Positions 1 through 64,000 of a DNA stretch of 64,000 bases are shown here, piece by piece. This stretch comes from Eutreptiella sp. 'Long Island Sound 2002' (Eukaryota > Euglenozoa > Euglenophyceae > Eutreptiales > Eutreptiaceae), in contig OZ038382.1 of assembly GCA_964036045.1 (NCBI GenBank), positions 76,979,918 to 77,043,917 of the forward strand, in the 5' to 3' direction. The notes beneath the pieces are model-generated. The model did not search any database and was not told the DNA's origin. It was given only the letters and a program-made list of their open reading frames with translations. Both the position numbers and the translations under genes were made by a program. Numbering within the stretch: position 1 is the first letter of the stretch; each line of letters opens with the position of its first letter.

Positions 1-993
1 GGGCGCGGCCTGTTCCGCCATGGTCTGTGGTGTCGTAGCCACGTTGACTTCCGCGGTCCCTGTCTTGTAGCCCCGGGTCCCCCTTGCCGCGTACGTGTGG
101 TGGTGCGTGCGGGCGCTCCGGCCGTTGTTGTGGAGCCGCTGTCGGGTTCCTGTCACGCAAGAGGTGCACCGACGGCGCTGATATCGGTGTCGCCATACGC
201 CGGGCCGCTGATGGTTTGTGTGGTCCCGGTGTGTTGGCGTTCCTCCTCACGTGGGAGAAAGCAGTGGAGGAGCCGGACGCCATGGCTTCTGCGGTCTTGG
301 TGTGCGTGCTGAGCGCTGTCAAACGTGCACGTTCCGTGGGTGGGAGTATGGTGGGGCTTTGCGTGCAGTCTGTTGTGGACCTTTTCGTCCTTCGCTGGGG
401 TTCGGCCGTGCGTGATATTTGCCGGCGGTGTTGCCCGCTTTGTTCGGCCGGGTGGCCGTCCTCGCCGGCATTGAACGTCACCCGTCGGGCTGCTGAGGGC
501 AGCGTGTGCCTCTCCTGTTGGGCGTTCGCCAACCTCCTGGTCCCCTGCGGCGGCTGCAGCGTCCGAGGGGAGTACTGTCCGGTTGCTCCATCCGGGGCGC
601 GTTGGTCGTCGTGGTCTGTCCGGTGGTGGGCAAATGGCCGGAGTGGGCTCCGCTGCGGATCACATTGGGGTGCCATTCTGATGGGTCGTCTGTGCACGCT
701 CTGCAATGGCTGGTGCGTGTCACGTGCCTCGGGGGCTCCTGGGCTGTCAGGGACCGTTGGCGCTGGTGGCCCGTGGCTCTGTCTGGTGTTGGTGGGCCTC
801 AGGGAAGTGGGGTCCGGATCGTTCAGACGTTATGCAAAATCAGGGCCTCTCCGATGCGGAGGACCCCTCTGTGGTGCCACCGCCAATGCAACTGGTTTAG
901 GTCATCTGGGGTGTAGGCCCCTATGTGGGCCATGAGGCGGGTGGCCACATACCACCACTCGCCGTGGTGTTCCATGGTGGGGAGCAGGGAGTG
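1..993. other. no recognisable gene; G+T-rich + strand
   Basis: No open frame here carries a motif I recognise. The + strand is rich in G and T and poor in A, which leaves long chance frames open on both strands. It may be the continuation of the decayed minus-strand retroelement that starts to its right, but I see no direct support for that. Confidence 0.4.
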
Positions 994-1905
994 TCACCCT
1001 TCACGGAGGTTAAATATGACGTCCGCCATGGTGCGGGCGCCGGTCCTGTTGTGGTGCACGTCCATGAGGATCCACCGGGTCCACACCTGGATGGTGAGCT
1101 GCTTCACGTCGGAGATCCAGAGGACCCACAGGTCCAGGTCAAGGTCCGCTGCGCGGTCCGCCTCCGCAGTGCGGCGCTGGGCGTCCCCATCGGATTGTGC
1201 ATAGTCCAGGCTCTCCTGTCCCCATGGTCGGGTCATTTGCGGGGATACTACCTCCACCGGTCCACTGATGGTGCTGGTCTCTGCTGGTGCCTGGACCCAA
1301 TGGGCCGGCGCGTCCTGCGCGTCTGAAAGCTGATTGGCCACCCGTTCAAGCTGCCCCCCTGCTTGACGGTTGCCCGTGGTGGTTGCGTGGGTTTCTGCCG
1401 CCGATCCCAAGGCGGCATAGTTGCGGTGAAGATGTGGCAATGGGACGCAGAGGCAGGATCTCGCGCAAGGCTGGTGGGCTCCTCGTCGTGCGACGCGCGC
1501 CGCAGCGTAGATGTGGTCGTTGGCCCCGTCGTGGGGGCCCTGTCCCGGCAAAACGCCATGAAGGCAGCGAAGGAGTCATCGTCGTGGAGGTGCTCGTCCG
1601 CTTGCGGTCCTTGATCTGCCGTTGATGCCGGCGGCGTTGAAGATGGACGCCAGGATGTCCTCTGTCTCTGGCGCCTCGGGCGGTCGATTGTCGTGTGTCC
1701 CTGCTCGTGCGTGGTTCATGGCAGTAAAAATGAAGTCAAAAAGCGGGTATACGAGTTTGTTGCCTTGCTCCAATCTGAGGGGGAGGTAGGGCCACCCCTC
1801 TGGGAACACCATCTCCTTGCCCGATCCTTTGTGCATGCCCTTCTCTTGACCTTGGGCTAACCCTATATGGGAGTCATTTGCATTCTTTTTTCCCTTGTTT
1901 TCCAC
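994..1905 (-). pseudogene. gag-like fragment, frameshifted (copy 1)
   Basis: On the minus strand a charged, low-complexity protein starts near 1905 and continues through three different frames (about 1905-1576, 1559-1248, 1551-994), so at least two frameshifts are present. The equivalent stretch in the second copy of this repeat (35226-34861) is a single open frame of 121 codons with the same order of residues, for example PLSDFTFAAMSHARAGRHD and ETEDILASI, so the sequence was probably once coding. It shows no zinc knuckle and no protease. The gag-like label is inferred only from composition and from the adjacent integrase debris; another function is possible. Confidence 0.3.
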
Positions 1906-3190
1906 TTAGGGTAATTTCACCAAAGTGCGCAGCCTACCAGACTTGTGACAGTGACATGATATCAAAGAGACAGACTGGGATATCTGGTGGGCATAATGTT
2001 TGACTGATGCCCTTCAGATGTTCCACATGGAATTCTTCCAACCCCCTTTTCCTTGGGAAGAGAGTCTGACGAAGTGAGTAACCTCTGATTCTTGGCTTTG
2101 CCTTTTTTTGTGCCCTGCTTTCCATGCTAGGTCTCAGAGCCCGTGTGGAGTTGAGTCCAGCCCCTCTAAGTGTGTCATGTTGAAGGTCGTGGCTATCCCC
2201 AACCACCCTTGTTTTCGTTTGGGATCTGGGATCCTGAAGTGGTATGGGTGATATACCACTTTACCCCCTTTTCCACAGAATTTCTGGGGCCTAAGTCTTA
2301 AAGGCACCCAGGACCACCACCCACCCTACGGTGGTGTGGTAGGGCTATGTCCTGCCCGAAGCAGAGTTGAGTTGCGATGTTTGGGGACAATGGGGACTGA
2401 GTGCGTAGGCACTACACCCCCGCTTCTGGAGTTTTAGAGTGCTAGGAGTGGAGATTGAAAACGTGCCCACTAGGGTAGGCTTGGACAGCCAATGGGCCTG
2501 ACCCATGTCTCGCTGTTTTTGCATGTTTCTTTCTTCCCGCTCCGGGTGAGTGGGAGAATGGACTAGCCTTGTCCACCCCCTCTCCTGCCTTGATGTCTCC
2601 TCTTCTTTGATTTCCAATGATTACTGCACCTCACCCTTGCCGGCATGTTCCTATGACCATTGGTACATGCTTCATTTTCTTTGCTGTTTAGACCTCAAAG
2701 GGATTGCTTCCATTTCGCAATCCTGATGGATGCTCACAGATTTTCAGGGAGTCAATGTGGATGTGAGTGGTCTTCTACTTGTGCTACGCTTACGTGCAAG
2801 GGAGGCCGCAGGCGCTTGGGGAAGGTTGACCACGGGACGGTTGCCCCGGACCAGCTTGTAAAACAATTTGAGCCGTAGGTGAAGTTTTACACTTACCTCC
2901 AGCTCCCAATTCACATCCGCACGAGCTTCAAAACTGTTCTCCCTGACTCGAGATATAATTTCAAAGGGACCTTCCCACAGGGGGAGGAGCTTGGAGTCTC
3001 CATCCTGGGTAGGTTTGCTCTTGCGGAGCCAAACATGGTCTCTGTATTACAGATCCTTTGTTTCTTTCCTGCCTTGGTTGGCAATGCTTAACCAATGTGC
3101 CTGAAATTCCCCAACGACGCGCTTGGCCTGTTTTTCACCAGCATGAATGTCGTCAAAAATGCTGATGCATCCTTACATTCCCTTCAATGA
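1282..3190. repeat. direct repeat DR1, copy 1
   Basis: About 1.9 kb is repeated in the same orientation at about 34736-36699. Matching landmarks include ATGGGCCGGCGCGTCCT near 1299, GACAGACTGGGATATC near 1970 and GGGGGAGGAGCTTGGAGTCT near 2980. The copies differ by scattered substitutions and small indels. Before element A inserted, they flanked the T-depleted region and the minisatellite. Each copy holds a gag-like fragment and, further right, an integrase C-terminal fragment, both on the minus strand. Confidence 0.75.
2879..3091 (-). pseudogene. integrase C-terminal fragment (copy 1)
   Basis: Read on the minus strand, this stretch encodes VWLRKSKPTQDGDSKLLPLW followed by EGPFEI. This matches the segment after the catalytic core in Ty3/gypsy integrases and closely resembles VWLRKSDETLKDDNKLLPLW in element B of this window. 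It lies directly downstream, on the minus strand, of the integrase-core fragment at 3211-3450, so both belong to one dead element. A second copy is at 36382-36594. Confidence 0.65.
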
Positions 3191-3210
3191 TCGTACGGGA
3201 GGTTCCACAA

Positions 3211-3450
3211 TCACTTCTTATGATCAAAAACAAGCTGATTAGGTGAGTACCCATGGTACAGCTCTGTATGGTAGTACCAGCGGAGCAGGGGGAAAAGGAT
3301 CTCAAGCCAATCCGCATCCTTGTCAGTGGTGAGTTCCTTTCGCAACATATTGATTATAGTTTTCCCCCCCATTCGGCCAGCAAGTCCCTGTGCTGGTGGA
3401 CCCCACATCGAAGATGATGGATTCCTAACCAAGCTCAAAGGGCTGTCCAC
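3211..3450 (-). pseudogene. integrase core fragment
   Basis: Eighty codons end in the typical end of a retroviral-type integrase core: WLEILFPLLRWYYHTELYHG followed by YSPNQLVFDHKK, comparable to the H-x-TG-LSP-x-x-L-V-FGR segment of elements A and B here. The two catalytic aspartates are missing, so it is a truncated remnant of a minus-strand element. No counterpart exists beside DR1 copy 2, because the A2 LTR starts there at 36700. Confidence 0.65.
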
Positions 3451-3559
3451 CAGTCAGAAATATATGCACAAAGACCATCTATGCCGTCTACGTAAAGCAA
3501 ACTGCGTCGCGAGCAACGCGTAAAACTCGAAGAAATATTTTCGTAGCACGCCGCGCCCC
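3451..3559. other. short spacer, nothing recognised
   Basis: Ordinary-composition sequence between integrase debris and the T-depleted tract. I see no gene or repeat in it. Confidence 0.4.
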
Positions 3560-5480
3560 TGTACTCGTCCCTAACGCCCTTTTTTTTTCACCATGTACCT
3601 TCCCCACCCACCCTTGCCCCACCCTCAACGCTTTCGCCTCCCTTTTGCTGCAGGTTGACGGTACTCGGCGTCAAGTCCAGGACACCGCAACCACCAAGGT
3701 ATGCCAGCCACGACACCGCCACCAACGCGGGGTGACATATAAGTCAGTTAACCAGACATGGTCTTGCTGCCTGCAAGTGTGCGGGTGTGGGTGCGCTGCA
3801 GTGGGTTTTCAAGTAGGAGAAACCAAACAAAGGCAGGAAACAAACCAAACAAAGCAGCAGGACGGGACACCACTACACCAAGGGGCACAGCACTGGGGAG
3901 CAGGGCACCAGGGGGGAGCAGGGCACCACAGCAACACCGTACAGGGAGAAGAGGATGGGAAACGCACAGCACGACACCCCGGGACGCACACCGCACAATG
4001 CACAGCAGCAAACAACACCACGCAGCGACACACCACAGCAAAACAAACACAGCGCGGCGAGACACGACAAAACACAGCGCCGGAAGGCACAGGACCCCAG
4101 GACGACAGACAGCGACAGGACACACCACACCACAGGACCAAACAGAGCAAAACGAAACCACACAACGCCGGGCTGCACAAAGCGCAGCAACACGGCGCAG
4201 CACGGCACCGAGGGACACACCACAGCAAACCCCCGAAACACGACACCAGGAGCGCCCAGGACCCACCAGGAGACAACTGGGAACAGCCAGGCCCAACAGC
4301 CAACACGCAAACAGAACAGACAACAACACAAAAACACCAGCCAGTGCCGCAGGGGTAAGACGGCAGCGCACAGAGAGCAACAACGCAGGCACACCAGCAC
4401 AGCACCGCACAAGCAGAGCACAGAAACAGAAACAGCCCGGAGCACCACGGAAAGGCAAGGAACAACGCCATAAAATAAAACCAGCAGAGAACGCAGCAAC
4501 GCACGAAAGCAAAGCACCACAACAACAGCACATCACGGCCCAGCACAACACGGCGCAAGATCACAAGCACGCCACACAACAACGGACACAACACAAAACA
4601 CACCACAGACAGCAGCACAACACCACAAGACGCACAACAAACCACAACACAGGACAGCACAACCAGCCGCCGGCGGGGGGGGGCACAACCAGCACAAACC
4701 TGACGCAAAATAAAAACCCCCCGCGTCAAGCGCCGGAGGGGTCGGGCGGGCAACACCACAGGGCAGCCACCAGAGGCAGCAAGGGGAAGAGCAACCCCGC
4801 CAGCACGGCGCAACCCGGCACACACAACACGACAGGCAACAAAACAAAAGGGGGTGAAACGGGCAAGGGGCACCGAAAAACAGAGCGCAAGCGCACACCA
4901 GCCCCCGCCGAAGCACAAGGCCCACAACAACACACACCAACACGCCCAACAGCCCACGACACACCGGCCCGGCACCGCACAGTCAGCACAGCACGAAAAA
5001 AAAGAGAGGCAAAAGAAACCTGGAAGAAGAAGAACCCAAACAAACACGCAGAGGGTGGGGAAAAGAAAAGCGAAACAAAAGAGAGGGGGGGGAAGGACCA
5101 CAAGACGCCAAGGCCCAAGGCACCCAGGGCTGAGAAACACGGAACGCCGGAGAGAGGGGGGGCGCAAAAAGAGGGGAGGAAAAAAAAAAGAATCAACACA
5201 AGCAGGGCAACCCCAGCTCGGAGGTGGTCGAGCGGACTGAGAGCTACAAGAACGGCAACAGGAAAAGGTGAGGCGCACCAACACGCGCTCGGGAGGCCGG
5301 CCCGCCCGACCTCGCCAAGAAAGCACGCACACGCACACACGCACACGACCCGGGCGTGGCGTCCTCCGACCCTAAAGGGGCGGTCCTGGCACACAAAACA
5401 GCCCCGGTGCACCGACCAAGTACCCCGTCGAAAGACGGGCGTTACAGGAAACCAGACGCGTCAGTGACCGAGTCCACACA
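3560..5480. repeat. strand-asymmetric, T-depleted low-complexity tract
   Basis: From about 3800 to 5350 the + strand is A, C and G with very little T. For example, 4021-4440 contains about four T in 420 bases. It is built from short CA, ACACC, GCACAG and CAACAC words without a fixed period. Because every stop codon on the + strand needs a T, and every minus-strand stop needs a T in its complement, long frames stay open on both strands (569 codons at 3758-5467 +, 511 at 5344-3809 -). The predicted proteins are low-complexity (Thr/His/Gln/Arg-rich or Cys/Val/Leu-rich) and I do not call them genes. Confidence 0.75.
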
Positions 5481-5943
5481 CGCAAAAAAACCGCAGCGCA
5501 CACACCCCAAGACCGACGATGGAGGGACCCGCCAGGGACAATCCCGAGCGGGTACGACGCGGAGCGAGCCAAGCGCCCCTGCCTCGGCGGGGGCCAGGGA
5601 CAGGCACAATGAGCCCGGTTCTCGGCCGGCCTCCGCGTGCCCCGCGCAGCCACCCAGTAAAGCCGGGGGCGCAAGCCCCTGGGGTGGGGAAAGGCACCAC
5701 TGCGACTAGGAAGCAGACCGGAGCACCAAGAGCAATCGGACCGGACGAGGCGCAGCGCACCAACGCGGGGCCCTGAGGCACGCCAGAGGGGCACGCTGCA
5801 GGCCACAACCAAGGCACGAGGGAAGGTGCCAAGCAACAACGGCCACCGGATGCCGCAGACTGGGGCAGCGTGCACAACACGCAACGAACCACGGCACAGG
5901 AACAGGTACCAGGAAACAGCCAGCCCACACACGACAAACCACA
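5481..5943. other. spacer between T-depleted tract and minisatellite
   Basis: GC-rich sequence of intermediate composition. T returns to moderate levels, and no repeat unit or coding motif is visible. Confidence 0.4.
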
Positions 5944-7163
5944 GCCAGGAGTGGCGGGGCGCAGGAGGAGCACACACACCAGCACAAACACACCCAAACA
6001 CCCCAGCCAGGAGTGGCGGGGCGCAGCCAAAACCCGAGCCGGAACACACAGGCACACGCCGCACACCCGAGCCAGGAGTGGCGGGGTAAAAGCGGAGCGC
6101 GGACACCAGCACACACACACCCCAACACCCCAGCCAGGAGTGGCGGGGTGCAGCCAGAACCCGCGCCCAAGCACACACACCCACGCAACACACCCAAGCC
6201 ACGAGTGGCTGGGTACAAGGGGAGCACGCACACCAACATGCACACCCCAACACCCCAGCCAGAAGTGGCTGGGCGCAGCCAAAACCCGAGCCCAAACACA
6301 CACACCCATGGCGCAAACCACAGCCAGGAGTGGCAGGGGAAAAGCGGAGCGCGCACACCAACACGCACACCCCAACACCCCAGACAGGAGTTGCGGGGCG
6401 CAGCCGAAACCCGAGCCCAAACACCCACACCCGCACCGCACACCCCAGTCAGGAGTGGCGGTGTACAGGGGGAGCTCGCACACCACCACACACACACCCC
6501 AACACCCCAGCCAGGAGTGGTGGGGCGCAGCCAAAACCCGAACACAAACACACACGGCCAGACCGCACACCCCAGCCAGGAGTGGTGGGGTACATGGGGA
6601 GCCCCCACACCAGCACAAACACACCCCAACACCCCAGCCAGGCATGGCGGGGCGCAGCCGAAACCCGAGCCCAAGCAGACACACCCACACCGGACACCCC
6701 AGCCAGGAGTGGCGGGGTACAGGGGGAGCACACACACAAACACGCACACCCCAACACCCAAGCCCGGAGTGGCGGGGCGAAGCAGAAACCCGAGCCCAAA
6801 AGACCTACACCCACACCGCACACCCCAGCCAGGAGTGGCAGGGTACAAGCAGAGCGTGCACACGAGCACACACACACTCCAACACCCCAGCCAGAAGTGG
6901 CGGGGCGCAGCTGAAACCCGAACCCAAGCACACACACCCAGGCTGCACACCCCAGCCAGCAGTGGCGGGGTACAAGAGGAGCACGCACACAAACACGCAC
7001 TTGCGTACACCCCAGCCAGGAGTCGTGCGGCGCACCTGAAGCCCCAGCCCAAACACACACATACACACGGCACACCCCAGCCAGGAGTGGCGGGGCGCAG
7101 CCGAAACCCGAGCCCAAACACCCACACCCGCACCGCACACCCGCGCGAGGAGTGGCGGGGTAC
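5944..7163. repeat. dimeric minisatellite, block 1
   Basis: About 20 tandem half-units each begin with a core close to GCCAGGAGTGGCGGGG. The cores start near 5944, 6006, 6071, 6133, 6198, 6258, 6323, 6383, 6448, 6510, 6574, 6636, 6702, 6762, 6828, 6890, 6954, 7014, 7078 and 7142. Two half-units alternate: one reads CGCAGCCGAAACCCGAGCCC after the core (about 64-66 bp), the other TACAAGGGGAGCACGCACAC (about 60-62 bp), giving a dimer of about 126 bp. The array stops abruptly at 7163 where element A begins, and resumes after A. Confidence 0.9.
7160..7163. repeat. target-site duplication of element A, left copy
   Basis: GTAC directly precedes the TGAAGCGGTACC start of the 5' LTR. The same GTAC directly follows the 3' LTR at 33630-33633. 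The minisatellite unit normally reads GGCGGGGTACAAGGGGAGC, so the empty site can be read directly. Confidence 0.85.
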
Positions 7164-9897
7164 TGAAGCGGTACCCAGAACCTATGGCCCATGGCCCGGA
7201 GGCCTGTGAGCCGTCACACCCGTGCGGAAGCCGTTGACACCGGCTGTCACCGGCATATCCCTGTTCTCTAATCCGGATCTGGAATCTGATCCTTAACCAT
7301 TGAATCGATGTAGAATGACCATAATTTTATTGTCTTAGGCGATTTTCGGTCGGAAATCGGCAAAATACCCGATTTCTACCGCGATTTCTAATTGTCGTGA
7401 AATCGCCGCCTGATGTCGCCTGTTCGCGCGCCTTCGTCGCTTCTCGGTGGCGAGCTTTGTGATTGACTTTTCTCGAGTACCTGTGAGGTTCTAAGAGAAC
7501 TTAATGGCTGAGTCTAGAGGGTATTTAATGTACTGTCATCTGGTGTGTTCACCAGAATTTTTCGCCGTTGCGTTTTCGAGAAAATCAGCGCGCAAGGCTT
7601 TCCGTTGATCGTGCGAACTCATGCTTCTCAAGGACCATGAGTTCGGACGGAACCCTACATCTCCCCCCTTTTAGGCAGCCTATGGTTCTCGCAAACCCAA
7701 GTCGTTTGCGTGCGCAAACGCTAACTTTGTGGCCTAGTGAGCATGAACGTTAATAAACAAACACAATGCTCACAAGACCAAAAGCCCTAGGCCATTTTTG
7801 ATTTTCGAGCCAACTCAACGATGGCTCCACGCAATGCGTACCAAAACTCTATTTTCGAAAAAGGGCAAGTTTTGGTCCGAAATTGGGCCAAAATGGCAAA
7901 ACCCCCGAGGCGCGTACTCGAAGCCTATGGGGAGTTGAGCCTCGAACTAAGGCAATATGTAGAGTAGAGACCACGAAGAACATCGTGGACGGCTTGGTTG
8001 ATTTGTACAACCTTGTCTTCTATTTTATATAATTTCGCCTTGTGAGCACGCATGCCATATTGCCTCTTTGCACACGCGCTCATATGCAAGCACTATTGAC
8101 ACGAGTGGGCGGAGACAATCTAACCATGGTGTGCATATTTGGAAGCACCTACTATGGGCCTACTCCAAAAGTGTTTGCTCATATTTTTGTTGACCCAAAG
8201 ATATGTTCATGCAAATATCGCCGATATATGCACTTTTTCCCATAAATAGTGTGCTTCAAGGATTGAGGTGTTAAAAATGCTTTCATTGTGCTTTGAACCT
8301 CAACCCTTGTTGCAAAAGGGAGGCAAAGCTTCGGTTTGCATCCATGCAAAAGCCCGAGGCTCCTTTCTCTCGTGATACGGAGATACGATATTTGGAGGGA
8401 CCACTTTTGGGTGAATTTTGGCCGTTTTGCCCAAAATGGCCACAAACTCCTTCTCCTCCTGATTTCACCCCCGAGGTTGCGTGCGCCACTTGACCAAGGG
8501 TAAGGGCAACTCGAAGAGGGCACACAAACCTGCATCGGATGGGGTGTTTCCCCATGTGGCCTCTCCTCTCAATGAGAGAGTTGTGAGTCAGCCAATTTGG
8601 GGTATGTTGCCATTCTGCCCCATTTGTGTGTCACTTTCTCTCCAATGGGAAAAATGGCTAGAGACGATCATGAGGGTTGGCAAGTCGCATATATTGGGAC
8701 CCAAGTCCCATGTGATCATAGCATTTTTGGTTGGAAGAATCCTCACCGTGGCCATGGAGATATGGAATCATGAGTGCGGGCCATTTTGGCCAAATTTCAC
8801 TGTTTTTGCCATTGTATGCCATATTGGAATTACCATATCTCCATGGGGCACGGGATCTAGCCATGAAGGAAGGACGAATATTGTAGCAGATGATCAAGGG
8901 TTGAAAGCCATTGAGTTTCGTATTTGCTCCTCCGGCTCATCCGGAGTTATTCAACTTTTAGTGCGATCCACGATCCCCCCCTTTGCACCGCATGTTGCTT
9001 TCTGCCCCGTCCGTGTGGTCATCCCCTCGGTGAACAGTAAGCAGCCAGCGTGACAGCAAGCGATAACCCAGGGCATGGGACCAGAGGGGATATCAAGGGT
9101 TGTGAATCAAGGCTTGGCGCGTCAATATCGCCAAGATTTCCTACCCTTGACGGTCGCCCGAGACGGCCGATTTTGCCATTTTGGCAATCATGACCCCACT
9201 TGACGAACCCGTGGTGCCCTGATGCCGGGACCTCAGAGGGAACGAGGTTGGGTGAGGGCTCCAGGGAGTTCGTATGCGAAGGGCATAGGGTCAGTTGCCT
9301 CGTCCCTACCTCTGGCGGGTCCGGACGAGGGGTCAATTTTGGAGTTTTCGGAAGCAATCATCTGTTTGGGCTGAAACAGCCCATTTTCAGCTACCAACTC
9401 CTAGGGGATAATGGCGGAGCCATATCTCTGTCTCAGAGAGGAGTTCGGACCTGCTGTTGAGGGAGCATGGGGAGCCATCGTTGGTTGACCTTGGAACCCT
9501 CTTGGTTCTCAGGAACTCGCCTGTGGCTTGGCGGGACAACCCCCATATTGGCAGGGTTTCAGGGTCCGGACTGAGCAGGGCATGGGTTGTGTTTGAGCCC
9601 CCGCCCCCACCAGCCACTGAGAGGGTCGGACCTGGGATTGGGATACTAGATGGGACTGAGTGTCTATTGTCCTGTAATGCCCTTACCCCAGTCCAGTCTT
9701 GACCCCATGTGTACATATCCTGATGTGTTGCTGTACATACTTTTGTTCCCTTGTTTCAGAGAGGCAAGGATCCTGAAACGCTTTGTCACATGACACGAGC
9801 GTAATGATGCCCTTGTGAGCGCAGTGCTTTGCCTGCCTGCTCACCTGTGCGTGTCACCCGCAGCGTCCCGTGGCCGGCCCCCCACGGGAACGCGTCA
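7164..9897 (+). repeat. 5' LTR of element A
   Basis: 2734 bp starting TGAAGCGGTACCCAGAACC and ending GGGAACGCGTCA. It matches 30849-33629 along its whole length. It contains the hairpin GGGCTGAAACAGCCC at 9368-9382, absent from the 3' copy but present in the A2 LTR. Compared with the 3' copy it lacks about 70 bp after the CTCCCCCCT near 7670. Open frames within it (for example 8293-8493) are short and show no motif. Confidence 0.9.
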
Positions 9898-10260
9898 AAG
9901 GCGTTTCACCGCCGCGGGGTTACCCATCCCTCGCGTGCCACTCGGGGCCACCAACCCCGAGCAGCGCGGCACAGCAGCTCGCAGCTCGCAGCTCGCAGCG
10001 CAGCGCAGCGGCTCGCAGCGCCGCCCAGCGACGGCGCTGAGTTCGCCACGGAGCCCGCAGCGCCGTCCAGAGCATCGCCCTGACCGCGCCGCGACCGTGA
10101 AGGAGGTGGACAGACCAGGACTCCTGCATCAGCGAGTCCCATTGGCCAATCAGCAAGGCCGCGTCAACCACCTCCACAACCACCAGCTGACCAGCACCAG
10201 CCGCACTCCCAGTCCAGTGCTACATCACCCACCTGGACAACCACCCAATCGAGAGCACCG
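9898..10260 (+). other. untranslated leader of element A
   Basis: Sequence between the 5' LTR and the first plausible gag ATG. The bases next to the LTR (AAGGCGTTTCACC) do not begin with TGG, so the usual primer-binding site complementary to a tRNA 3' end is not visible. A simple repeat of CAGCTCGCAG words lies at 9970-10020. Confidence 0.6.
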
Positions 10261-13200
10261 ATGGTGAACTGGGACGAGGCGGGCAAGACGTGGCCGCAGC
10301 CCCATCCCCATGCGGCGCGCCTACTTCGTGGCTTGCTGTGGGGGCAGCAATAGCGCCACAGCAATCCCCAGTGCGAAGGCGGCATGCCCGGGAGCTTCGA
10401 GCTCCGCGAGGACATGGGCGAGGACGGTCTGCGGGCAGTGGAGGAGTGGCTGCGGGCGGAAGGGTATGAGTACCGCTTCCGCCACAAGCGCTGCGCCCCG
10501 ACGGGATTGAGGAGGACGAGAACTCCAACGAGTACCCGTCGGGCGCCCCGATCAATGTCTCCATGTGGGACATGATCGAAAAGAACTTCCCGGAACCGGG
10601 GAGTGAGCGCAGGCTGCAGGGCAGCAGCAGCGCGTCTCCGGGGAAGGAGAAGCGGTCTGCCGGGGACAGGAAGCGGGACCGGAAGTGGCAGGAGTACCAG
10701 GAGTCCCTGGCCGCCGAAGCCGCCCAAGGCGCCAGGGACAGAACCCCAGCCCACAGTCCACAACAGGCCGATAGCGGTCACCACCCCGGCCACACCACCC
10801 TTGGCGACTTCATCCAAGTCGCCAAGCAGACCAAGGCCAAGCACCGTCCGCTGCTCCTGAGGAAGTCAGGCCCCAGCAGCGACGTGGAGTCGGCCCACCG
10901 CGGGAGGATGCCGGCCGACCAGGCCAGCTCCAGCAGCAGCGTCGCTCCCGACCAAAGGGACGTGGCGCGAGCCTGTGAGCGCGCCTGTGGGGTACCCTGC
11001 AACCTTCGGGTCGCCCGGCAACGGGCCAAGCAGCACGGCGCTGCCATGTGGGGCGCCGTCGGCATCGCCCAGGAGGAGGCTGCGGAGTGGGCGCATGGCA
11101 TGGCCATCCACCCCTCGACCGTGGCGGCCATTGCGGCCGGACTCACGGCCGTAGCCGCCCATGGGGCAGCGACTGCCCAGGTCAACGGTGAGTTGGCGGC
11201 AGCCGACGAGGAAGCCCGCCTGACGCAGGAGGCCATTGCCTGCAAGGAGGCCGAGGTGAAGGCGCTGGAAGAGGCGCTTGCCCAAGATCGGGCAAAGAAG
11301 GAGGCGGAGGAGAGGGCCCATGCCGAGGCAACAGCGAAGGCCCAGGCGGACGCCGCCAAGAAGGACGCCATTGAGGCCGCGCGACGGAAGGTCGCTGAGG
11401 AGAGGGCCAAGACGGAGGCGGAGTTGGCGGCGTTGGAAGCGGAGAAGGCGCGGCTGCAGCAGCCCCGGGAAGCCGAGGCGGCTCGTGCCCGGGAGGAGGC
11501 CGAAAGGCGAGCTGCCGCAGCCACTGCCGCCGCAATGGAGGAGGCAGAGGCCATACTCCGCCGGAAGACTCCCCCGGGAGGATCACGAGTGGAGACCCTT
11601 CGAAAGCTTTTCGAAGGGGACGCCTCCTCCAAGATGACGCTGGACGGGGCCGACACGGGCAGCAGTGGGAGCAGTGGCCCCGGTGCCCATCGACGGAGGA
11701 AGGGCAAGGGGAAGACCCCCGAGAGGCCGCGGAGGCCAGCGGGTGGACACCCCCACGACAGTGACCCCTTCTTCACCGCCAGCGACGGGGATGAACGAGG
11801 CCGCAAACATCGCCGAGTGGTGGCTTGGACGGGCGGAGGAGGCGGGGACGTCCCCATTGAGCCGGAAGGTGAGGATGAGAATCCCCCTCGTCCCTACCGG
11901 AGCTCGGAGTCTTCCGAGACCGAGACGCCCAGGTGGGGCGACACGGACGAGGATGACGACATGGACTTCGACATCACGAAGAAACGCCCATCCTCGGACC
12001 CACCGAGGCGACCCGGCGGAGACCCGCCGGGACCCCCTGGCGGAGGACCATCAGGACCCCCCGGAGGACGCCCACCAAGTGGACCCCCTGGAGGCGGACC
12101 ACCGGGCGGAGGAGGACCCCCTGGACCGGGCGGACCCGGCGGTGGCCCTCCTGGAGGACCCCCTGGGGACCCCGACGACCCACCAGGGGACAGCGACCCG
12201 GTTGCCGGCCGGCGGTGGATTGTCTACCTCCGTCGGAGGGTCCAGTACCTCGAGCGCGAGGTAGACACGGGCAAGGGCGAGATGACTCGCATCGCCAGGG
12301 TCGCCGCGCCCGCACAGAGGGAGCTGGACATCGCCAAGATCGAGATGGTCAAGAGCGCCGGCGTCGCCACCGCCACCAAGAAGCTGCTGGACATCGCCAG
12401 GGACGAGACCAGGTCGCTGAACAAGGTCATCAGCGGCCTGCAGCAGAGGCTGGACGCGCTGGAAGCCCGTGGGAGCGTCGGCAACGACCACCCACCCCTG
12501 GAGTCTGGCTCGTCGGACGACGGCTGGGGACCCGGACCAGGTCCAGGCAGACCCCACGCCCCCGGCGCAGCCCCCAGGAGTCGCCCCAGTGCCAGTGTCC
12601 CCTCTCTCAGCGCCCCCTCTCACCAGGGCGCGGGCCGCCGCAACGAGCGCGTGCCGCCCGGCAGTGGCAGTGAGGATTGGCGTGATGAGTGGCTCAGCGC
12701 GGAGTACCACAACCGCCGTGCTCCACCGCGGACACCGGTACGCCCCCGACGCCCCGCATCAGCCCTGGAGCCAATCCCAATGGCTGGTGGACGTTATGGT
12801 GGACTCAGGGATGAGGTCCCCAGAGGAGACGTGGAGTGGGATGTCGGCGGAGGTGAGGACCTGGATCTGGACCTGTAGGAGTTCGACATCAGCCCGCCGC
12901 GTGGTGTACGACGGGAGGCCGCTGAACGCAGCCGCTGGCGCCGTGATGAGGAGGCATACATGGAAGGAGTACGGCGTGAACATCTAGGTTCAGCGTACAT
13001 GGAGGAACCGCAGCGTAGCCACAGGGATTCCATGGAGGAGATGGACGTGGGGGCCGTGGGAGTCCGTGGGAGAGGCCGATGGGAACCTCGGTCGACCTCG
13101 CGGCCGGCGTTCATGGTCTCTAAGGCCGCGGATGCCGCCGTGTGGGAAGACTTGAAGGACATCAAGCCCCCCATGTACGACAGCAACCCCCTCAACCTCG

Positions 13201-14588
13201 ACCGCTTCTTGAAGAAGCTGGACGATTGGGGGGTAACCGTTACTGAGGACATGCATCCCGCTGATGCGGAGAAGTATGTCTTCAGACGGTTCAGATACCG
13301 CCTGCCGGAAGTTCTCCAAGAGCTATACTCCGTGGCGACCAAGGAGGGGAAAATGAAGACCCTCAAGAAGACCAAGAAGTGGCTCAACGAGCAGGAGCGG
13401 GTGGACGCTCCGCAGGTGGCTGCCAAGCGGTGGAAGTCCATCAAGCTTCAGCATGATGGACGGGAGATTCGCCTACGGGACTGGCGAAACTTCCGAGGGC
13501 AATACACCCTCTTCAGCCGCAACGTGGAGGACTGGAACGAGGGTGACGAGCGGGCTCGCCTGCTCTCCATGCTGCCGGAAGCATGGATCAAGAGGGTCAC
13601 CAAGGAGGAAGCCAAGAGGGCCAAGTCCAACCACACGGTCAAGATGATGCTCCCCAAAGAGTATCATACGAACGTGGTGGCTTGGACGAGGAAGAACGTG
13701 GCCCGGGATGTCAAACAGCACTCCCTGCGGAACAACCTCCTCATCACCGTCTCGGGCGATTGCGAGAAGACCGCGATGTGGCGCCTTGATGAGTGTGAGT
13801 TGAGCGGCCAGACCATCTGTCTGCAGGCCATCTCGGCGCGGATGAGCTGCGACGAGATCCTGGAGTGGGTTGGAGAGGAGGTGCTCAAGGAGTACCGGAA
13901 CCTCCACCACACCCGCGGGTTGAGGCCCGGCGACCGCGACGTCAACTGCGTTGGCAAGGGACCTGGCGGGGAAGCTGCCATGGACCCAGCGGGAGCCGAC
14001 AGCGATGAGACTCTCGTCGACGATGACGACGATGATGAGCCCGCCGAGGTGGCCCTTTGTCCCTTCGTGGCCAACAACCTGAGCGCGAGGAGCAAACCGG
14101 GAAACTGGAAGCCCCTGCAGCAGGGTTGGAGGAAGAACGAGAAGAGGGACCCTCGCCGCATTGGCGACCCTCCGCTGTCCTTTGGGGAGTTCATACGAGC
14201 TCACCCTCAGGGCTGTTTCGTGTGTTATGGGAGGAAGAAAGGCTTCAACCATGACCACCGAACATGCCCCATCCACCAAGCCGACACGGAGGCCTACAAG
14301 GAGCCGCACGGGTCGAAGAAGCGCGCACCTGCGGGTATCCGGGAGGCAAAAGTGCATTTGGACAAGGACGAGCTCTCCAAGCTGATGTCGCAGGGGACCG
14401 AGTTGGCCAAGGAGAACCAGGAGATCAAGAGGAACTGGGTCCCCAGGTCGGACAACAAGAACAAGGAGAACAACCAGAATGACCAGAACAAGGACAAGGA
14501 CAAGAAGACTAGAAGGGGAAGGAAGAAGGGCATCAACGAGGTTGATGCGGAGGAGAACACCCCTACTTCCACAACCGACGCCCCCTAG
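10261..14588 (+). pseudogene. gag: gag polyprotein of element A
   Basis: Start candidates are ATG 10261, which runs into an in-frame UAG at 10351, and ATG 10384. A frameshift near 10495 leads to a frame that stays open to 14588 except for one UAG at 12876-12878. Order: a charged N-terminal extension; an Ala/Glu/Lys-rich coiled coil at about 11190-11560; a Pro/Gly collagen-like tract of PPGG repeats at about 12000-12190; a capsid-like region from about 13090 (MYDSNPLNLDRFLKKLDDWG); an acidic stretch; then a nucleocapsid with a zinc knuckle CFVC-YGRKKGFN-H-DHRT-C at about 14214-14270 (CX2CX8HX4C). A Lys/Asn-rich tail ends at UAG 14586. The product should form the virus-like particle and package RNA. 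Element C encodes a related gag. Confidence 0.8.
14586..14588 (+). promoter_or_regulatory. in-frame UAG between gag and pol of A (candidate readthrough site)
   Basis: The frame is open on both sides: codons 14589 onward continue without a stop to 17636. Context is CCC UAG CGG AGC CCC. A short possible hairpin (GCCC 14609-14612 with GGGC 14619-14622) lies about 20 nt downstream. Elements B and C have a UAG at the same junction with similar following codons. UAG followed by CGG resembles known leaky viral contexts, but readthrough itself is inferred. Confidence 0.6.
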
Positions 14589-17500
14589 CGGAGCCCCTGC
14601 AGCCAAGGGCCCCAGCTAGGGCGGTCGCAGGATGGTGACGTGGGAAGCGCCGAACCATCCCAGTCGGGAGTCGATAAGCACAAAGGGACTGCCGCGGGCG
14701 GAAGGCCCGGTCCGGCACCCAGTCGCGGAGGCGGGGTGAGGGCAAGTGAAGGCACGAACCCTTGCACCCGTCCGTCCTTCGCGACCAAGAATGTGTTTGA
14801 TGTACTTCAAGATCTATCCGAGACTATCGGAGGATCACCCGGACCGCAGCTGGATGCTGCAGATGGGCAGCCTGAGCCCATTGTCCACGACCTGCACCAG
14901 TCGCTTGTTGAGCTTCTGGACCGGCCGGAGATCCTGAGCTTGCACGCCGTGCGCCGAGTTGGGCGTGAGCGGCAGTTGCACCTTAAGGTCTGTGCCTTAT
15001 GCGGGGAAGTGGAAAAGGTCTTCGACGTGTTGGTCGACACGGGCGCTCAGGTCAGCTTGGTCAAGGCTGGCCTACTTCCGCCAGAGTGTTTGACCGACAG
15101 TCGGAAACCTGTCAGGCTGAAGGTGGCGAACGGCCAGTACATGGTGGGAGGCACGAAGGAAGCGGCCATTGGGCTGCAGTTCGTGAACCATCGTGAGCTT
15201 AGCCGCCCAGACCTCGGCAAGGAAATCCTCCTGCACGGTCGCTTCTACGAGGCCGAGATGGACTGGGACATGATCGTTGGGTACGACTTCATGATGGAGA
15301 CGGACTCCGGCATTCTCCCGGCCCAGGCCTCGAAGACCCTGTACCAGGACGACCAGCTCTCGTGGCTTTCGTCACCTGAACACCATGTGGAATGCCAATG
15401 GATCCACCCGGAACGCAATCAGCTTGAAGTGGCCGCGCTGGACACTGGGCCAACTGGTCCTGCAAACCAGGACTACGGCGTAATGCCGGAAGTGGCGAGC
15501 CAAGTTGTTGCGGACCTGGGAGCTTCGGATCTGGCCCTGGATGCGTTCTCTTCAGGAACCTCCGCCGTTCTTCGGGTGTGTGAGAAGTACTGGAGCGCCC
15601 AGTACTCCGCGTGGAAGAAGCACTGGGGTCCACATCAGGGCTTGATGTGGATCCATTGCCCTCGATGGGACATTCCAAGAGCGATAGCGAAGATTCGCAA
15701 GGACCGCTCCAAGGCAGTGCTGGTTGTTCCTATGGGATGCACCGAGGAGGAAAGTACCCGACATTGCCTAGTCTCATTGACCAACATGACCTTAAACAAG
15801 GTCGTCCTACCGGCTGGAGAGAGTGTCTATCAGGACGCTAAGGGACAGCCCATGCCACCCCAGAGATGGCCAACGGAATTCCACTATGTGTATGGGGGCC
15901 TTGATCAGGCCGACGCCACGGATTTCGTGTTTGTCAACCGCATCATAGCAGAGCCATGGCAGCAATGCTTTGCGGTTCCCCCTGTTGACATCGGAGAATC
16001 GGAGGAACTCCTCGCTGAAGAGGAGCTGGATCTGGTTCAGGGGTATATGGATCAGCCCTTTCACGACTGGGGAAACCAGCGTGAGGGCAGAGGCCAGGAC
16101 AAAGCCTGGTGGGAAGTGGACTCAATCGTCTCCGGTTCCTATGATGGGAATACCTTCGTACAGAGGGTGCTGGATCACATGTCCAGCCAGGACGAGCCGC
16201 CCGGCGGTAACCCACCCACCTACGGCGATCTATTCCGAGGCAAGACCAGAGATGGCCCTTTGGGCAACCTGGGAAGACCACCTGAGCCGAAGTCGAGCGG
16301 GGTCGCTACCCCTCAAGTAAGCTCAGTGGTCCAGGTGCCCGGAAAAGCCAAAGCGGAGTCCGATGACTGCCCCAAGATCCAGGCGTTGAGGGCCAGGCTG
16401 AAGCAGAGGTATGGCGATACCTTCTTCAGCGGTAAACCTGTGTTTCCCCCATCGGTGCGTGGACCGTATGGCGAGGCCAAGATACGACTAAAGCAGGACC
16501 CCCGTGTGTATCGTCACCGGGAGTTTGCCCTGAGGGGCGAGAGGAAGGAAGCCATGGAGAAGATCCTCCTTGACTTCATCGAGAGAGGCTGGCTCGAGCT
16601 GTGCCACTCCGAATGCGCCTCTCCGTGCTTCGTCGTCCCCAAGAAGGTGGCTGGTGAATGGCGGCTCGTGGTCGACTACCGCGGCCTAAACGCCCAAAGG
16701 CAGCACGACAGCTATACGCTGCCCCTCATTGAGGACATGCTGCAAAAACAACACCGGCGGAGGATCTTCACGGTGATTGACCTGAAACATGGTTATCATC
16801 AGATGCCTCTCGCCGAGGAGTCCCGTGCCTGCACAGCCATGAGCACCCCACTTGTACCTCTCCAGTGGAAGGTGATGCCCATGGGCGTTACCAACAGCCT
16901 TGCGGCTTTTCAGCGGATGCTGGAGAACCTGCTTGAGCCGGTGCGTGACTGTGCGGACCCCTTCGTGGACGACGTGATCATCGCGTTCGGGGACCCCAGT
17001 ATGAGCTACGAGGAGCTCCTGGAAGCACATGAGAGGGACGTCACTCGAGTGCTGGACCTTCTGGTTCGGCACAAGCTCACGGGCAGCAGTGACAAGGCCA
17101 CCATTGCGGTAAGCGAGGTGGTCTTCGCTGGCCACGTAGTTGGGAACGGGCAGCGAAAGCCCATACCTGGCAAGGTGGCTGCGATTGAGCACTGGGAAAA
17201 GCCCAAAACGGTCTCTGAGCTACGGGCGTATCTGGGGTTCTGCAACTACTACTCGGGGTATATCAAAATGTATGCCAAGTATGCAGCCCCCATGACGACT
17301 ATGCTCAAGGGCAACCGAGAGGAGACCAAAAAGGGGTCCAAGAAGGCTCTGGTCTGGACTGAAGAGTCCGACCGTGCCTTTGAGTGGATGAAGCAGGCGC
17401 TGCTATCCGCAGTGGGTCTGCGACTCGTGGATCCCGACCGAGGGGTCGTCCTGCGCACTGATGCTTCCGACTACGCCGTAGGCGCTGTGTTGGAGCAAGT

Positions 17501-17995
17501 GCTTGACGACGGGAGGCACGTGCCCGTGGCCTTCTGGAGCCGAGTCCTGGCGGGAGGCCAGAGACGACGTGGACGCCCCGAGAAAAGGAGGCGTATGCCA
17601 TCGTCATGGCTCTCAGGAAATGGGCTGGGTACATAGCCCTCCATCCCGTCACCGTCTGCACCGACCATCAGAGTCTGCAGTCGTCGCACAAGGAGCACGT
17701 GGACACCCCCTCAGGTCCCGCCTCCCGACGGGCAAGATGGCATGACACCTTGGCCAAGTTCGATCTCACGGTTGTGTATAATCCCTTGAAAGGAGAAAAC
17801 CGTGGCGGACTGTCTCAGCAGGTGGGCCTATCCCGCCAGCAAGGGCATGACGGACATCTCTGCCCATGGCGATGAGGCTGAGACCGCTGAAGCCAAGAGG
17901 ATCATTGAAATGGAGCGCCTGATGGAGGAAGAGGGTGTGAAATGCTTCGTCGTCACAGCTGCGGATGCCCCCCTCGGAATGAGGATGGGCAGTAA
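14589..17995 (+). pseudogene. pol: pol of element A, 5' part: protease, MT-like domain, RT, RNase H
   Basis: The frame is open from the gag UAG to 17636. The aspartic protease has VDTGAQVSLV near 15034 and a downstream DMIVGYDFM. Residues around LDAFSS (15538) to QPMPPQRWPT (15880) form a domain homologous to the methyltransferase-like domain of element B, but with WIHCPRWD where B has WINPPFD. Reverse transcriptase shows WRLVVDYRGLN, FTVIDLKHGYHQMPL and the catalytic FVDD near 16966. RNase H shows LRTDASDYAVGAVLEQV and CTDHQSLQS. Frameshifts near 17565 and 17790 break RNase H. The reading is then cut at 17995 by insertion of B and resumes at 27861. Confidence 0.85.
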
Positions 17996-18067
17996 TGTAC
18001 ATCTCAGAATCATTGAAATTCTGATCACATCAGTGTATAATTGAGTGCTGTCACTGCTGCCGTTACA
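17996..18067 (-). repeat. 3' LTR of element B (72 bp)
   Basis: Identical to 27789-27860 except C versus G at position 10 of the + strand sequence. It contains an inverted repeat TCAGAAT-CATTGAA-ATTCTGA and a TATAATT/AATTATA core. On the minus strand it starts with TG directly after the purine tract AGAGGGGGAG, which fixes this boundary. Confidence 0.8.
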
Positions 18068-18077
18068 CTCCCCCTCT
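18068..18077 (-). promoter_or_regulatory. polypurine tract of element B
   Basis: AGAGGGGGAG on the minus strand, touching the TG of the 3' LTR. This is the expected position for the primer of second-strand DNA synthesis and supports the very short LTR. Confidence 0.75.
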
Positions 18078-19413
18078 GAAAACATACGCCAGTATGTCAG
18101 GCAGGGTCAAGTGAAGTGCACGAAACGGCGAAAGTGAACAAAAACCGACTAATCTAAGGCAAAATGTGTGAAAATGAGCTGAATTGAGCAAAATTGTGCT
18201 GAGATCTGTGCTTCGCGATGGCCATCGACTTGAATGAAACGGATAGGTACTTCAGGGCACACAGAAGAAGCTTCGTTCAAGCTCGAAAAATTGAAAATTG
18301 AAAGTCTGAGTGAAGAATGTACATGATGATCCATGATCCATGATTCATGATGAAATCAGGATCTGACATCCCACTGCCAGAAAACAGAAAACGAGCGTCG
18401 CCATGACGTCGAGCGTCAGAAAAATAGGGTATCCCTTCATGGAGTCCAAGATATGTGAAACTGGCTGGTGTCATTTGCAGTCATGAGACCAGATGCCAGA
18501 TTATGGTACAAAATGTGCCTGAATTGGGACCAAAATCAGTGAATCGCCCGCTGATTGAGGGTGGCGAAGTTCACAGCAAGCCAAAATAGGTCCAATTCAA
18601 TGTCGATAGACACTGTGTGTAGTGTTGAACGGAAATCCAGTTCTCATTCATAGCCAATCCAGGTCAAATCCTCATGATGATGATGAATCCCATGATGGAA
18701 ATTCAATCATTTAAAGTAATGATAGCCAAGAAAGCCCAGTGGGGTATCCCCACACTGTCAGTATTGTTCGCAGAGCTTCATGTTTAATCCAGTATGAGCC
18801 AGAAGGGGTAATTGACTCGTTATAGTCCCAGAATGTATAAGCATCCAATGCTTGGTACCGGGAATTTGCCAAAATTGAGCTGATTCTGAGGGGGATTCCA
18901 ACACAATCCACAGATGAACAGCGAGTCGACACAAGTAAGAACACCATCGTCGTCACTTGGTCTATATAAGCCCTTTGACAGTGGTCGTTTGGAAAAGAAA
19001 CCAACTGTCTCAATGTAAGAGCTGATGGAAATGACATTCTGAGCAGATCCGTCAAACACATGAAACGAATCAGACTCAGTCAGGTGCCAGAATCTCTGTA
19101 ATGAGCACGAACTCGAACGAGTCCTTCCCAAGGCGAGTAGAGGGGTCCAGTCGACAGCTAAACACGAGAGTGTCGTCGTGGTTGAGGATAATGGCCTTTT
19201 GGATCTTCGGATTGGAATCTTCTGAGATGAAGCACATGATTCACATGATGACCATGATGGGAATGATGGATGGAATGACCAGGATGATCCCAGAATGTCC
19301 CATCATTTGCTCATCGAACCACATAGACGATGCGTCTGGACTGTTTTGTCCCCATGCCAAGGGTATATGTCCACCGTAAACCTTTTGGAGAGTTTCGGCG
19401 ATCACAATCCTGA
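18078..19413 (-). other. 3' noncoding tract of element B
   Basis: About 1.3 kb between the chromodomain stop codon and the polypurine tract, A+T-rich with ATGATGATGA runs near 18673 and 19240. No frame longer than about 120 codons and no motif is recognised. Since the LTR is only 72 bp, promoter or RNA-processing signals normally found in an LTR may lie here or in the gag leader; that is inference. Confidence 0.55.
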
Positions 19414-20682
19414 TCAGATTTTGTCTTGAATGGATGATGCCACGATTGGAGCTTCTTCTTGTGCTTGTAAGTCTTCCTTGGTGACACAATCCTTGATCAG
19501 CGAGAGCTCTTTGTCAATCTCAGGGTGTTTCTTCAGGAACTTGATTAAAGTATCCGTATACCCATGGATGAAACTTGAAGCTGGCTCCCATTTGTCTTCT
19601 TCTGGACCGAATCCTTTCCATCTGCACAGAAAGTACCACTTGTTCCGAGCATTCTTCTTGTAATCAAGGATCTTCTCCAACTCGAAACTGCTTGTGACCA
19701 TCTTCCTGTCGCTCAGGTACTTCGAAGTCCAAAAGAGAGGCTTGAACCTTCCTTTGGGGCAGGGTACTTCAGCCTTGAAACGATCTCGATGTACTTCTTG
19801 ATGCCTGCCTGGCTCAATCTGAATGTCGAATGTAGTCTAACTTAGTTGACCACTGACTTGGAATGGGCCATCCCATAAAGGTAACAATTTGTTGTCGTCC
19901 TTCAGGGTCTCGTCTGACTTACGAAGCCAAACTTGCTGGCCTTTCTCGAAGGGTTTTCCTTGCGTTCTTGATTTATTTTTGAAATTCAACCAATCTGCTT
20001 GACTTTCCACTTTGTCTTGGATCCACTTGGACTCTAGATCCTTGATCCTTTCAAACCATTGCGAGGCGTCGTAGCACTGCCTTGGATGATACATCAATGG
20101 TCCTGGACCCATCTTCTCGCGACCAAAAACCAGCTCATTCGGACTTAATCCAGTGTAATTCTTGGTGCGATGGTATCTTCTCAAGACACAGTAAATTGTC
20201 TCCAACCAATTGTAGTCTTTTTCAGTCGCCAGGAATTTTCTCAGAATGGAGATAAGAATTCTTCCAGCGCGTTCAGCAGGGAGAGCTCGATGGTCGTAGA
20301 CTCGGGCACGAAGATGATGAACTCCCAATAGGGCACACATGTTCTCCCACCAGGTCCCAATGAACTCCTTCCCACTGTCCGTCAGAATTTCACTGGGAAC
20401 GTCCCAGTTACTCATCCACTGACTTGCAGTCCACTTGGCAGCCATTTCAGAGGTGAGATGCTTCGTGTTGCAAGGGAGGACTTGGATGTAGCCACTGTGG
20501 CGGTCTTGAATTAACAAAACCCCATCCATAGGCTTCCTCGTGTAGAGACATTCCTCTTGGATTTGTCCCAGCTCGAAGACATCCGCCGTCACCTTGTCGA
20601 ACAGCCTCTCAGGAATTGGTAATCCCTTCAGTAATCCTTCTGCCTTTTGATTCTTGGGGATGGTCGCCTGACATTGCTTGCA
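19414..20682 (-). pseudogene. pol: integrase core and chromodomain of element B
   Basis: On the minus strand, just after a UGA at 20683 within the zinc-binding region (CKQCQ), the core shows VTADVFELGQ with the first Asp, LIQDRHSGY, ILTDSGKEFIGTWW with the second Asp, and PAERAGR with the Glu. The end of the core is TKNYTGLSPNELVFGREKMG, followed by the C-terminal VWLRKSDETLKDDNKLLPLW and DGPFQV. An in-frame UAG at 19837 separates this from a chromodomain, EKILDYKKNARNKWYFLCRW then KGFGPEEDKWEPASSF, at 19701-19500. Integrase joins the cDNA to chromosomal DNA; in chromoviruses the chromodomain directs insertion to particular chromatin. The final stop at 19414 is UGA. Confidence 0.85.
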
Positions 20683-22707
20683 TCATTTGGCAACTCGTTC
20701 ACAGGCACTCTTGAGGTCCCTTGTGTACACTCTGTGGCGTAGCTCCTGCTCCAGCACACGAGAATGTGTGTGGGCTGTCTCATTCCGATGCCAATGGTTG
20801 ACATATTGGTCAATCAGACAATCAGGAACACAAATCCGTCCTTGCCAAAATAACTTGTCGCCTTGGATTTTGAAATCAGACGTCTCTTCAGAGTCGTAAG
20901 GCTTGTCCCCTTTCAACTTGTGGTATACAGACCCAAAAAGCCTGTCCTCCTTGTACATCTTCGTCCAATCCACATAGAGGAAGGAAGTTTCCTTGTCCTC
21001 TTGTTGTGGAGGGAGCGTGGATTTCGCTTTGGATCTCGTCGTAGGAAACACATTCAGGAGTTGCAGCGACGACTCAGAGTCAGAGTTAACTCCTACAGTC
21101 TGATTTGCCTGGGTAATCTCCTTGCATCTGACCAAATCCACCTTCATCCGATTTGTAATCGAACATTGGAGACAATGTTTCTTGATCAGTGCTTGTTCCT
21201 CCTTGTCGAACTCGATCACTTCAGCTTTATCCGTCGCTGTCCCATGAAAACTCACTTCAGAGTAAGCCTCTGAGGCTGGGTAGGCCCAGCGACTCAGGGC
21301 GTCCGCCACTGTATTGTAGCGACCCGCAATGTAAGTCACATGGAGGTCAAATCTGCTGAGAGTTTCATGCCAACGGCCTCTTCTCCCAGCTGGTCCACCA
21401 GGGGTATCCACATGTTCTGTCCTCCAGCTCTCCAGTGACTTGTGGTCAGTCAGTACCTCAACGCGATGGCCCAAGATCCAACCTTCATAACGCCGGAAGG
21501 CACAAAGGATTGCGTAGGCTTCTTGTTCCCTTGGGCTCCAATTTTGCTGCCTTGTTGTAAGCTTGCGAGACCAGAAAGCCAGAGGATGATGGTGACCTTC
21601 GTCATCAACTTGTTCGATCGTAGCACCAATGGCGTAACGACTGGCGTCTGTACGAATATAAAAAGGTCTTCCATCCAACCACGGAGTCTTTAATGTAACC
21701 ACATTTGCCAGTGCTTCCTTGAGACCAGTAAAGGCTTCTTCACATTCTGGCGTCCACTTGAGCTTGACTTGAGATCCCTTCTTTCCTTCTACTTTGCCAA
21801 CCTTCAGTAACTCTGTCAATGGACCAGAGAACTTGGCGTAAAGAGGAAGGAACTCGTGGTAGTAATTGCAGCAGCCTAAAAAGGCACGAAGCTGCGTGAT
21901 GGTTTTAGGCCTTTCCCAGAGCTGCAGGGCAGCCATTTTTCCTGGGGCTGGTCTTCTTGTCCCATCTTCCAAGACAGAGCCACAAAATTCCACACTCTGG
22001 AGGAACATCTTGCCCTTCTTGGGTCCACACACGAGCTTCTCTTGTCGAAAGACTTCGAGAACTTTTGGAACTTGTTCTTTGTGCAACTTCAGGCACTCAT
22101 CAAAGTTTTTTCCCAACGGCGTGGCAATCAGAAGGTCGTCAATGTAGATGCTGCAGAATTCTTGTAAATCCAGAGACTTGTGCTTCTGAAAAAAAATAGT
22201 CTCCATCATCTTCTGGAACATCGACGGCGCATTCTTCAGACCCATCGGCAGTACAGTCTACTGGACAGTGCCACAGGGCGTGCACATTGCCGTCAAATGC
22301 CTATCCTCCTTTCGAAGGGGCATCTGATGAAAGCCATGGCGCAAATCCAACACAGTAAAGAGCTTGCCTTTGGCTCTCGCGGCGATCTCCTTCTCAATTA
22401 AAGGAAGAGGATGCGCGTCTGGTACTGTGGCGGCATTCAGGGCTCTGTAATCCACCACTAGACGCCAAGCACCTATGCTGGATTGGTCAGCAGGTGGGGG
22501 TTTTGGCACAGTAAATGGTGCTGAACACCACTCAGAACTCATGCAGCCCTCCAACCAACCGAACTCATAGAGATTGCGCTCAATAATCTTTCGCAGGGCA
22601 TCTGCTTTGGTGCCGTGTGGATAGAATGGACGTTGTTTGTGCACCTTTGAGCCTTCGATTATGTCAATCTTGGCTTCCCCATTTACACATCGAATTGGGG
22701 GGTTTTT
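20683..22707 (-). pseudogene. pol: reverse transcriptase, RNase H and integrase zinc region of element B
   Basis: The minus-strand frame from 22707 down shows the RT start (GTKADALRKIIERNLYEFGW), WRLVVDYRALNAA, FTVLDLRHGFHQMPL, then a UAG at 22258 where the conserved Trp of Q-W-x-V-LPMG is expected (TGG to TAG by one G-to-A change). It continues in the same frame with LPMGLKNAPSMFQK and the catalytic YIDD near 22140. RNase H follows (IRTDASRYAIGATIEQV, LTDHKSLESW), then the integrase His/Cys region (NHWHRNETAHTHS). The UGA at 20683 lies between this and the integrase core. Apart from these stops, reading is continuous over 2 kb. Confidence 0.85.
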
Positions 22708-23885
22708 CTACAACTTCCCACTCAGCACGTCATCTTGATAATCTTCGAACACTGCGTCCCTTCTTGCAGATATCTTGTCTCTGTCGACCTGATTCCCACA
22801 TTTAATCACCGACATTATGTCCACCAATTTGCGAATTGTTGGTCGTGGTCTCATGTTCTTGGCAACTTCATTCCAAACTTCTTCGTCGCATTGTTGGCGG
22901 ATGAAGCTCACCTGAGCTCGCTCCTCCGTGGGATCCCACCAATCAAAGGGGTCCACGAATGTCTTGAAGGGATGGTCGGACGAATTCAGCTTCATTCCTG
23001 TCAATTCAGGCGAGATTCTTGGAGATTTGTCATCATTCTTGCTTGAAATCTTGACTTTTTTGGCTTGATTCTTGTCTGATGGGGACGAATTGTAATGGAT
23101 GGAGGCGTTCTCGTGAAGGACGCCGATTGTCCTTCCCTCCTTCCGCGACGATACGTCGGGTTTCTGCTCTCGATCGTCTTCATCCACCTCAGTTTCGTCC
23201 ATTCTTGAGGAATTTGAAATGACCTCTTCTGTTCCCATTTCACTGTCATCTTGCCAATAATCTCCCAGATTCCCGTCAACTAAGCACACCAACGTGCTCC
23301 ACGAACGCTGTGGCAAAGGCTTGCCATTGTCTTCGCAATACAGCTTCACTCCCTTGTGAGGTAGCTCGACAATGTCGATTGAAATGTCCATAATGTCCTT
23401 GAACCACTCTTGTCTTGGCCAATTGGGGACAATTAAAATCGCCTTTGCGCCGGATTGCTTCAGCTTCTGCACTACACGAGGAAAAGCGTCGAAGGGCGGA
23501 TTGATCCAAAGAGGTTCAGACCAGTCCTCACTCCAGGCATCGTCGTAGAACTTCGGAAATCTTTTATTCTTTTTGTTTGCAAAAGCATCAACTTCAGGAC
23601 GAAAATTGTGGTTCTTTTCGAAATAATCCACCAGAATGTCCCGCCATTTGTCGACTACTCGATAGCAAACTGACTTCCACTTCTTGCTGTTCAACGAATC
23701 CACCTTTCCTTCGTCGAAATCTTCTTGATTCCTTGTCCATTCCTGCCCATCTTGCTGAAAATGCAGCTTATTTCGCTCCTTGAATTGGTGGATACTCTTG
23801 GTATATGGGTGCAGATAATACAGGTCAGACGGGACGCTGTCGACGGATCTTGGAGGAAGCATGTCCTGTGTCCCATGGGCGACAC
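22708..23885 (-). pseudogene. DNA adenine methyltransferase-like domain inside element B pol
   Basis: Frame 23862-22708 lies between protease and reverse transcriptase. Residues 91-160 read VDAFANKKNKRFPKFY, then WINPPFDAF (NPPF codons at 23502-23491), then a spacer and AILIVPNWPRQEWF. This order matches the phage-type DNA N6-adenine methyltransferase (Dam) family and the methyltransferase domain of DIRS retrotransposons, where N/D-PP-Y/F/W is the catalytic motif. The homologous parts of A and C pol have lost NPPF, so B may be the only copy with the catalytic motif. The rest of the frame is a hydrophilic linker. The frame ends at UAG 22708 but continues in phase into RT. A frameshift near 23885 separates it from the protease. 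Confidence 0.7.
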
Positions 23886-24389
23886 ACGGTGAGCGTGAAG
23901 CCAGGGTTGACCCAGGAATAAATCATACTTTATGCTGGCTTCATAGAAGTTTCCAGCAAACCACTCCTCAGTGACCGTCTCTTCCACGCTCCACACAGAT
24001 TGTTTCACCAATCTGACCGCCAATTCCGCTTCTCTGTCGCCACCGTCAAGGCGATGTCCGCTGACTCCCTCCAGCTGGACAGGTGTCGAGGACATCTTCG
24101 TCTCATCCTCCTGCAGAAAGCCTTTCCTCACCAGATTGACTTCTGAACCATTGTCAATCAGACATCTGGCAAGTTTAACCTTACCATCCGTCGATCTGAC
24201 CTGGATCCAGCAGACAAACTGGCGCTGCTTGCCTCGCCGGACAGCGCTGAGGACCCAGGCAGGGTACAGGAGGCCGGAGGAGCGCGCCAGCCGGTCCCAG
24301 CAGCGTCCATCCACCGCCCCAACTACCCTGATGGGTTTTGTCTCCTGCCACTCAACCCCAGTCTTGGGATTTGGGTCAAGTTGGCTTCC
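23886..24389 (-). pseudogene. pol: aspartic protease of element B
   Basis: Directly follows the gag UAG in the same frame on the minus strand. It reads through GSQLDPNPKTGVEWQETK to the protease LARCLIDNGSEVNLVRKG. The catalytic triad position is D-N-G, where A and C have D-T-G. Downstream is YDLFLGQPWLHAHR, the second conserved protease segment. D-N-G instead of D-T/S-G may reduce or abolish activity, or may be a tolerated variant. Confidence 0.75.
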
Positions 24390-24392
24390 CTA
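24390..24392 (-). promoter_or_regulatory. in-frame UAG between gag and pol of B (candidate readthrough site)
   Basis: Minus-strand context is TGG CAA UAG GGA AGC CAA CTT. The frame is open on both sides, so gag-pol would be made by reading through one UAG. The following codons (GGA AGC C) resemble those of A (CGG AGC CCC) and C (AGG AGC CCC). Confidence 0.6.
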
Positions 24393-27300
24393 TTGCCATT
24401 CTTCTTCTTCGTTCGGCTGTACGTCCTGTATTTGTCCTTCGTCAACCCAATCCTCTCCTGCTTCGACAGCATTCACTCCTTTTCCACGTCCAAGACCACC
24501 AAATGATTTTCCACCACCACCTTTCTTACCACCTTGACCTTTGTTGTTGGAGGTGTTGGAATTGGGGTTGGATTCGTTGGATCTGCCCTTGCCTCGACCT
24601 CCAGTATCCTTGTTGTTGCCGAAGGTCTTGTTCGCTGGCGTCTCCGCGTACAGGGGGTTGCCATTCACCTTGGAATCATCTTGATTCCCGGACTTTCCTT
24701 GGCCTTTGCCACCTTTTTCACCAGATTTTCCACCAGATTTTCCACCAGCATCGGTCCATCTTGAGCAACTTGGATCTCCGCCTTGCTGCGAGTAATCTTT
24801 TGGTATCCAGTCTCTGTTCTTTCCTTTGGACTGCCCTTTACCCTTTCCCCTTCCATGTTGGTCAGCATCTGGTGCTCCATCCTGCTGGGGATTTTTGGAG
24901 GAATTTCCTTTTCCATCCATTTTGGACTGAATTGTCTTGAGATCTGAGGGCGTCCACTGTGATCTGCGGTCGTGTGAGTCGCCGCTCCACCTTCCTTCCC
25001 AAGGGCAATGCACACAGAGCATCCCTTCTCACCAACGGCGTTGACCTTGCCTCCGAAGCCATGTGCATCCTGGGACTTCTGGCGCTCTAAGTTTGCATAA
25101 TTTTCAAGTTGGTCCCAGATCTGCTCGACTCCATACGAGAAGATCCACAGTCGTACTTGCAAAACTGTTCCCTTATACTTCACTTTTCCATCCACCATGC
25201 TGCAGAAAAACTCCGACTGTTCAGAATCGTGGAAACCAACTCTCTATCTGCCCTCACGAATAGTAATGTCTTTCAATCCAGTAGCACTGATAGAGTGTAG
25301 CAACTCACGAACTGCCATTTTTCCCATAGTTTCCGGCAATCCTCGGACTTCAGCCCAGTTGCCCAGGACTTTTTGGTCCGCCTGAGAGTCCCTGATCTTC
25401 TGCTTGGTCTCTGGCGTGAGCTTGCTCAGGAGGATTATCTTCATTTCGCCTTCAGAAAGTCCTTCTCCCGAATTCTCCGCCTCTTGCACCAAAAACTCCC
25501 AATCTTGCCTTGCTATTTGGATCTCTTCCAGAAATAATTTCTTGATCGCCCTGAAGTTCTCCAGACGGTTTCTGTAATGATCTTCAGGAAGTCGAGAGCC
25601 CTTCTTCTTGAGACTTCGGTACAGCTCTTCATACGTCAGGGGATCTCCTTGATTTTGTCTTTCCACATAGAGATTATATGTACTCTCTCTGAGCTTGCCA
25701 GTCAAACAGTCCATGAACCCAAGGATCCAGAGTTCCTTGTCCAGTTTCTCCGTCTGCAGCCACACCATGAACTGCCTTTCGAAGGACGCCCAGTAATTTG
25801 GGTGCCATGAGAACTTCGGCTGCTTCATTACTGATCTTCGAAGCCTCATGTGCAACGGGTTCAGCAAGTGGTTCAGGTTGAAGTTTGTGGCTGTGCCAAC
25901 CGGATTGACGAACACTGGGTTGACTGCGGCGCCTCCCATTGCCTGTGCCTGCGCAATTGCGGCCGCCAGCAACGCCTGATCCACAGTAGGCTGCACGAAC
26001 GGCGTTGGTTGAGCTTGATGCAGCCTCATCTCCTTCAATTTCTTCTGCTTTTCTTTGATCTTGGCTTCGTTTTCTTTCTGCTGCCGGTCTTTTTTCTTCA
26101 AAGCCATTGATCGCTCCTTCACGGTGGTCCTTGCTTCTCCATCAATATCTCCGACAGTACCAACCGACAGTACAGACCTCTCCGACGAAGATTCTCCTCC
26201 TTCGGTACCCAGATTGAACCCAATAGGACTTGTAAATCCAGTAGGGGGGATACCAGAAATTCCAGTAAAAGCTGGATGGTGGCCAGTAAAAGCTGGGATT
26301 GCCGGAGAATGTGGAACGCCGTAAGGCGTGGATGTGGGTGCAGCTGAGGAGGTAGGTGCTGGGTGGCTTGCCATTGTAGGCGCTGGTCCAGTGAGCCCAG
26401 TAGTGCTCAGATTTTGTACCAGATCTGTAAGCTTCTCCAGCTTCTGTTCCATCTCCTTCCACTTGCTGTCATCATCCCTCTTTTTCTCCTTGGCGGCCTT
26501 CTTCAGCTCCTTCACCCTGCCTTCCAGCGACGAAATCTGCTGTCGACAGGAGCAGTCCTCGGCGCACTCACCACAGGACGGGCATCCTGTCCCTTTTCCT
26601 TTGCTTCTGACCTCGTCGACCCAAGTGTCAACACTGGAGGCAGAGCTGGGGAGTTTGGACAACTGCTCCCTGGAGAGGTGCGAATGTGTCGAATCACACC
26701 TCATTTCGTCGACCTCGTCGTCGTTCCGACCCCAGACGCCCGACGGACCAGCGTGCGGATGCACATTCTGGCGTCACTCCTCGGCAATGATGGCCATCTG
26801 CACCATCACGGCGGCCTGGTGGTCGAAGTGGTCCAGCAGCTCTTCCAAATCCTCTTGTTCCTGCAACAGGGCGTCGAATCTCGACCGGCCGCTGTCCCTG
26901 AGGAACTGGCACGACGCCCTGAGCCAGTCCCTCAGGCGGCCACGATAGCCCGCCTCTGCCAGCAGCCAATTCTGCCGGTGCAGGAATTCCTCATTCCAGA
27001 TCTGCTGGAAGTGGTTTTCCCAGTAATCACCACTAATTCCAGTACCAGACTGCTCTCCTTCGCTGCTGCTGTCTTCCAGATCAGGCAAAGCTTGAGAGGA
27101 GGAACCAGATTCACTCGAGGAGGGAGATTCTCGACCGGGTTTAAGGTTGGGTGGGGCGTTCAAGCAGCAATCAGCACAAGTATGAACACCAGGCCAATGC
27201 CTATGGCCACAGTAAGGGCACTCTGAAGGATGATCCTCGGTTTGCTGGGGAGATGCCACGAAGGTAACCTCACGGGGAACACGCAGTGACTCTCTACGAG

Positions 27301-27562
27301 TGATAGCCCCGCTAAAGTCCGATGATCTCAGAGTGTCGGTGGAGATTCCAGAAGCAGAGTCATGATTTCCACTGCTACCATGTAACCGCTGCATAGTGGT
27401 TGATCTTTGTTGTAACTGCGAAGCCTGTAGCCTTGATGCCCCAGGGGTCGTAACGCCCGACACTGCCCCTGATATCTCCGAACCCACATAACCCTCTTCG
27501 GACCCATATCCAGCCTCGGGGAGCGACATATGCGAAGCACTTGTAAGTCCTTTGAACTCCAT
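24390..27562 (-). pseudogene. gag: gag polyprotein of element B
   Basis: ATG at 27562, only about 227 nt from the 5' LTR. An N-terminal region has a zinc-ribbon-like CPYCGHRHWPGVHTCADCC. A UGA at 26774 interrupts, and the same frame then has a Cys-rich CPSCGECAEDCSC, a Lys/Glu coiled coil, a Pro/Ala/Thr linker and a capsid-type region (WHPNYWASFERQFMVWLQTE ... LTGKLRESTYNLY). A UAG at 25244 follows. The last part has KGCSVCIALGKEGG with His-x4-His spacing, an atypical or damaged knuckle, a frameshift near 24960, then a Gly/Lys/Ser-rich RNA-binding-like tail with KSGGKSGEKGGKGQGKSG. It ends at UAG 24390, after which pol continues in frame. The role is particle assembly and RNA packaging. Confidence 0.75.
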
Positions 27563-27788
27563 GGTGGACTATGGAGAGTACCCAAACCCGGTCTACAAAA
27601 ATGGAGCAGACATAGAATCTCAATGCGCATTCATCGCACATAATGACACAACGTGAAATCATTCGAAATAATTTGAATAAACCCGATCCCGAAATCACAA
27701 AAGACAAATGCGACTCGACTCGCACTCACAGGCGACATCTGGCGGCGAACGGAAAACATGAAATGAAGCAGAAAATTTACTGCACTAA
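27563..27788 (-). other. leader of element B
   Basis: The 226 bases between the 5' LTR and the gag ATG. The bases next to the LTR on the minus strand (TTAGTGCAGTAAATTTTCTG) do not start with TGG, so no standard tRNA primer site is visible. A short inverted repeat GCAG-TAAATTTT-CTGC is present. Confidence 0.5.
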
Positions 27789-27860
27789 TGTACATCTGAG
27801 AATCATTGAAATTCTGATCACATCAGTGTATAATTGAGTGCTGTCACTGCTGCCGTTACA
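27789..27860 (-). repeat. 5' LTR of element B (72 bp)
   Basis: One base different from 17996-18067. It starts and ends with TG...CA. At only 72 bp it is far shorter than the 2-3 kb LTRs of the other elements here. Confidence 0.8.
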
Positions 27861-29446
27861 AGCGGTCAGAGTACTCGCCCCTGAGGGAGCTGAATCCGAC
27901 AAGCACCTCTTCCCAGAGTCTTGCCTCCAGGACGAATGGACCGACGACTACGCTAAGTCTGAGGCCTTTGCGGCCGAGTACAGGGCTGTGACCGACCCTG
28001 ATGACGGGCAGAAGTGGCCAAAAGGGGCTGACTGAGGAAGATGGCAAGCTCTACCGGAATGGTAACCTGCTAGTACCGGAGTCCCGGGTGCTCGAGCTTT
28101 GTGAAGCTTGGCACCACCACATACTGCACCCAGGGGTCAAGAAGCAAGCCCTTGACATGCAGCGCCAGTTCAAGATCGACCACATCGTCCTCTACACCGC
28201 CATGAAGAAGGTCAGGAAGGGGTGCTCGGTCTGCCAGGCCTGCAATCCTGATAACTGGAACGTCAAGGGGGAACCCCAATGGACGCCGGTTCCTGACCAG
28301 CCCATGGAGAGCGTGGCCATGGACGTCTTCTCCATGCCCGAAGTGCACATTCGCAAGGAGACCTTTGACTGTGTGGTTCTCTGCGTGGATCGCCACAGTG
28401 GCTACGTAGTAGCCGTTCCGGCACGCAAAAAGGGGTTGCTTGCCAAGGAAGTGGCAGTCATGATGAATCGTCATTGGCTGACCGTCTTTGACATCCCCCG
28501 CACCATTTGCAGTGACCGAGGGCCCCAGTTTACTGGTGGCTGGTTTAAGGCCATGTGTTCCCTCATGGGAATACGTCACGCCAAGAGCGTCGCCTATCTC
28601 AGCAGGTCTAACGGCCGAGCTGAAGTGGCTGGACGGCAGCTGTTCGAGAAGCTGTGCAAGATCCACATCACCAATCCGCGTCGGAACTGGTTTGAGAAGA
28701 TGTGGCCTGCTCTGAAGGCCCATCATGACAGCCCCACTCCGGGTGGTTTGTCCCCTCACCAGATTCTGTTCGGCAGGGACCCCCTTGGTCGGGGACTTCC
28801 CTTGTCTGGTGATGGCATGGCCATGGATGCCAAGGAATTCTTCGCGCGGCAAGAGGCAACGGCGCGGGACATCCGCCAGCAGCTCGAGAAGGAGCATGCT
28901 GAGCGTCAGAAGTCCGCCCCGAGCTCAACAGGGCAGAAGTTCAGGGTGGGAGACCCGGTGTGGGTGATCAGACCCCGCCCCACGGGCACCCACCGCACCA
29001 AAACATGGTTCACACCCGGAGAGGTGGTCCGCAAGATTGGTGAGGACACCTACCGCATCAAGGTGGGTCAGGGACAGTTCAGGGAGCGCCACGAGAGTCA
29101 ACTCCGTGTGCGGGAACCCGACCTCCGTGGCCAGCATGTGTCCCTGAGCTACGCCGCACATGAGGCTGATTCGGACGACGATTATGCTGAGCAGGACGAC
29201 TATACAGTCGAGAAGATCCTTGCTCAGCGTCCGAACGCCTCGGCACCCGGAGGCCTGGAGTTCAAGGTTCGTTGGCGAGGCTATGGGCCGTCCCGCGATA
29301 CCTGGGAGCCCGTCTCCTCGTTCGTGCCGCGGGTTAATACTCCCTTCATGGAGTACATCCGCAAGCACAAGACCAAGATCCATTGCAGCCAGGGGTGCCT
29401 GATCAGCGCCCTAAGCTCTCCCCTGATGCATTTTGAGCGCTTGTGA
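27861..29446 (+). pseudogene. pol: pol of element A, 3' part: integrase and chromodomain
   Basis: Reading resumes after element B (KHLFPESCLQDEWTDDYAKS), with one frameshift at about 28020 in an AAAAGGGG run. The integrase zinc region has WHHHILHPGVKKQ and CSVCQAC. The core has AMDVFSMPEVH (first Asp), ICSDRGPQFTGGWF (second Asp) and GRAEVAGRQLFEKL (Glu). GGLSPHQILFGRDPLGRGLP ends the core. The C-terminal domain has VGDPVWVIRPR, and the chromodomain EKILAQRPNASAPGGLEFKV then RWRGYGPSRDTWEPVSSFVP lies at 29210-29330. The stop at 29444-29446 is UGA. The region is almost identical to that of A2. Confidence 0.9.
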
Positions 29447-30837
29447 GGTCGACGGATCGTCCTCTACTTGCTTGCTCTCTTACATCTTCCGGTGACCTGC
29501 CATCAGAGTGGCCATATACCCCCCCCTGCTGAATCCAGAGGAGGATGGCCCCTCTCTTCTTCCATTCGTCACCCCCCCCCCTGCCTAATCCTTGGGAAAC
29601 CAGATAGGGCGACTGACCTTCATATTTTCTGAGCTCTTGGGCCCTTGAAGCCCATACGTCGTTGCGCAAAGGATGCCGCTGTCATCGGCATTGCAATTTT
29701 TTGGTGTGTGGTCTGGTTCCATGGCACTTGCGGAATCCAGACCAGTCGACGTGTGTCTGCAGACTATATATGGCCTGAACTCAGGCGTTTTCCTGTCCAC
29801 CCCCCTGCATATGCCTTATCCTAACCGGGGCGTGGTTTGGCCGAGTGTGTTTACAGGCCTGTTTACCCAGCTTATTGCTTGTTTTTCTGTCCCCCAGGAT
29901 ATGTGCATCTGTATGTTAGCCCATCACTGAGTGTGGACTGTTTTTTCCCCCGAGGGGATGCGAATCGACTACGAAGGCGACCTGAGTCGCCGTTTACATG
30001 CTTTTACATAAGGTCCAGCCTGGACCAGTACCTGAGTACAGATTCTTCTGTTTGAGTGCCCGTAATACCGTGTGCCCTATTCGCTGTGATGTGGAGATCC
30101 TGATGGCGCCAAGCGGGAAGCCCAGTTGCCTGACTACACTCCAAGCGGTCCGCCACTGTCAGTCCCAGTGTGAGCCTGCCGACTCGCAGACGCACTTGCA
30201 GTCGGATGGGGAAGGTTTGCCTGGGAAACTGGTTGTTTGATGAGTCGACGCCTCCGCCCACACTGCATGAGGACTCCCTCATGTATGGCCTTCATGGTAA
30301 TAGGGCGAGGGAAAAGACGGCCTTGACGCCCGATCCCTTAAGGAGGAGCTCGTTCGGCTGTACCACTCTGGACTCGCGTCGTGGATATGGACATGGTGCG
30401 CCCGAGGAAGGACCCGTGGGGACTCTCCCCCAGCCAGCGGGCCTTGGGAAGCTTGGGGTAGCCTGATGGATCTTTGTGGTCGCTCTCGACCTGTGGGACC
30501 ACCTCGGTCGTCGTGTGACGCCTATGTTGGCCGTGTATGCCACTGCCACTGTGGTAGTGACCGTAGCAGCCGACACCCGGTGCGCCTGGTATGGGTTAAC
30601 GGGTCCTTTGGATGCCGAACAATCGCCGCCAGGACCCGGGACTTGATACTTGATACTATACTTGCAGTTACTAACAGTTACAGCATCATACCTGTTTTAC
30701 CGTCGGATCGCGATGGGCAACCTAACCCGCAGATCGGCGTGAAGTGAGGATGTGACACCCCCCCCCCCTTCAGGGGATGGTCCTGGGTACCCGCTGCCAT
30801 GCTTGGGTGTTATCGAGCCCCCCCCAGGGTTTGCTCT
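29447..30837 (+). other. 3' noncoding tract of element A
   Basis: About 1.4 kb between the pol stop and the polypurine tract. The whole tract recurs, closely similar, in A2 (39703-41151, opposite strand), but element C has only about 330 bp here. Small frames conserved between A and A2 exist on both strands (for example 30170-30466 + and 30282-30004 -). Because the DNA itself is so similar they are weak evidence of coding. C runs precede a GGGTACCCGC motif near 30785. Confidence 0.5.
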
Positions 30838-30848
30838 AAGGAGGGGGG
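30838..30848 (+). promoter_or_regulatory. polypurine tract of element A
   Basis: AAGGAGGGGGG directly before the TGAAGC start of the 3' LTR. The same sequence precedes the LTR of A2 (39692-39702, minus strand). Confidence 0.85.
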
Positions 30849-33629
30849 TGAAGCGGTACCCAGAACCTATGGCCCATGGCCCGGAGGCCTGTGAGCTGTC
30901 ACACCCGTGCGAAAGCCGTTGACACCGGCTCTCACCGGGATATCCCTGTTCTCTAATCCGCGGGATCTGGAATCCGATCCTTAACCATTGAATCGATGCA
31001 GAATGACCATAACTTTATTCTCTTAGGCGATTTTCGGTTGGAAAGCGGCGAAATACCCGATTTCTACCGTGATTTCTAATTGTCGTGGAATCGCCGCCTG
31101 ATGTCGCCTGTTCGCGCGCATTCGTCGCTTCTCCGTGGCGAGTTTTGTGATTGACCTTTCTCGAGTACCTGTGAGGTTCTAAGAGAACTTAAGAGCTGAA
31201 TCTAGAGGGTATTTAATGTACTTTCATCTGGTGTGTTCACCAGAATTTTTCGCCGTGGCGCTTTCGAGAAAATCAGCGCGCAAGGCTTTCCGTCGATCGT
31301 GCGAACTCATGCTTCTCAAGGACCATGAGTTCAGGCAGAACCCTACATCTCCCCCCTATGTCTTTCATCCATGCCCCTTTCACGCGGGCATATCATCTTG
31401 TATAGGGAAGCGGGCAATGGCGGTGTTTTAGGCAGCCTATGGGTCTCGCAAACCGAAGTCGTTTGCGTGCGCAAACGCTAACTTTGTGGCCTTGTGAGCA
31501 TGAACGTCAATAACAGAACACAATGCTCACAAGACCAACAGCCCTAGGGTCTTTTTGATTTTCGAGCCAACTCAACGATGGCTCCACGCTATTCAATGCG
31601 TACCAAAACTCTATTTTCGAAAAAGGCAAAGTTTTGGTCGAAAATTAGGCCAAAATGGCCAAACCCCCGAGGCGCGTACCCGAAGCCTATGGGGAGTTGA
31701 GCCTCGAACCAAAGCAATATGTAAAGTAGAGACCACGAATGACATCGTGGACGGCTAGGTTGATTTGTACAACCTTGTCTTCCATTTTATATAATTTCGC
31801 CTTGTGAGCCTGCGTGCCATATTGCCTCTTTGCACACGCGCTCATATGCAAGCACTATTGACACAAGTGGGCGGAGACAATCTAACCATGGTGTGCATAT
31901 TTGGAAGCACCCCCTATGGGCCTACTTCAAAAGTGTTTGCTCATATTTTTGTTCCTCAATGACCCAAAGATATGTTCATGCCAATATCGCCGATATATGC
32001 ACTTTTTCCCATAAATAGTGTGCTTCGAGGATTGAGGTGTTGAAAATGCTTTCATTGTGCTTTGAACCTCAACCCTTGTTGCAAAAGGGAGGCAAAGCTT
32101 CGGTTTGCATCCATGCAAAAGCCTGAGGCCCCTTTCTCTCGTGATTCGGAGATACGATATTTGGAGGGACCACTTTTGGCTGAATTTTGGCCGTTTTGCC
32201 CAAAATGGCCACAAACTCCTTCTCCCCCTGATTTCACCCCCGAGGTTGCGTGCGCCACTTGACCAAGGGTAAGGGCAATTCGGAGAGGGCACACGAACCC
32301 GCATCGGATGGGGTGTTTCCCCATGTGGCCTCTCCTCTCAATGGGAGAGTTGTGAGTCACCCAATTTGGGGTATGTTGCCATTCTGCCCCATTTGTGTGT
32401 CACTTTCTCTCCAATGGGAAAAATAGCTAGAGGCGATCATGAGGGTTGGCAAGTGGCATATATTGGCACTTAAATCCCATGTGATTTTTGCATTTTTGGT
32501 TGGAAGAATCCTCACCTTGGTCATGTAGATATGGAATCGTGAGTGCGGGCCATTTTCTCCAAATTTCGCTGTTTTTGCCATTGTATGCAATATTGGAATT
32601 ACCATATCTCCATGGGGCACAGGATCAAGCCAGAAATGAAGTGCGAATATTGTAGCATATGACCAAGGGTTGAAAGCCATTGAGTTTCGTATTTGCTCCT
32701 TAGGTTCATCCGGAGTTATTCAACTTTTGGTGCGATCCACGATCCCCCCCTTTGCACCGCATGTTGCTTTCTGCCCCGTCCGTGTGGTCATCCCCTCGGT
32801 GAACAGTAAGCAGCCAGCGTGACAGCAAGCGATAACCCCGGGCACGGGACCAGAGGGGATATCAAGGGTTGTGAATCAAGGCTTGGCGCGTCAATATCGC
32901 CAAGATTTCGTACCCTGGACGGTCGCCCGAGACGGCCGATTTTGCCATTTTGGCAATCATGACCCCACTTGACTAACCCGTGGTGCCCTGATGCCGGGAC
33001 CTCAGAGGGAACCAGGTTGGGTGAGGGCTCCAGTGAGTTCGTAGGCGAAGGGCATAGGGTCAGTTGCCTCGTCCCTACCTCTGGCGGGTCCGGACGAGGG
33101 GTCAATTTTGGAGTTTTCGGAAGCTATCAACTCCTAGGGGATAATGGCGGGGCCATATCTCTGTCTCAGAGGGGGGTTGAGACCCGCCGTTGAGGGAGCA
33201 TAGGGAGCGATTGTCAATTGACCTTGGAGCCCCTTGGTTCCCAGGAACTCGCCTCTGGCTGGGCGGGACACCTCCCCTATTGGCAGGGTTTCAGGGTCCG
33301 GACTGAGCAGGGCATGGGTTGTGTTTGAGCCTCCGCCCCCACCAGCCACTGAGAGGGTCGGACCTGGGATTGGGATACGAGTTGGGACTGAGTGTCTCTT
33401 GTCCTGTGATGCCCTTACCCCAGTCCAGTCTTAACCCCATGTGTACATATCCTGATGTGTTGCTGTACATACTTTTGTTCCCTTGTTTCAGAGTGGCAAG
33501 GATCCTGAAACGCTTTGTCACATGACACGAGCGTAATGATGCCCTTGTGAGCGTAGTGCTTTGCCTGCCTACTCACCTGTGCGTGTCACCTGCAGCGTCC
33601 CGTGGCCGGCCCCCCACGGGAACGCGTCA
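30849..33629 (+). repeat. 3' LTR of element A
   Basis: 2781 bp, TGAAGCGG...ACGCGTCA, matching the 5' LTR. It has about 70 bp near 31357-31428 not found in the 5' copy. It lacks about 35 bp that in the 5' copy hold the GGGCTGAAACAGCCC hairpin. Confidence 0.9.
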
Positions 33630-33633
33630 GTAC
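33630..33633. repeat. target-site duplication of element A, right copy
   Basis: GTAC, followed at once by AAGGGGAGCGCCCACACC, the continuation of the minisatellite unit interrupted at 7163. Confidence 0.85.
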
Positions 33634-34235
33634 AAGGGGAGCGCCCACACCACCACACACACACCCCAACACGCCAGCCAGCAGTGACGGGGCGCAGCCG
33701 AAACCCGAACCCAAACACACACATCCACGCCGCGCGCCCAAGCCAGGAGTGGCGGGGTACAAGGGGAGCACGCACACAAACATGCACACCACAACACACC
33801 AGCCAGGCTCAGCGGGGCACAGCCAAAACGTGAGTCCAAACAAACACACCCACACCGCACAGCCCAGCCAGGTTTGGAGGGGTGCAAGCGGGTCGCGCAC
33901 ACAAGCAGACACAAACCTTGACACCCCAGCCAGGAGTGGCGGGGCGCAACCGAGACCCGATCCCAAGCACAACACCCACGCTGCACACCCCAGCCAGGAG
34001 TGGCGGCGTACAAGCGGAGCACGCACACAAGCACACAGACACCCCAACACCCAAGCCAGGAGTGGCGGGGTGGAGCCGATACCCGAGCTGTATCACACAC
34101 ACCCACAACGCACACCCCGGCCAGGAGTGGTCGGGTACAAGCGGAACAGGAACACAAGCACACACACACCCCAACACCCCAGCCAGGAGTGGCGGGGCGC
34201 AGCCGAAAGCCCAACCCAACCACAACCCGGACCCA
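33634..34235. repeat. dimeric minisatellite, block 2
   Basis: The same alternating half-units as block 1, with cores such as GCCAGGAGTGGCGGGG, including about nine cores up to about 34182. It is the right part of one array split by element A. Units here are slightly more diverged at the array edge, as is common for tandem repeats. Confidence 0.9.
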
Positions 34236-34735
34236 AACGCAAGCGCCACGCAACAGTAGGAAACCCAGTGTCCATAGCCCGGGCACTGAGGCAGCCCGTG
34301 CCATGCAGGTGACCCGGCCAAACGAGATCCAGAGCCGGGGGGTAAGGCGGCATCCTAAGGCCTGCGCAGTTTTGGGACTCGAGGCGTAGCGTGCGACACC
34401 CAAGCACCTCGGAACCCTAGTACCAAGAACATGCATGCATGCCTTGGGAACGGGATACGCCAGGAGGTCTGGTGAGGTTCCGTTCAAAGGAGGGGACGTG
34501 CGCAAGCACTGGGGCCACCCCTCCCGGCATGACAAGCAGTCACGCTGGCGGCGATCAGCCCTCCCGGTGATGCCCGGGGCCGCTCTGTTGGGGGCGACCA
34601 GTCAGGTCTAGCGGGATGTAAGTCACCTCCCCTCTCCAAGCACGGAGCCTCTTCCTGTTCGTCACAGCAGCAACGCCAGCGGGAACCGCGGGTCGCCTCC
34701 CCACAACCGAGTGCACGTACCTACCTACCTACATC
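34236..34735. other. 500-bp spacer, nothing recognised
   Basis: Mixed-composition sequence between minisatellite and DR1 copy 2. Small simple repeats (CATGCATGCATGC near 34432, CCTACCTACCTAC near 34720) are the only structure I see. Confidence 0.4.
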
Positions 34736-34860
34736 TGCTGGTGACCGGATCCCATGGGCCGGCGCGTCCTCCGCGTCTGAACGCTCATTGGCCATCCCTT
34801 CAGGCTGCCTACCTGCTTGACTGTTGCCCGCGGTGGTTGCCTGGGTTTCTGCCGCCGATC

Positions 34861-35226
34861 TCAAGGCGGCATAGTTGCGGCGAAGATATGCCAATGGGAC
34901 GCAGACGCAGGATCCCGCGCAGGGCTGGTGGGCTCCTCTTCGTGCGACCCGCGCCGCAGCGTAGATTTGGTCGTTGGGCCCGTGGTGGGGGGCCCGTCCC
35001 GGCAGGATGCCATGAAGGCGGCGAAGGGCTCTTCGTCGCCGAGTTGCTCGTCGGCTTGCGGTCCTTGATCTGCCGTTGATGCGGCGGCGTTGAGGATGGA
35101 CGCCAGGATGTCCTCCGTCTCTCGGGCCTCGGGCGGTGATTTGTCGTGTCTCCCTGCTCGTGCGTGGCTCATGGCAGCAAAGGTGAAGTCAGAAAGTGGG
35201 TATTGGAGTTTGTTGCCTTGCTCCAA
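34861..35226 (-). pseudogene. gag-like fragment (copy 2)
   Basis: A continuous minus-strand frame of 121 codons, homologous to 1905-1248 of copy 1 but without the internal frameshifts. It is rich in Ala, Pro, Glu and Thr, with ETEDILASILNAAASTADQG. There is no motif that identifies a function; retroelement origin is inferred from context only. Confidence 0.3.
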
Positions 35227-36381
35227 TCTGAGGGGGAGGTGGGGCCAGCCCCTCCGAGACCACCATCCCCTTGCCCGATCCTTTGTGCATGCGCTTCTCT
35301 GGACCTTAAACTAACCCTATGTGGGAGTCATTTGCATTCTTTTCTCCCTTGTTTTCCACTTAGGGTAGTTTCACCAAAGTGCGCAGCCTACCAGACTTGT
35401 GACAGTGACATGGTATCAAAGAGACAGACTGGGATATCCGGTCGGCATAATGTTTGACTGATGCCCTTCAGATGTGCCCACATGGAATCCTTCAAACCCC
35501 CTTTGCCTTGGGAAGTGAGTCTGACAAAGTGAGTAACCTCTGATTTTTGGCTTTGCCTGTTTTTGTGCCCTGCTTCCCATGCTAGGTCTCAGAGCCCGTG
35601 TGGAGTTAAGTCCAGCCCCTCTAAGTGTGTCAGGGTGAAGGTCGTGGCTACTCCCAACCACCCTTTCCTTCTCTTGGGATGTGGGATCCTGAGGTGGTAT
35701 GGGTGATATACCACTTTACCCCCTTTTCCACAGAATTTCTGGTGCCTAAGTCTTATAAGCACCCAGGACCACCACGACCCTTGCGATGGTGTGGTGTGGC
35801 TATGTCCTGCCCCAAGCAAAGTTGGGTTGGCATGTTTGGGGACAATGGGGACTGAGTGCGTAGGCACTAGATTCCCGCTTCTGGAGTTCTAAAGTGCTAG
35901 GAGTGGAGATTGAAAGCTTCCCCACTAGGGTAGGCTTGGGCAGCCAATGGGCCTTACCCATGTCTCGCTGTTCTTGCATGTTTCTTACTTCATGCTTGGG
36001 GATCCTGAATCAGGATACCCAGGATGTGCTGAGTGGGAGAGTTGACTGGCTTTGCCCACCCCCTCTCCTGCCTTGATGTCTCCTTCTTATTGATTTCCAA
36101 TGATTATTGCACCTTACTCTACCCGGGACATGGTTTGGAGGTTACTAATGTTCCTTTGACCATTAGTACATGCTTCATTTTCTTTGCTGTTTAGACCTCA
36201 AAGGGATTGCTTCCATTTCGCAATCCCAATGGATGCTCACGGATTTTCAGGGAGTCAATGTGGATGTGAGTGGTCTTCCACTTGTGCTACGCCTACGTGC
36301 AAGGGAGGCCGCATGTTCTTGGAGAAGGTTGACCACGGGACGGTAGCCCCGGACCAGCTTGTAAAGCAATTTGAGCCGTAG

Positions 36382-36594
36382 GTGAAGTTTTACACTTACC
36401 TCCAGCTCCCAATTCACATCCACACGAACTTTGAAACTGTTCTCCCTGACTCGAGACAGAATTTCAAATGGACCTTCCCACAGGGGGAGGAGCTTGGAGT
36501 CTCCATCCTGGGTAGGTTTGCTCTTGCGGAGCCAAACATTGCCTCCGTTTTCCAGATCCTTTGGTGCTTTCCTGCCTTGTTTAGCAATGCTTAA
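36382..36594 (-). pseudogene. integrase C-terminal fragment (copy 2)
   Basis: Counterpart of 2879-3091. The minus strand reads VWLRKSKPTQDGDSKLLPLW and then EGPFEI before it degenerates. Its upstream integrase core is missing because the A2 LTR begins at 36700. Confidence 0.6.
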
Positions 36595-36699
36595 CCAATC
36601 TGCCTGATATTTCTCAACGACGCGCTTGGCCTCTTTTTCACCAGCGTGAATGTCGTCAAAAATGCTGATGCATCCTTACATTCTCTTGGATGATTGTAG

Positions 36700-39691
36700 T
36701 GACGCGTCCCCGTGGGGGGCCTGGCCACGGGACGCTGCGGTGGACACGCGCAAGTGAGCAGGCAGGCAAAGCACTACGCTCACAGAGGCATCAATGCGCT
36801 CATGTCATGTGACAAAGCGTTTCAGGATCCTTGCCACTCTGCAACAAGGGAACGAAAGTATGTACAGCAACACATCAGGATATGTACACATGGGGTTAAG
36901 ACTGGACTGGTATAAGGGCATCACAGGACAATAGACACTCAGTCCCATCTAGTATCCCAATCCCAGGTCCGACCCTCTCAGTGGCTGGTGGGGGCGGGGG
37001 CTCAAACACAACCCATGCCCTGCTCAGTCCGGACCCTGAAACCCTGCTGATAGGGGGGGGTGTCTCGCCCAGCCACAGGCGAGTTCCTGAGAACCAAGAG
37101 GGTTCCAAGGTTAACCAACGATGGCTCCCCATGCTCCCTTAACGGCAGGTCTCAACTCCCCTCTGAGACAGAAATATGGCCCCGCCATTATCCCCTAGGA
37201 GTTGGTAGCTGAAAATGGGCTGTTTCAGCCCAAACTGACCTTAGCTCAAAAATCTCCGAAATTGACCCCTCGTCTGGACCCGCCAGAGGTAGGGACGAGG
37301 CAACTGACCCTCTGCCCTTTGAGTACGAACTTCATGGAGCCCTCACCCAACCTCGTTCCCTCTGAGGTCCCGGCATCAGGGCACCACGGGTTCGTCAAGT
37401 GGGGTCATGATGCCAGAATCACCAAAATTGGCGTCATCCACACGCGTGGCTCGCCCGGCCAGGGCAAGGCCAATGACTCACAGGGTAGGAGACAGGACCT
37501 AGGACTTTCATCTGAGTGTACAACTTGAAAAGGGGTCCGAGCTCCTTGTGGGGATAGAGATATGGGGCCGCCAATTGACCACACGGGGAGGTGAAATTGG
37601 GGTCCCAAAAGGGGGTCATTTTGGCTGCTCGAAATGAGCCAAATTTTGGGGTGCTCCCAATAGTATATCTCCACGCCGGCTTGGAGATCGGATCCGCCAT
37701 TCCATACGCGTTCAACGGGGAGTCCGACAGAGACTCCGATCCACTTGGCTCTCAGAGATCTCCGTGCCACTTGGCGTGGTGACAATCCCAATTGGATCCA
37801 CAAATGCCAAAATGGCAAAATTGCCCACACTCACTTTGGGCTAGCGCCTTAACGAAGGTTGCTCCGCTTTGCCCACGTGGTGTGTGAACCATGGGCACCA
37901 GTATACATAACACCCATGTCATATATGGTCCATTGGTCCATGCGTCTGGCGTGCACGAGTGGGCTCAACATAGTGCACGGCGGGCAGAAAAAGTGGAAAA
38001 TTGCCCAAAATGGCCAAAAATGCGCACACTCATGGTTGGGGCAAATGAGGCACATGCCCGACTTGGACCGGAGTGTGCCATAGGATTGGTATCAAGTCAT
38101 ATGTGTCCAACATATCTTTTGGCCGTCGCCCAACTCCTCCGGTTTTGGGAATGGCAGGGTCGCCAAGTGAGCCCTTGATTTGGGATAGTCCCAAATTGCG
38201 GACATGGCGGCCACGGTATGCCAAGCCCAAGGAGAGTTATCTGCTGGGTCCAAGATATGTTGGGCACTGAAGTGTGTACCCTCATGACATACTTGAGTCA
38301 TGATGTCAATTGAGCGCAACATTGAGATACACGGTCGCCATTTGACATCATGACGGGCCAAAAACGGCACAATTGACACAAAGACACACAAAGGTGCCTT
38401 GAAAGGTGCACAACTATATTATAATATCTTCGGCTTGGATCGAGTAATTGACCAATCCTTCTAAACACAATGACTTGACACCAATGACCTTCGATTCCAC
38501 ATATGTGCTCCACTTGGGGCGCTTTGAAGGGTTACGAGCGCTACTTCCCAAGTCGGCACATGAAAATATGGAAAATTGCAAAACACACACCTTGCTCCCA
38601 ACGCATCGCTTTGGGATCGCCACACAAGCTTCCCTCCACGAAGGTTAGGCTTGCAATTGATCATGGGGAGTATGGAGAAGGGGCTTGCGCAATATGAGGT
38701 CCATTGGCGGGTGCATCGCTCTTAGCCAAACCCACCAAATGGGCACGCAATGCAACACATGGCACATACCACATATTGCCCAAAAAGGTAGCTCCCCCCA
38801 CGATATGTCATGCCCCTCCAAGGGCATAACTTTGTGTCAATCGCTCATAGAAACTCAAGGAGAGTTCGTATGCAACACCAACACTCGCGCGCTACACTCG
38901 AAAGTTATCTTAACGCACGCAATATCGTGGCCAAAGAGTTATAACGCAAACTCTACCCTCTTGACCATGATCCATTACGCTAGCGCGCACGTGTGCAGAC
39001 GCAAGGCGTATAATGCTTCCCAAACTACGTCGGGAGTATTGTGAATACATCCCACGTTTCCTTATTGTCATTCCTCGCAAGCGGCACGAGATATGACCCT
39101 CACAAGTGGCCTCACAAATCAACTTTGTTTTGCCCATATCTCTAAGACGAATGGAGGGCAAGACAAAAAGAAAAGTTGATTCGTGCATAGCGAAGCACGT
39201 AGCTCCACTCGAAAGAGGTCAAATCAAGTGCGGGGATGTCGAAGTCGAAAATCTGATTTCGACATCCTGAAAAATTCGGATTAAGGTTGCGAGTGTAGAA
39301 TGTGAAAATTGCGGATGCATCAATGCAATTCCTGAAGACTTTAGAGTCTTCCTCACGATTTGCGCTAAAATATCTGTATATAACAGTTAAGCTGGCGGTT
39401 ACGCTAAAGTCGCGAACTAACCGCCAGCTGTCAAAACAGTGAATATCAGAACGGAAGCGTAAAAATTGACGGAAACAATATGAAAAAAAAGCCCTGTTGA
39501 TTCCTGATATTCTGATATATAAATCTCCGCTGGCGGTGCATCGGTTGCCGATGCGGGGCTTTACGGCACGGAACACGCTCCCGCCGGGCTCGCACCGGGC
39601 GTCAACGGGCGTCTTCCCTTCCGTACATGGGGTTAGTGGACCGGAGACCGGTTGTATGCCCTACCCTAGCCATGGGGTTCTGGGTACCGCT
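36700..39691 (-). repeat. 3' LTR of A2 (mosaic)
   Basis: Starts TGAAGCGGTACCCAGAACC and ends ACGCGTCA on the minus strand, exactly like element A. 37420-36700 matches the last 0.7 kb of the A LTR. The stretch around 38750-39550 instead resembles the LTR of element C (for example ATATATCAGAATATCAGG and GGAATCAACAGGG). It also keeps the hairpin GGGCTGTTTCAGCCC at 37217-37231. Confidence 0.75.
39142..39576 (-). CDS. open frame inside the A2 LTR, homologous to the LTR frame of element C
   Basis: Unrecognised protein of up to 145 codons, no ATG at its start. From the RSD motif on it aligns without a gap for more than 100 codons with the frames at 51309-51728 and 62191-62610. Shared blocks are ASAIF..YTR..NP.FS, NQIFDF, ALD, FEWSY and RIN. 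In FEWSY the serine is AGC here and TCC in C, a change that needs two substitutions yet keeps the amino acid. Frame and residues are kept although many bases differ, which argues for translation, perhaps from a spliced RNA that supplies the start. No domain is recognised. Confidence 0.45.
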   Translation of the reverse strand: MFRAVKPRIGNRCTASGDLYIRISGINRAFFSYCFRQFLRFRSDIHCFDSWRLVRDFSVTASLTVIYRYFSANREEDSKVFRNCIDASAIFTFYTRNLNPNFSGCRNQIFDFDIPALDLTSFEWSYVLRYARINFSFCLALHSS

Positions 39692-39702
39692 TCACCCCCC
39701 TC
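39692..39702 (-). promoter_or_regulatory. polypurine tract of A2
   Basis: AAGGAGGGGGG on the minus strand, directly before the TG of the LTR and identical to that of A. Confidence 0.85.
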
Positions 39703-41151
39703 CTTAGAGCAAACCCTGGGGGGGGCTCGATAACACCCACGCACGGCAGCGGGTACCCAGGACCATCCCCTGAAGGGGGGGGGGGGGCGTCACATCCTCA
39801 CTTCAGGCTGATTCGCAGGTTAGGCTGCCCAAATCCCACAGTAAGACAGTTACGGTGCTGTAATCGTTGGTAACTGCAAGTATAGTATCAAGTATCAAGT
39901 CCTGGGTCCTGGCGGCGATTGTTCGGCATCCAAAGGACCCGTTAACCCATATCAGGCGCACCGGGTGCCGGCTGCGACGGTTACCACCACAGTGGCAGTG
40001 GCATACACGGCCAACATAGGCGTCACACGACGAACGAGGTGGTCCCACAGGTCGAAAGCGACCACAAAGATCCATCAGGCTACCCAAAGCTTCCCAAGGC
40101 CCGCCGGCTGGGGGAGAGTCCCCACGGGTCCTTCCTCGGGCGCACCATGTCCATATCCATACGACGCGAGTCCAGAGTGGTACAGCCGAACGAGCTCCTC
40201 CTTAAGGGATCGGGCGTCAAGGCCGTCTTTTCCCTCGCCCTATTACCATGAAGGCCATACATGAGGGAGTCCTCATGCAGTGTGGGCGGAGGCGTCGACT
40301 CCTCAAACCACCAGTTTCCCAGGCAAACCTTCCCCATCCGACTGCAAGTGCGTCTGCGAGTCGCCAGGCTCACACTGGGACTGACAGTGGCGGACCGCTG
40401 GGAGTGTAGTCAGGCAACTGAGCTTCCCGCCTGGCGCCATCAGGATCTCCACATCACAGCGAATAGGGCACACGGTATCACAGGCACTCAAACAGCAGAA
40501 TCTGTACTTAGGTACTGGTCCAGGCTGGGCCGTAAGTAAAAGCATGTATACGGCGACTCAGGGCGCCTTCGTAGTCGATTCGCATCCCGTCGGGGGGGAA
40601 AAACAGTCCACACTTCAGTGATGGTGCTGACATACAGATGCACATATCCCCGGGAACAGAAAGACAAGCAATAAGCAGGGTAATAGGCGTGTAAACACAC
40701 TCTGGACAGAGCGCCAAACCACGCCCTGGTTAGAATAAGGCATATGCAGGAGGGTGGACAGGAAAACGCCTGAGTCCAGGCCATATATAGTCGGCAGACA
40801 CACGTCGACTGGTCTGGACCCCGCAAGTGCCATGGGACCAGACCACACACCAAAACAATCGCAATGCCGATGACAGCGGCATGCGTTGCGCAACGTCGTA
40901 TGGGCTTCAAGGCCCCAAGAGCTCAAAAAGTGTGAAGGTCAGTCGTCCCGCCTGGTTTCCCAAGGATTCAGCAGGCGGGGAGTGACGAATAGAAGAAGAG
41001 AGGGGCCATCCTCCTCTGGATTCAGCAGGGGGGGGTATATGGCCACTCTGATGGCAGGTCACCGGAAGATGAAAGAGAGCAAGCAAGTGAGGGACGATCA
41101 GTCGACCACACAAGTGCCCCAAACAAATCAGAGGAGAGCTCAGGGCGCTGA
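39703..41151 (-). other. 3' noncoding tract of A2
   Basis: Closely similar to 29447-30837 of element A over its length. No gene is recognised. Confidence 0.5.
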
Positions 41152-42655
41152 TCAGGCACCCCTGGCTGCAATCGCCCGGGTGAGTGCTGCCAAGTCCGGG
41201 ACATGGATCTTGGTCTTGTGCTTGCGGATGTACTCCATGAAGGGAGTATTGACCCGCGGCACGAACGAGGAGACGGGTTCCCAGGTGTCGTGGGACGGCC
41301 CATAGCCTCGCCAAAGAACCTTGAACTCCAGGCCTCCGGGTGCCGAGGCGTTCGGACGCTGGGCCAGAATTTTCTCGACTGTATAGTCATCCTGCTCAGC
41401 ATAATCGTCGTCCGAATCAGCCTCATGTGCGGCGTAGCTCAGGGACACATGCTGACCACGGAGGTCGGGTTCCCGCACACGGAGTTGACTCTCGTGGGGC
41501 TCCCGGAATGGTCCGTGACCTACCTTGATGCGGTAGGTGTCCTCACCAATCCTGCGAACCACCTCTCCAGGTGTGAACCAGGTTTTGGTGCGGTGGGTGC
41601 CCATAGGGCGGGGTCTGATCACCCACACCGGGTCTCCCACCCTGAACTTCTGCGCTGTCGAGCTCGGGGCGGACTTCTGACGCTCAGCATGCTCCTTCTC
41701 GAGCTGCTGGCGGATGTCCCGCGCCGTTTGCTCTTGCCGCGCGAAGAATTCCTTGGCATCCGTGGCCATGCCATCACCAGACAAGGGAAGTCCTCGACCG
41801 AGGGGGTCCCTGCCGAACAGAATCTGGTGAGGTGACAAACCACCCGGCGTGGGGGTGTCATGATGGGCCTTCAGAGCGGGCCACATCTCCCCAAACCAGT
41901 TCCGACGTGGATTGGTGATGTGAATCTATCGCAGCTTCTCGAACAGCTGCCGTCCAGCCACTTCAGCTCGGCCGTTAGACCGGCTGAGATAGGCGACGCT
42001 CTTGGCATGACGTATTCCCATAAGGGAACACATAGCCTTGAACCAGCCACCAGTAAACTGGGGCCCTGGGTCACTGCAAATGGTGCGGGGGATGTCAAAG
42101 ACGGTCAGCCAATGACGATTCATCATGACTGCCACTTCCTTGGCAAGCAACCCCTTTTTGCGTGCCGGAAAGGCTACTACGTAGCCACTGTGGCGATCCA
42201 CACAAAGAACCACACAGTCAAAGGTCTCCTTGCCAATGTGCACTTCGGGCATGGAGAAGACGTCCATGGCCACGCTCTCCATGGGCTGGTCAGGAACCGG
42301 CGTCCATTGGGCTTCCCCCTTGACGTTCCGGTTATCAGGATTGCAGGCCTCAAAGACCGAGCAACCCTTCCTGACCTTCTTGATGGTGGTGTAGAGAACG
42401 ATGTGGTCGATCTCGAACCGGCGCTGCATGTCAAGGGCTTGCTTCTTGACCCCTGGGTGCAGCATGTGGTGGTGCCAAGCTTCACAAAGCTCGAGCACCC
42501 GGGACTCCGGTACTAGCAGCTTACCATTCCGGTAGAGCCTGCCATCTTCCTTAGTCAGCTTCTTTGGCCACTTCTGCCCGTCGTCAGGGTCGGTCACAGC
42601 CCTATACTCGGCCGCAAAGGCCTCAGACTTGGCGTAGTCGTCGGTCCAGTCGAAA
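41152..42655 (-). pseudogene. pol: integrase and chromodomain of A2
   Basis: A single minus-strand frame from WTDDYAKSEAF (about 42645) to a UGA stop at 41152, interrupted only by a UAG at 41926 where A has AAG (Lys). It contains the zinc region with CEAWHHHMLHPGVKK, AMDVFSMPEVH, ICSDPGPQFTGGWF (the Arg of D-R-G is changed to Pro), GRAEVAGRQLFEKL, LSPHQILFGRDPLGRG and the chromodomain EKILAQRPNASAPGGLEFKV then LWRGYGPSHDTWEP. D-P-G in place of D-R-G next to the second catalytic Asp may impair activity. Confidence 0.85.
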
Positions 42656-43300
42656 GTATCGAAAGAAGGTCCAGCTTTGAAGCAGCTTGAAACTGTAGCT
42701 GGGTGGAATGTCTTGATTCGCCAAAAGATAACCAGTACGAACTCGAACCGTGTTGGATGTCGGTGTATTGTTCCCTCCAGTTGACAGTTGGATTTTAGCT
42801 TCGAAGCCATGGTAGTCCAAGTACCACATCCGGCAAAGTCTCTAGGACCTTGAAGTCATGACGAAACACAAGCTCTCCAACTCGAACACAAGCTCTCGTG
42901 TAGTACCGTACTTCGACTTTGACACCTCCGGCTGTGAACACGTGTCCAGGGTTTCTCCGTTTATAGAGGGGAAGTTGCGCCCTCTTTGCAGTTTGCATCG
43001 ACATAAAGTCGCTGGTCGCTCCGCAGTCGACCAATAATTCCACGCTGGAGTCAAAGGAGTCTTCACGACATGCGCAAATGCGCCCTCGAACCGTGAACAG
43101 AGACGCATGCTCAGGTTCGGGTCCTTCGACGTTGACACCTCCAAATTTCGAATTCCTTTCCGGTTTATTGGTGCTGGTGGTGGTGTTCAGCTCTTCTCGA
43201 GGACGTCCGCCACCAGGGCTTCGGAATTGTTTTCTAGGCCGTTGTGGGCCTTTTCCCTGCTCTTGGAGCGGGATCGAAACCGTCCCTTGCTGTCTTGACT
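42656..43300 (-). pseudogene. pol: aspartic protease region of element D
   Basis: The minus-strand frame 43043-42795 reads ELLVDCGATSDFMSMQTAKR, with D-C-G-A-T at the active-site position (usual D-S/T-G-A-T), and ends DVVLGLPWLRS, the second conserved segment of Ty3/gypsy proteases. A UAA follows directly after GLPWLRS, where other elements continue with YNPxVDW; here NPTVNW continues in frame after the stop. Past about 42660 the similarity to pol of this element ends and A2 integrase begins. Confidence 0.75.
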
Positions 43301-44983
43301 TTAATCTTGTCTCGGCGTGTTCGACCTTGATTCCCGACGTTCTCGTCCTTGGGATGGCGGTCGACCTTTTGAACAGTCAAGGGCCAAGTGGCCTTGTTCA
43401 CCACAATTGTGGCAACGCCTACTTTCTCGACCATCTTGGTGTCCAAACCGTTCATTTCAACGTTCGCCAATGTAGGCATGTAGCTCTTCTCGGAGCTTGG
43501 CAATTGCATCGAGGTTCATCGGCTCTGCCACGGTCAAAGCCGTGGGTGCTGCAGCTGGAGGCGGCATGGGATTGACGTGTGGCGTTTGCATAGGGTTGTA
43601 TGAAAACGTGGAAGTCGAAGTAGGTGGAACCATCATAGGCAGGGGTCTTGACACTGCAGGACCCAGAGTGTGATCTGATGTCGTTCTCGATGCATTCTGT
43701 ACCTCTTCCGGCTGATACCCAGCCGCAATGTAGGCTTCTGCGATGGTTTCTACCAAGGTATCGAATCCAAATGGCCTATTAGAACGCCATCTCGAACTGA
43801 CTTCAACGATGTACTGCCGACGAACAGCGTCATTCGACAAACCTTCAACAAATGGAGAGTTGACGAGGTAACCCATCTGGAAGTCAGTGGTGTTAACCTT
43901 TGATTGATAACGCAAGCACGAAATTCCCGCACGTAATCTGCGTGTCGAGGAAACTCGCTCTATTTCAAGCTCAGCATTCTCGACAAATCCACTGGCTCAT
44001 GGGATATGCAATCAAAACGTTGGCCTAACACACGCATGAGCTCGAACCAATCATCCTGTACAGCCTGCGAAGCTATGATAATACTCGGCAGCATCACCAT
44101 CGAGGAGGAATGATACGGTTGTCACCTGCTCGACGGTTGAGGTGATTTCCGACAGGCTCAAGGCTCGTAACAAATCCTCCTTCCACGTTCGAACCTCTCC
44201 ACATCCAGGTCTCCCAGAGAACCTCTTGACCAGCTTATTCAAGCGCTCGACATGGCATCCCAAAATCTCTTGCGTAGGAGCACGCTGGACTCCGAACTGA
44301 TGTGCTGGAGGTGATTCGAAGACAGGTGGCTGTGGAAGTGGTTGTCGTGGAGGGTGAGGCGAACTGCTCCGCGGTGCATACAGCGGTTGATTCAAAGGAG
44401 ACGGTGGTTGTGGATGGAGCTGTGGTTGTGGTTGTGGAAACTGGATGTTGTTCGAAGGTGGTTGACTCGAAGTTCGTACAAATTCGTTGAGCAGGGCATA
44501 ACATTGCGAGAATTCATGCTCTACGCGTTGAAGTTCGTTTGCAGCAGCTTGAGTTGCATTTTCCGTCGAGGACTGCAAAGTGTCGACTCGCTGACCAATT
44601 GCTGCATAAGCACTTGCTGCTGTTGCCCGCAATGCATCGATGCCTTGTTCCAATTCATTGACCTTGGCTTGAGTATCCGCAAGCTTCTGCAGACAGCTGT
44701 GAAGATCACGAGAGAGACATGGAAACCACTGGCTTTCTCGACTTGCGATGCGCTCTGCATTGAATGTTTCTAACGAAACCGAAAATACGTGATGCAAGGG
44801 TGAATCACTTCGAAACAGACTGTCTCTGATGAAGTGCAGGATCTTAGGCGGCTCAGGTTGCATGGTCAAAATGCGCCCAAAACTGCCTCTCCGCGGCACT
44901 GTGAAAAAATAGTTCTTTTGGGGGGACCCAAAAACACAAGAACCAAAAATCCCGTAAAAAGCAATTAACTGGTCCATTTTCAT
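43301..44983 (-). pseudogene. gag: gag of element D
   Basis: Probable start at ATG 44863 (MQPEPPKILHFIRD) or 44983. The order is a coiled-coil-like stretch (LADTQAKVNELEQGIDALRA), a Pro/Gln-rich linker, then a capsid-like region (RLNKLVKRFSGRPGCGEVRT) up to 44051, where a frameshift occurs. The second part, 43932-43457, has SPFVEGLSNDAVRRQYIVEV and a Pro/Thr linker. After a UGA at 43457 the same frame gives a canonical zinc knuckle CHNCGEQGHLALDC (43414-43373, CX2CX4HX4C). This gag is unlike those of A, B and C. No LTR for it is visible to the right, so its 5' end is missing or lies unrecognised in 44984-45190. Confidence 0.7.
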
Positions 44984-45339
44984 TTATTTTCAAGAAAACC
45001 GACTGCCCGGGAAAATGATTTATTCCTCCAAAAATGAAGTACTTTTTTGCGAAAACCATGACTTTTTGTTTCCTCTACCACTTATGCTTTCCAATAAAAA
45101 CACCCATGAGCTTTCAATTTTTTCGAAAACCAGTTTTTGAGAATCATGTTGCACGCAGCACCCCAAGAAGCATTTTTTGGCACCCCTTCTTTGCGCAAGG
45201 CCTCGCGCAAACACCAACACAAGAGCGCAATACAGTGCATCACAGGGAAAAATGTGCCGCACAAGGTGACAGCAAAAAAATCGTCGAAGAGGAATGGATA
45301 GCGCGAGCCCTCGCGCATAATATATCAGAACAAACCAAG

Positions 45340-48055
45340 AAATTACTTTTTCTTCGGAACAACCTGCATCTTAGAACCCAGAGCCTTAGCAACGGACGTC
45401 TTACCCTTTGGCGGTGGCTTTGCGGGCTCGCTTCTTGGTTGGGACTAAAGAGCTGGCTGCTTGAATGGAACCCTGGCCCCGGTTTCCTCGGACCTCTGCT
45501 TCTCTGCCGCTTTCTTCGCTGCCTTGCCTTGGGAGACCTGAGGTTCCTCCTCCTCTTCTTCCTCGCCCTCCGCCTCTTTATTCCCATCGCTCTCCTCGGA
45601 TTCTGCACCAGTAACCGACTTTGCTGCCTGAGGCTTGGAAGCAGTCTTCTTCTTCTTGGGGGCTGGTTCCCCACCAGTAGACTTCCGCTTTGCACGGGCC
45701 AGTGCTTCTGCAGCTTGACCTTTCTCAACAGTCTCTTCCTCCTCCAGCGACAATGCCTCAGAACCCAACTTGTCATCGCGAACTGAAAGGGGAATACCGT
45801 GGTTTGCCCAGTTTGCCTGCTGGTCCCAATCACCAGACGCGTCCAGTTTCAACCCTTGTGTCAAGACATGGTTCAACTGAGTCTGCACTCTGTTGACCGA
45901 ATCGGAGAGATTGTCGGTGGTGACACCAAGAAGGTACATGCGAGAATCCGGCTCGATGGACGCAATTCTGCACACCAGGTCTGGCTGGTGATCAATGAAC
46001 ACAAACGAAGGCTTGAAGCTCTCATCCTGCTTCAGGTAATGGAGGTGAGTATTGAAATACCACATAACCGTCGTTATCGGAAGGGGACCGCCAAACTCAA
46101 CAGCATCCATCTCCTCTACTTGAGTAGGTCCAAATGTCAGAGACTTCGGAGTCTGCAATAAGGGAGAAGTTATTGCGCGAGGCCTCGCGCCAAGAGCGGA
46201 CGTAATGACGGAATTATACCTTTCTCGTCCAGCTATCAGGTGACAAAATCAGCAACCAGCAAACGTCGAACGTTGTAGGATCCCCTGCTGGCTTCGGTTT
46301 GACTGGCCAACTGAAGATGGGAACACGCAACATGTCAGCCATGCGCGGCGCGTTGAAATCATCGTTGAGACGCCTCTCTGTTCCCGTTTCCAGCACGTCG
46401 AACATGTTGTCGACAACAGGTTGAGAGCCGCAGATAAGGGTATCGGCACGCGCCATTTCTTCATACAGCCAGGCTGGGCACATCATCTCAGGAGCAAGAT
46501 GTTCAAATATGTCGCCGTTGATGACAATCAGGTTCTCGTCAATCTCAATAAATTGCCTCGGGGGATTCTGGGCCAAAGCTGCAATTTGGGTCGCCTTAAT
46601 TGTGATAGTTTGACTTGCCAGTAATGGATCCTGCTGTTCCACTGTCTTGTTTTTGGACGTTGAGGATTTTCAGGAAGGCGGGTTTGCCTTTCTCTGCCAC
46701 CTGCCACAGTGGTGCGCGAATCATGGATTTCCATGCCGGCCATGGACCGCGACTTTTGCCTTCAGACTCACGCCAGTAGCCCCATGTACCAAGAGTCACC
46801 TTTAGGGCAGGCCTTCCAAGTGCAGCAACCTCTTTGCGGGTGCGCATGTCCTTGGCTAAAGAACAGAAATGGAGAAGGTGCAGCGCACCAATGCAGAAAC
46901 GGAACCCACGTCTCGTCGATGGTACACACCTTTCTCAGGTCGAACGTACTGGCCTTTGTGCGGGTGGTCCAGATGCATTAAGACCCACTGGTCAAGGCTG
47001 ATGTCGTTGAACGAATTCTGCAAGGACTCAAGGATTGTTTGTTCTTCCTGCATCACTTCTGCCACTTTCTTGTAGAACTCCGGCAAGAGGATCCCGTCCA
47101 GTTTCTTCAGCGCGTTCTTCGTGACTTTCTCCCCTTTGTCGTGGAAACTTCTGCAGACCTTTCACAGCTTCCAGACCAGCATAGTAGGCAAACGTCATGA
47201 AATCCTTCCACAATTGATACGTTTTGTCCTGAAAGTGACAACGTTATGCGCGGGGCCGCGCGCAACGAACAGCATCGAAACAACGATTAGTGAACATACG
47301 AGTTGACCAGGCTGCTTCAGTTGGAACCAGGGCACTCATCTGCACAGCATCCACAATGGCGATCTTGAGATTGCTGTACGTGTCAGCCAGGCCTCGCCGC
47401 CGCTGATCTTCAACACATCGAATGAGGTTATCTGCTGCCTCATACAGCGGTATTGGCTCAAGGTCTTTTGCGCCTCCTTGTGCTTGTCCCGCCAGTTTTG
47501 CACGGAAGGCCCACGGTGTTGTAGGCTTCAGAATATCGGCGATGCATGTAGTATGCCACTGCTGCAGATCCAGACACGCTGTGCGTCGCTTCTCCCGAAC
47601 CTTCGCAACCGCTTCCACGCTGTGCTGTCCAGATACACACCAATAATAGCCATCTGCAAATATGAGACACGTCCATGCGCCAGGGCTCGCGCAACCAGTA
47701 GAGTGAACAGTCGGTTGGCAACATACTATTGTATCCAGAGAACAACGTGTAATGGGCCTGTTGGCGGTGCTGCTTGCAGTGACTCAATACGCTTCTGCAG
47801 TAACTTCGTATACTTCCGTCTGATCTGTCCTTTTGTCTTCTCCTGGTCGATTCTCACATTCTCCAGCTCAACCTCCAGCTGCCTCCCATCCGGCTTCAAG
47901 TGGTTCTCGATCTCAGTACCCAAGGTTAGGCCAGGATCTGGTGTTTCCTTCTTCTTCCGCCCCTTCTTTGGTGTTCCAGCCTCTGATCCTGAGGTCCCAG
48001 GGTCATAGTCGGTATCTTCTCGTTCCTCGGCTGTTTTTTTGGCGGTGCTTGCCAT
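45340..48055 (-). CDS. unrecognised multi-exon nuclear-type protein gene (E1)
   Basis: Minus strand, start probably ATG 48055 (MASTAKKTAEEREDTDYDPG). I place four introns (46153-46219, 46856-46929, 47229-47299, 47654-47726). The frame joins exactly across the first two, for example SPDSWTRK to TPKSLTFGPTQ. Phase is not restored across the other two, and 1-nt disruptions lie near 47150 and 46650, so the gene is either damaged or affected by base errors. The product, about 800 residues, is hydrophilic with a Lys/Glu-rich C-terminal part, PAPKKKKTASK (a nuclear-localisation-type motif) and an acidic EEEEEEE run. A UAG at 45445 is followed in frame by a Lys-rich tail to UAA near 45340. I recognise no domain. 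It could be a host gene or part of an unknown DNA transposon. Confidence 0.55.
46153..46219 (-). other. intron (67 nt) with palindrome
   Basis: Minus-strand donor AAAG/GTATAATTCC and acceptor TTATTGCAG/ACTCCG. Removal joins two open frames in phase 0. The palindrome 46173-46190 lies inside. Confidence 0.8.
46856..46929 (-). other. intron (74 nt) without palindrome
   Basis: Donor GAGAAAG/GTGTGTACC, acceptor TTCTGTTCTTTAG/CCAAGG after a pyrimidine-rich tract. Removal joins YVRPEK to AKDMRTRKEV in phase 1. This is the only one of the four introns lacking the GGCC palindrome. Confidence 0.75.
47229..47299 (-). other. intron (71 nt) with palindrome
   Basis: Donor CAACTC/GTATGTTCAC, acceptor GTTGTCACTTTCAG/GACAAAACG. 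Palindrome 47247-47264 inside. The flanking frames do not join in phase as sequenced. Confidence 0.65.
47654..47726 (-). other. intron (73 nt) with palindrome
   Basis: Donor ATACAATA/GTATGTTGCC, acceptor CTCATATTTGCAG/ATGGC. Palindrome 47676-47693 inside. The downstream exon joins in phase only with an alternative frame of the upstream exon. Confidence 0.65.
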
Positions 48056-48289
48056 TCTGCGATAAGAAGAAAACCTGTATTGCAGAATCGAAAAATTGAA
48101 AAGGGTTAAAATCATCGTCAATAATGCATATGTGACGCGTTTTTGGCGAAAACGAGTACAGTATGGTTGAGAATGCAAAGCTGGAGGGGCACGCCACTGT
48201 TTTTGACTGTCAACCTTGCGTGAGGCCTCGCGCAAGAGAGAGGGTGTAATAACCTGCTGTATCATGCTGTTTGCGCGAGGCCTGGCGCA

Positions 48290-50267
48290 TCACTGCATGT
48301 TCTCCAATCTTCTTCGAACGTTTCGCAGCGTGTCGGCCTCTCTCTGTTCCTCCAACACACTGCGTTGGGGAATCAGCTCCGACAATTTTCGCTTAAGACC
48401 AGCCTTAAGTGGCCCCTGCTGCGTCAGCACCAACAACACAGACACAAGGATTTGTTTGTAGTGGTTAGAAACCTTTGGAATTAGAAGAGACGGTGGAAAG
48501 TTAGGTACACCCCTGCGCGGCCAATGTCCCTGAATTGTACAAGTAGGCTCAGCACACCACCTAACCCAAGGTACATATACACGCTCTGCGTTCAAGTAAG
48601 CAGTTAACCGCTGACGCACGTAATTGACAAAGGAATTGAGGATTTTGCAGACGTTCACCCTGTGACCTTCTTTGCGGATAGTGATGAGATGGTACAGATC
48701 GTCAACATCTTCAATGGTCACTGCACCTCTGTTTTGGCCCTTCTTTGTCACAAGGCTGGAGAGCAGACTTTCACAAAACTCCTCGGCAAAAGCCTGTCCA
48801 GGCATGGCTGTGTGCCATGCAGTGTGGCACACTAGCGCATTTGCGAAAGTGCGTTCGTACTTCAAAAGTGTGTTCCCCATGTTCAAACGGTCTAACACAC
48901 ACATAATGATCTGCAATCCCTCAGAAGCAGAAACACCCGTCTCCCCGGCACCATTGCACTGTCTAACGAGGTGTCCTAGGTATAGTAACATAGGACGGTA
49001 TTGTGTTAACAGAACCTGCATGGCCTTACACACAGCGTAACGGAGGCGACCTCGCCGATTTACCGGACGTGCCAGCCCAAGGGAATGACATTTTCTGTTG
49101 AGGCGCCGTTTGTGGGGGCCCATACCCAACAGCATTGCGCCGACAGTTATCTCCATTGTGATCAGCTTGGGAAAACAGGGGACTGTGTCACCGCTGCGCA
49201 GCAAACCTTTACGGAAGAAAGTCACAATCGGCCAAAGTGAGCGGAATGTTTGTGTAACGCAAAAATTTGTACGCGTGCCAGAAACCGTACAATATAGGGT
49301 GTGACCGCAAGAAAAGCCGGACATTCCCACCGGTTGTTTTTTTCACCATACATCATCTTACAAATGCGGTAATGGATGTTCTCATCACACAAAACAGGGA
49401 CAATTGGTCGAGTGTGCTGCGCCAAGTCCCTAGTGAATTGCAATAGGTTAAGCAGTGAGACGTTGCCGCTCACCTTTTCTTTGCTTAGACAAGAGGGTCG
49501 CCAATGTGGTCTCTTGGCAGGTACAGGGCGAATAATGTCAAGCGGCGCCCTAATGTATCGAACAACTGGCCGCGTGCTTGCAAATCCCAGGTCACGCAGG
49601 ATACGTGCAAAGGTTCCCTCGGTGTTCCCCAGCATGCCTGCAACAACAGGAACACGCCGTTCAAGCTCTTCCAGGCTAGGATGACCATGCCAGTAGCGCG
49701 GTGCATCCCTCAGTAGCAAAACAGCCAACGCTGTTGCGTTAAGGCTTTTGTCGTTCTTGTCAGGATTTGTGGTAAACTGTTTGTTGTCCCAGTTGTCCAT
49801 CCATAACACAACCCACTGGGGTGTATTTTGATCCATGTAGTCTGTAACCTGACTGCGGCCTTTTCCTTCACCAAAGGTGCGCTATATCGCGCCAGAACTG
49901 ACCTTGCTAAAATGCGACGCTGCGCCCTACTTCCCTCTATCGCAACAACTGACTTTGGTTTTCCCTGCTATGGAACTGCGCGGTGGCGCATCAGCAAATA
50001 AAGGTGCCAGGCCTCCTCTATCAAAACACCAACCCAACTCTTGCCTTCTGCCGCAATCGCTTTTTCAACGCTGCAACGCGTCCGTTCATTTTTGCGCAGA
50101 CGCAGAAAAAACACAAACAACAATCGCGCGCCCTCGTCCCCCTGTTTTAGCCCTTCCCACAATTCTTCTGCCGTGTGATACGGCGGTTCCCCTGAGCAGA
50201 CATCGCGGAAAGCTTCAGATGCTGCGGCCACTGTCTTCTGAAGGTCCACCTCTTTTAGAGGGGGCAT
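48290..50267 (-). CDS. unrecognised gene (E2), two or three frames
   Basis: The minus strand has open frames 50267-49968 (MPPLKEVDLQKTVAAASEAF), 49836-49222 (MDQNTPQWVVLWMDNWDNKQ) and 49330-48290, ending in UGA. A frame change near 49260-49330 and an interruption at 49850-49968 may be introns or indels. A candidate intron there contains GGCGCGATATAGCGC. The third part is long, with no low complexity: LRYAVCKAMQVLLTQYRPML, GLQIIMCVLDRLNMGNTLLK and VNVCKILNSFVNYVRQRL. The stop codon touches a palindrome at 48271-48289. I recognise no domain. Its partner E1 lies just downstream on the same strand, 235 bp away. Confidence 0.5.
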
Positions 50268-50276
50268 TGTTGCTGT

Positions 50277-51016
50277 GAAAAATAATTGCGTAACTGTATC
50301 TGCGTAAAATTCGCTGTTTGAAAAACATTCTTGCTTTGAAACATCAACCTGTCACACAGTTTTCCCGCAACCAATTATTCTATGATTCGCTTGTCGCATG
50401 CACCATTTTCGGTTAACTGTAACTCACTGGTGGTCACACATTTGACTATTTAATCCTGATTGCGGTACCCAGTTGCGGCGCGCTACCATCGCTGTTGGGC
50501 AGTGAAGCCAGCGGTGACCACAGTAGGACAACTGGAGATGCCGGCGGGACCTGTATGGGCGCCCATGCAGCAGCGCCGCATCAAGGGAATGCACATGCTG
50601 TGTATTTGGTGGGTCTGTTCCCTTTCTTGTTTCTATGAACGCTTATGACATCCATTGCGCGAGGCCTCGCGCAATGATCACCGAAACTTGAATGTTTCTC
50701 ATGCGCTGTTCCATGAGCGAGGCCTCGCGCTTGAAACTACAATTTGTTCCGGAACATTTATACTTTTCAAGTTTCCTGGCTACACAATTGTTGAACTTTA
50801 TTCGTTAATAGATCCATTTCTATCACGCTATCCTGATAATGGTACTAAGTTACGTGTATAAATACGACAGGTTTCTATTTTTCGACAACCTGCCTAATGT
50901 GTTGTGCTGTAATACATTAATCCGACACAAATGAGCGTCTTTGCGCAAGGCCTCGCACAAAGAATAGTCACAAAACAATACTCTTCCCTGTCTCGCCCAT
51001 GGGAGACGTTATTCTT
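50277..51016. other. intergenic region with three palindromes
   Basis: A+T-richer sequence upstream (minus-strand sense) of E2, holding three of the GGCC palindromes (50653-50676, 50715-50732, 50941-50960). No open frame with a recognisable product. It ends where the element C LTR starts. Confidence 0.5.
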
Positions 51017-53118
51017 TGAAGCCGGTTCGGACCCCTGTGGCCATCTTTGGGTCACTTGGGGTGTGTATCTATGTGCCGGCAAGCCGCATCTGGCTGATAT
51101 CATACTCTCCCATCCAGCTGACCTAACCTGATGTGATAGTGTGATAGGCTTGGCCATTCCAGCTATGAGCGGCCACATTCACAACCGAGGTGCCGCCGGC
51201 TGAGATTTATATATCAGAATATCAGGAATCAACAGGGTTTTTTTATCATAATGTTTCCGTAATTTTTCAGCCTTTCGTTCTGATTGTCAATGTATCGGCG
51301 ACTGTCAGTTGGCTCGCGATTTTGCGGTAACCGATTGGTTAACTGTTATTTCCAGATATTTTAGCGGAAACCCCGATGAAGGGTCAGATTTCATCAGTAA
51401 AGGGTTCGTTGCCTCCGCGATTTTCATGTTATACACTCGCAAAATTAATCCGTTTTTTTCAGATATTCAGAATCAGATTTTCGATTTCGAGGTCACCGCA
51501 CTTGATATGATGAATTTCGAGTGGTCCTACATTTTTCTCCGATCACGAATCAACCTTCCTTTTGTTGTCTCCTTCAATTTCCTTGGAGATATTATCGAAA
51601 CAGAAATGATTCGTGAGGCCACTTTGAAAGGTCATATCTCCAGCTCACGGCGAGGAGTTACAATTTTGAGATATGGGCTAGAATCGCCTTGGTCTCAACT
51701 TAATTTAGAGAGCGTCAAACGCCTTTGATGTGTACACATGCCCGGTGTAGCAAGGGATGATGGTCAAGAGGGTAGAAAGTGATATATAAATCTTGGACCA
51801 TGCCACCGAATATCTTAATGCGACTTCCGAGTGTACCGCATGAGTGTTGGTGTTGCATAGAAACTTTTCTTTGGGTTCTCACGTATTTTTAACGTGAAGT
51901 TATGTCCATGGACGGGCATGGCATATCATTGTGGGAGCCACTTTTAAGGGTATGTGTTATATGGATGGTATGTGCTTCCCTATGCTCACGCCCATGTTAT
52001 ATATATCCGTTTGTAAGAAGATATGTGGAGTCATACGTGGCAAGGGCCTCGCCCATGTCCTAATGGTGAGCTCCATAGCGTTAGACTAAGTCTACCGCAC
52101 ATATAGTGCATGTGGGAGGGCTTACAGAGCGACCCACAAGCGCCACTATCAATTTTCCCATTTTCATGGTGCGCATCGTGAGGAGGTTTGAAGGTGTCTC
52201 TATGCGTCCATGTGGGGATCCAAGTGGGGGGATTGTTTGCAAATGGTCCTAAGCAATTGTGTTTTGAACCATATGTTGATACCATGGGTGAGCGAAGTTA
52301 AATACTATTGTGATTATCTTGAATTTGGCAACATTTGCATGTTTTTGACCTCATTTTATGCTCATTCTTGTATTTTATGTGCTCAACTGGTCGGCTGACA
52401 GTAAAGTGCCTAGAGATCCGTGAACTATGGTATGTTGCCTATATGTTGGCATATACTTCAGTGTTGCACCACACCATATGCCAGATCAGATGGTCACTTT
52501 GGCGTGGCACACGAGGCCTCACAAAATCAGGTCTCAAATTCGTGAGTTGACTTGTGAAGCATGGCATGTGTATATCCGGAGGGGTTTGGGAGCCAATGTT
52601 GGGATATTCCTGGGCATGGATCTTTGGTCTATATCACCCTTGTATATTACTTTCCGGTTTGACACATGCATGGAGCATTTGAACATTTGCCGTATGCATT
52701 TTTGAGTATATAATTGAATTTTGGGCACTATGGTGTGATTTGCCTGATTTTGCTAGGTTGTGAGGTCATCTTCATGGGGCAATTCTCCAAGCCCAATCGA
52801 CTCCAAGTCCAACCAAGGTTATGTCAGGGTAGGACAGGGTCTTCAGTTCCACTCTAGGCCATGACACGCCAATTCCCCTATTGGGCTAGGATTTAGAGGC
52901 TTGGGAGGGAACACATTTTTGGGGTTTGTGTAGTGACTTTTGACACATGGCATTTAGCCATCTTATTTGACTTTGTTTCAGGGCATCATGTTGGTGAGTC
53001 AAGGGAAGGTCCTGAGTCCAGGGAATGAGGGGTCTATGGCTGTGATTGTGTACGTTTCCATCTCTCCCCATTATTGCTTGAATTGTGTTCATATGCCAAT
53101 TTCAGGGCTTCCTCTTTG
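51017..53118 (+). repeat. 5' LTR of element C (right end uncertain)
   Basis: Starts TGAAGCCGGTTCGGACC and matches 61899-64000 base for base with few differences for at least 2.1 kb. The true end lies somewhere between 53118 and the gag start at 53358, because the 3' copy leaves the window. GAGTGTCA near 53208 is one possible end. Confidence 0.8.
51309..51728 (+). CDS. open frame inside the element C 5' LTR
   Basis: An unrecognised protein of about 140 codons with no ATG at its start; the open frame reaches further left to a UAA near 51260. It matches the 3' LTR copy (62191-62610) and, more distantly but without gaps, the A2 LTR frame (39576-39142). Conserved blocks are LTVI.RYFS, ASAIF, YTR..NP.FS, NQIFDF, FEWSY and RIN. 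Retrotransposon LTRs seldom encode protein; selection on the frame is inferred from the gap-free alignment and a Ser codon switch. It may be expressed as an exon of a larger product. Confidence 0.45.
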   Translation: MARDFAVTDWLTVISRYFSGNPDEGSDFISKGFVASAIFMLYTRKINPFFSDIQNQIFDFEVTALDMMNFEWSYIFLRSRINLPFVVSFNFLGDIIETEMIREATLKGHISSSRRGVTILRYGLESPWSQLNLESVKRL

Positions 53119-53357
53119 GTGCACCTCTATGTACATGCCCAACGCCCGTGTCTCCGTGTGCACTGTGAGACGACCGGCGTGTTGAAAGGAGTTGTTGAGT
53201 GTCAACGCGGGACCTCAAACACCCTTGGAAGCCCTCAGTGTGGATTGATTGGATTTGGATTGTATTTGGGATTTGGTTATTGCAAGGGATCAGGATTTGG
53301 GTGAAGGAGCCATTTTTACTATTGTTTGTGGGAAATCGTGCAGGATAAGGCAAGATC
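53119..53357 (+). other. LTR end and leader of element C
   Basis: Contains the unresolved 5' LTR end and the untranslated leader. No TGG-type tRNA primer site stands out. Confidence 0.5.
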
Positions 53358-56300
53358 ATGCAGAACCTGGTGAGAAGCAAGACCATAGGAGTGACAGGAA
53401 ATGGTGGAAGGGGTACAGCAGGGGCTGGTCCTGGTAGGGACCTTCTTTATGGTAGCAGAGGAGTACCTGCCCCCTACCGCCGCACCAGGGACCTGGGCCC
53501 TCATGAGCCCTGCCCAAGGAGGTCCCGGGTGCAGATCGTCGAGTCCGTGGAGTCGACGCCGGACTGGGAAGCCCGAGAAGAGCAAAGATGCTCAGAACGG
53601 AGAGCCCTTGCAGGACATGGGCTAGACATGGAGGACCTGGCCTCCATGTGTGAAAGGCAATGCCGCAAGGCTTGCAATCTCCGCTCCGCTGCGGAGGAGT
53701 TGGAGGAGACTGGCAGCAACGGCAGAGCCCGGCGTTACCGGAAGCGCGGGTCCCCAAAACCCGCGGCGGAAGCCAGGGGGATGGAGACGGATTCCAGCCT
53801 GGTCAGGCTGTGGTCAGCTGCAGATTCCGAGGGGCATTCCGATGGCTATCGGACCGCTTTCCCTTCGGACTTGGAGGAGATGGCCATACCGCCCACAGGG
53901 GTGCCCACGGCCCCCGAACCCAGCCTGGAGCATGACGCCGAGGCGTTGGAGAGGCCTGCCAGAGCCAGAACGAGGCCTGTGGCCCGGCACACGGAGCCAA
54001 CGCGGGATAGCATGGGCGACACACCCATGGCGGAGGAGTCCGAGGCGCCGGGAACCGTGGGATGCGCCGGACCAGGTGCAAAGCACGTTGAGTGCCACTG
54101 CGAGCACGTATCCTTCCTCATCGGCAAGTACCCAAAGATGGGAATGGACGCCATCATGCAACACCTCGACCGCCTGGACAACGCGAAGGACGGCCTAGAG
54201 GAGGACGTCGCGGGGATCCTGGATGACCAGTCGGCAGCGAAGAGAGACATGGCGGAGCTGCGAGCGGAGCAGGACCGGTACCGGGACAGGCTGGAGATGG
54301 CCCTGCAGAAGCAGCAGCGAGTGGTGGACAGCCTCCCCCACCTGTTGGAGGACATGTTGGGACGCCTGAAAAGGTTAGAGGAGTCACAACCCCTCGCCTC
54401 GGGTCTGGAGCTCCCTACAAGGCCGGCAACGGCAGAGCTGGTGGAGCGGGTTAAGACCCTCAGGGGCGCCATGGAGCAACCCATGGGCGGCCCTGCAGAG
54501 GCACCTTACGTGCCTCCGCATGTTGACCCGGGTGCGCTGCCGTTTGTTCCCATGTTCAGCGAATCCATAATGCTCGGGGAGCATACGGCACCGGCTGGGT
54601 CCATGCGGGAAGAGCACGCAACCACAGACCCAAGGAGCCTGACGGTACAGATGTCCCATGCCGCCCAGGATCCACCGGCCACTACGACTGCCCATGCAGT
54701 TTATGCGGAGGAGGAGATCCAAAACCAGACCATGCAGGGGCGAACCATGGGAAGGGCCGACGGACATGGTCGAGGCCATCCAGGCGGAAACCTGTGGGTG
54801 AAGGACCCCACTACGGGGATATGGACAGCCGGTGGAGCAAGTCTTTCCCGCATCCGAAACCCCATGGGTTCAGGCCCAAATGGACCGCACTCCATGGAGG
54901 AGAGGGATGTACGGGGAGTGTACTCACACCCCCGGCCACAGGTGGTATCCGTCTCGGTGGAGTGGTGGCTGCGGCCGTCGGAGACGCCATCAGGATTGAC
55001 GACCTCAGGGGAATCAAAATCCCCTACTACGATGGCAACCCCTCCAACCTGGATGACTTCATCCTGGATTGGGAGGACTTCGCCGAGGAGGTCGTGGGCG
55101 AGATGAAGGGAGCGCCAAGGGACAAGTGGGTATGTCGGACATTCCCACACAGGCTGGCGCAGGACCTGAAGGAGGAGCTCAGGGATCAGATCCGCGAGGG
55201 ATTGATCCAGACGGAGCAGGCCTGCCTCCAGTGGCTGGAGGAAGAGGAGCGAGTGGACGCCCCCAACCAGAAGGTGGAGAATTTGTGAGCCATTCCGCTG
55301 CCGCTGGGGCGCGGGGAACTGGGGGTCCGGGAATGGAATCGGTACATCCGCAAGTACCGAAGAAGCCTCAAGCTGGTGAAGGACTGGAATGAGGCCAGCG
55401 AGATCCGACACCTGCTGAAGGACGTCCTCCCCGGCCACTGGAAGAGGAGAGTGGAGGACCAGGAGAAGAAGAGAGCAAAGAAGCGCGTGGCCGTACGGAT
55501 CATGGCATCGGAGGACACCCACGCCGGAATAATGGAGTTTTTCCGGCGAAACCTCGGCGAGCCCAGCCGAATGTTGGGGTTGAAGAACGCCGTCTATGTG
55601 GAGGTATTCGGCGACACCATGGGGCAAAGGCTGATGCGCCTCAACAACGTGGAGTGGAGGCGCGGAGAGCCGCTGAGGATGCAGGTCATCCTCGCCCGCA
55701 TGAGCCTGGACGAGATCGTGAAGTACATCATGGTGGAGCTGAAGCTCAACGCCAAGAACGAGGCCCATGTGCAGGATGGAAAAGGCCAAGGACATCGAGG
55801 TCATCGAGAAGAATGCCACAGCCAAGAGGTCAAGGGGGACACGGTCGGCACCGCGGAGGAAGGGAGTGGAAGCGGCCAAGATCTCTGGACCGCGACCACC
55901 CTAGAGGATCATGAAGAAGCCCATTTCTTTGCGTTCGTAGCGCACAATATGAAGGAGAATGGGCAGGACAGGTCCAGGTGGAACCGCCTGGACCCCAGGA
56001 CCAAGAACCGCAGAGAACCGCGGAGGATCGGGAACCCGCCGCTCTCGTTCCGCGAGTACAGATGACAGCACACCGGTTGCTGGGTCTGCTACGGCAAGGG
56101 GAACAACCATGCACATGACTACCGGCATTGCAAGGTATATGAGGATGACAAGAAGACCTACTTCGCCGCCCATCCTGACAAGAAGCCCAAGGAACAACGA
56201 ATTGCGAATTCGAAGGCAAAGGGCGGAGACGGTGGAAAAGGCCAAGGAAAGGGCCAAGGGAAAGGCGGAGGAAAAGGCTATGGTGGAGGACCCGGCCCAG

Positions 56301-56434
56301 ACCGACGCGTGAGGTGGATCGAGGAGGTTGCTGAGGATATGTTGAGGACGTTGAAGGAACTCAAAGCCCAGCAACGTGGTGGACAAAATCTGAGCGGATC
56401 GCAGCAGGAGGGAGCTGCGGCAGGCCACGTCTAG
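53358..56434 (+). pseudogene. gag: gag polyprotein of element C
   Basis: ATG 53358 opens a frame to about 54960 with a charged N-terminal extension and a coiled-coil region (DDQSAAKRDMAELRAEQDRY). After a frameshift the second frame has the capsid-like IKIPYYDGNPSNLDDFILDW, matching PPMYDSNPLNLDRFLKKLDD of A. It is interrupted by UGA 55286 and UGA 56063; the latter sits one residue before the region of the knuckle CWVC-YGKGNNHA-H-DYRH-C (CX2CX8HX4C, the same unusual spacing as A). A GKGQGKGQGKGGGKGYGGG tail follows, and gag ends at UAG 56432. The three nonsense and shift lesions make it inactive as sequenced. Confidence 0.75.
56432..56434 (+). promoter_or_regulatory. in-frame UAG between gag and pol of C (candidate readthrough site)
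   Basis: Context CAC GUC UAG AGG AGC CCC GAC. The frame is open downstream to 58120. GACCTC-G-GAGGTC (56455-56467) could fold as a hairpin about 20 nt downstream. The codons AGC CCC after UAG-NGG are shared with element A. Confidence 0.6.
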
Positions 56435-58123
56435 AGGAGCCCCGACGGGAGTGGGACCTCGGAGGTCTCTCCTCCGAAAATCAGTGGAATCCTAGAGAAA
56501 GCGAAGGCACATCGGGTGCCGAAGAAGGCTCCAGAAGAGCCAAAACCACTGAGTTTCGCCATTCCAAACCCCTGGAGCGCCCTGCCAAGGGAAGTGTATG
56601 TGGGCAAGGGACGTGGCAAGAAAGAAGGAGCGACCACGGAGAGCCCTGTGGATGCGCAGGACCAGCCCAAGATCTGCACCATCCGTGACCATACCCTCAA
56701 AGTCCTGATGCACCCGGATCTGCTAGAGTTGCATGCCGTGAGAGTCGTCCATACACCGCATGGTGACGAGCGGCAGTTGCACTTGAAGGTGCGTGTACGG
56801 TGCGGACAAGAGGAGTTGGTGGTGGATGTGTTGGTGGATACGGGTGCTCAGGTGAGCCTGGTCCGGAGAGGGTTGTTCAGGGAGGAATCCCTGCAGCCCA
56901 GCCGTAGACCGGTACGCCTGAAGGTGGCCAATGGAGAGATTATGGGTGGTGGCACCCATGAGGCCACTATCAGTATGGAAGTCTGGGAGCATGAGCGCTT
57001 GAACCGCCCTGATTTGGCGAAGAGAAGCACTCTATCCGGGAACTTCTATGTGGCCGACATTACAGATTGGGATATGATCATGGGGTATGACTTCATGGTG
57101 GGAAACGCCGTTGGAGCCCTTCCCCATCGTGCAACGCTGGTCCGGGAGGATGATGAATGCCTTACATGGCTGTCCACGGACTATGCATGCGGATCATCCC
57201 AACCGAGTGCTGGGGAAGAGGATCGGATCGTCCAAGCGGTGCAAGCTGTGGGTGCCAAGTCCAGAGGAGACCGCGGAGTTCAGCTCACGGAGTATGGAAT
57301 GGTGCCGCAGGTGTATGCCAGGATGATCCAGACGCTGGGAGCCGAAGCACCCGAGACGGAGGTCTTTGCTTCCCAGCATGCCCCACTTTTGTGGAAGTGT
57401 AGGAGGCATTGGCATCGAGGAGAATCAGCCTGGCATAGGCATTGGGGTTTGAAGGAGTTGGGGCCCATGTATTGGCATGGCTCCCTGGAAAATACCAGAC
57501 GTACGGTGGAGAAGATCGTCGCGGATAGGACGAAGGGGATCCTGGTCATAACCGGCATAGGATCCACCCCATGTCCGCTGGAAGGTCTCAAGTCGACGCT
57601 GGATTCCATCACCTTGAACGAGATGTCATTCGGGCCAGAAGAAGAGTTGTTCATCGACGCCAAGGGCTTATTAATGCCCTCCCCGGGTCAAGCGTGGGGT
57701 ACCAAGGCTTTCCTGGTGGATGGGGCGCAAGCCCAGCCCACGGGTGATGAAGCCCTCATCCGTAGGGTTGAGGCGGTGCCCATGCGGGTCATGTTTGAGC
57801 CCAAGGAGGGGACGGATCAGCCAATAGATGGCATTGACGTCCTGTCCCACGCCGAGATCGACCACTTCGTCAACTACATGCGGATGGGGATGCATTACCG
57901 TGTGGCAGCCAAGAAGAGACGGGCCATGGTCACATCTCCGCATTGGTGGGATGACAAGATGTTGGTCACCGGCAAGTACGAGAAGAATGAGTTCGTGGCG
58001 AGGGTCATGGATCCCATCGCGGACCAATTTGATGGTCCGGTTGGGTCAGACCCGGCGACGTGGGATTTTCCAAGAATGGGGACCGGTAGCGACAAGAACT
58101 CGGCTGATGCCGCAAATTTCTGA
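56435..58123 (+). pseudogene. pol: protease and MT-like domain of element C
   Basis: Open frame from the gag UAG to UGA 58121. Protease shows VDVLVDTGAQVSLVRRGLF (about 56825-56880) and WDMIMGYDFMVG. 57355-57740 corresponds to the methyltransferase-like domain of B: EVFASQHAPLL, MYWHGSLENTRRTVEKI in place of the NPPF segment, GILVITGI in place of the ILIVPNW segment, then LFIDAKGLLMPSPGQAWGT, which matches QDAKGQPMPPQRWPT in A and CEDNGKPLPQRSWST in B. The catalytic motif is lost, so this part can at most be structural. Confidence 0.75.
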
Positions 58124-61100
58124 AGATTATCGGTGGGAAGTGCACCCCACGACGATGAAGACGGCATATCGGACAGGGAGAAGTCGGACTCGGACCCGGA
58201 AGAGGCCTATACCGCAGTGCGGTCGGTTGTATCGATACCGAAGCAAGCGGCTGAAGAGGCCCAGGAGAACCCGAAGGTTGCCGAGCTGAAGGAGAGGCTG
58301 ATAAATGCCTATCCGCCGCTATTCAGTGGCGTCGCCAACAAGAACCCTCCAGATCGTAGGAGGTTTGGCACAGCGAGGATCAAGCTGAAGCCGAACCCTA
58401 AGATCTATCGTCATCCGGAGTACCAACTTCAGGGCGATCGGACCGAGGCCATGAAGAAGTTGTTGGCCGAGTTTATTGAGCGGGGCTGGATCGAACCCTC
58501 CGACAGTGAGTGGGCCAGCCCAGCCTTTATCGTGCCCAATGGAGAGAAGGGCGAGTGGAGGTTGGTGGTTGATTACAGGGGTTTGAACGAGCAAACCGAC
58601 CACGACTCGTACTCGCTTCCCCTGATCGACACCATCCTCCAAAAACAACAAAAAAAGAGGATCTTCACGGTGTTAGACCTGAAACACGGCTATCACCAGA
58701 TGCCGCTACACCCGGACTGCAGGCCCTGCACAGCGATGTCGGCGCCGCTGGGGCCCATGCAGTGGAAAGTGGTGCCTATGGGCGCCAAGAATGGCAACGC
58801 CGATTTCCAGCACATGATGCAGGACCTACTCGGTCCTGTCCGGGACTGTGCCGATCTCTTTCTGGATGACATCATCATCGGGTCCGGCACGGAAGACATG
58901 ACTGAGGATGAGCTCATCGAAGCGCATGAGAAGGATCTGCGCCGAGTGCTCAGTCAGCTGGACAAGCACAACAAGGTGTGCAAGCCTACCAAAGCCTCAC
59001 TCTTCGTGAGGGAAGTGGAGTTTGCGGGTCACGTGGTTGGTCACGGGCAACGCCGTCCTATGCCTGGGAAGCTGGCGTCCCTGCACCACTGGGAAAAGCC
59101 CCAGACCATCAGCGAACTCCGATCCTTCATGGGGTTCTGCAATTACTATTCGGGCTACGTCCGGATGTATGCTGAACTCTCGGGGCCGCTGCACAAGATG
59201 CTGCAGGTGGGTAAGTTCGATGGCCGGAAGGGGAGCAAGAAGAAGCTTGCCTGGACCCCTGAGGCCGAAGATGCGTTCAGCTGCCTGAAGGAGCGACTCC
59301 TGGGGCAGCTGGGGCTATTCCTGGTGGACCCGGACAAGGGATTCATGCTACGGACGGACGCCTCCGACTATGCTGTAGGGGCAGTCCTCGAGCAAGTCCG
59401 GGACGACGGGTCGCACGTACCCGTGGCGTTTTGGAGCCGGATCCTGGCAGAGGGCCAACGTCGAACCTGGACCGCGAGGGAGAAGGACACGTACGCCATT
59501 GTTTCTGCGCTCAGGAAGTGGTCTGGCCACATCGGATTACAACCGGTGGTGGTTTGTACGGACCATCAGTCCTTGCAGAGCTGGCACAAGGAGCACGTCG
59601 ACACCCCCTCGGGACCGGCGGCAAGGAGGGCCCGATGGCATGAGACGTTCGCCAAGTCCGACCTCAGCGTCGTGTACGTCCCGGGGAAGGACAACACTGT
59701 GGCGGATTGCCTCAGTCGATGGTCCTACCCCGCGGGCAAGGCTTGGATGGACATATCCAGCCATGCGGATGCCGAGGAGACCGAGGAGGCCAATCACATC
59801 ATCGAGATGGAGAAGGCGATGGAGCAAGAGGGGGTCAAGTGCTTTGTGGTAATGGCAAACCGTACAGACCTGGCCAAGTTCCGGGGTGCCCGCGTCCAAG
59901 CTATTCGAGAGGAAACCCTCGAGCAATGGATGGTGGCCCCCGTAGAGCTAGTCAGGCCGGTGCTCACAGAGGACTGGTCGGATGAGTATGCGGCATCCAA
60001 CCACTGGAGCAGGTACTGGAATGCCGTGAGCGCCCCGTCGGACGACAAATGGCCTGAGGGCTTGACCGAGGATGGGGATAAATTATTCCTCAAGGACAAG
60101 CTATTGGTCCCTGAGAACCGAATCGAGGGGCTCATTGACCACTGGCATAACGCCCAGCTCGTGCATCCTGGTCGGGACAAGATGCAGCAGGACCTGGAGT
60201 GGCGCTTCAAGTTCCCACCGGGGTACTACGCCATCCTGGACAAGTACTGCAGCGACTGCGCCATGTGTCGGGCCACGAAGAGCCCCAACCATTCCACAGC
60301 GGGCAACCTGGTGTATACGGCTATACCGGAGGCTCCTATGCGGTCCGTGGCCATGGATGTATTCGCCATGCCTGAGGTCACCGTGGAAGGAGAGACCTAC
60401 AACTGTGTCATCCTGGCGGTGGATAGGCACAGCGGGTATATCGTGGCGGTCCCTGGCAAGAAGTCGAAGAAGAAGGAAAAGAAGGACAAGCATGGAGTGG
60501 GTCTGCAGGCCAAGACCGTCACCAACGCCATGATCAGGCATTGGCTGACGATTTCTGATGTCCCAGCTGTCATCTGCAGCGATCGGGGCAGTCAATTTGT
60601 GGGGACGTGGTTCAAGACGATGTGCAAGCACATGGGGATTCGGCACGCCAAGACCGTGGCGTACCACAGCCGGTCGAATGGCCGGGCTGAGGTGGCCGGG
60701 CGGCAGACGTTCTAAAAGTTCCGCCAGCTGCACATTGACGAACCGGGCCGGAATTGGTATAATTCGCTGTGGAGAGTACTCCAGGCGTACCACGACCTTC
60801 CGGGGCCCACTGGACTGTCGGCCCAGCGTATCCTGTTCCTACGGGATCGAGTGTCACGCACTCTCCCGTGGTTGAACCATGGCAAGGTAGCCCGGGATGC
60901 GAGTGCTATGATGACTGAGGCGGACGACACGGCGGCCAAGGTGTGCAAAGCACTTCAGGACGGGCATGAGAAGAGGGGCAAGTATTTCAAGCAGGGAAAA
61001 GTCCAGAAGTACGCCCTCAGAGATACCGTATGGGTGGAGCGGCACCACAAGGATGTCCTGTCCAGACATCGGCAGGCGTCTTGGTATGTGCCGGGGGTAA

Positions 61101-61552
61101 TCGTGCGGAAGGTCGGGCAGGATGTGTATGCGGTTCGTCTGGGGGATAACAAGATCATGGACCGCGACCATACCCGGCTTCGTCCCCGAGCACCAGACCC
61201 CAGCGGACGTCCGGTCACCTTCGAGTTCACAGCCGGAGATCTGGACTCGGATGACGAGGGTGAGGACGACGACTTCACCGCCGAGAGGATCCTGACGCAC
61301 AGGCCGGACCCGGGGACGCCCTGGGGGGAGGCTATACAAGGTCCGTTGGAAGCAATTTGCTGCATCCAGGGATTCGTGGGAACCTCCGAGCAGTTTCGTG
61401 CCGAGGTACTCCACGGTCTGGATGGAGTATCTAAGGAGGAAGAACATCTCTTTGGATGTCAAGGACGTGTTGGTCCATTTGGTGGCTGCAGCAGCACCGT
61501 AATGGATCCCCCTTGGCATTTTGGTTTGTTTTTGTGCTTGGAAGATGGGTGA
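58124..61552 (+). pseudogene. pol: RT, RNase H, integrase and broken chromodomain of element C
   Basis: Same frame as the preceding part after UGA 58121. RT: WRLVVDYRGLNEQTDHDSY, FTVLDLKHGYHQMPL and the catalytic FLDD near 58858. RNase H: LRTDASDYAVGAVLEQV and CTDHQSLQSWHKEH. Integrase: HWHNAQLVHPGRDK with CSDCAMC, AMDVFAMPEV, ICSDRGSQFVGTWF and GRAEVAGRQTF. A UAA at 60713 follows directly, then GLSAQRILFLRDRV and VWVERHHKDVLSRHRQASWY. The chromodomain begins TAERILTHRPDPGTPWG; a frameshift near 61325 moves its core (YKVRWKQFAASRDSWEPPSS) to another frame. The stop at 61550-61552 is UGA. Confidence 0.85.
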
Positions 61553-61887
61553 GGGCGTTCATCCGGGGATTTTTGGGCCTTGATTGGCCATATACCCCCT
61601 TCACTCGGTCTCCACACATATATATTTCATTGTGGTATACGTATTTAGATCGATCGACGACGTTTCTCTATCTTTGATCCCCTTGGTCCATGTTGTAGAT
61701 CAAGAGGAGACCGGATATGGCAGAGGGCACCGATTATGAGTGTCCTCACCCCTCCCTTGGGGCATGGGGGACGCCTACGCCGTATGTGGGGCCTCTATGT
61801 GTCCTTGGGTCATGGCGGGGGGGGGTTGGAGCCCATTGGGGTCCTCCTGTCCTCTCTTCAATGACTTCCGAGCGGATACAACGCTCT
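61553..61887 (+). other. 3' noncoding tract of element C
   Basis: About 335 bp with ATACCCCC and a CATATATATTTC tract. It is much shorter than the 1.4-kb tract in A and A2, and I see no similarity to it. Confidence 0.5.
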
Positions 61888-61898
61888 GAGAAGGGGGG
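61888..61898 (+). promoter_or_regulatory. polypurine tract of element C
   Basis: GAGAAGGGGGG directly before the TGAAGCC start of the 3' LTR. Confidence 0.85.
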
Positions 61899-64000
61899 TG
61901 AAGCCGGTTCGGACCCCCGTGGCCATCTTTGGGTCACTTGGGGTGTGTATCTATGTGCCGGCAAGCCGCCATTGGCTGATATCATACTCTCCCATCCACC
62001 TGACCTAACCTGATGTGATAGTGTGATAGGCTTGGCCATTCCAGCTATGAGCAGCCACATTCACAACCGAGGTGCCGCCAGATGAGATTTATATATCAGA
62101 ATGGCAGGAATCAACAGGGTTTTTTTATCATAATGTTTCCGTAATTTTTCAGCCTTTCGTTCTGGTTGTCAATGTATCGGCGACTGTCAGTTGGCTCGCG
62201 ATTTTGCGGTAACCGATTGGTTAACTGTTATTTCCAGATATTTTAGCGGAAACCCCGATGAAGGGTCAGATTTCATCAGTAAAGGGTTTGTTGCTTCCGC
62301 AATTTTCATGTTATACACTCGCAAAATTAATCCGATTTTTTCAGATATTCAGAATCGGATTTTCGACTTCGAGGTCCCCGCAGTTGATATGATGAATTTT
62401 GAGTGGTCCTACATTTTTCCCCGATCACGAATCAACCTTCCTTTTGTTGTCTCCTTCATTTTTCTTGGAGATATAGTCGAAACAAAATTGATTCGTGAGG
62501 CCACTTTGAAAGGTCATATCTCCGGCTCACGGCGAGGAGTTACAATTTGGAGATATGGGCTAGAATCGCCTTGGTCTCAACTTAATTTAGAGAGCGTCAA
62601 ACGCCTTTGATGTGTACACATGCCCGGTGTAGCAAGGGATAATGGTCAAGAGGGTAGAGAGTGATATATAAATCTTGGACCATGCAACCGAATATTTTAA
62701 TGCGACTTCCGAGTGTACCGCATGAGTGTTGGTGTTGCATAGAAATTTTTCTCGGGTTCTCACGCATTTTTAACGTGAAGTTATGTCCATGGACGGGCAT
62801 GGCATATCATGGTGGGAGCCACCTTTAAGGGTATGTGTTATATGGATGGTATGTGCTTCGCTATGCTCACGCCCATGTTATATATCTCCGTTTGTAGGAA
62901 GATATATGGAGTCATACGTGGCAAAGGCTCTCCCCATGTCCCAATGGTGAGCTCCATAGCATTAGACTAAGTCTACCGCACATATAGTGCATGTGGGAGG
63001 GCTTTCAGAGCGACCCACAAGCGCCACTATCAATTTTCCCAATTTAATGGTGCGCATCGTGAGGAGGTTTGAAGGTGTCCCTATGCGTCCATGTGGGGAT
63101 CCAAGCGGGGGGATTGTTTGCAAATGGTCCCAAGCAATTGTGTTTTGAACCATATGTTGATACCATGGGTGAAGGAAGTTATATACTATTGTGATTATCT
63201 TGAATTTGGCAACATTTGCATGTTTTTGACCTCATTTTATGCTCATTTTTGTATTTTTTGTGCTCAACTGGTCGGCTGACAGTAAAGTGCCTAGAGATCT
63301 GTGAACCACGGTATGTTGCCTATATGTTGGCATATGCTTCGGTGTTGCACCTCACCATATATGCTGGATCACGTGGTCACTTTGGCGTGGCACACGAGGC
63401 CTCACAAAATTAGGTCTCAAATTCGTGAGTTGACTTGTGAAGCATGGCATGTGTATATCCGGATCGGGTTTGGGAGCCAATGTTGGGATATTCCTGGGCA
63501 CGGACCTTTGGTCTATCTCACCCTTGTATATTACTTTCCGGTTTGACACATGCATGGAGCATTTGAACATTTGCCGTATGCATTTTTGAGTATATAATTG
63601 AATTTTGGGCACTATGGTGTGATTTGCCTGATTTTGCTAGGTTGTGAGGTCATCTTCATGGGGCAATTCTCCAAGCCCAATCGACTCCAAGTCCGACCAA
63701 GGTTATGTCACGGTAGGGCATGGTCCTGAGTGCCACTCTAGGACATGACACGCCACCTCCCCTATTGGGCTAGGATTTAGAGGCTTGGGAGGGAACACAT
63801 TTTTGGGGTTTGTGTAGTGACTTTTGACACATGGCATTTAGCCATCTTATTTGACTTGGTTCAGGGCATCATGTTGGTGAGTCAAGGGAAGGTCCTGAGT
63901 CCAGGGAGTGAGGAGTCTATGGCTGTAATTGTGTATGTTTCCATCGTTCCCCATTATTGCTTGAATTGTGTTCATATGCCAATTTCAGGGCTTCCTCTTT
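61899..64000 (+). repeat. 3' LTR of element C, partial
   Basis: Matches 51017-53118 with few differences (for example ATGGCAGG for ATATCAGG near 62101). Continues beyond the window. Confidence 0.85.
62191..62610 (+). CDS. open frame inside the element C 3' LTR
   Basis: Second copy of the LTR frame at 51309-51728. Both copies are open over the whole length, and most differences between them are single residues (for example NRIFDFEVPAVD versus NQIFDFEVTALD). No ATG at its start; no domain recognised. Confidence 0.45.
   Translation: MARDFAVTDWLTVISRYFSGNPDEGSDFISKGFVASAIFMLYTRKINPIFSDIQNRIFDFEVPAVDMMNFEWSYIFPRSRINLPFVVSFIFLGDIVETKLIREATLKGHISGSRRGVTIWRYGLESPWSQLNLESVKRL

Follow-up and report, generated by a model that had tools for sequence, protein, structure and literature searches.

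The window, a 64,000-nucleotide stretch of Eutreptiella sp. 'Long Island Sound 2002' DNA, contains a retrotransposon whose pol region carries a sequence resembling a DNA adenine methyltransferase between protease (PR) and reverse transcriptase (RT). The locus raises the question of where such a domain came from and what it may do in an element of this type. A preliminary description of the element, hereafter element B, placed a motif series between PR and RT that reads VDAFANKKNKRFPKFY, then WINPPFDAF, then AILIVPNWPRQEWF, and the series was found in that order. The frame named there, 23862-22708, was correct, whereas a start from 23885 leads into a wrong frame with many stops.

Element B occupies ~9.9 kb on the minus strand, nested in element A, and all of its features are given here for that strand. 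Their order is a Gag-like ORF (25244..26773, so called by its position and without a Pfam match above cut-off), the PR region, the domain, RT, RNase H, the rve integrase core and a chromodomain. The protease-region ORF (23691..24389) has no Pfam match and lies in a different frame in the window copy; residues 1-100 of P0012, the predicted protein of another B copy, align with the PR region at 24131-23832. The open frame 22708..23922 comprises the domain, a linker and a segment preceding RT. The core of the Dam-like (PF05869-type) domain spans 23266..23667, ~134 residues corresponding to residues 85-218 of the frame 22708-23919, with the motifs VDAFA…FPKFY…WINPPFD…VPNWP and NPPF itself at 23491-23502. 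The N-terminal part of RT (22258..22707; RVT_1, 1e-10) and its C-terminal part with RNase H (20683..22257) are followed by rve (19837..20682; E 8.1e-5, 23.3 bits, below the Pfam cut-off of 32.6) and the chromodomain (19414..19836; PF00385, 34.3 bits, cut-off 25.1). The Ty3-type order of PR-RT-RNase H-integrase with a C-terminal chromodomain is present, with rve below cut-off in both B and A (29.4 bits in the A protein P0059, under the same 32.6). The earlier placement of the domain before RT is supported, as are the chromodomain and the DDE-type integrase core described there.

Short direct repeats of 79 bp, 97% identical to each other, terminate element B at 27782..27860 (5') and 17989..18067 (3'), the latter with a purine-rich tract (18068-18082) ahead of it on that strand. 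For an element of ~9.9 kb, terminal repeats of 79 bp are unusually short for LTRs. A stop codon separates the domain ORF from RT in the window copy and, since PR has changed frame and stops divide pol, this copy is defective. In two other B copies (P0012 and P0014), one predicted protein runs from within PR through the domain into RT; that of a third, P0007, starts just after PR and continues likewise. Among B copies, the segment before RT at ~22711-22929 had a consensus fraction of 0.912 versus 0.914 for the domain.

The origin of the domain was indicated by several kinds of comparison. The PHROG_111 family 'DNA methyltransferase' matched the B domain with an E-value of 1.7e-8, and tblastn against phages gave 663 records at E<=10; among the 10 of these 663 that were listed, all 10 were annotated as Dam or DNA methyltransferase, the lowest E being 4e-6 with 88% of the query covered. 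Profile comparison with phage N6-adenine methyltransferases gave 98.4%, and a predicted-structure match to a Rossmann-type methyltransferase fold was obtained. P0056, a relative with PR and the same domain, exceeded the PF05869 cut-off (33.3 bits versus 28.1). In comparison, the A protein P0059 stayed below it (15.0 bits), the C protein P0101 had no PF05869 match, and the A ORF reached the NCBIfam model TIGR01712 (phage_N6A_met) with an E of 0.15 and 11.6 bits, far below the cut-off of 97.05. The B ORF of the window gave no match in Pfam or NCBIfam, and a PDB sequence search with the domain profile returned only two weak unrelated matches (E 0.27 and 0.32). The earlier assignment to the kin of phage-type N6-adenine methyltransferases is borne out by PHROG, tblastn, profile-profile and fold comparison alike, and on this evidence from sequence and predicted structure the B domain is homologous to these enzymes.

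Two further elements of the window, A and C, carry a homologous domain at the same pol position, which the preliminary description had overlooked. Both are on the plus strand. The ORF of A at 14589..17636 includes PR, the domain, RT and part of RNase H; the domain lies at 15465..15908, with HCPR (15654-15665) replacing NPPF. Protein similarity to A extends to ~17999, restarts at 27859 past the inserted B and ends in the ORF 27992-29446, while no LTRs of A were found within 9800-31500. Another 3' part of the A family lies on the minus strand at 39676-42652; its identity to 27933-30867 is 92.6%. The domain of C (57281..57736) has HGSL at the motif position. Element C is flanked by a pair of 2.1-kb direct repeats, of which the first (51017..53117) is a candidate 5' LTR, 95.5% identical to the second (61899-64000), which extends to the end of the window. 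The window also contains two regions of dense overlapping self-matches (5914-7171 and 33630-34224), probably related tandem arrays, and beside each of them lies one of two 2.2-kb repeats (7669-9897 and 31426-33629; 92.6%). A search of the window for the spliced-leader motif of dinoflagellates found no match.

The state of the motif was followed in 215 sequences (212 proteins and three window frames), of which 209 contained the domain and 6 did not. NPPF was exact in 27 of the 43 readable B-type sequences, the window copy included, and in P0056, whereas NPP(F/Y) occurred in none of the 149 readable A- and C-type sequences (HCPR in 68, HGSL in 65; one spurious second row of P0089 set aside), counts that depend on the queries used (B, A and a mixed profile, the best 120 of the 544 matches to this profile being kept). 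Across the 43 B sequences, the four NPPF residues were the consensus in 93, 79, 95 and 86%, respectively. The only NPRF reading outside B comes from P0089, and the domain stretch used for that protein reads HCPR. P0197 and P0209, both C-like, have HGAQ in place of the motif and make up a subfamily whose domain is 73-79% identical to that of P0101. Pattern scans of viral contigs (75 and 39 stretches) and genome contigs (67 stretches) found none that encodes a relative, so the host range beyond the genome of the window rests on P0056 and P0088, both from short contigs.

An important question is whether the B domain is still an enzyme. It might be an active N6-adenine DNA methyltransferase that is packaged with RT and marks or protects the new cDNA, the A and C families having lost the activity secondarily. 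Of the explanations competing with the one preferred below this fares best, although we regard it as less likely than not. NPPF, the aspartate of VDAFA and a DW pair are retained in B and P0056, NPPF is the commonest motif of the B type, and the nearest sequence relatives found are annotated as DNA adenine methyltransferases. However, the domain has lost half of the positions that are conserved among the phage enzymes. Of 22 positions, start methionine among them, at which six or all of seven phage enzymes agree, 11 are kept in the window B and in P0012, 10 in P0056, 8 in P0059, 6 in P0088 and 5 in P0101. Moreover, none of the six aligned retrotransposon sequences has, as a pair, the Thr-Pro that precedes the first helix or the Gly-Arg closer to the C-terminus, and constraint on B taken alone was not significant on the PR-only tree (p 0.19). 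Methyltransferase activity of the B domain is thus possible but by no means assured, judging from the residues retained. As A and C have lost the NPP motif and kept the domain, catalysis cannot be the role that all families share, and the earlier proposal that the domain marks element DNA finds no support as a general function.

The domain might also be a neutral relic, that is, a decaying spacer with no present role; the preliminary description had considered a structural relic. The motif is indeed gone from both families with the largest clusters. Against decay, the domain is in frame with few gaps when A, P0088 and C are compared, and P0056 and B share NPPF despite being only 40% identical. 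Tree-free pairwise differences for PR, domain and linker were 0.107, 0.109 and 0.146 in A (31 proteins), 0.112, 0.119 and 0.161 in C (54 proteins) and 0.128, 0.137 and 0.179 in B (7 proteins); in each of the three families, the domain was slightly more variable than PR and clearly less so than the linker that follows it. As a substitute for dN/dS, changes on internal and terminal branches were compared on the proteins, with stretches of less than 50% local identity to the reference masked and sequences covering less than 70% of a compared region dropped. This left, reference included, 31 of 68 relatives for A and 54 of 66 for C, and for B 18 of 30 in the site permutation, 7 of 29 in the PR-only tree and pairwise differences and 21 of 58 in the Fisher test.

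On PR-only trees, changes in the domain were rarer on internal branches than those in the linker, with p-values of 0.033 for A, 0.005 for C and the aforementioned 0.19 for B. The Fisher test of domain versus linker gave 0.0028 for A, 0.0015 for C and 0.0017 for B. In the site permutation, the p-values for A, C and B were 0.0004, 0.0004 and 0.075 with the all-region tree and 0.0004, 0.0002 and 0.035 with the linker tree; with the domain tree, the contrast was absent (0.18, 0.46 and 0.40). This variation with the region used for the tree is a point in favor of a relic. Since a region that builds its own tree gains internal changes, weight was placed on the PR-only tree and the tree-free differences. 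For selection on the motif-less domain of A and C the evidence is moderate and tree-dependent, and for B alone there is too little for constraint to be counted as significant. Neutral decay is a poor fit to the conservation in A and C, with the same dependence on the tree, and a mere relic is improbable.

Methylation of RNA, either the element transcript or its cap, by a domain akin to PCIF1/CAPAM rather than to Dam was also considered. The best solved-structure match of the predicted fold was a cap adenosine methyltransferase of the PCIF1/CAPAM type, and giant-virus PCIF1-like proteins were present among the fold matches. Nevertheless, in the viral fold library these ranked below phage adenine methyltransferases, and the sequence relatives found were phage DNA methyltransferases. 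Furthermore, no phage enzyme of the PF05869 type was among the PDB matches listed, and CAPAM may merely be the nearest solved fold; we consider an RNA-directed enzyme unlikely. That NPPF is a chance motif in a domain of other descent, as the lack of a Pfam match for the B ORF and the two weak PDB matches might suggest, is very improbable, the four kinds of match described above speaking strongly against it.

The reading we prefer, with a probability of roughly one in two, is that pol gained a phage-type methyltransferase by capture and kept it as a permanent domain, whose role in all families would be non-catalytic, with methylation possible in B. An ancestor of this Ty3-type chromodomain clade would have captured a phage-type N6-adenine methyltransferase gene of the PF05869 kind, the direction and timing of the transfer being those we infer, and the gene would have been fused into pol between PR and RT. 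The domain would then have become a regular component of the pol of all three families observed, with NPPF surviving in P0056 and the B lineage and lost before A and C amplified, probably in a single event as judged from RT similarity. Since A and C conserve the domain to roughly the same degree as PR although the motif is gone, the common role is most likely non-catalytic, presumably that of a folded module, one that binds nucleic acid or serves as a spacer, which would accompany RT, or be released beside it, in the particle. In addition, B may methylate adenines in the cDNA or RNA of the element. A bolder version, which we regard as less likely than not, is that of a whole Ty3 chromodomain clade with a constitutive phage-derived domain between PR and RT. 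In the most prolific families it would be a pseudoenzyme, constrained like PR and indispensable for replication in a non-catalytic way, and a sister lineage would have a working adenine methyltransferase acting on its own nucleic acid.

A close known likeness is with the DIRS1-like retrotransposons, which also have a phage/bacterial Dam-like domain within pol; it is detectable with PF05869 and its function is stated to be unknown in the accessible portions of their descriptions (PMC3266345; PMC3783388). There, the domain follows RNase H in elements that have a tyrosine recombinase and neither aspartic protease nor DDE integrase, whereas here it comes before RT, and the elements have PR, rve and a chromodomain. 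Other retrotransposons acquired cytosine methyltransferases (SymbioLINE-Dnmt, SymbioDIRS-Dnmt3 and KnitGypsy-Dnmt3), and one of these has Gypsy-type domains; the available part of their description terms these DNMTs structurally unrelated to Dam (PMC5890265). Unlike them, none of the element proteins scanned here had a Pfam match to cytosine-C5 methyltransferases. LTR retrotransposons of planarians, fungi and rotifers likewise have an accessory domain at this place in pol, between PR and RT, but there it is dUTPase-like and belongs to a different enzyme family, as far as the accessible text of that report goes (PMC6431247). The phage N6-adenine methyltransferases (PF05869, PHROG_111) share homologous sequence, the predicted fold and, with B and P0056, NPP(Y/F); they differ in being stand-alone genes, in the Thr-Pro and Gly-Arg pairs missing from the aligned retrotransposon members, and in the catalytic motif missing from A and C. 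Among the titles and abstract openings listed from the open-access literature, often 10-20 out of a much larger number of matches and with subscription journals mostly outside, no adenine methyltransferase in a Ty3-type element came up.

Overall, a second retrotransposon lineage with the domain elsewhere in pol, together with natural losses of the motif, allows methylation to be told from other jobs of the domain. Were the motif-less forms needed for retrotransposition, the main role of the domain in these elements would not be methylation. If the B-type forms were active, a retrotransposon-encoded adenine methyltransferase would work in a eukaryotic cell.
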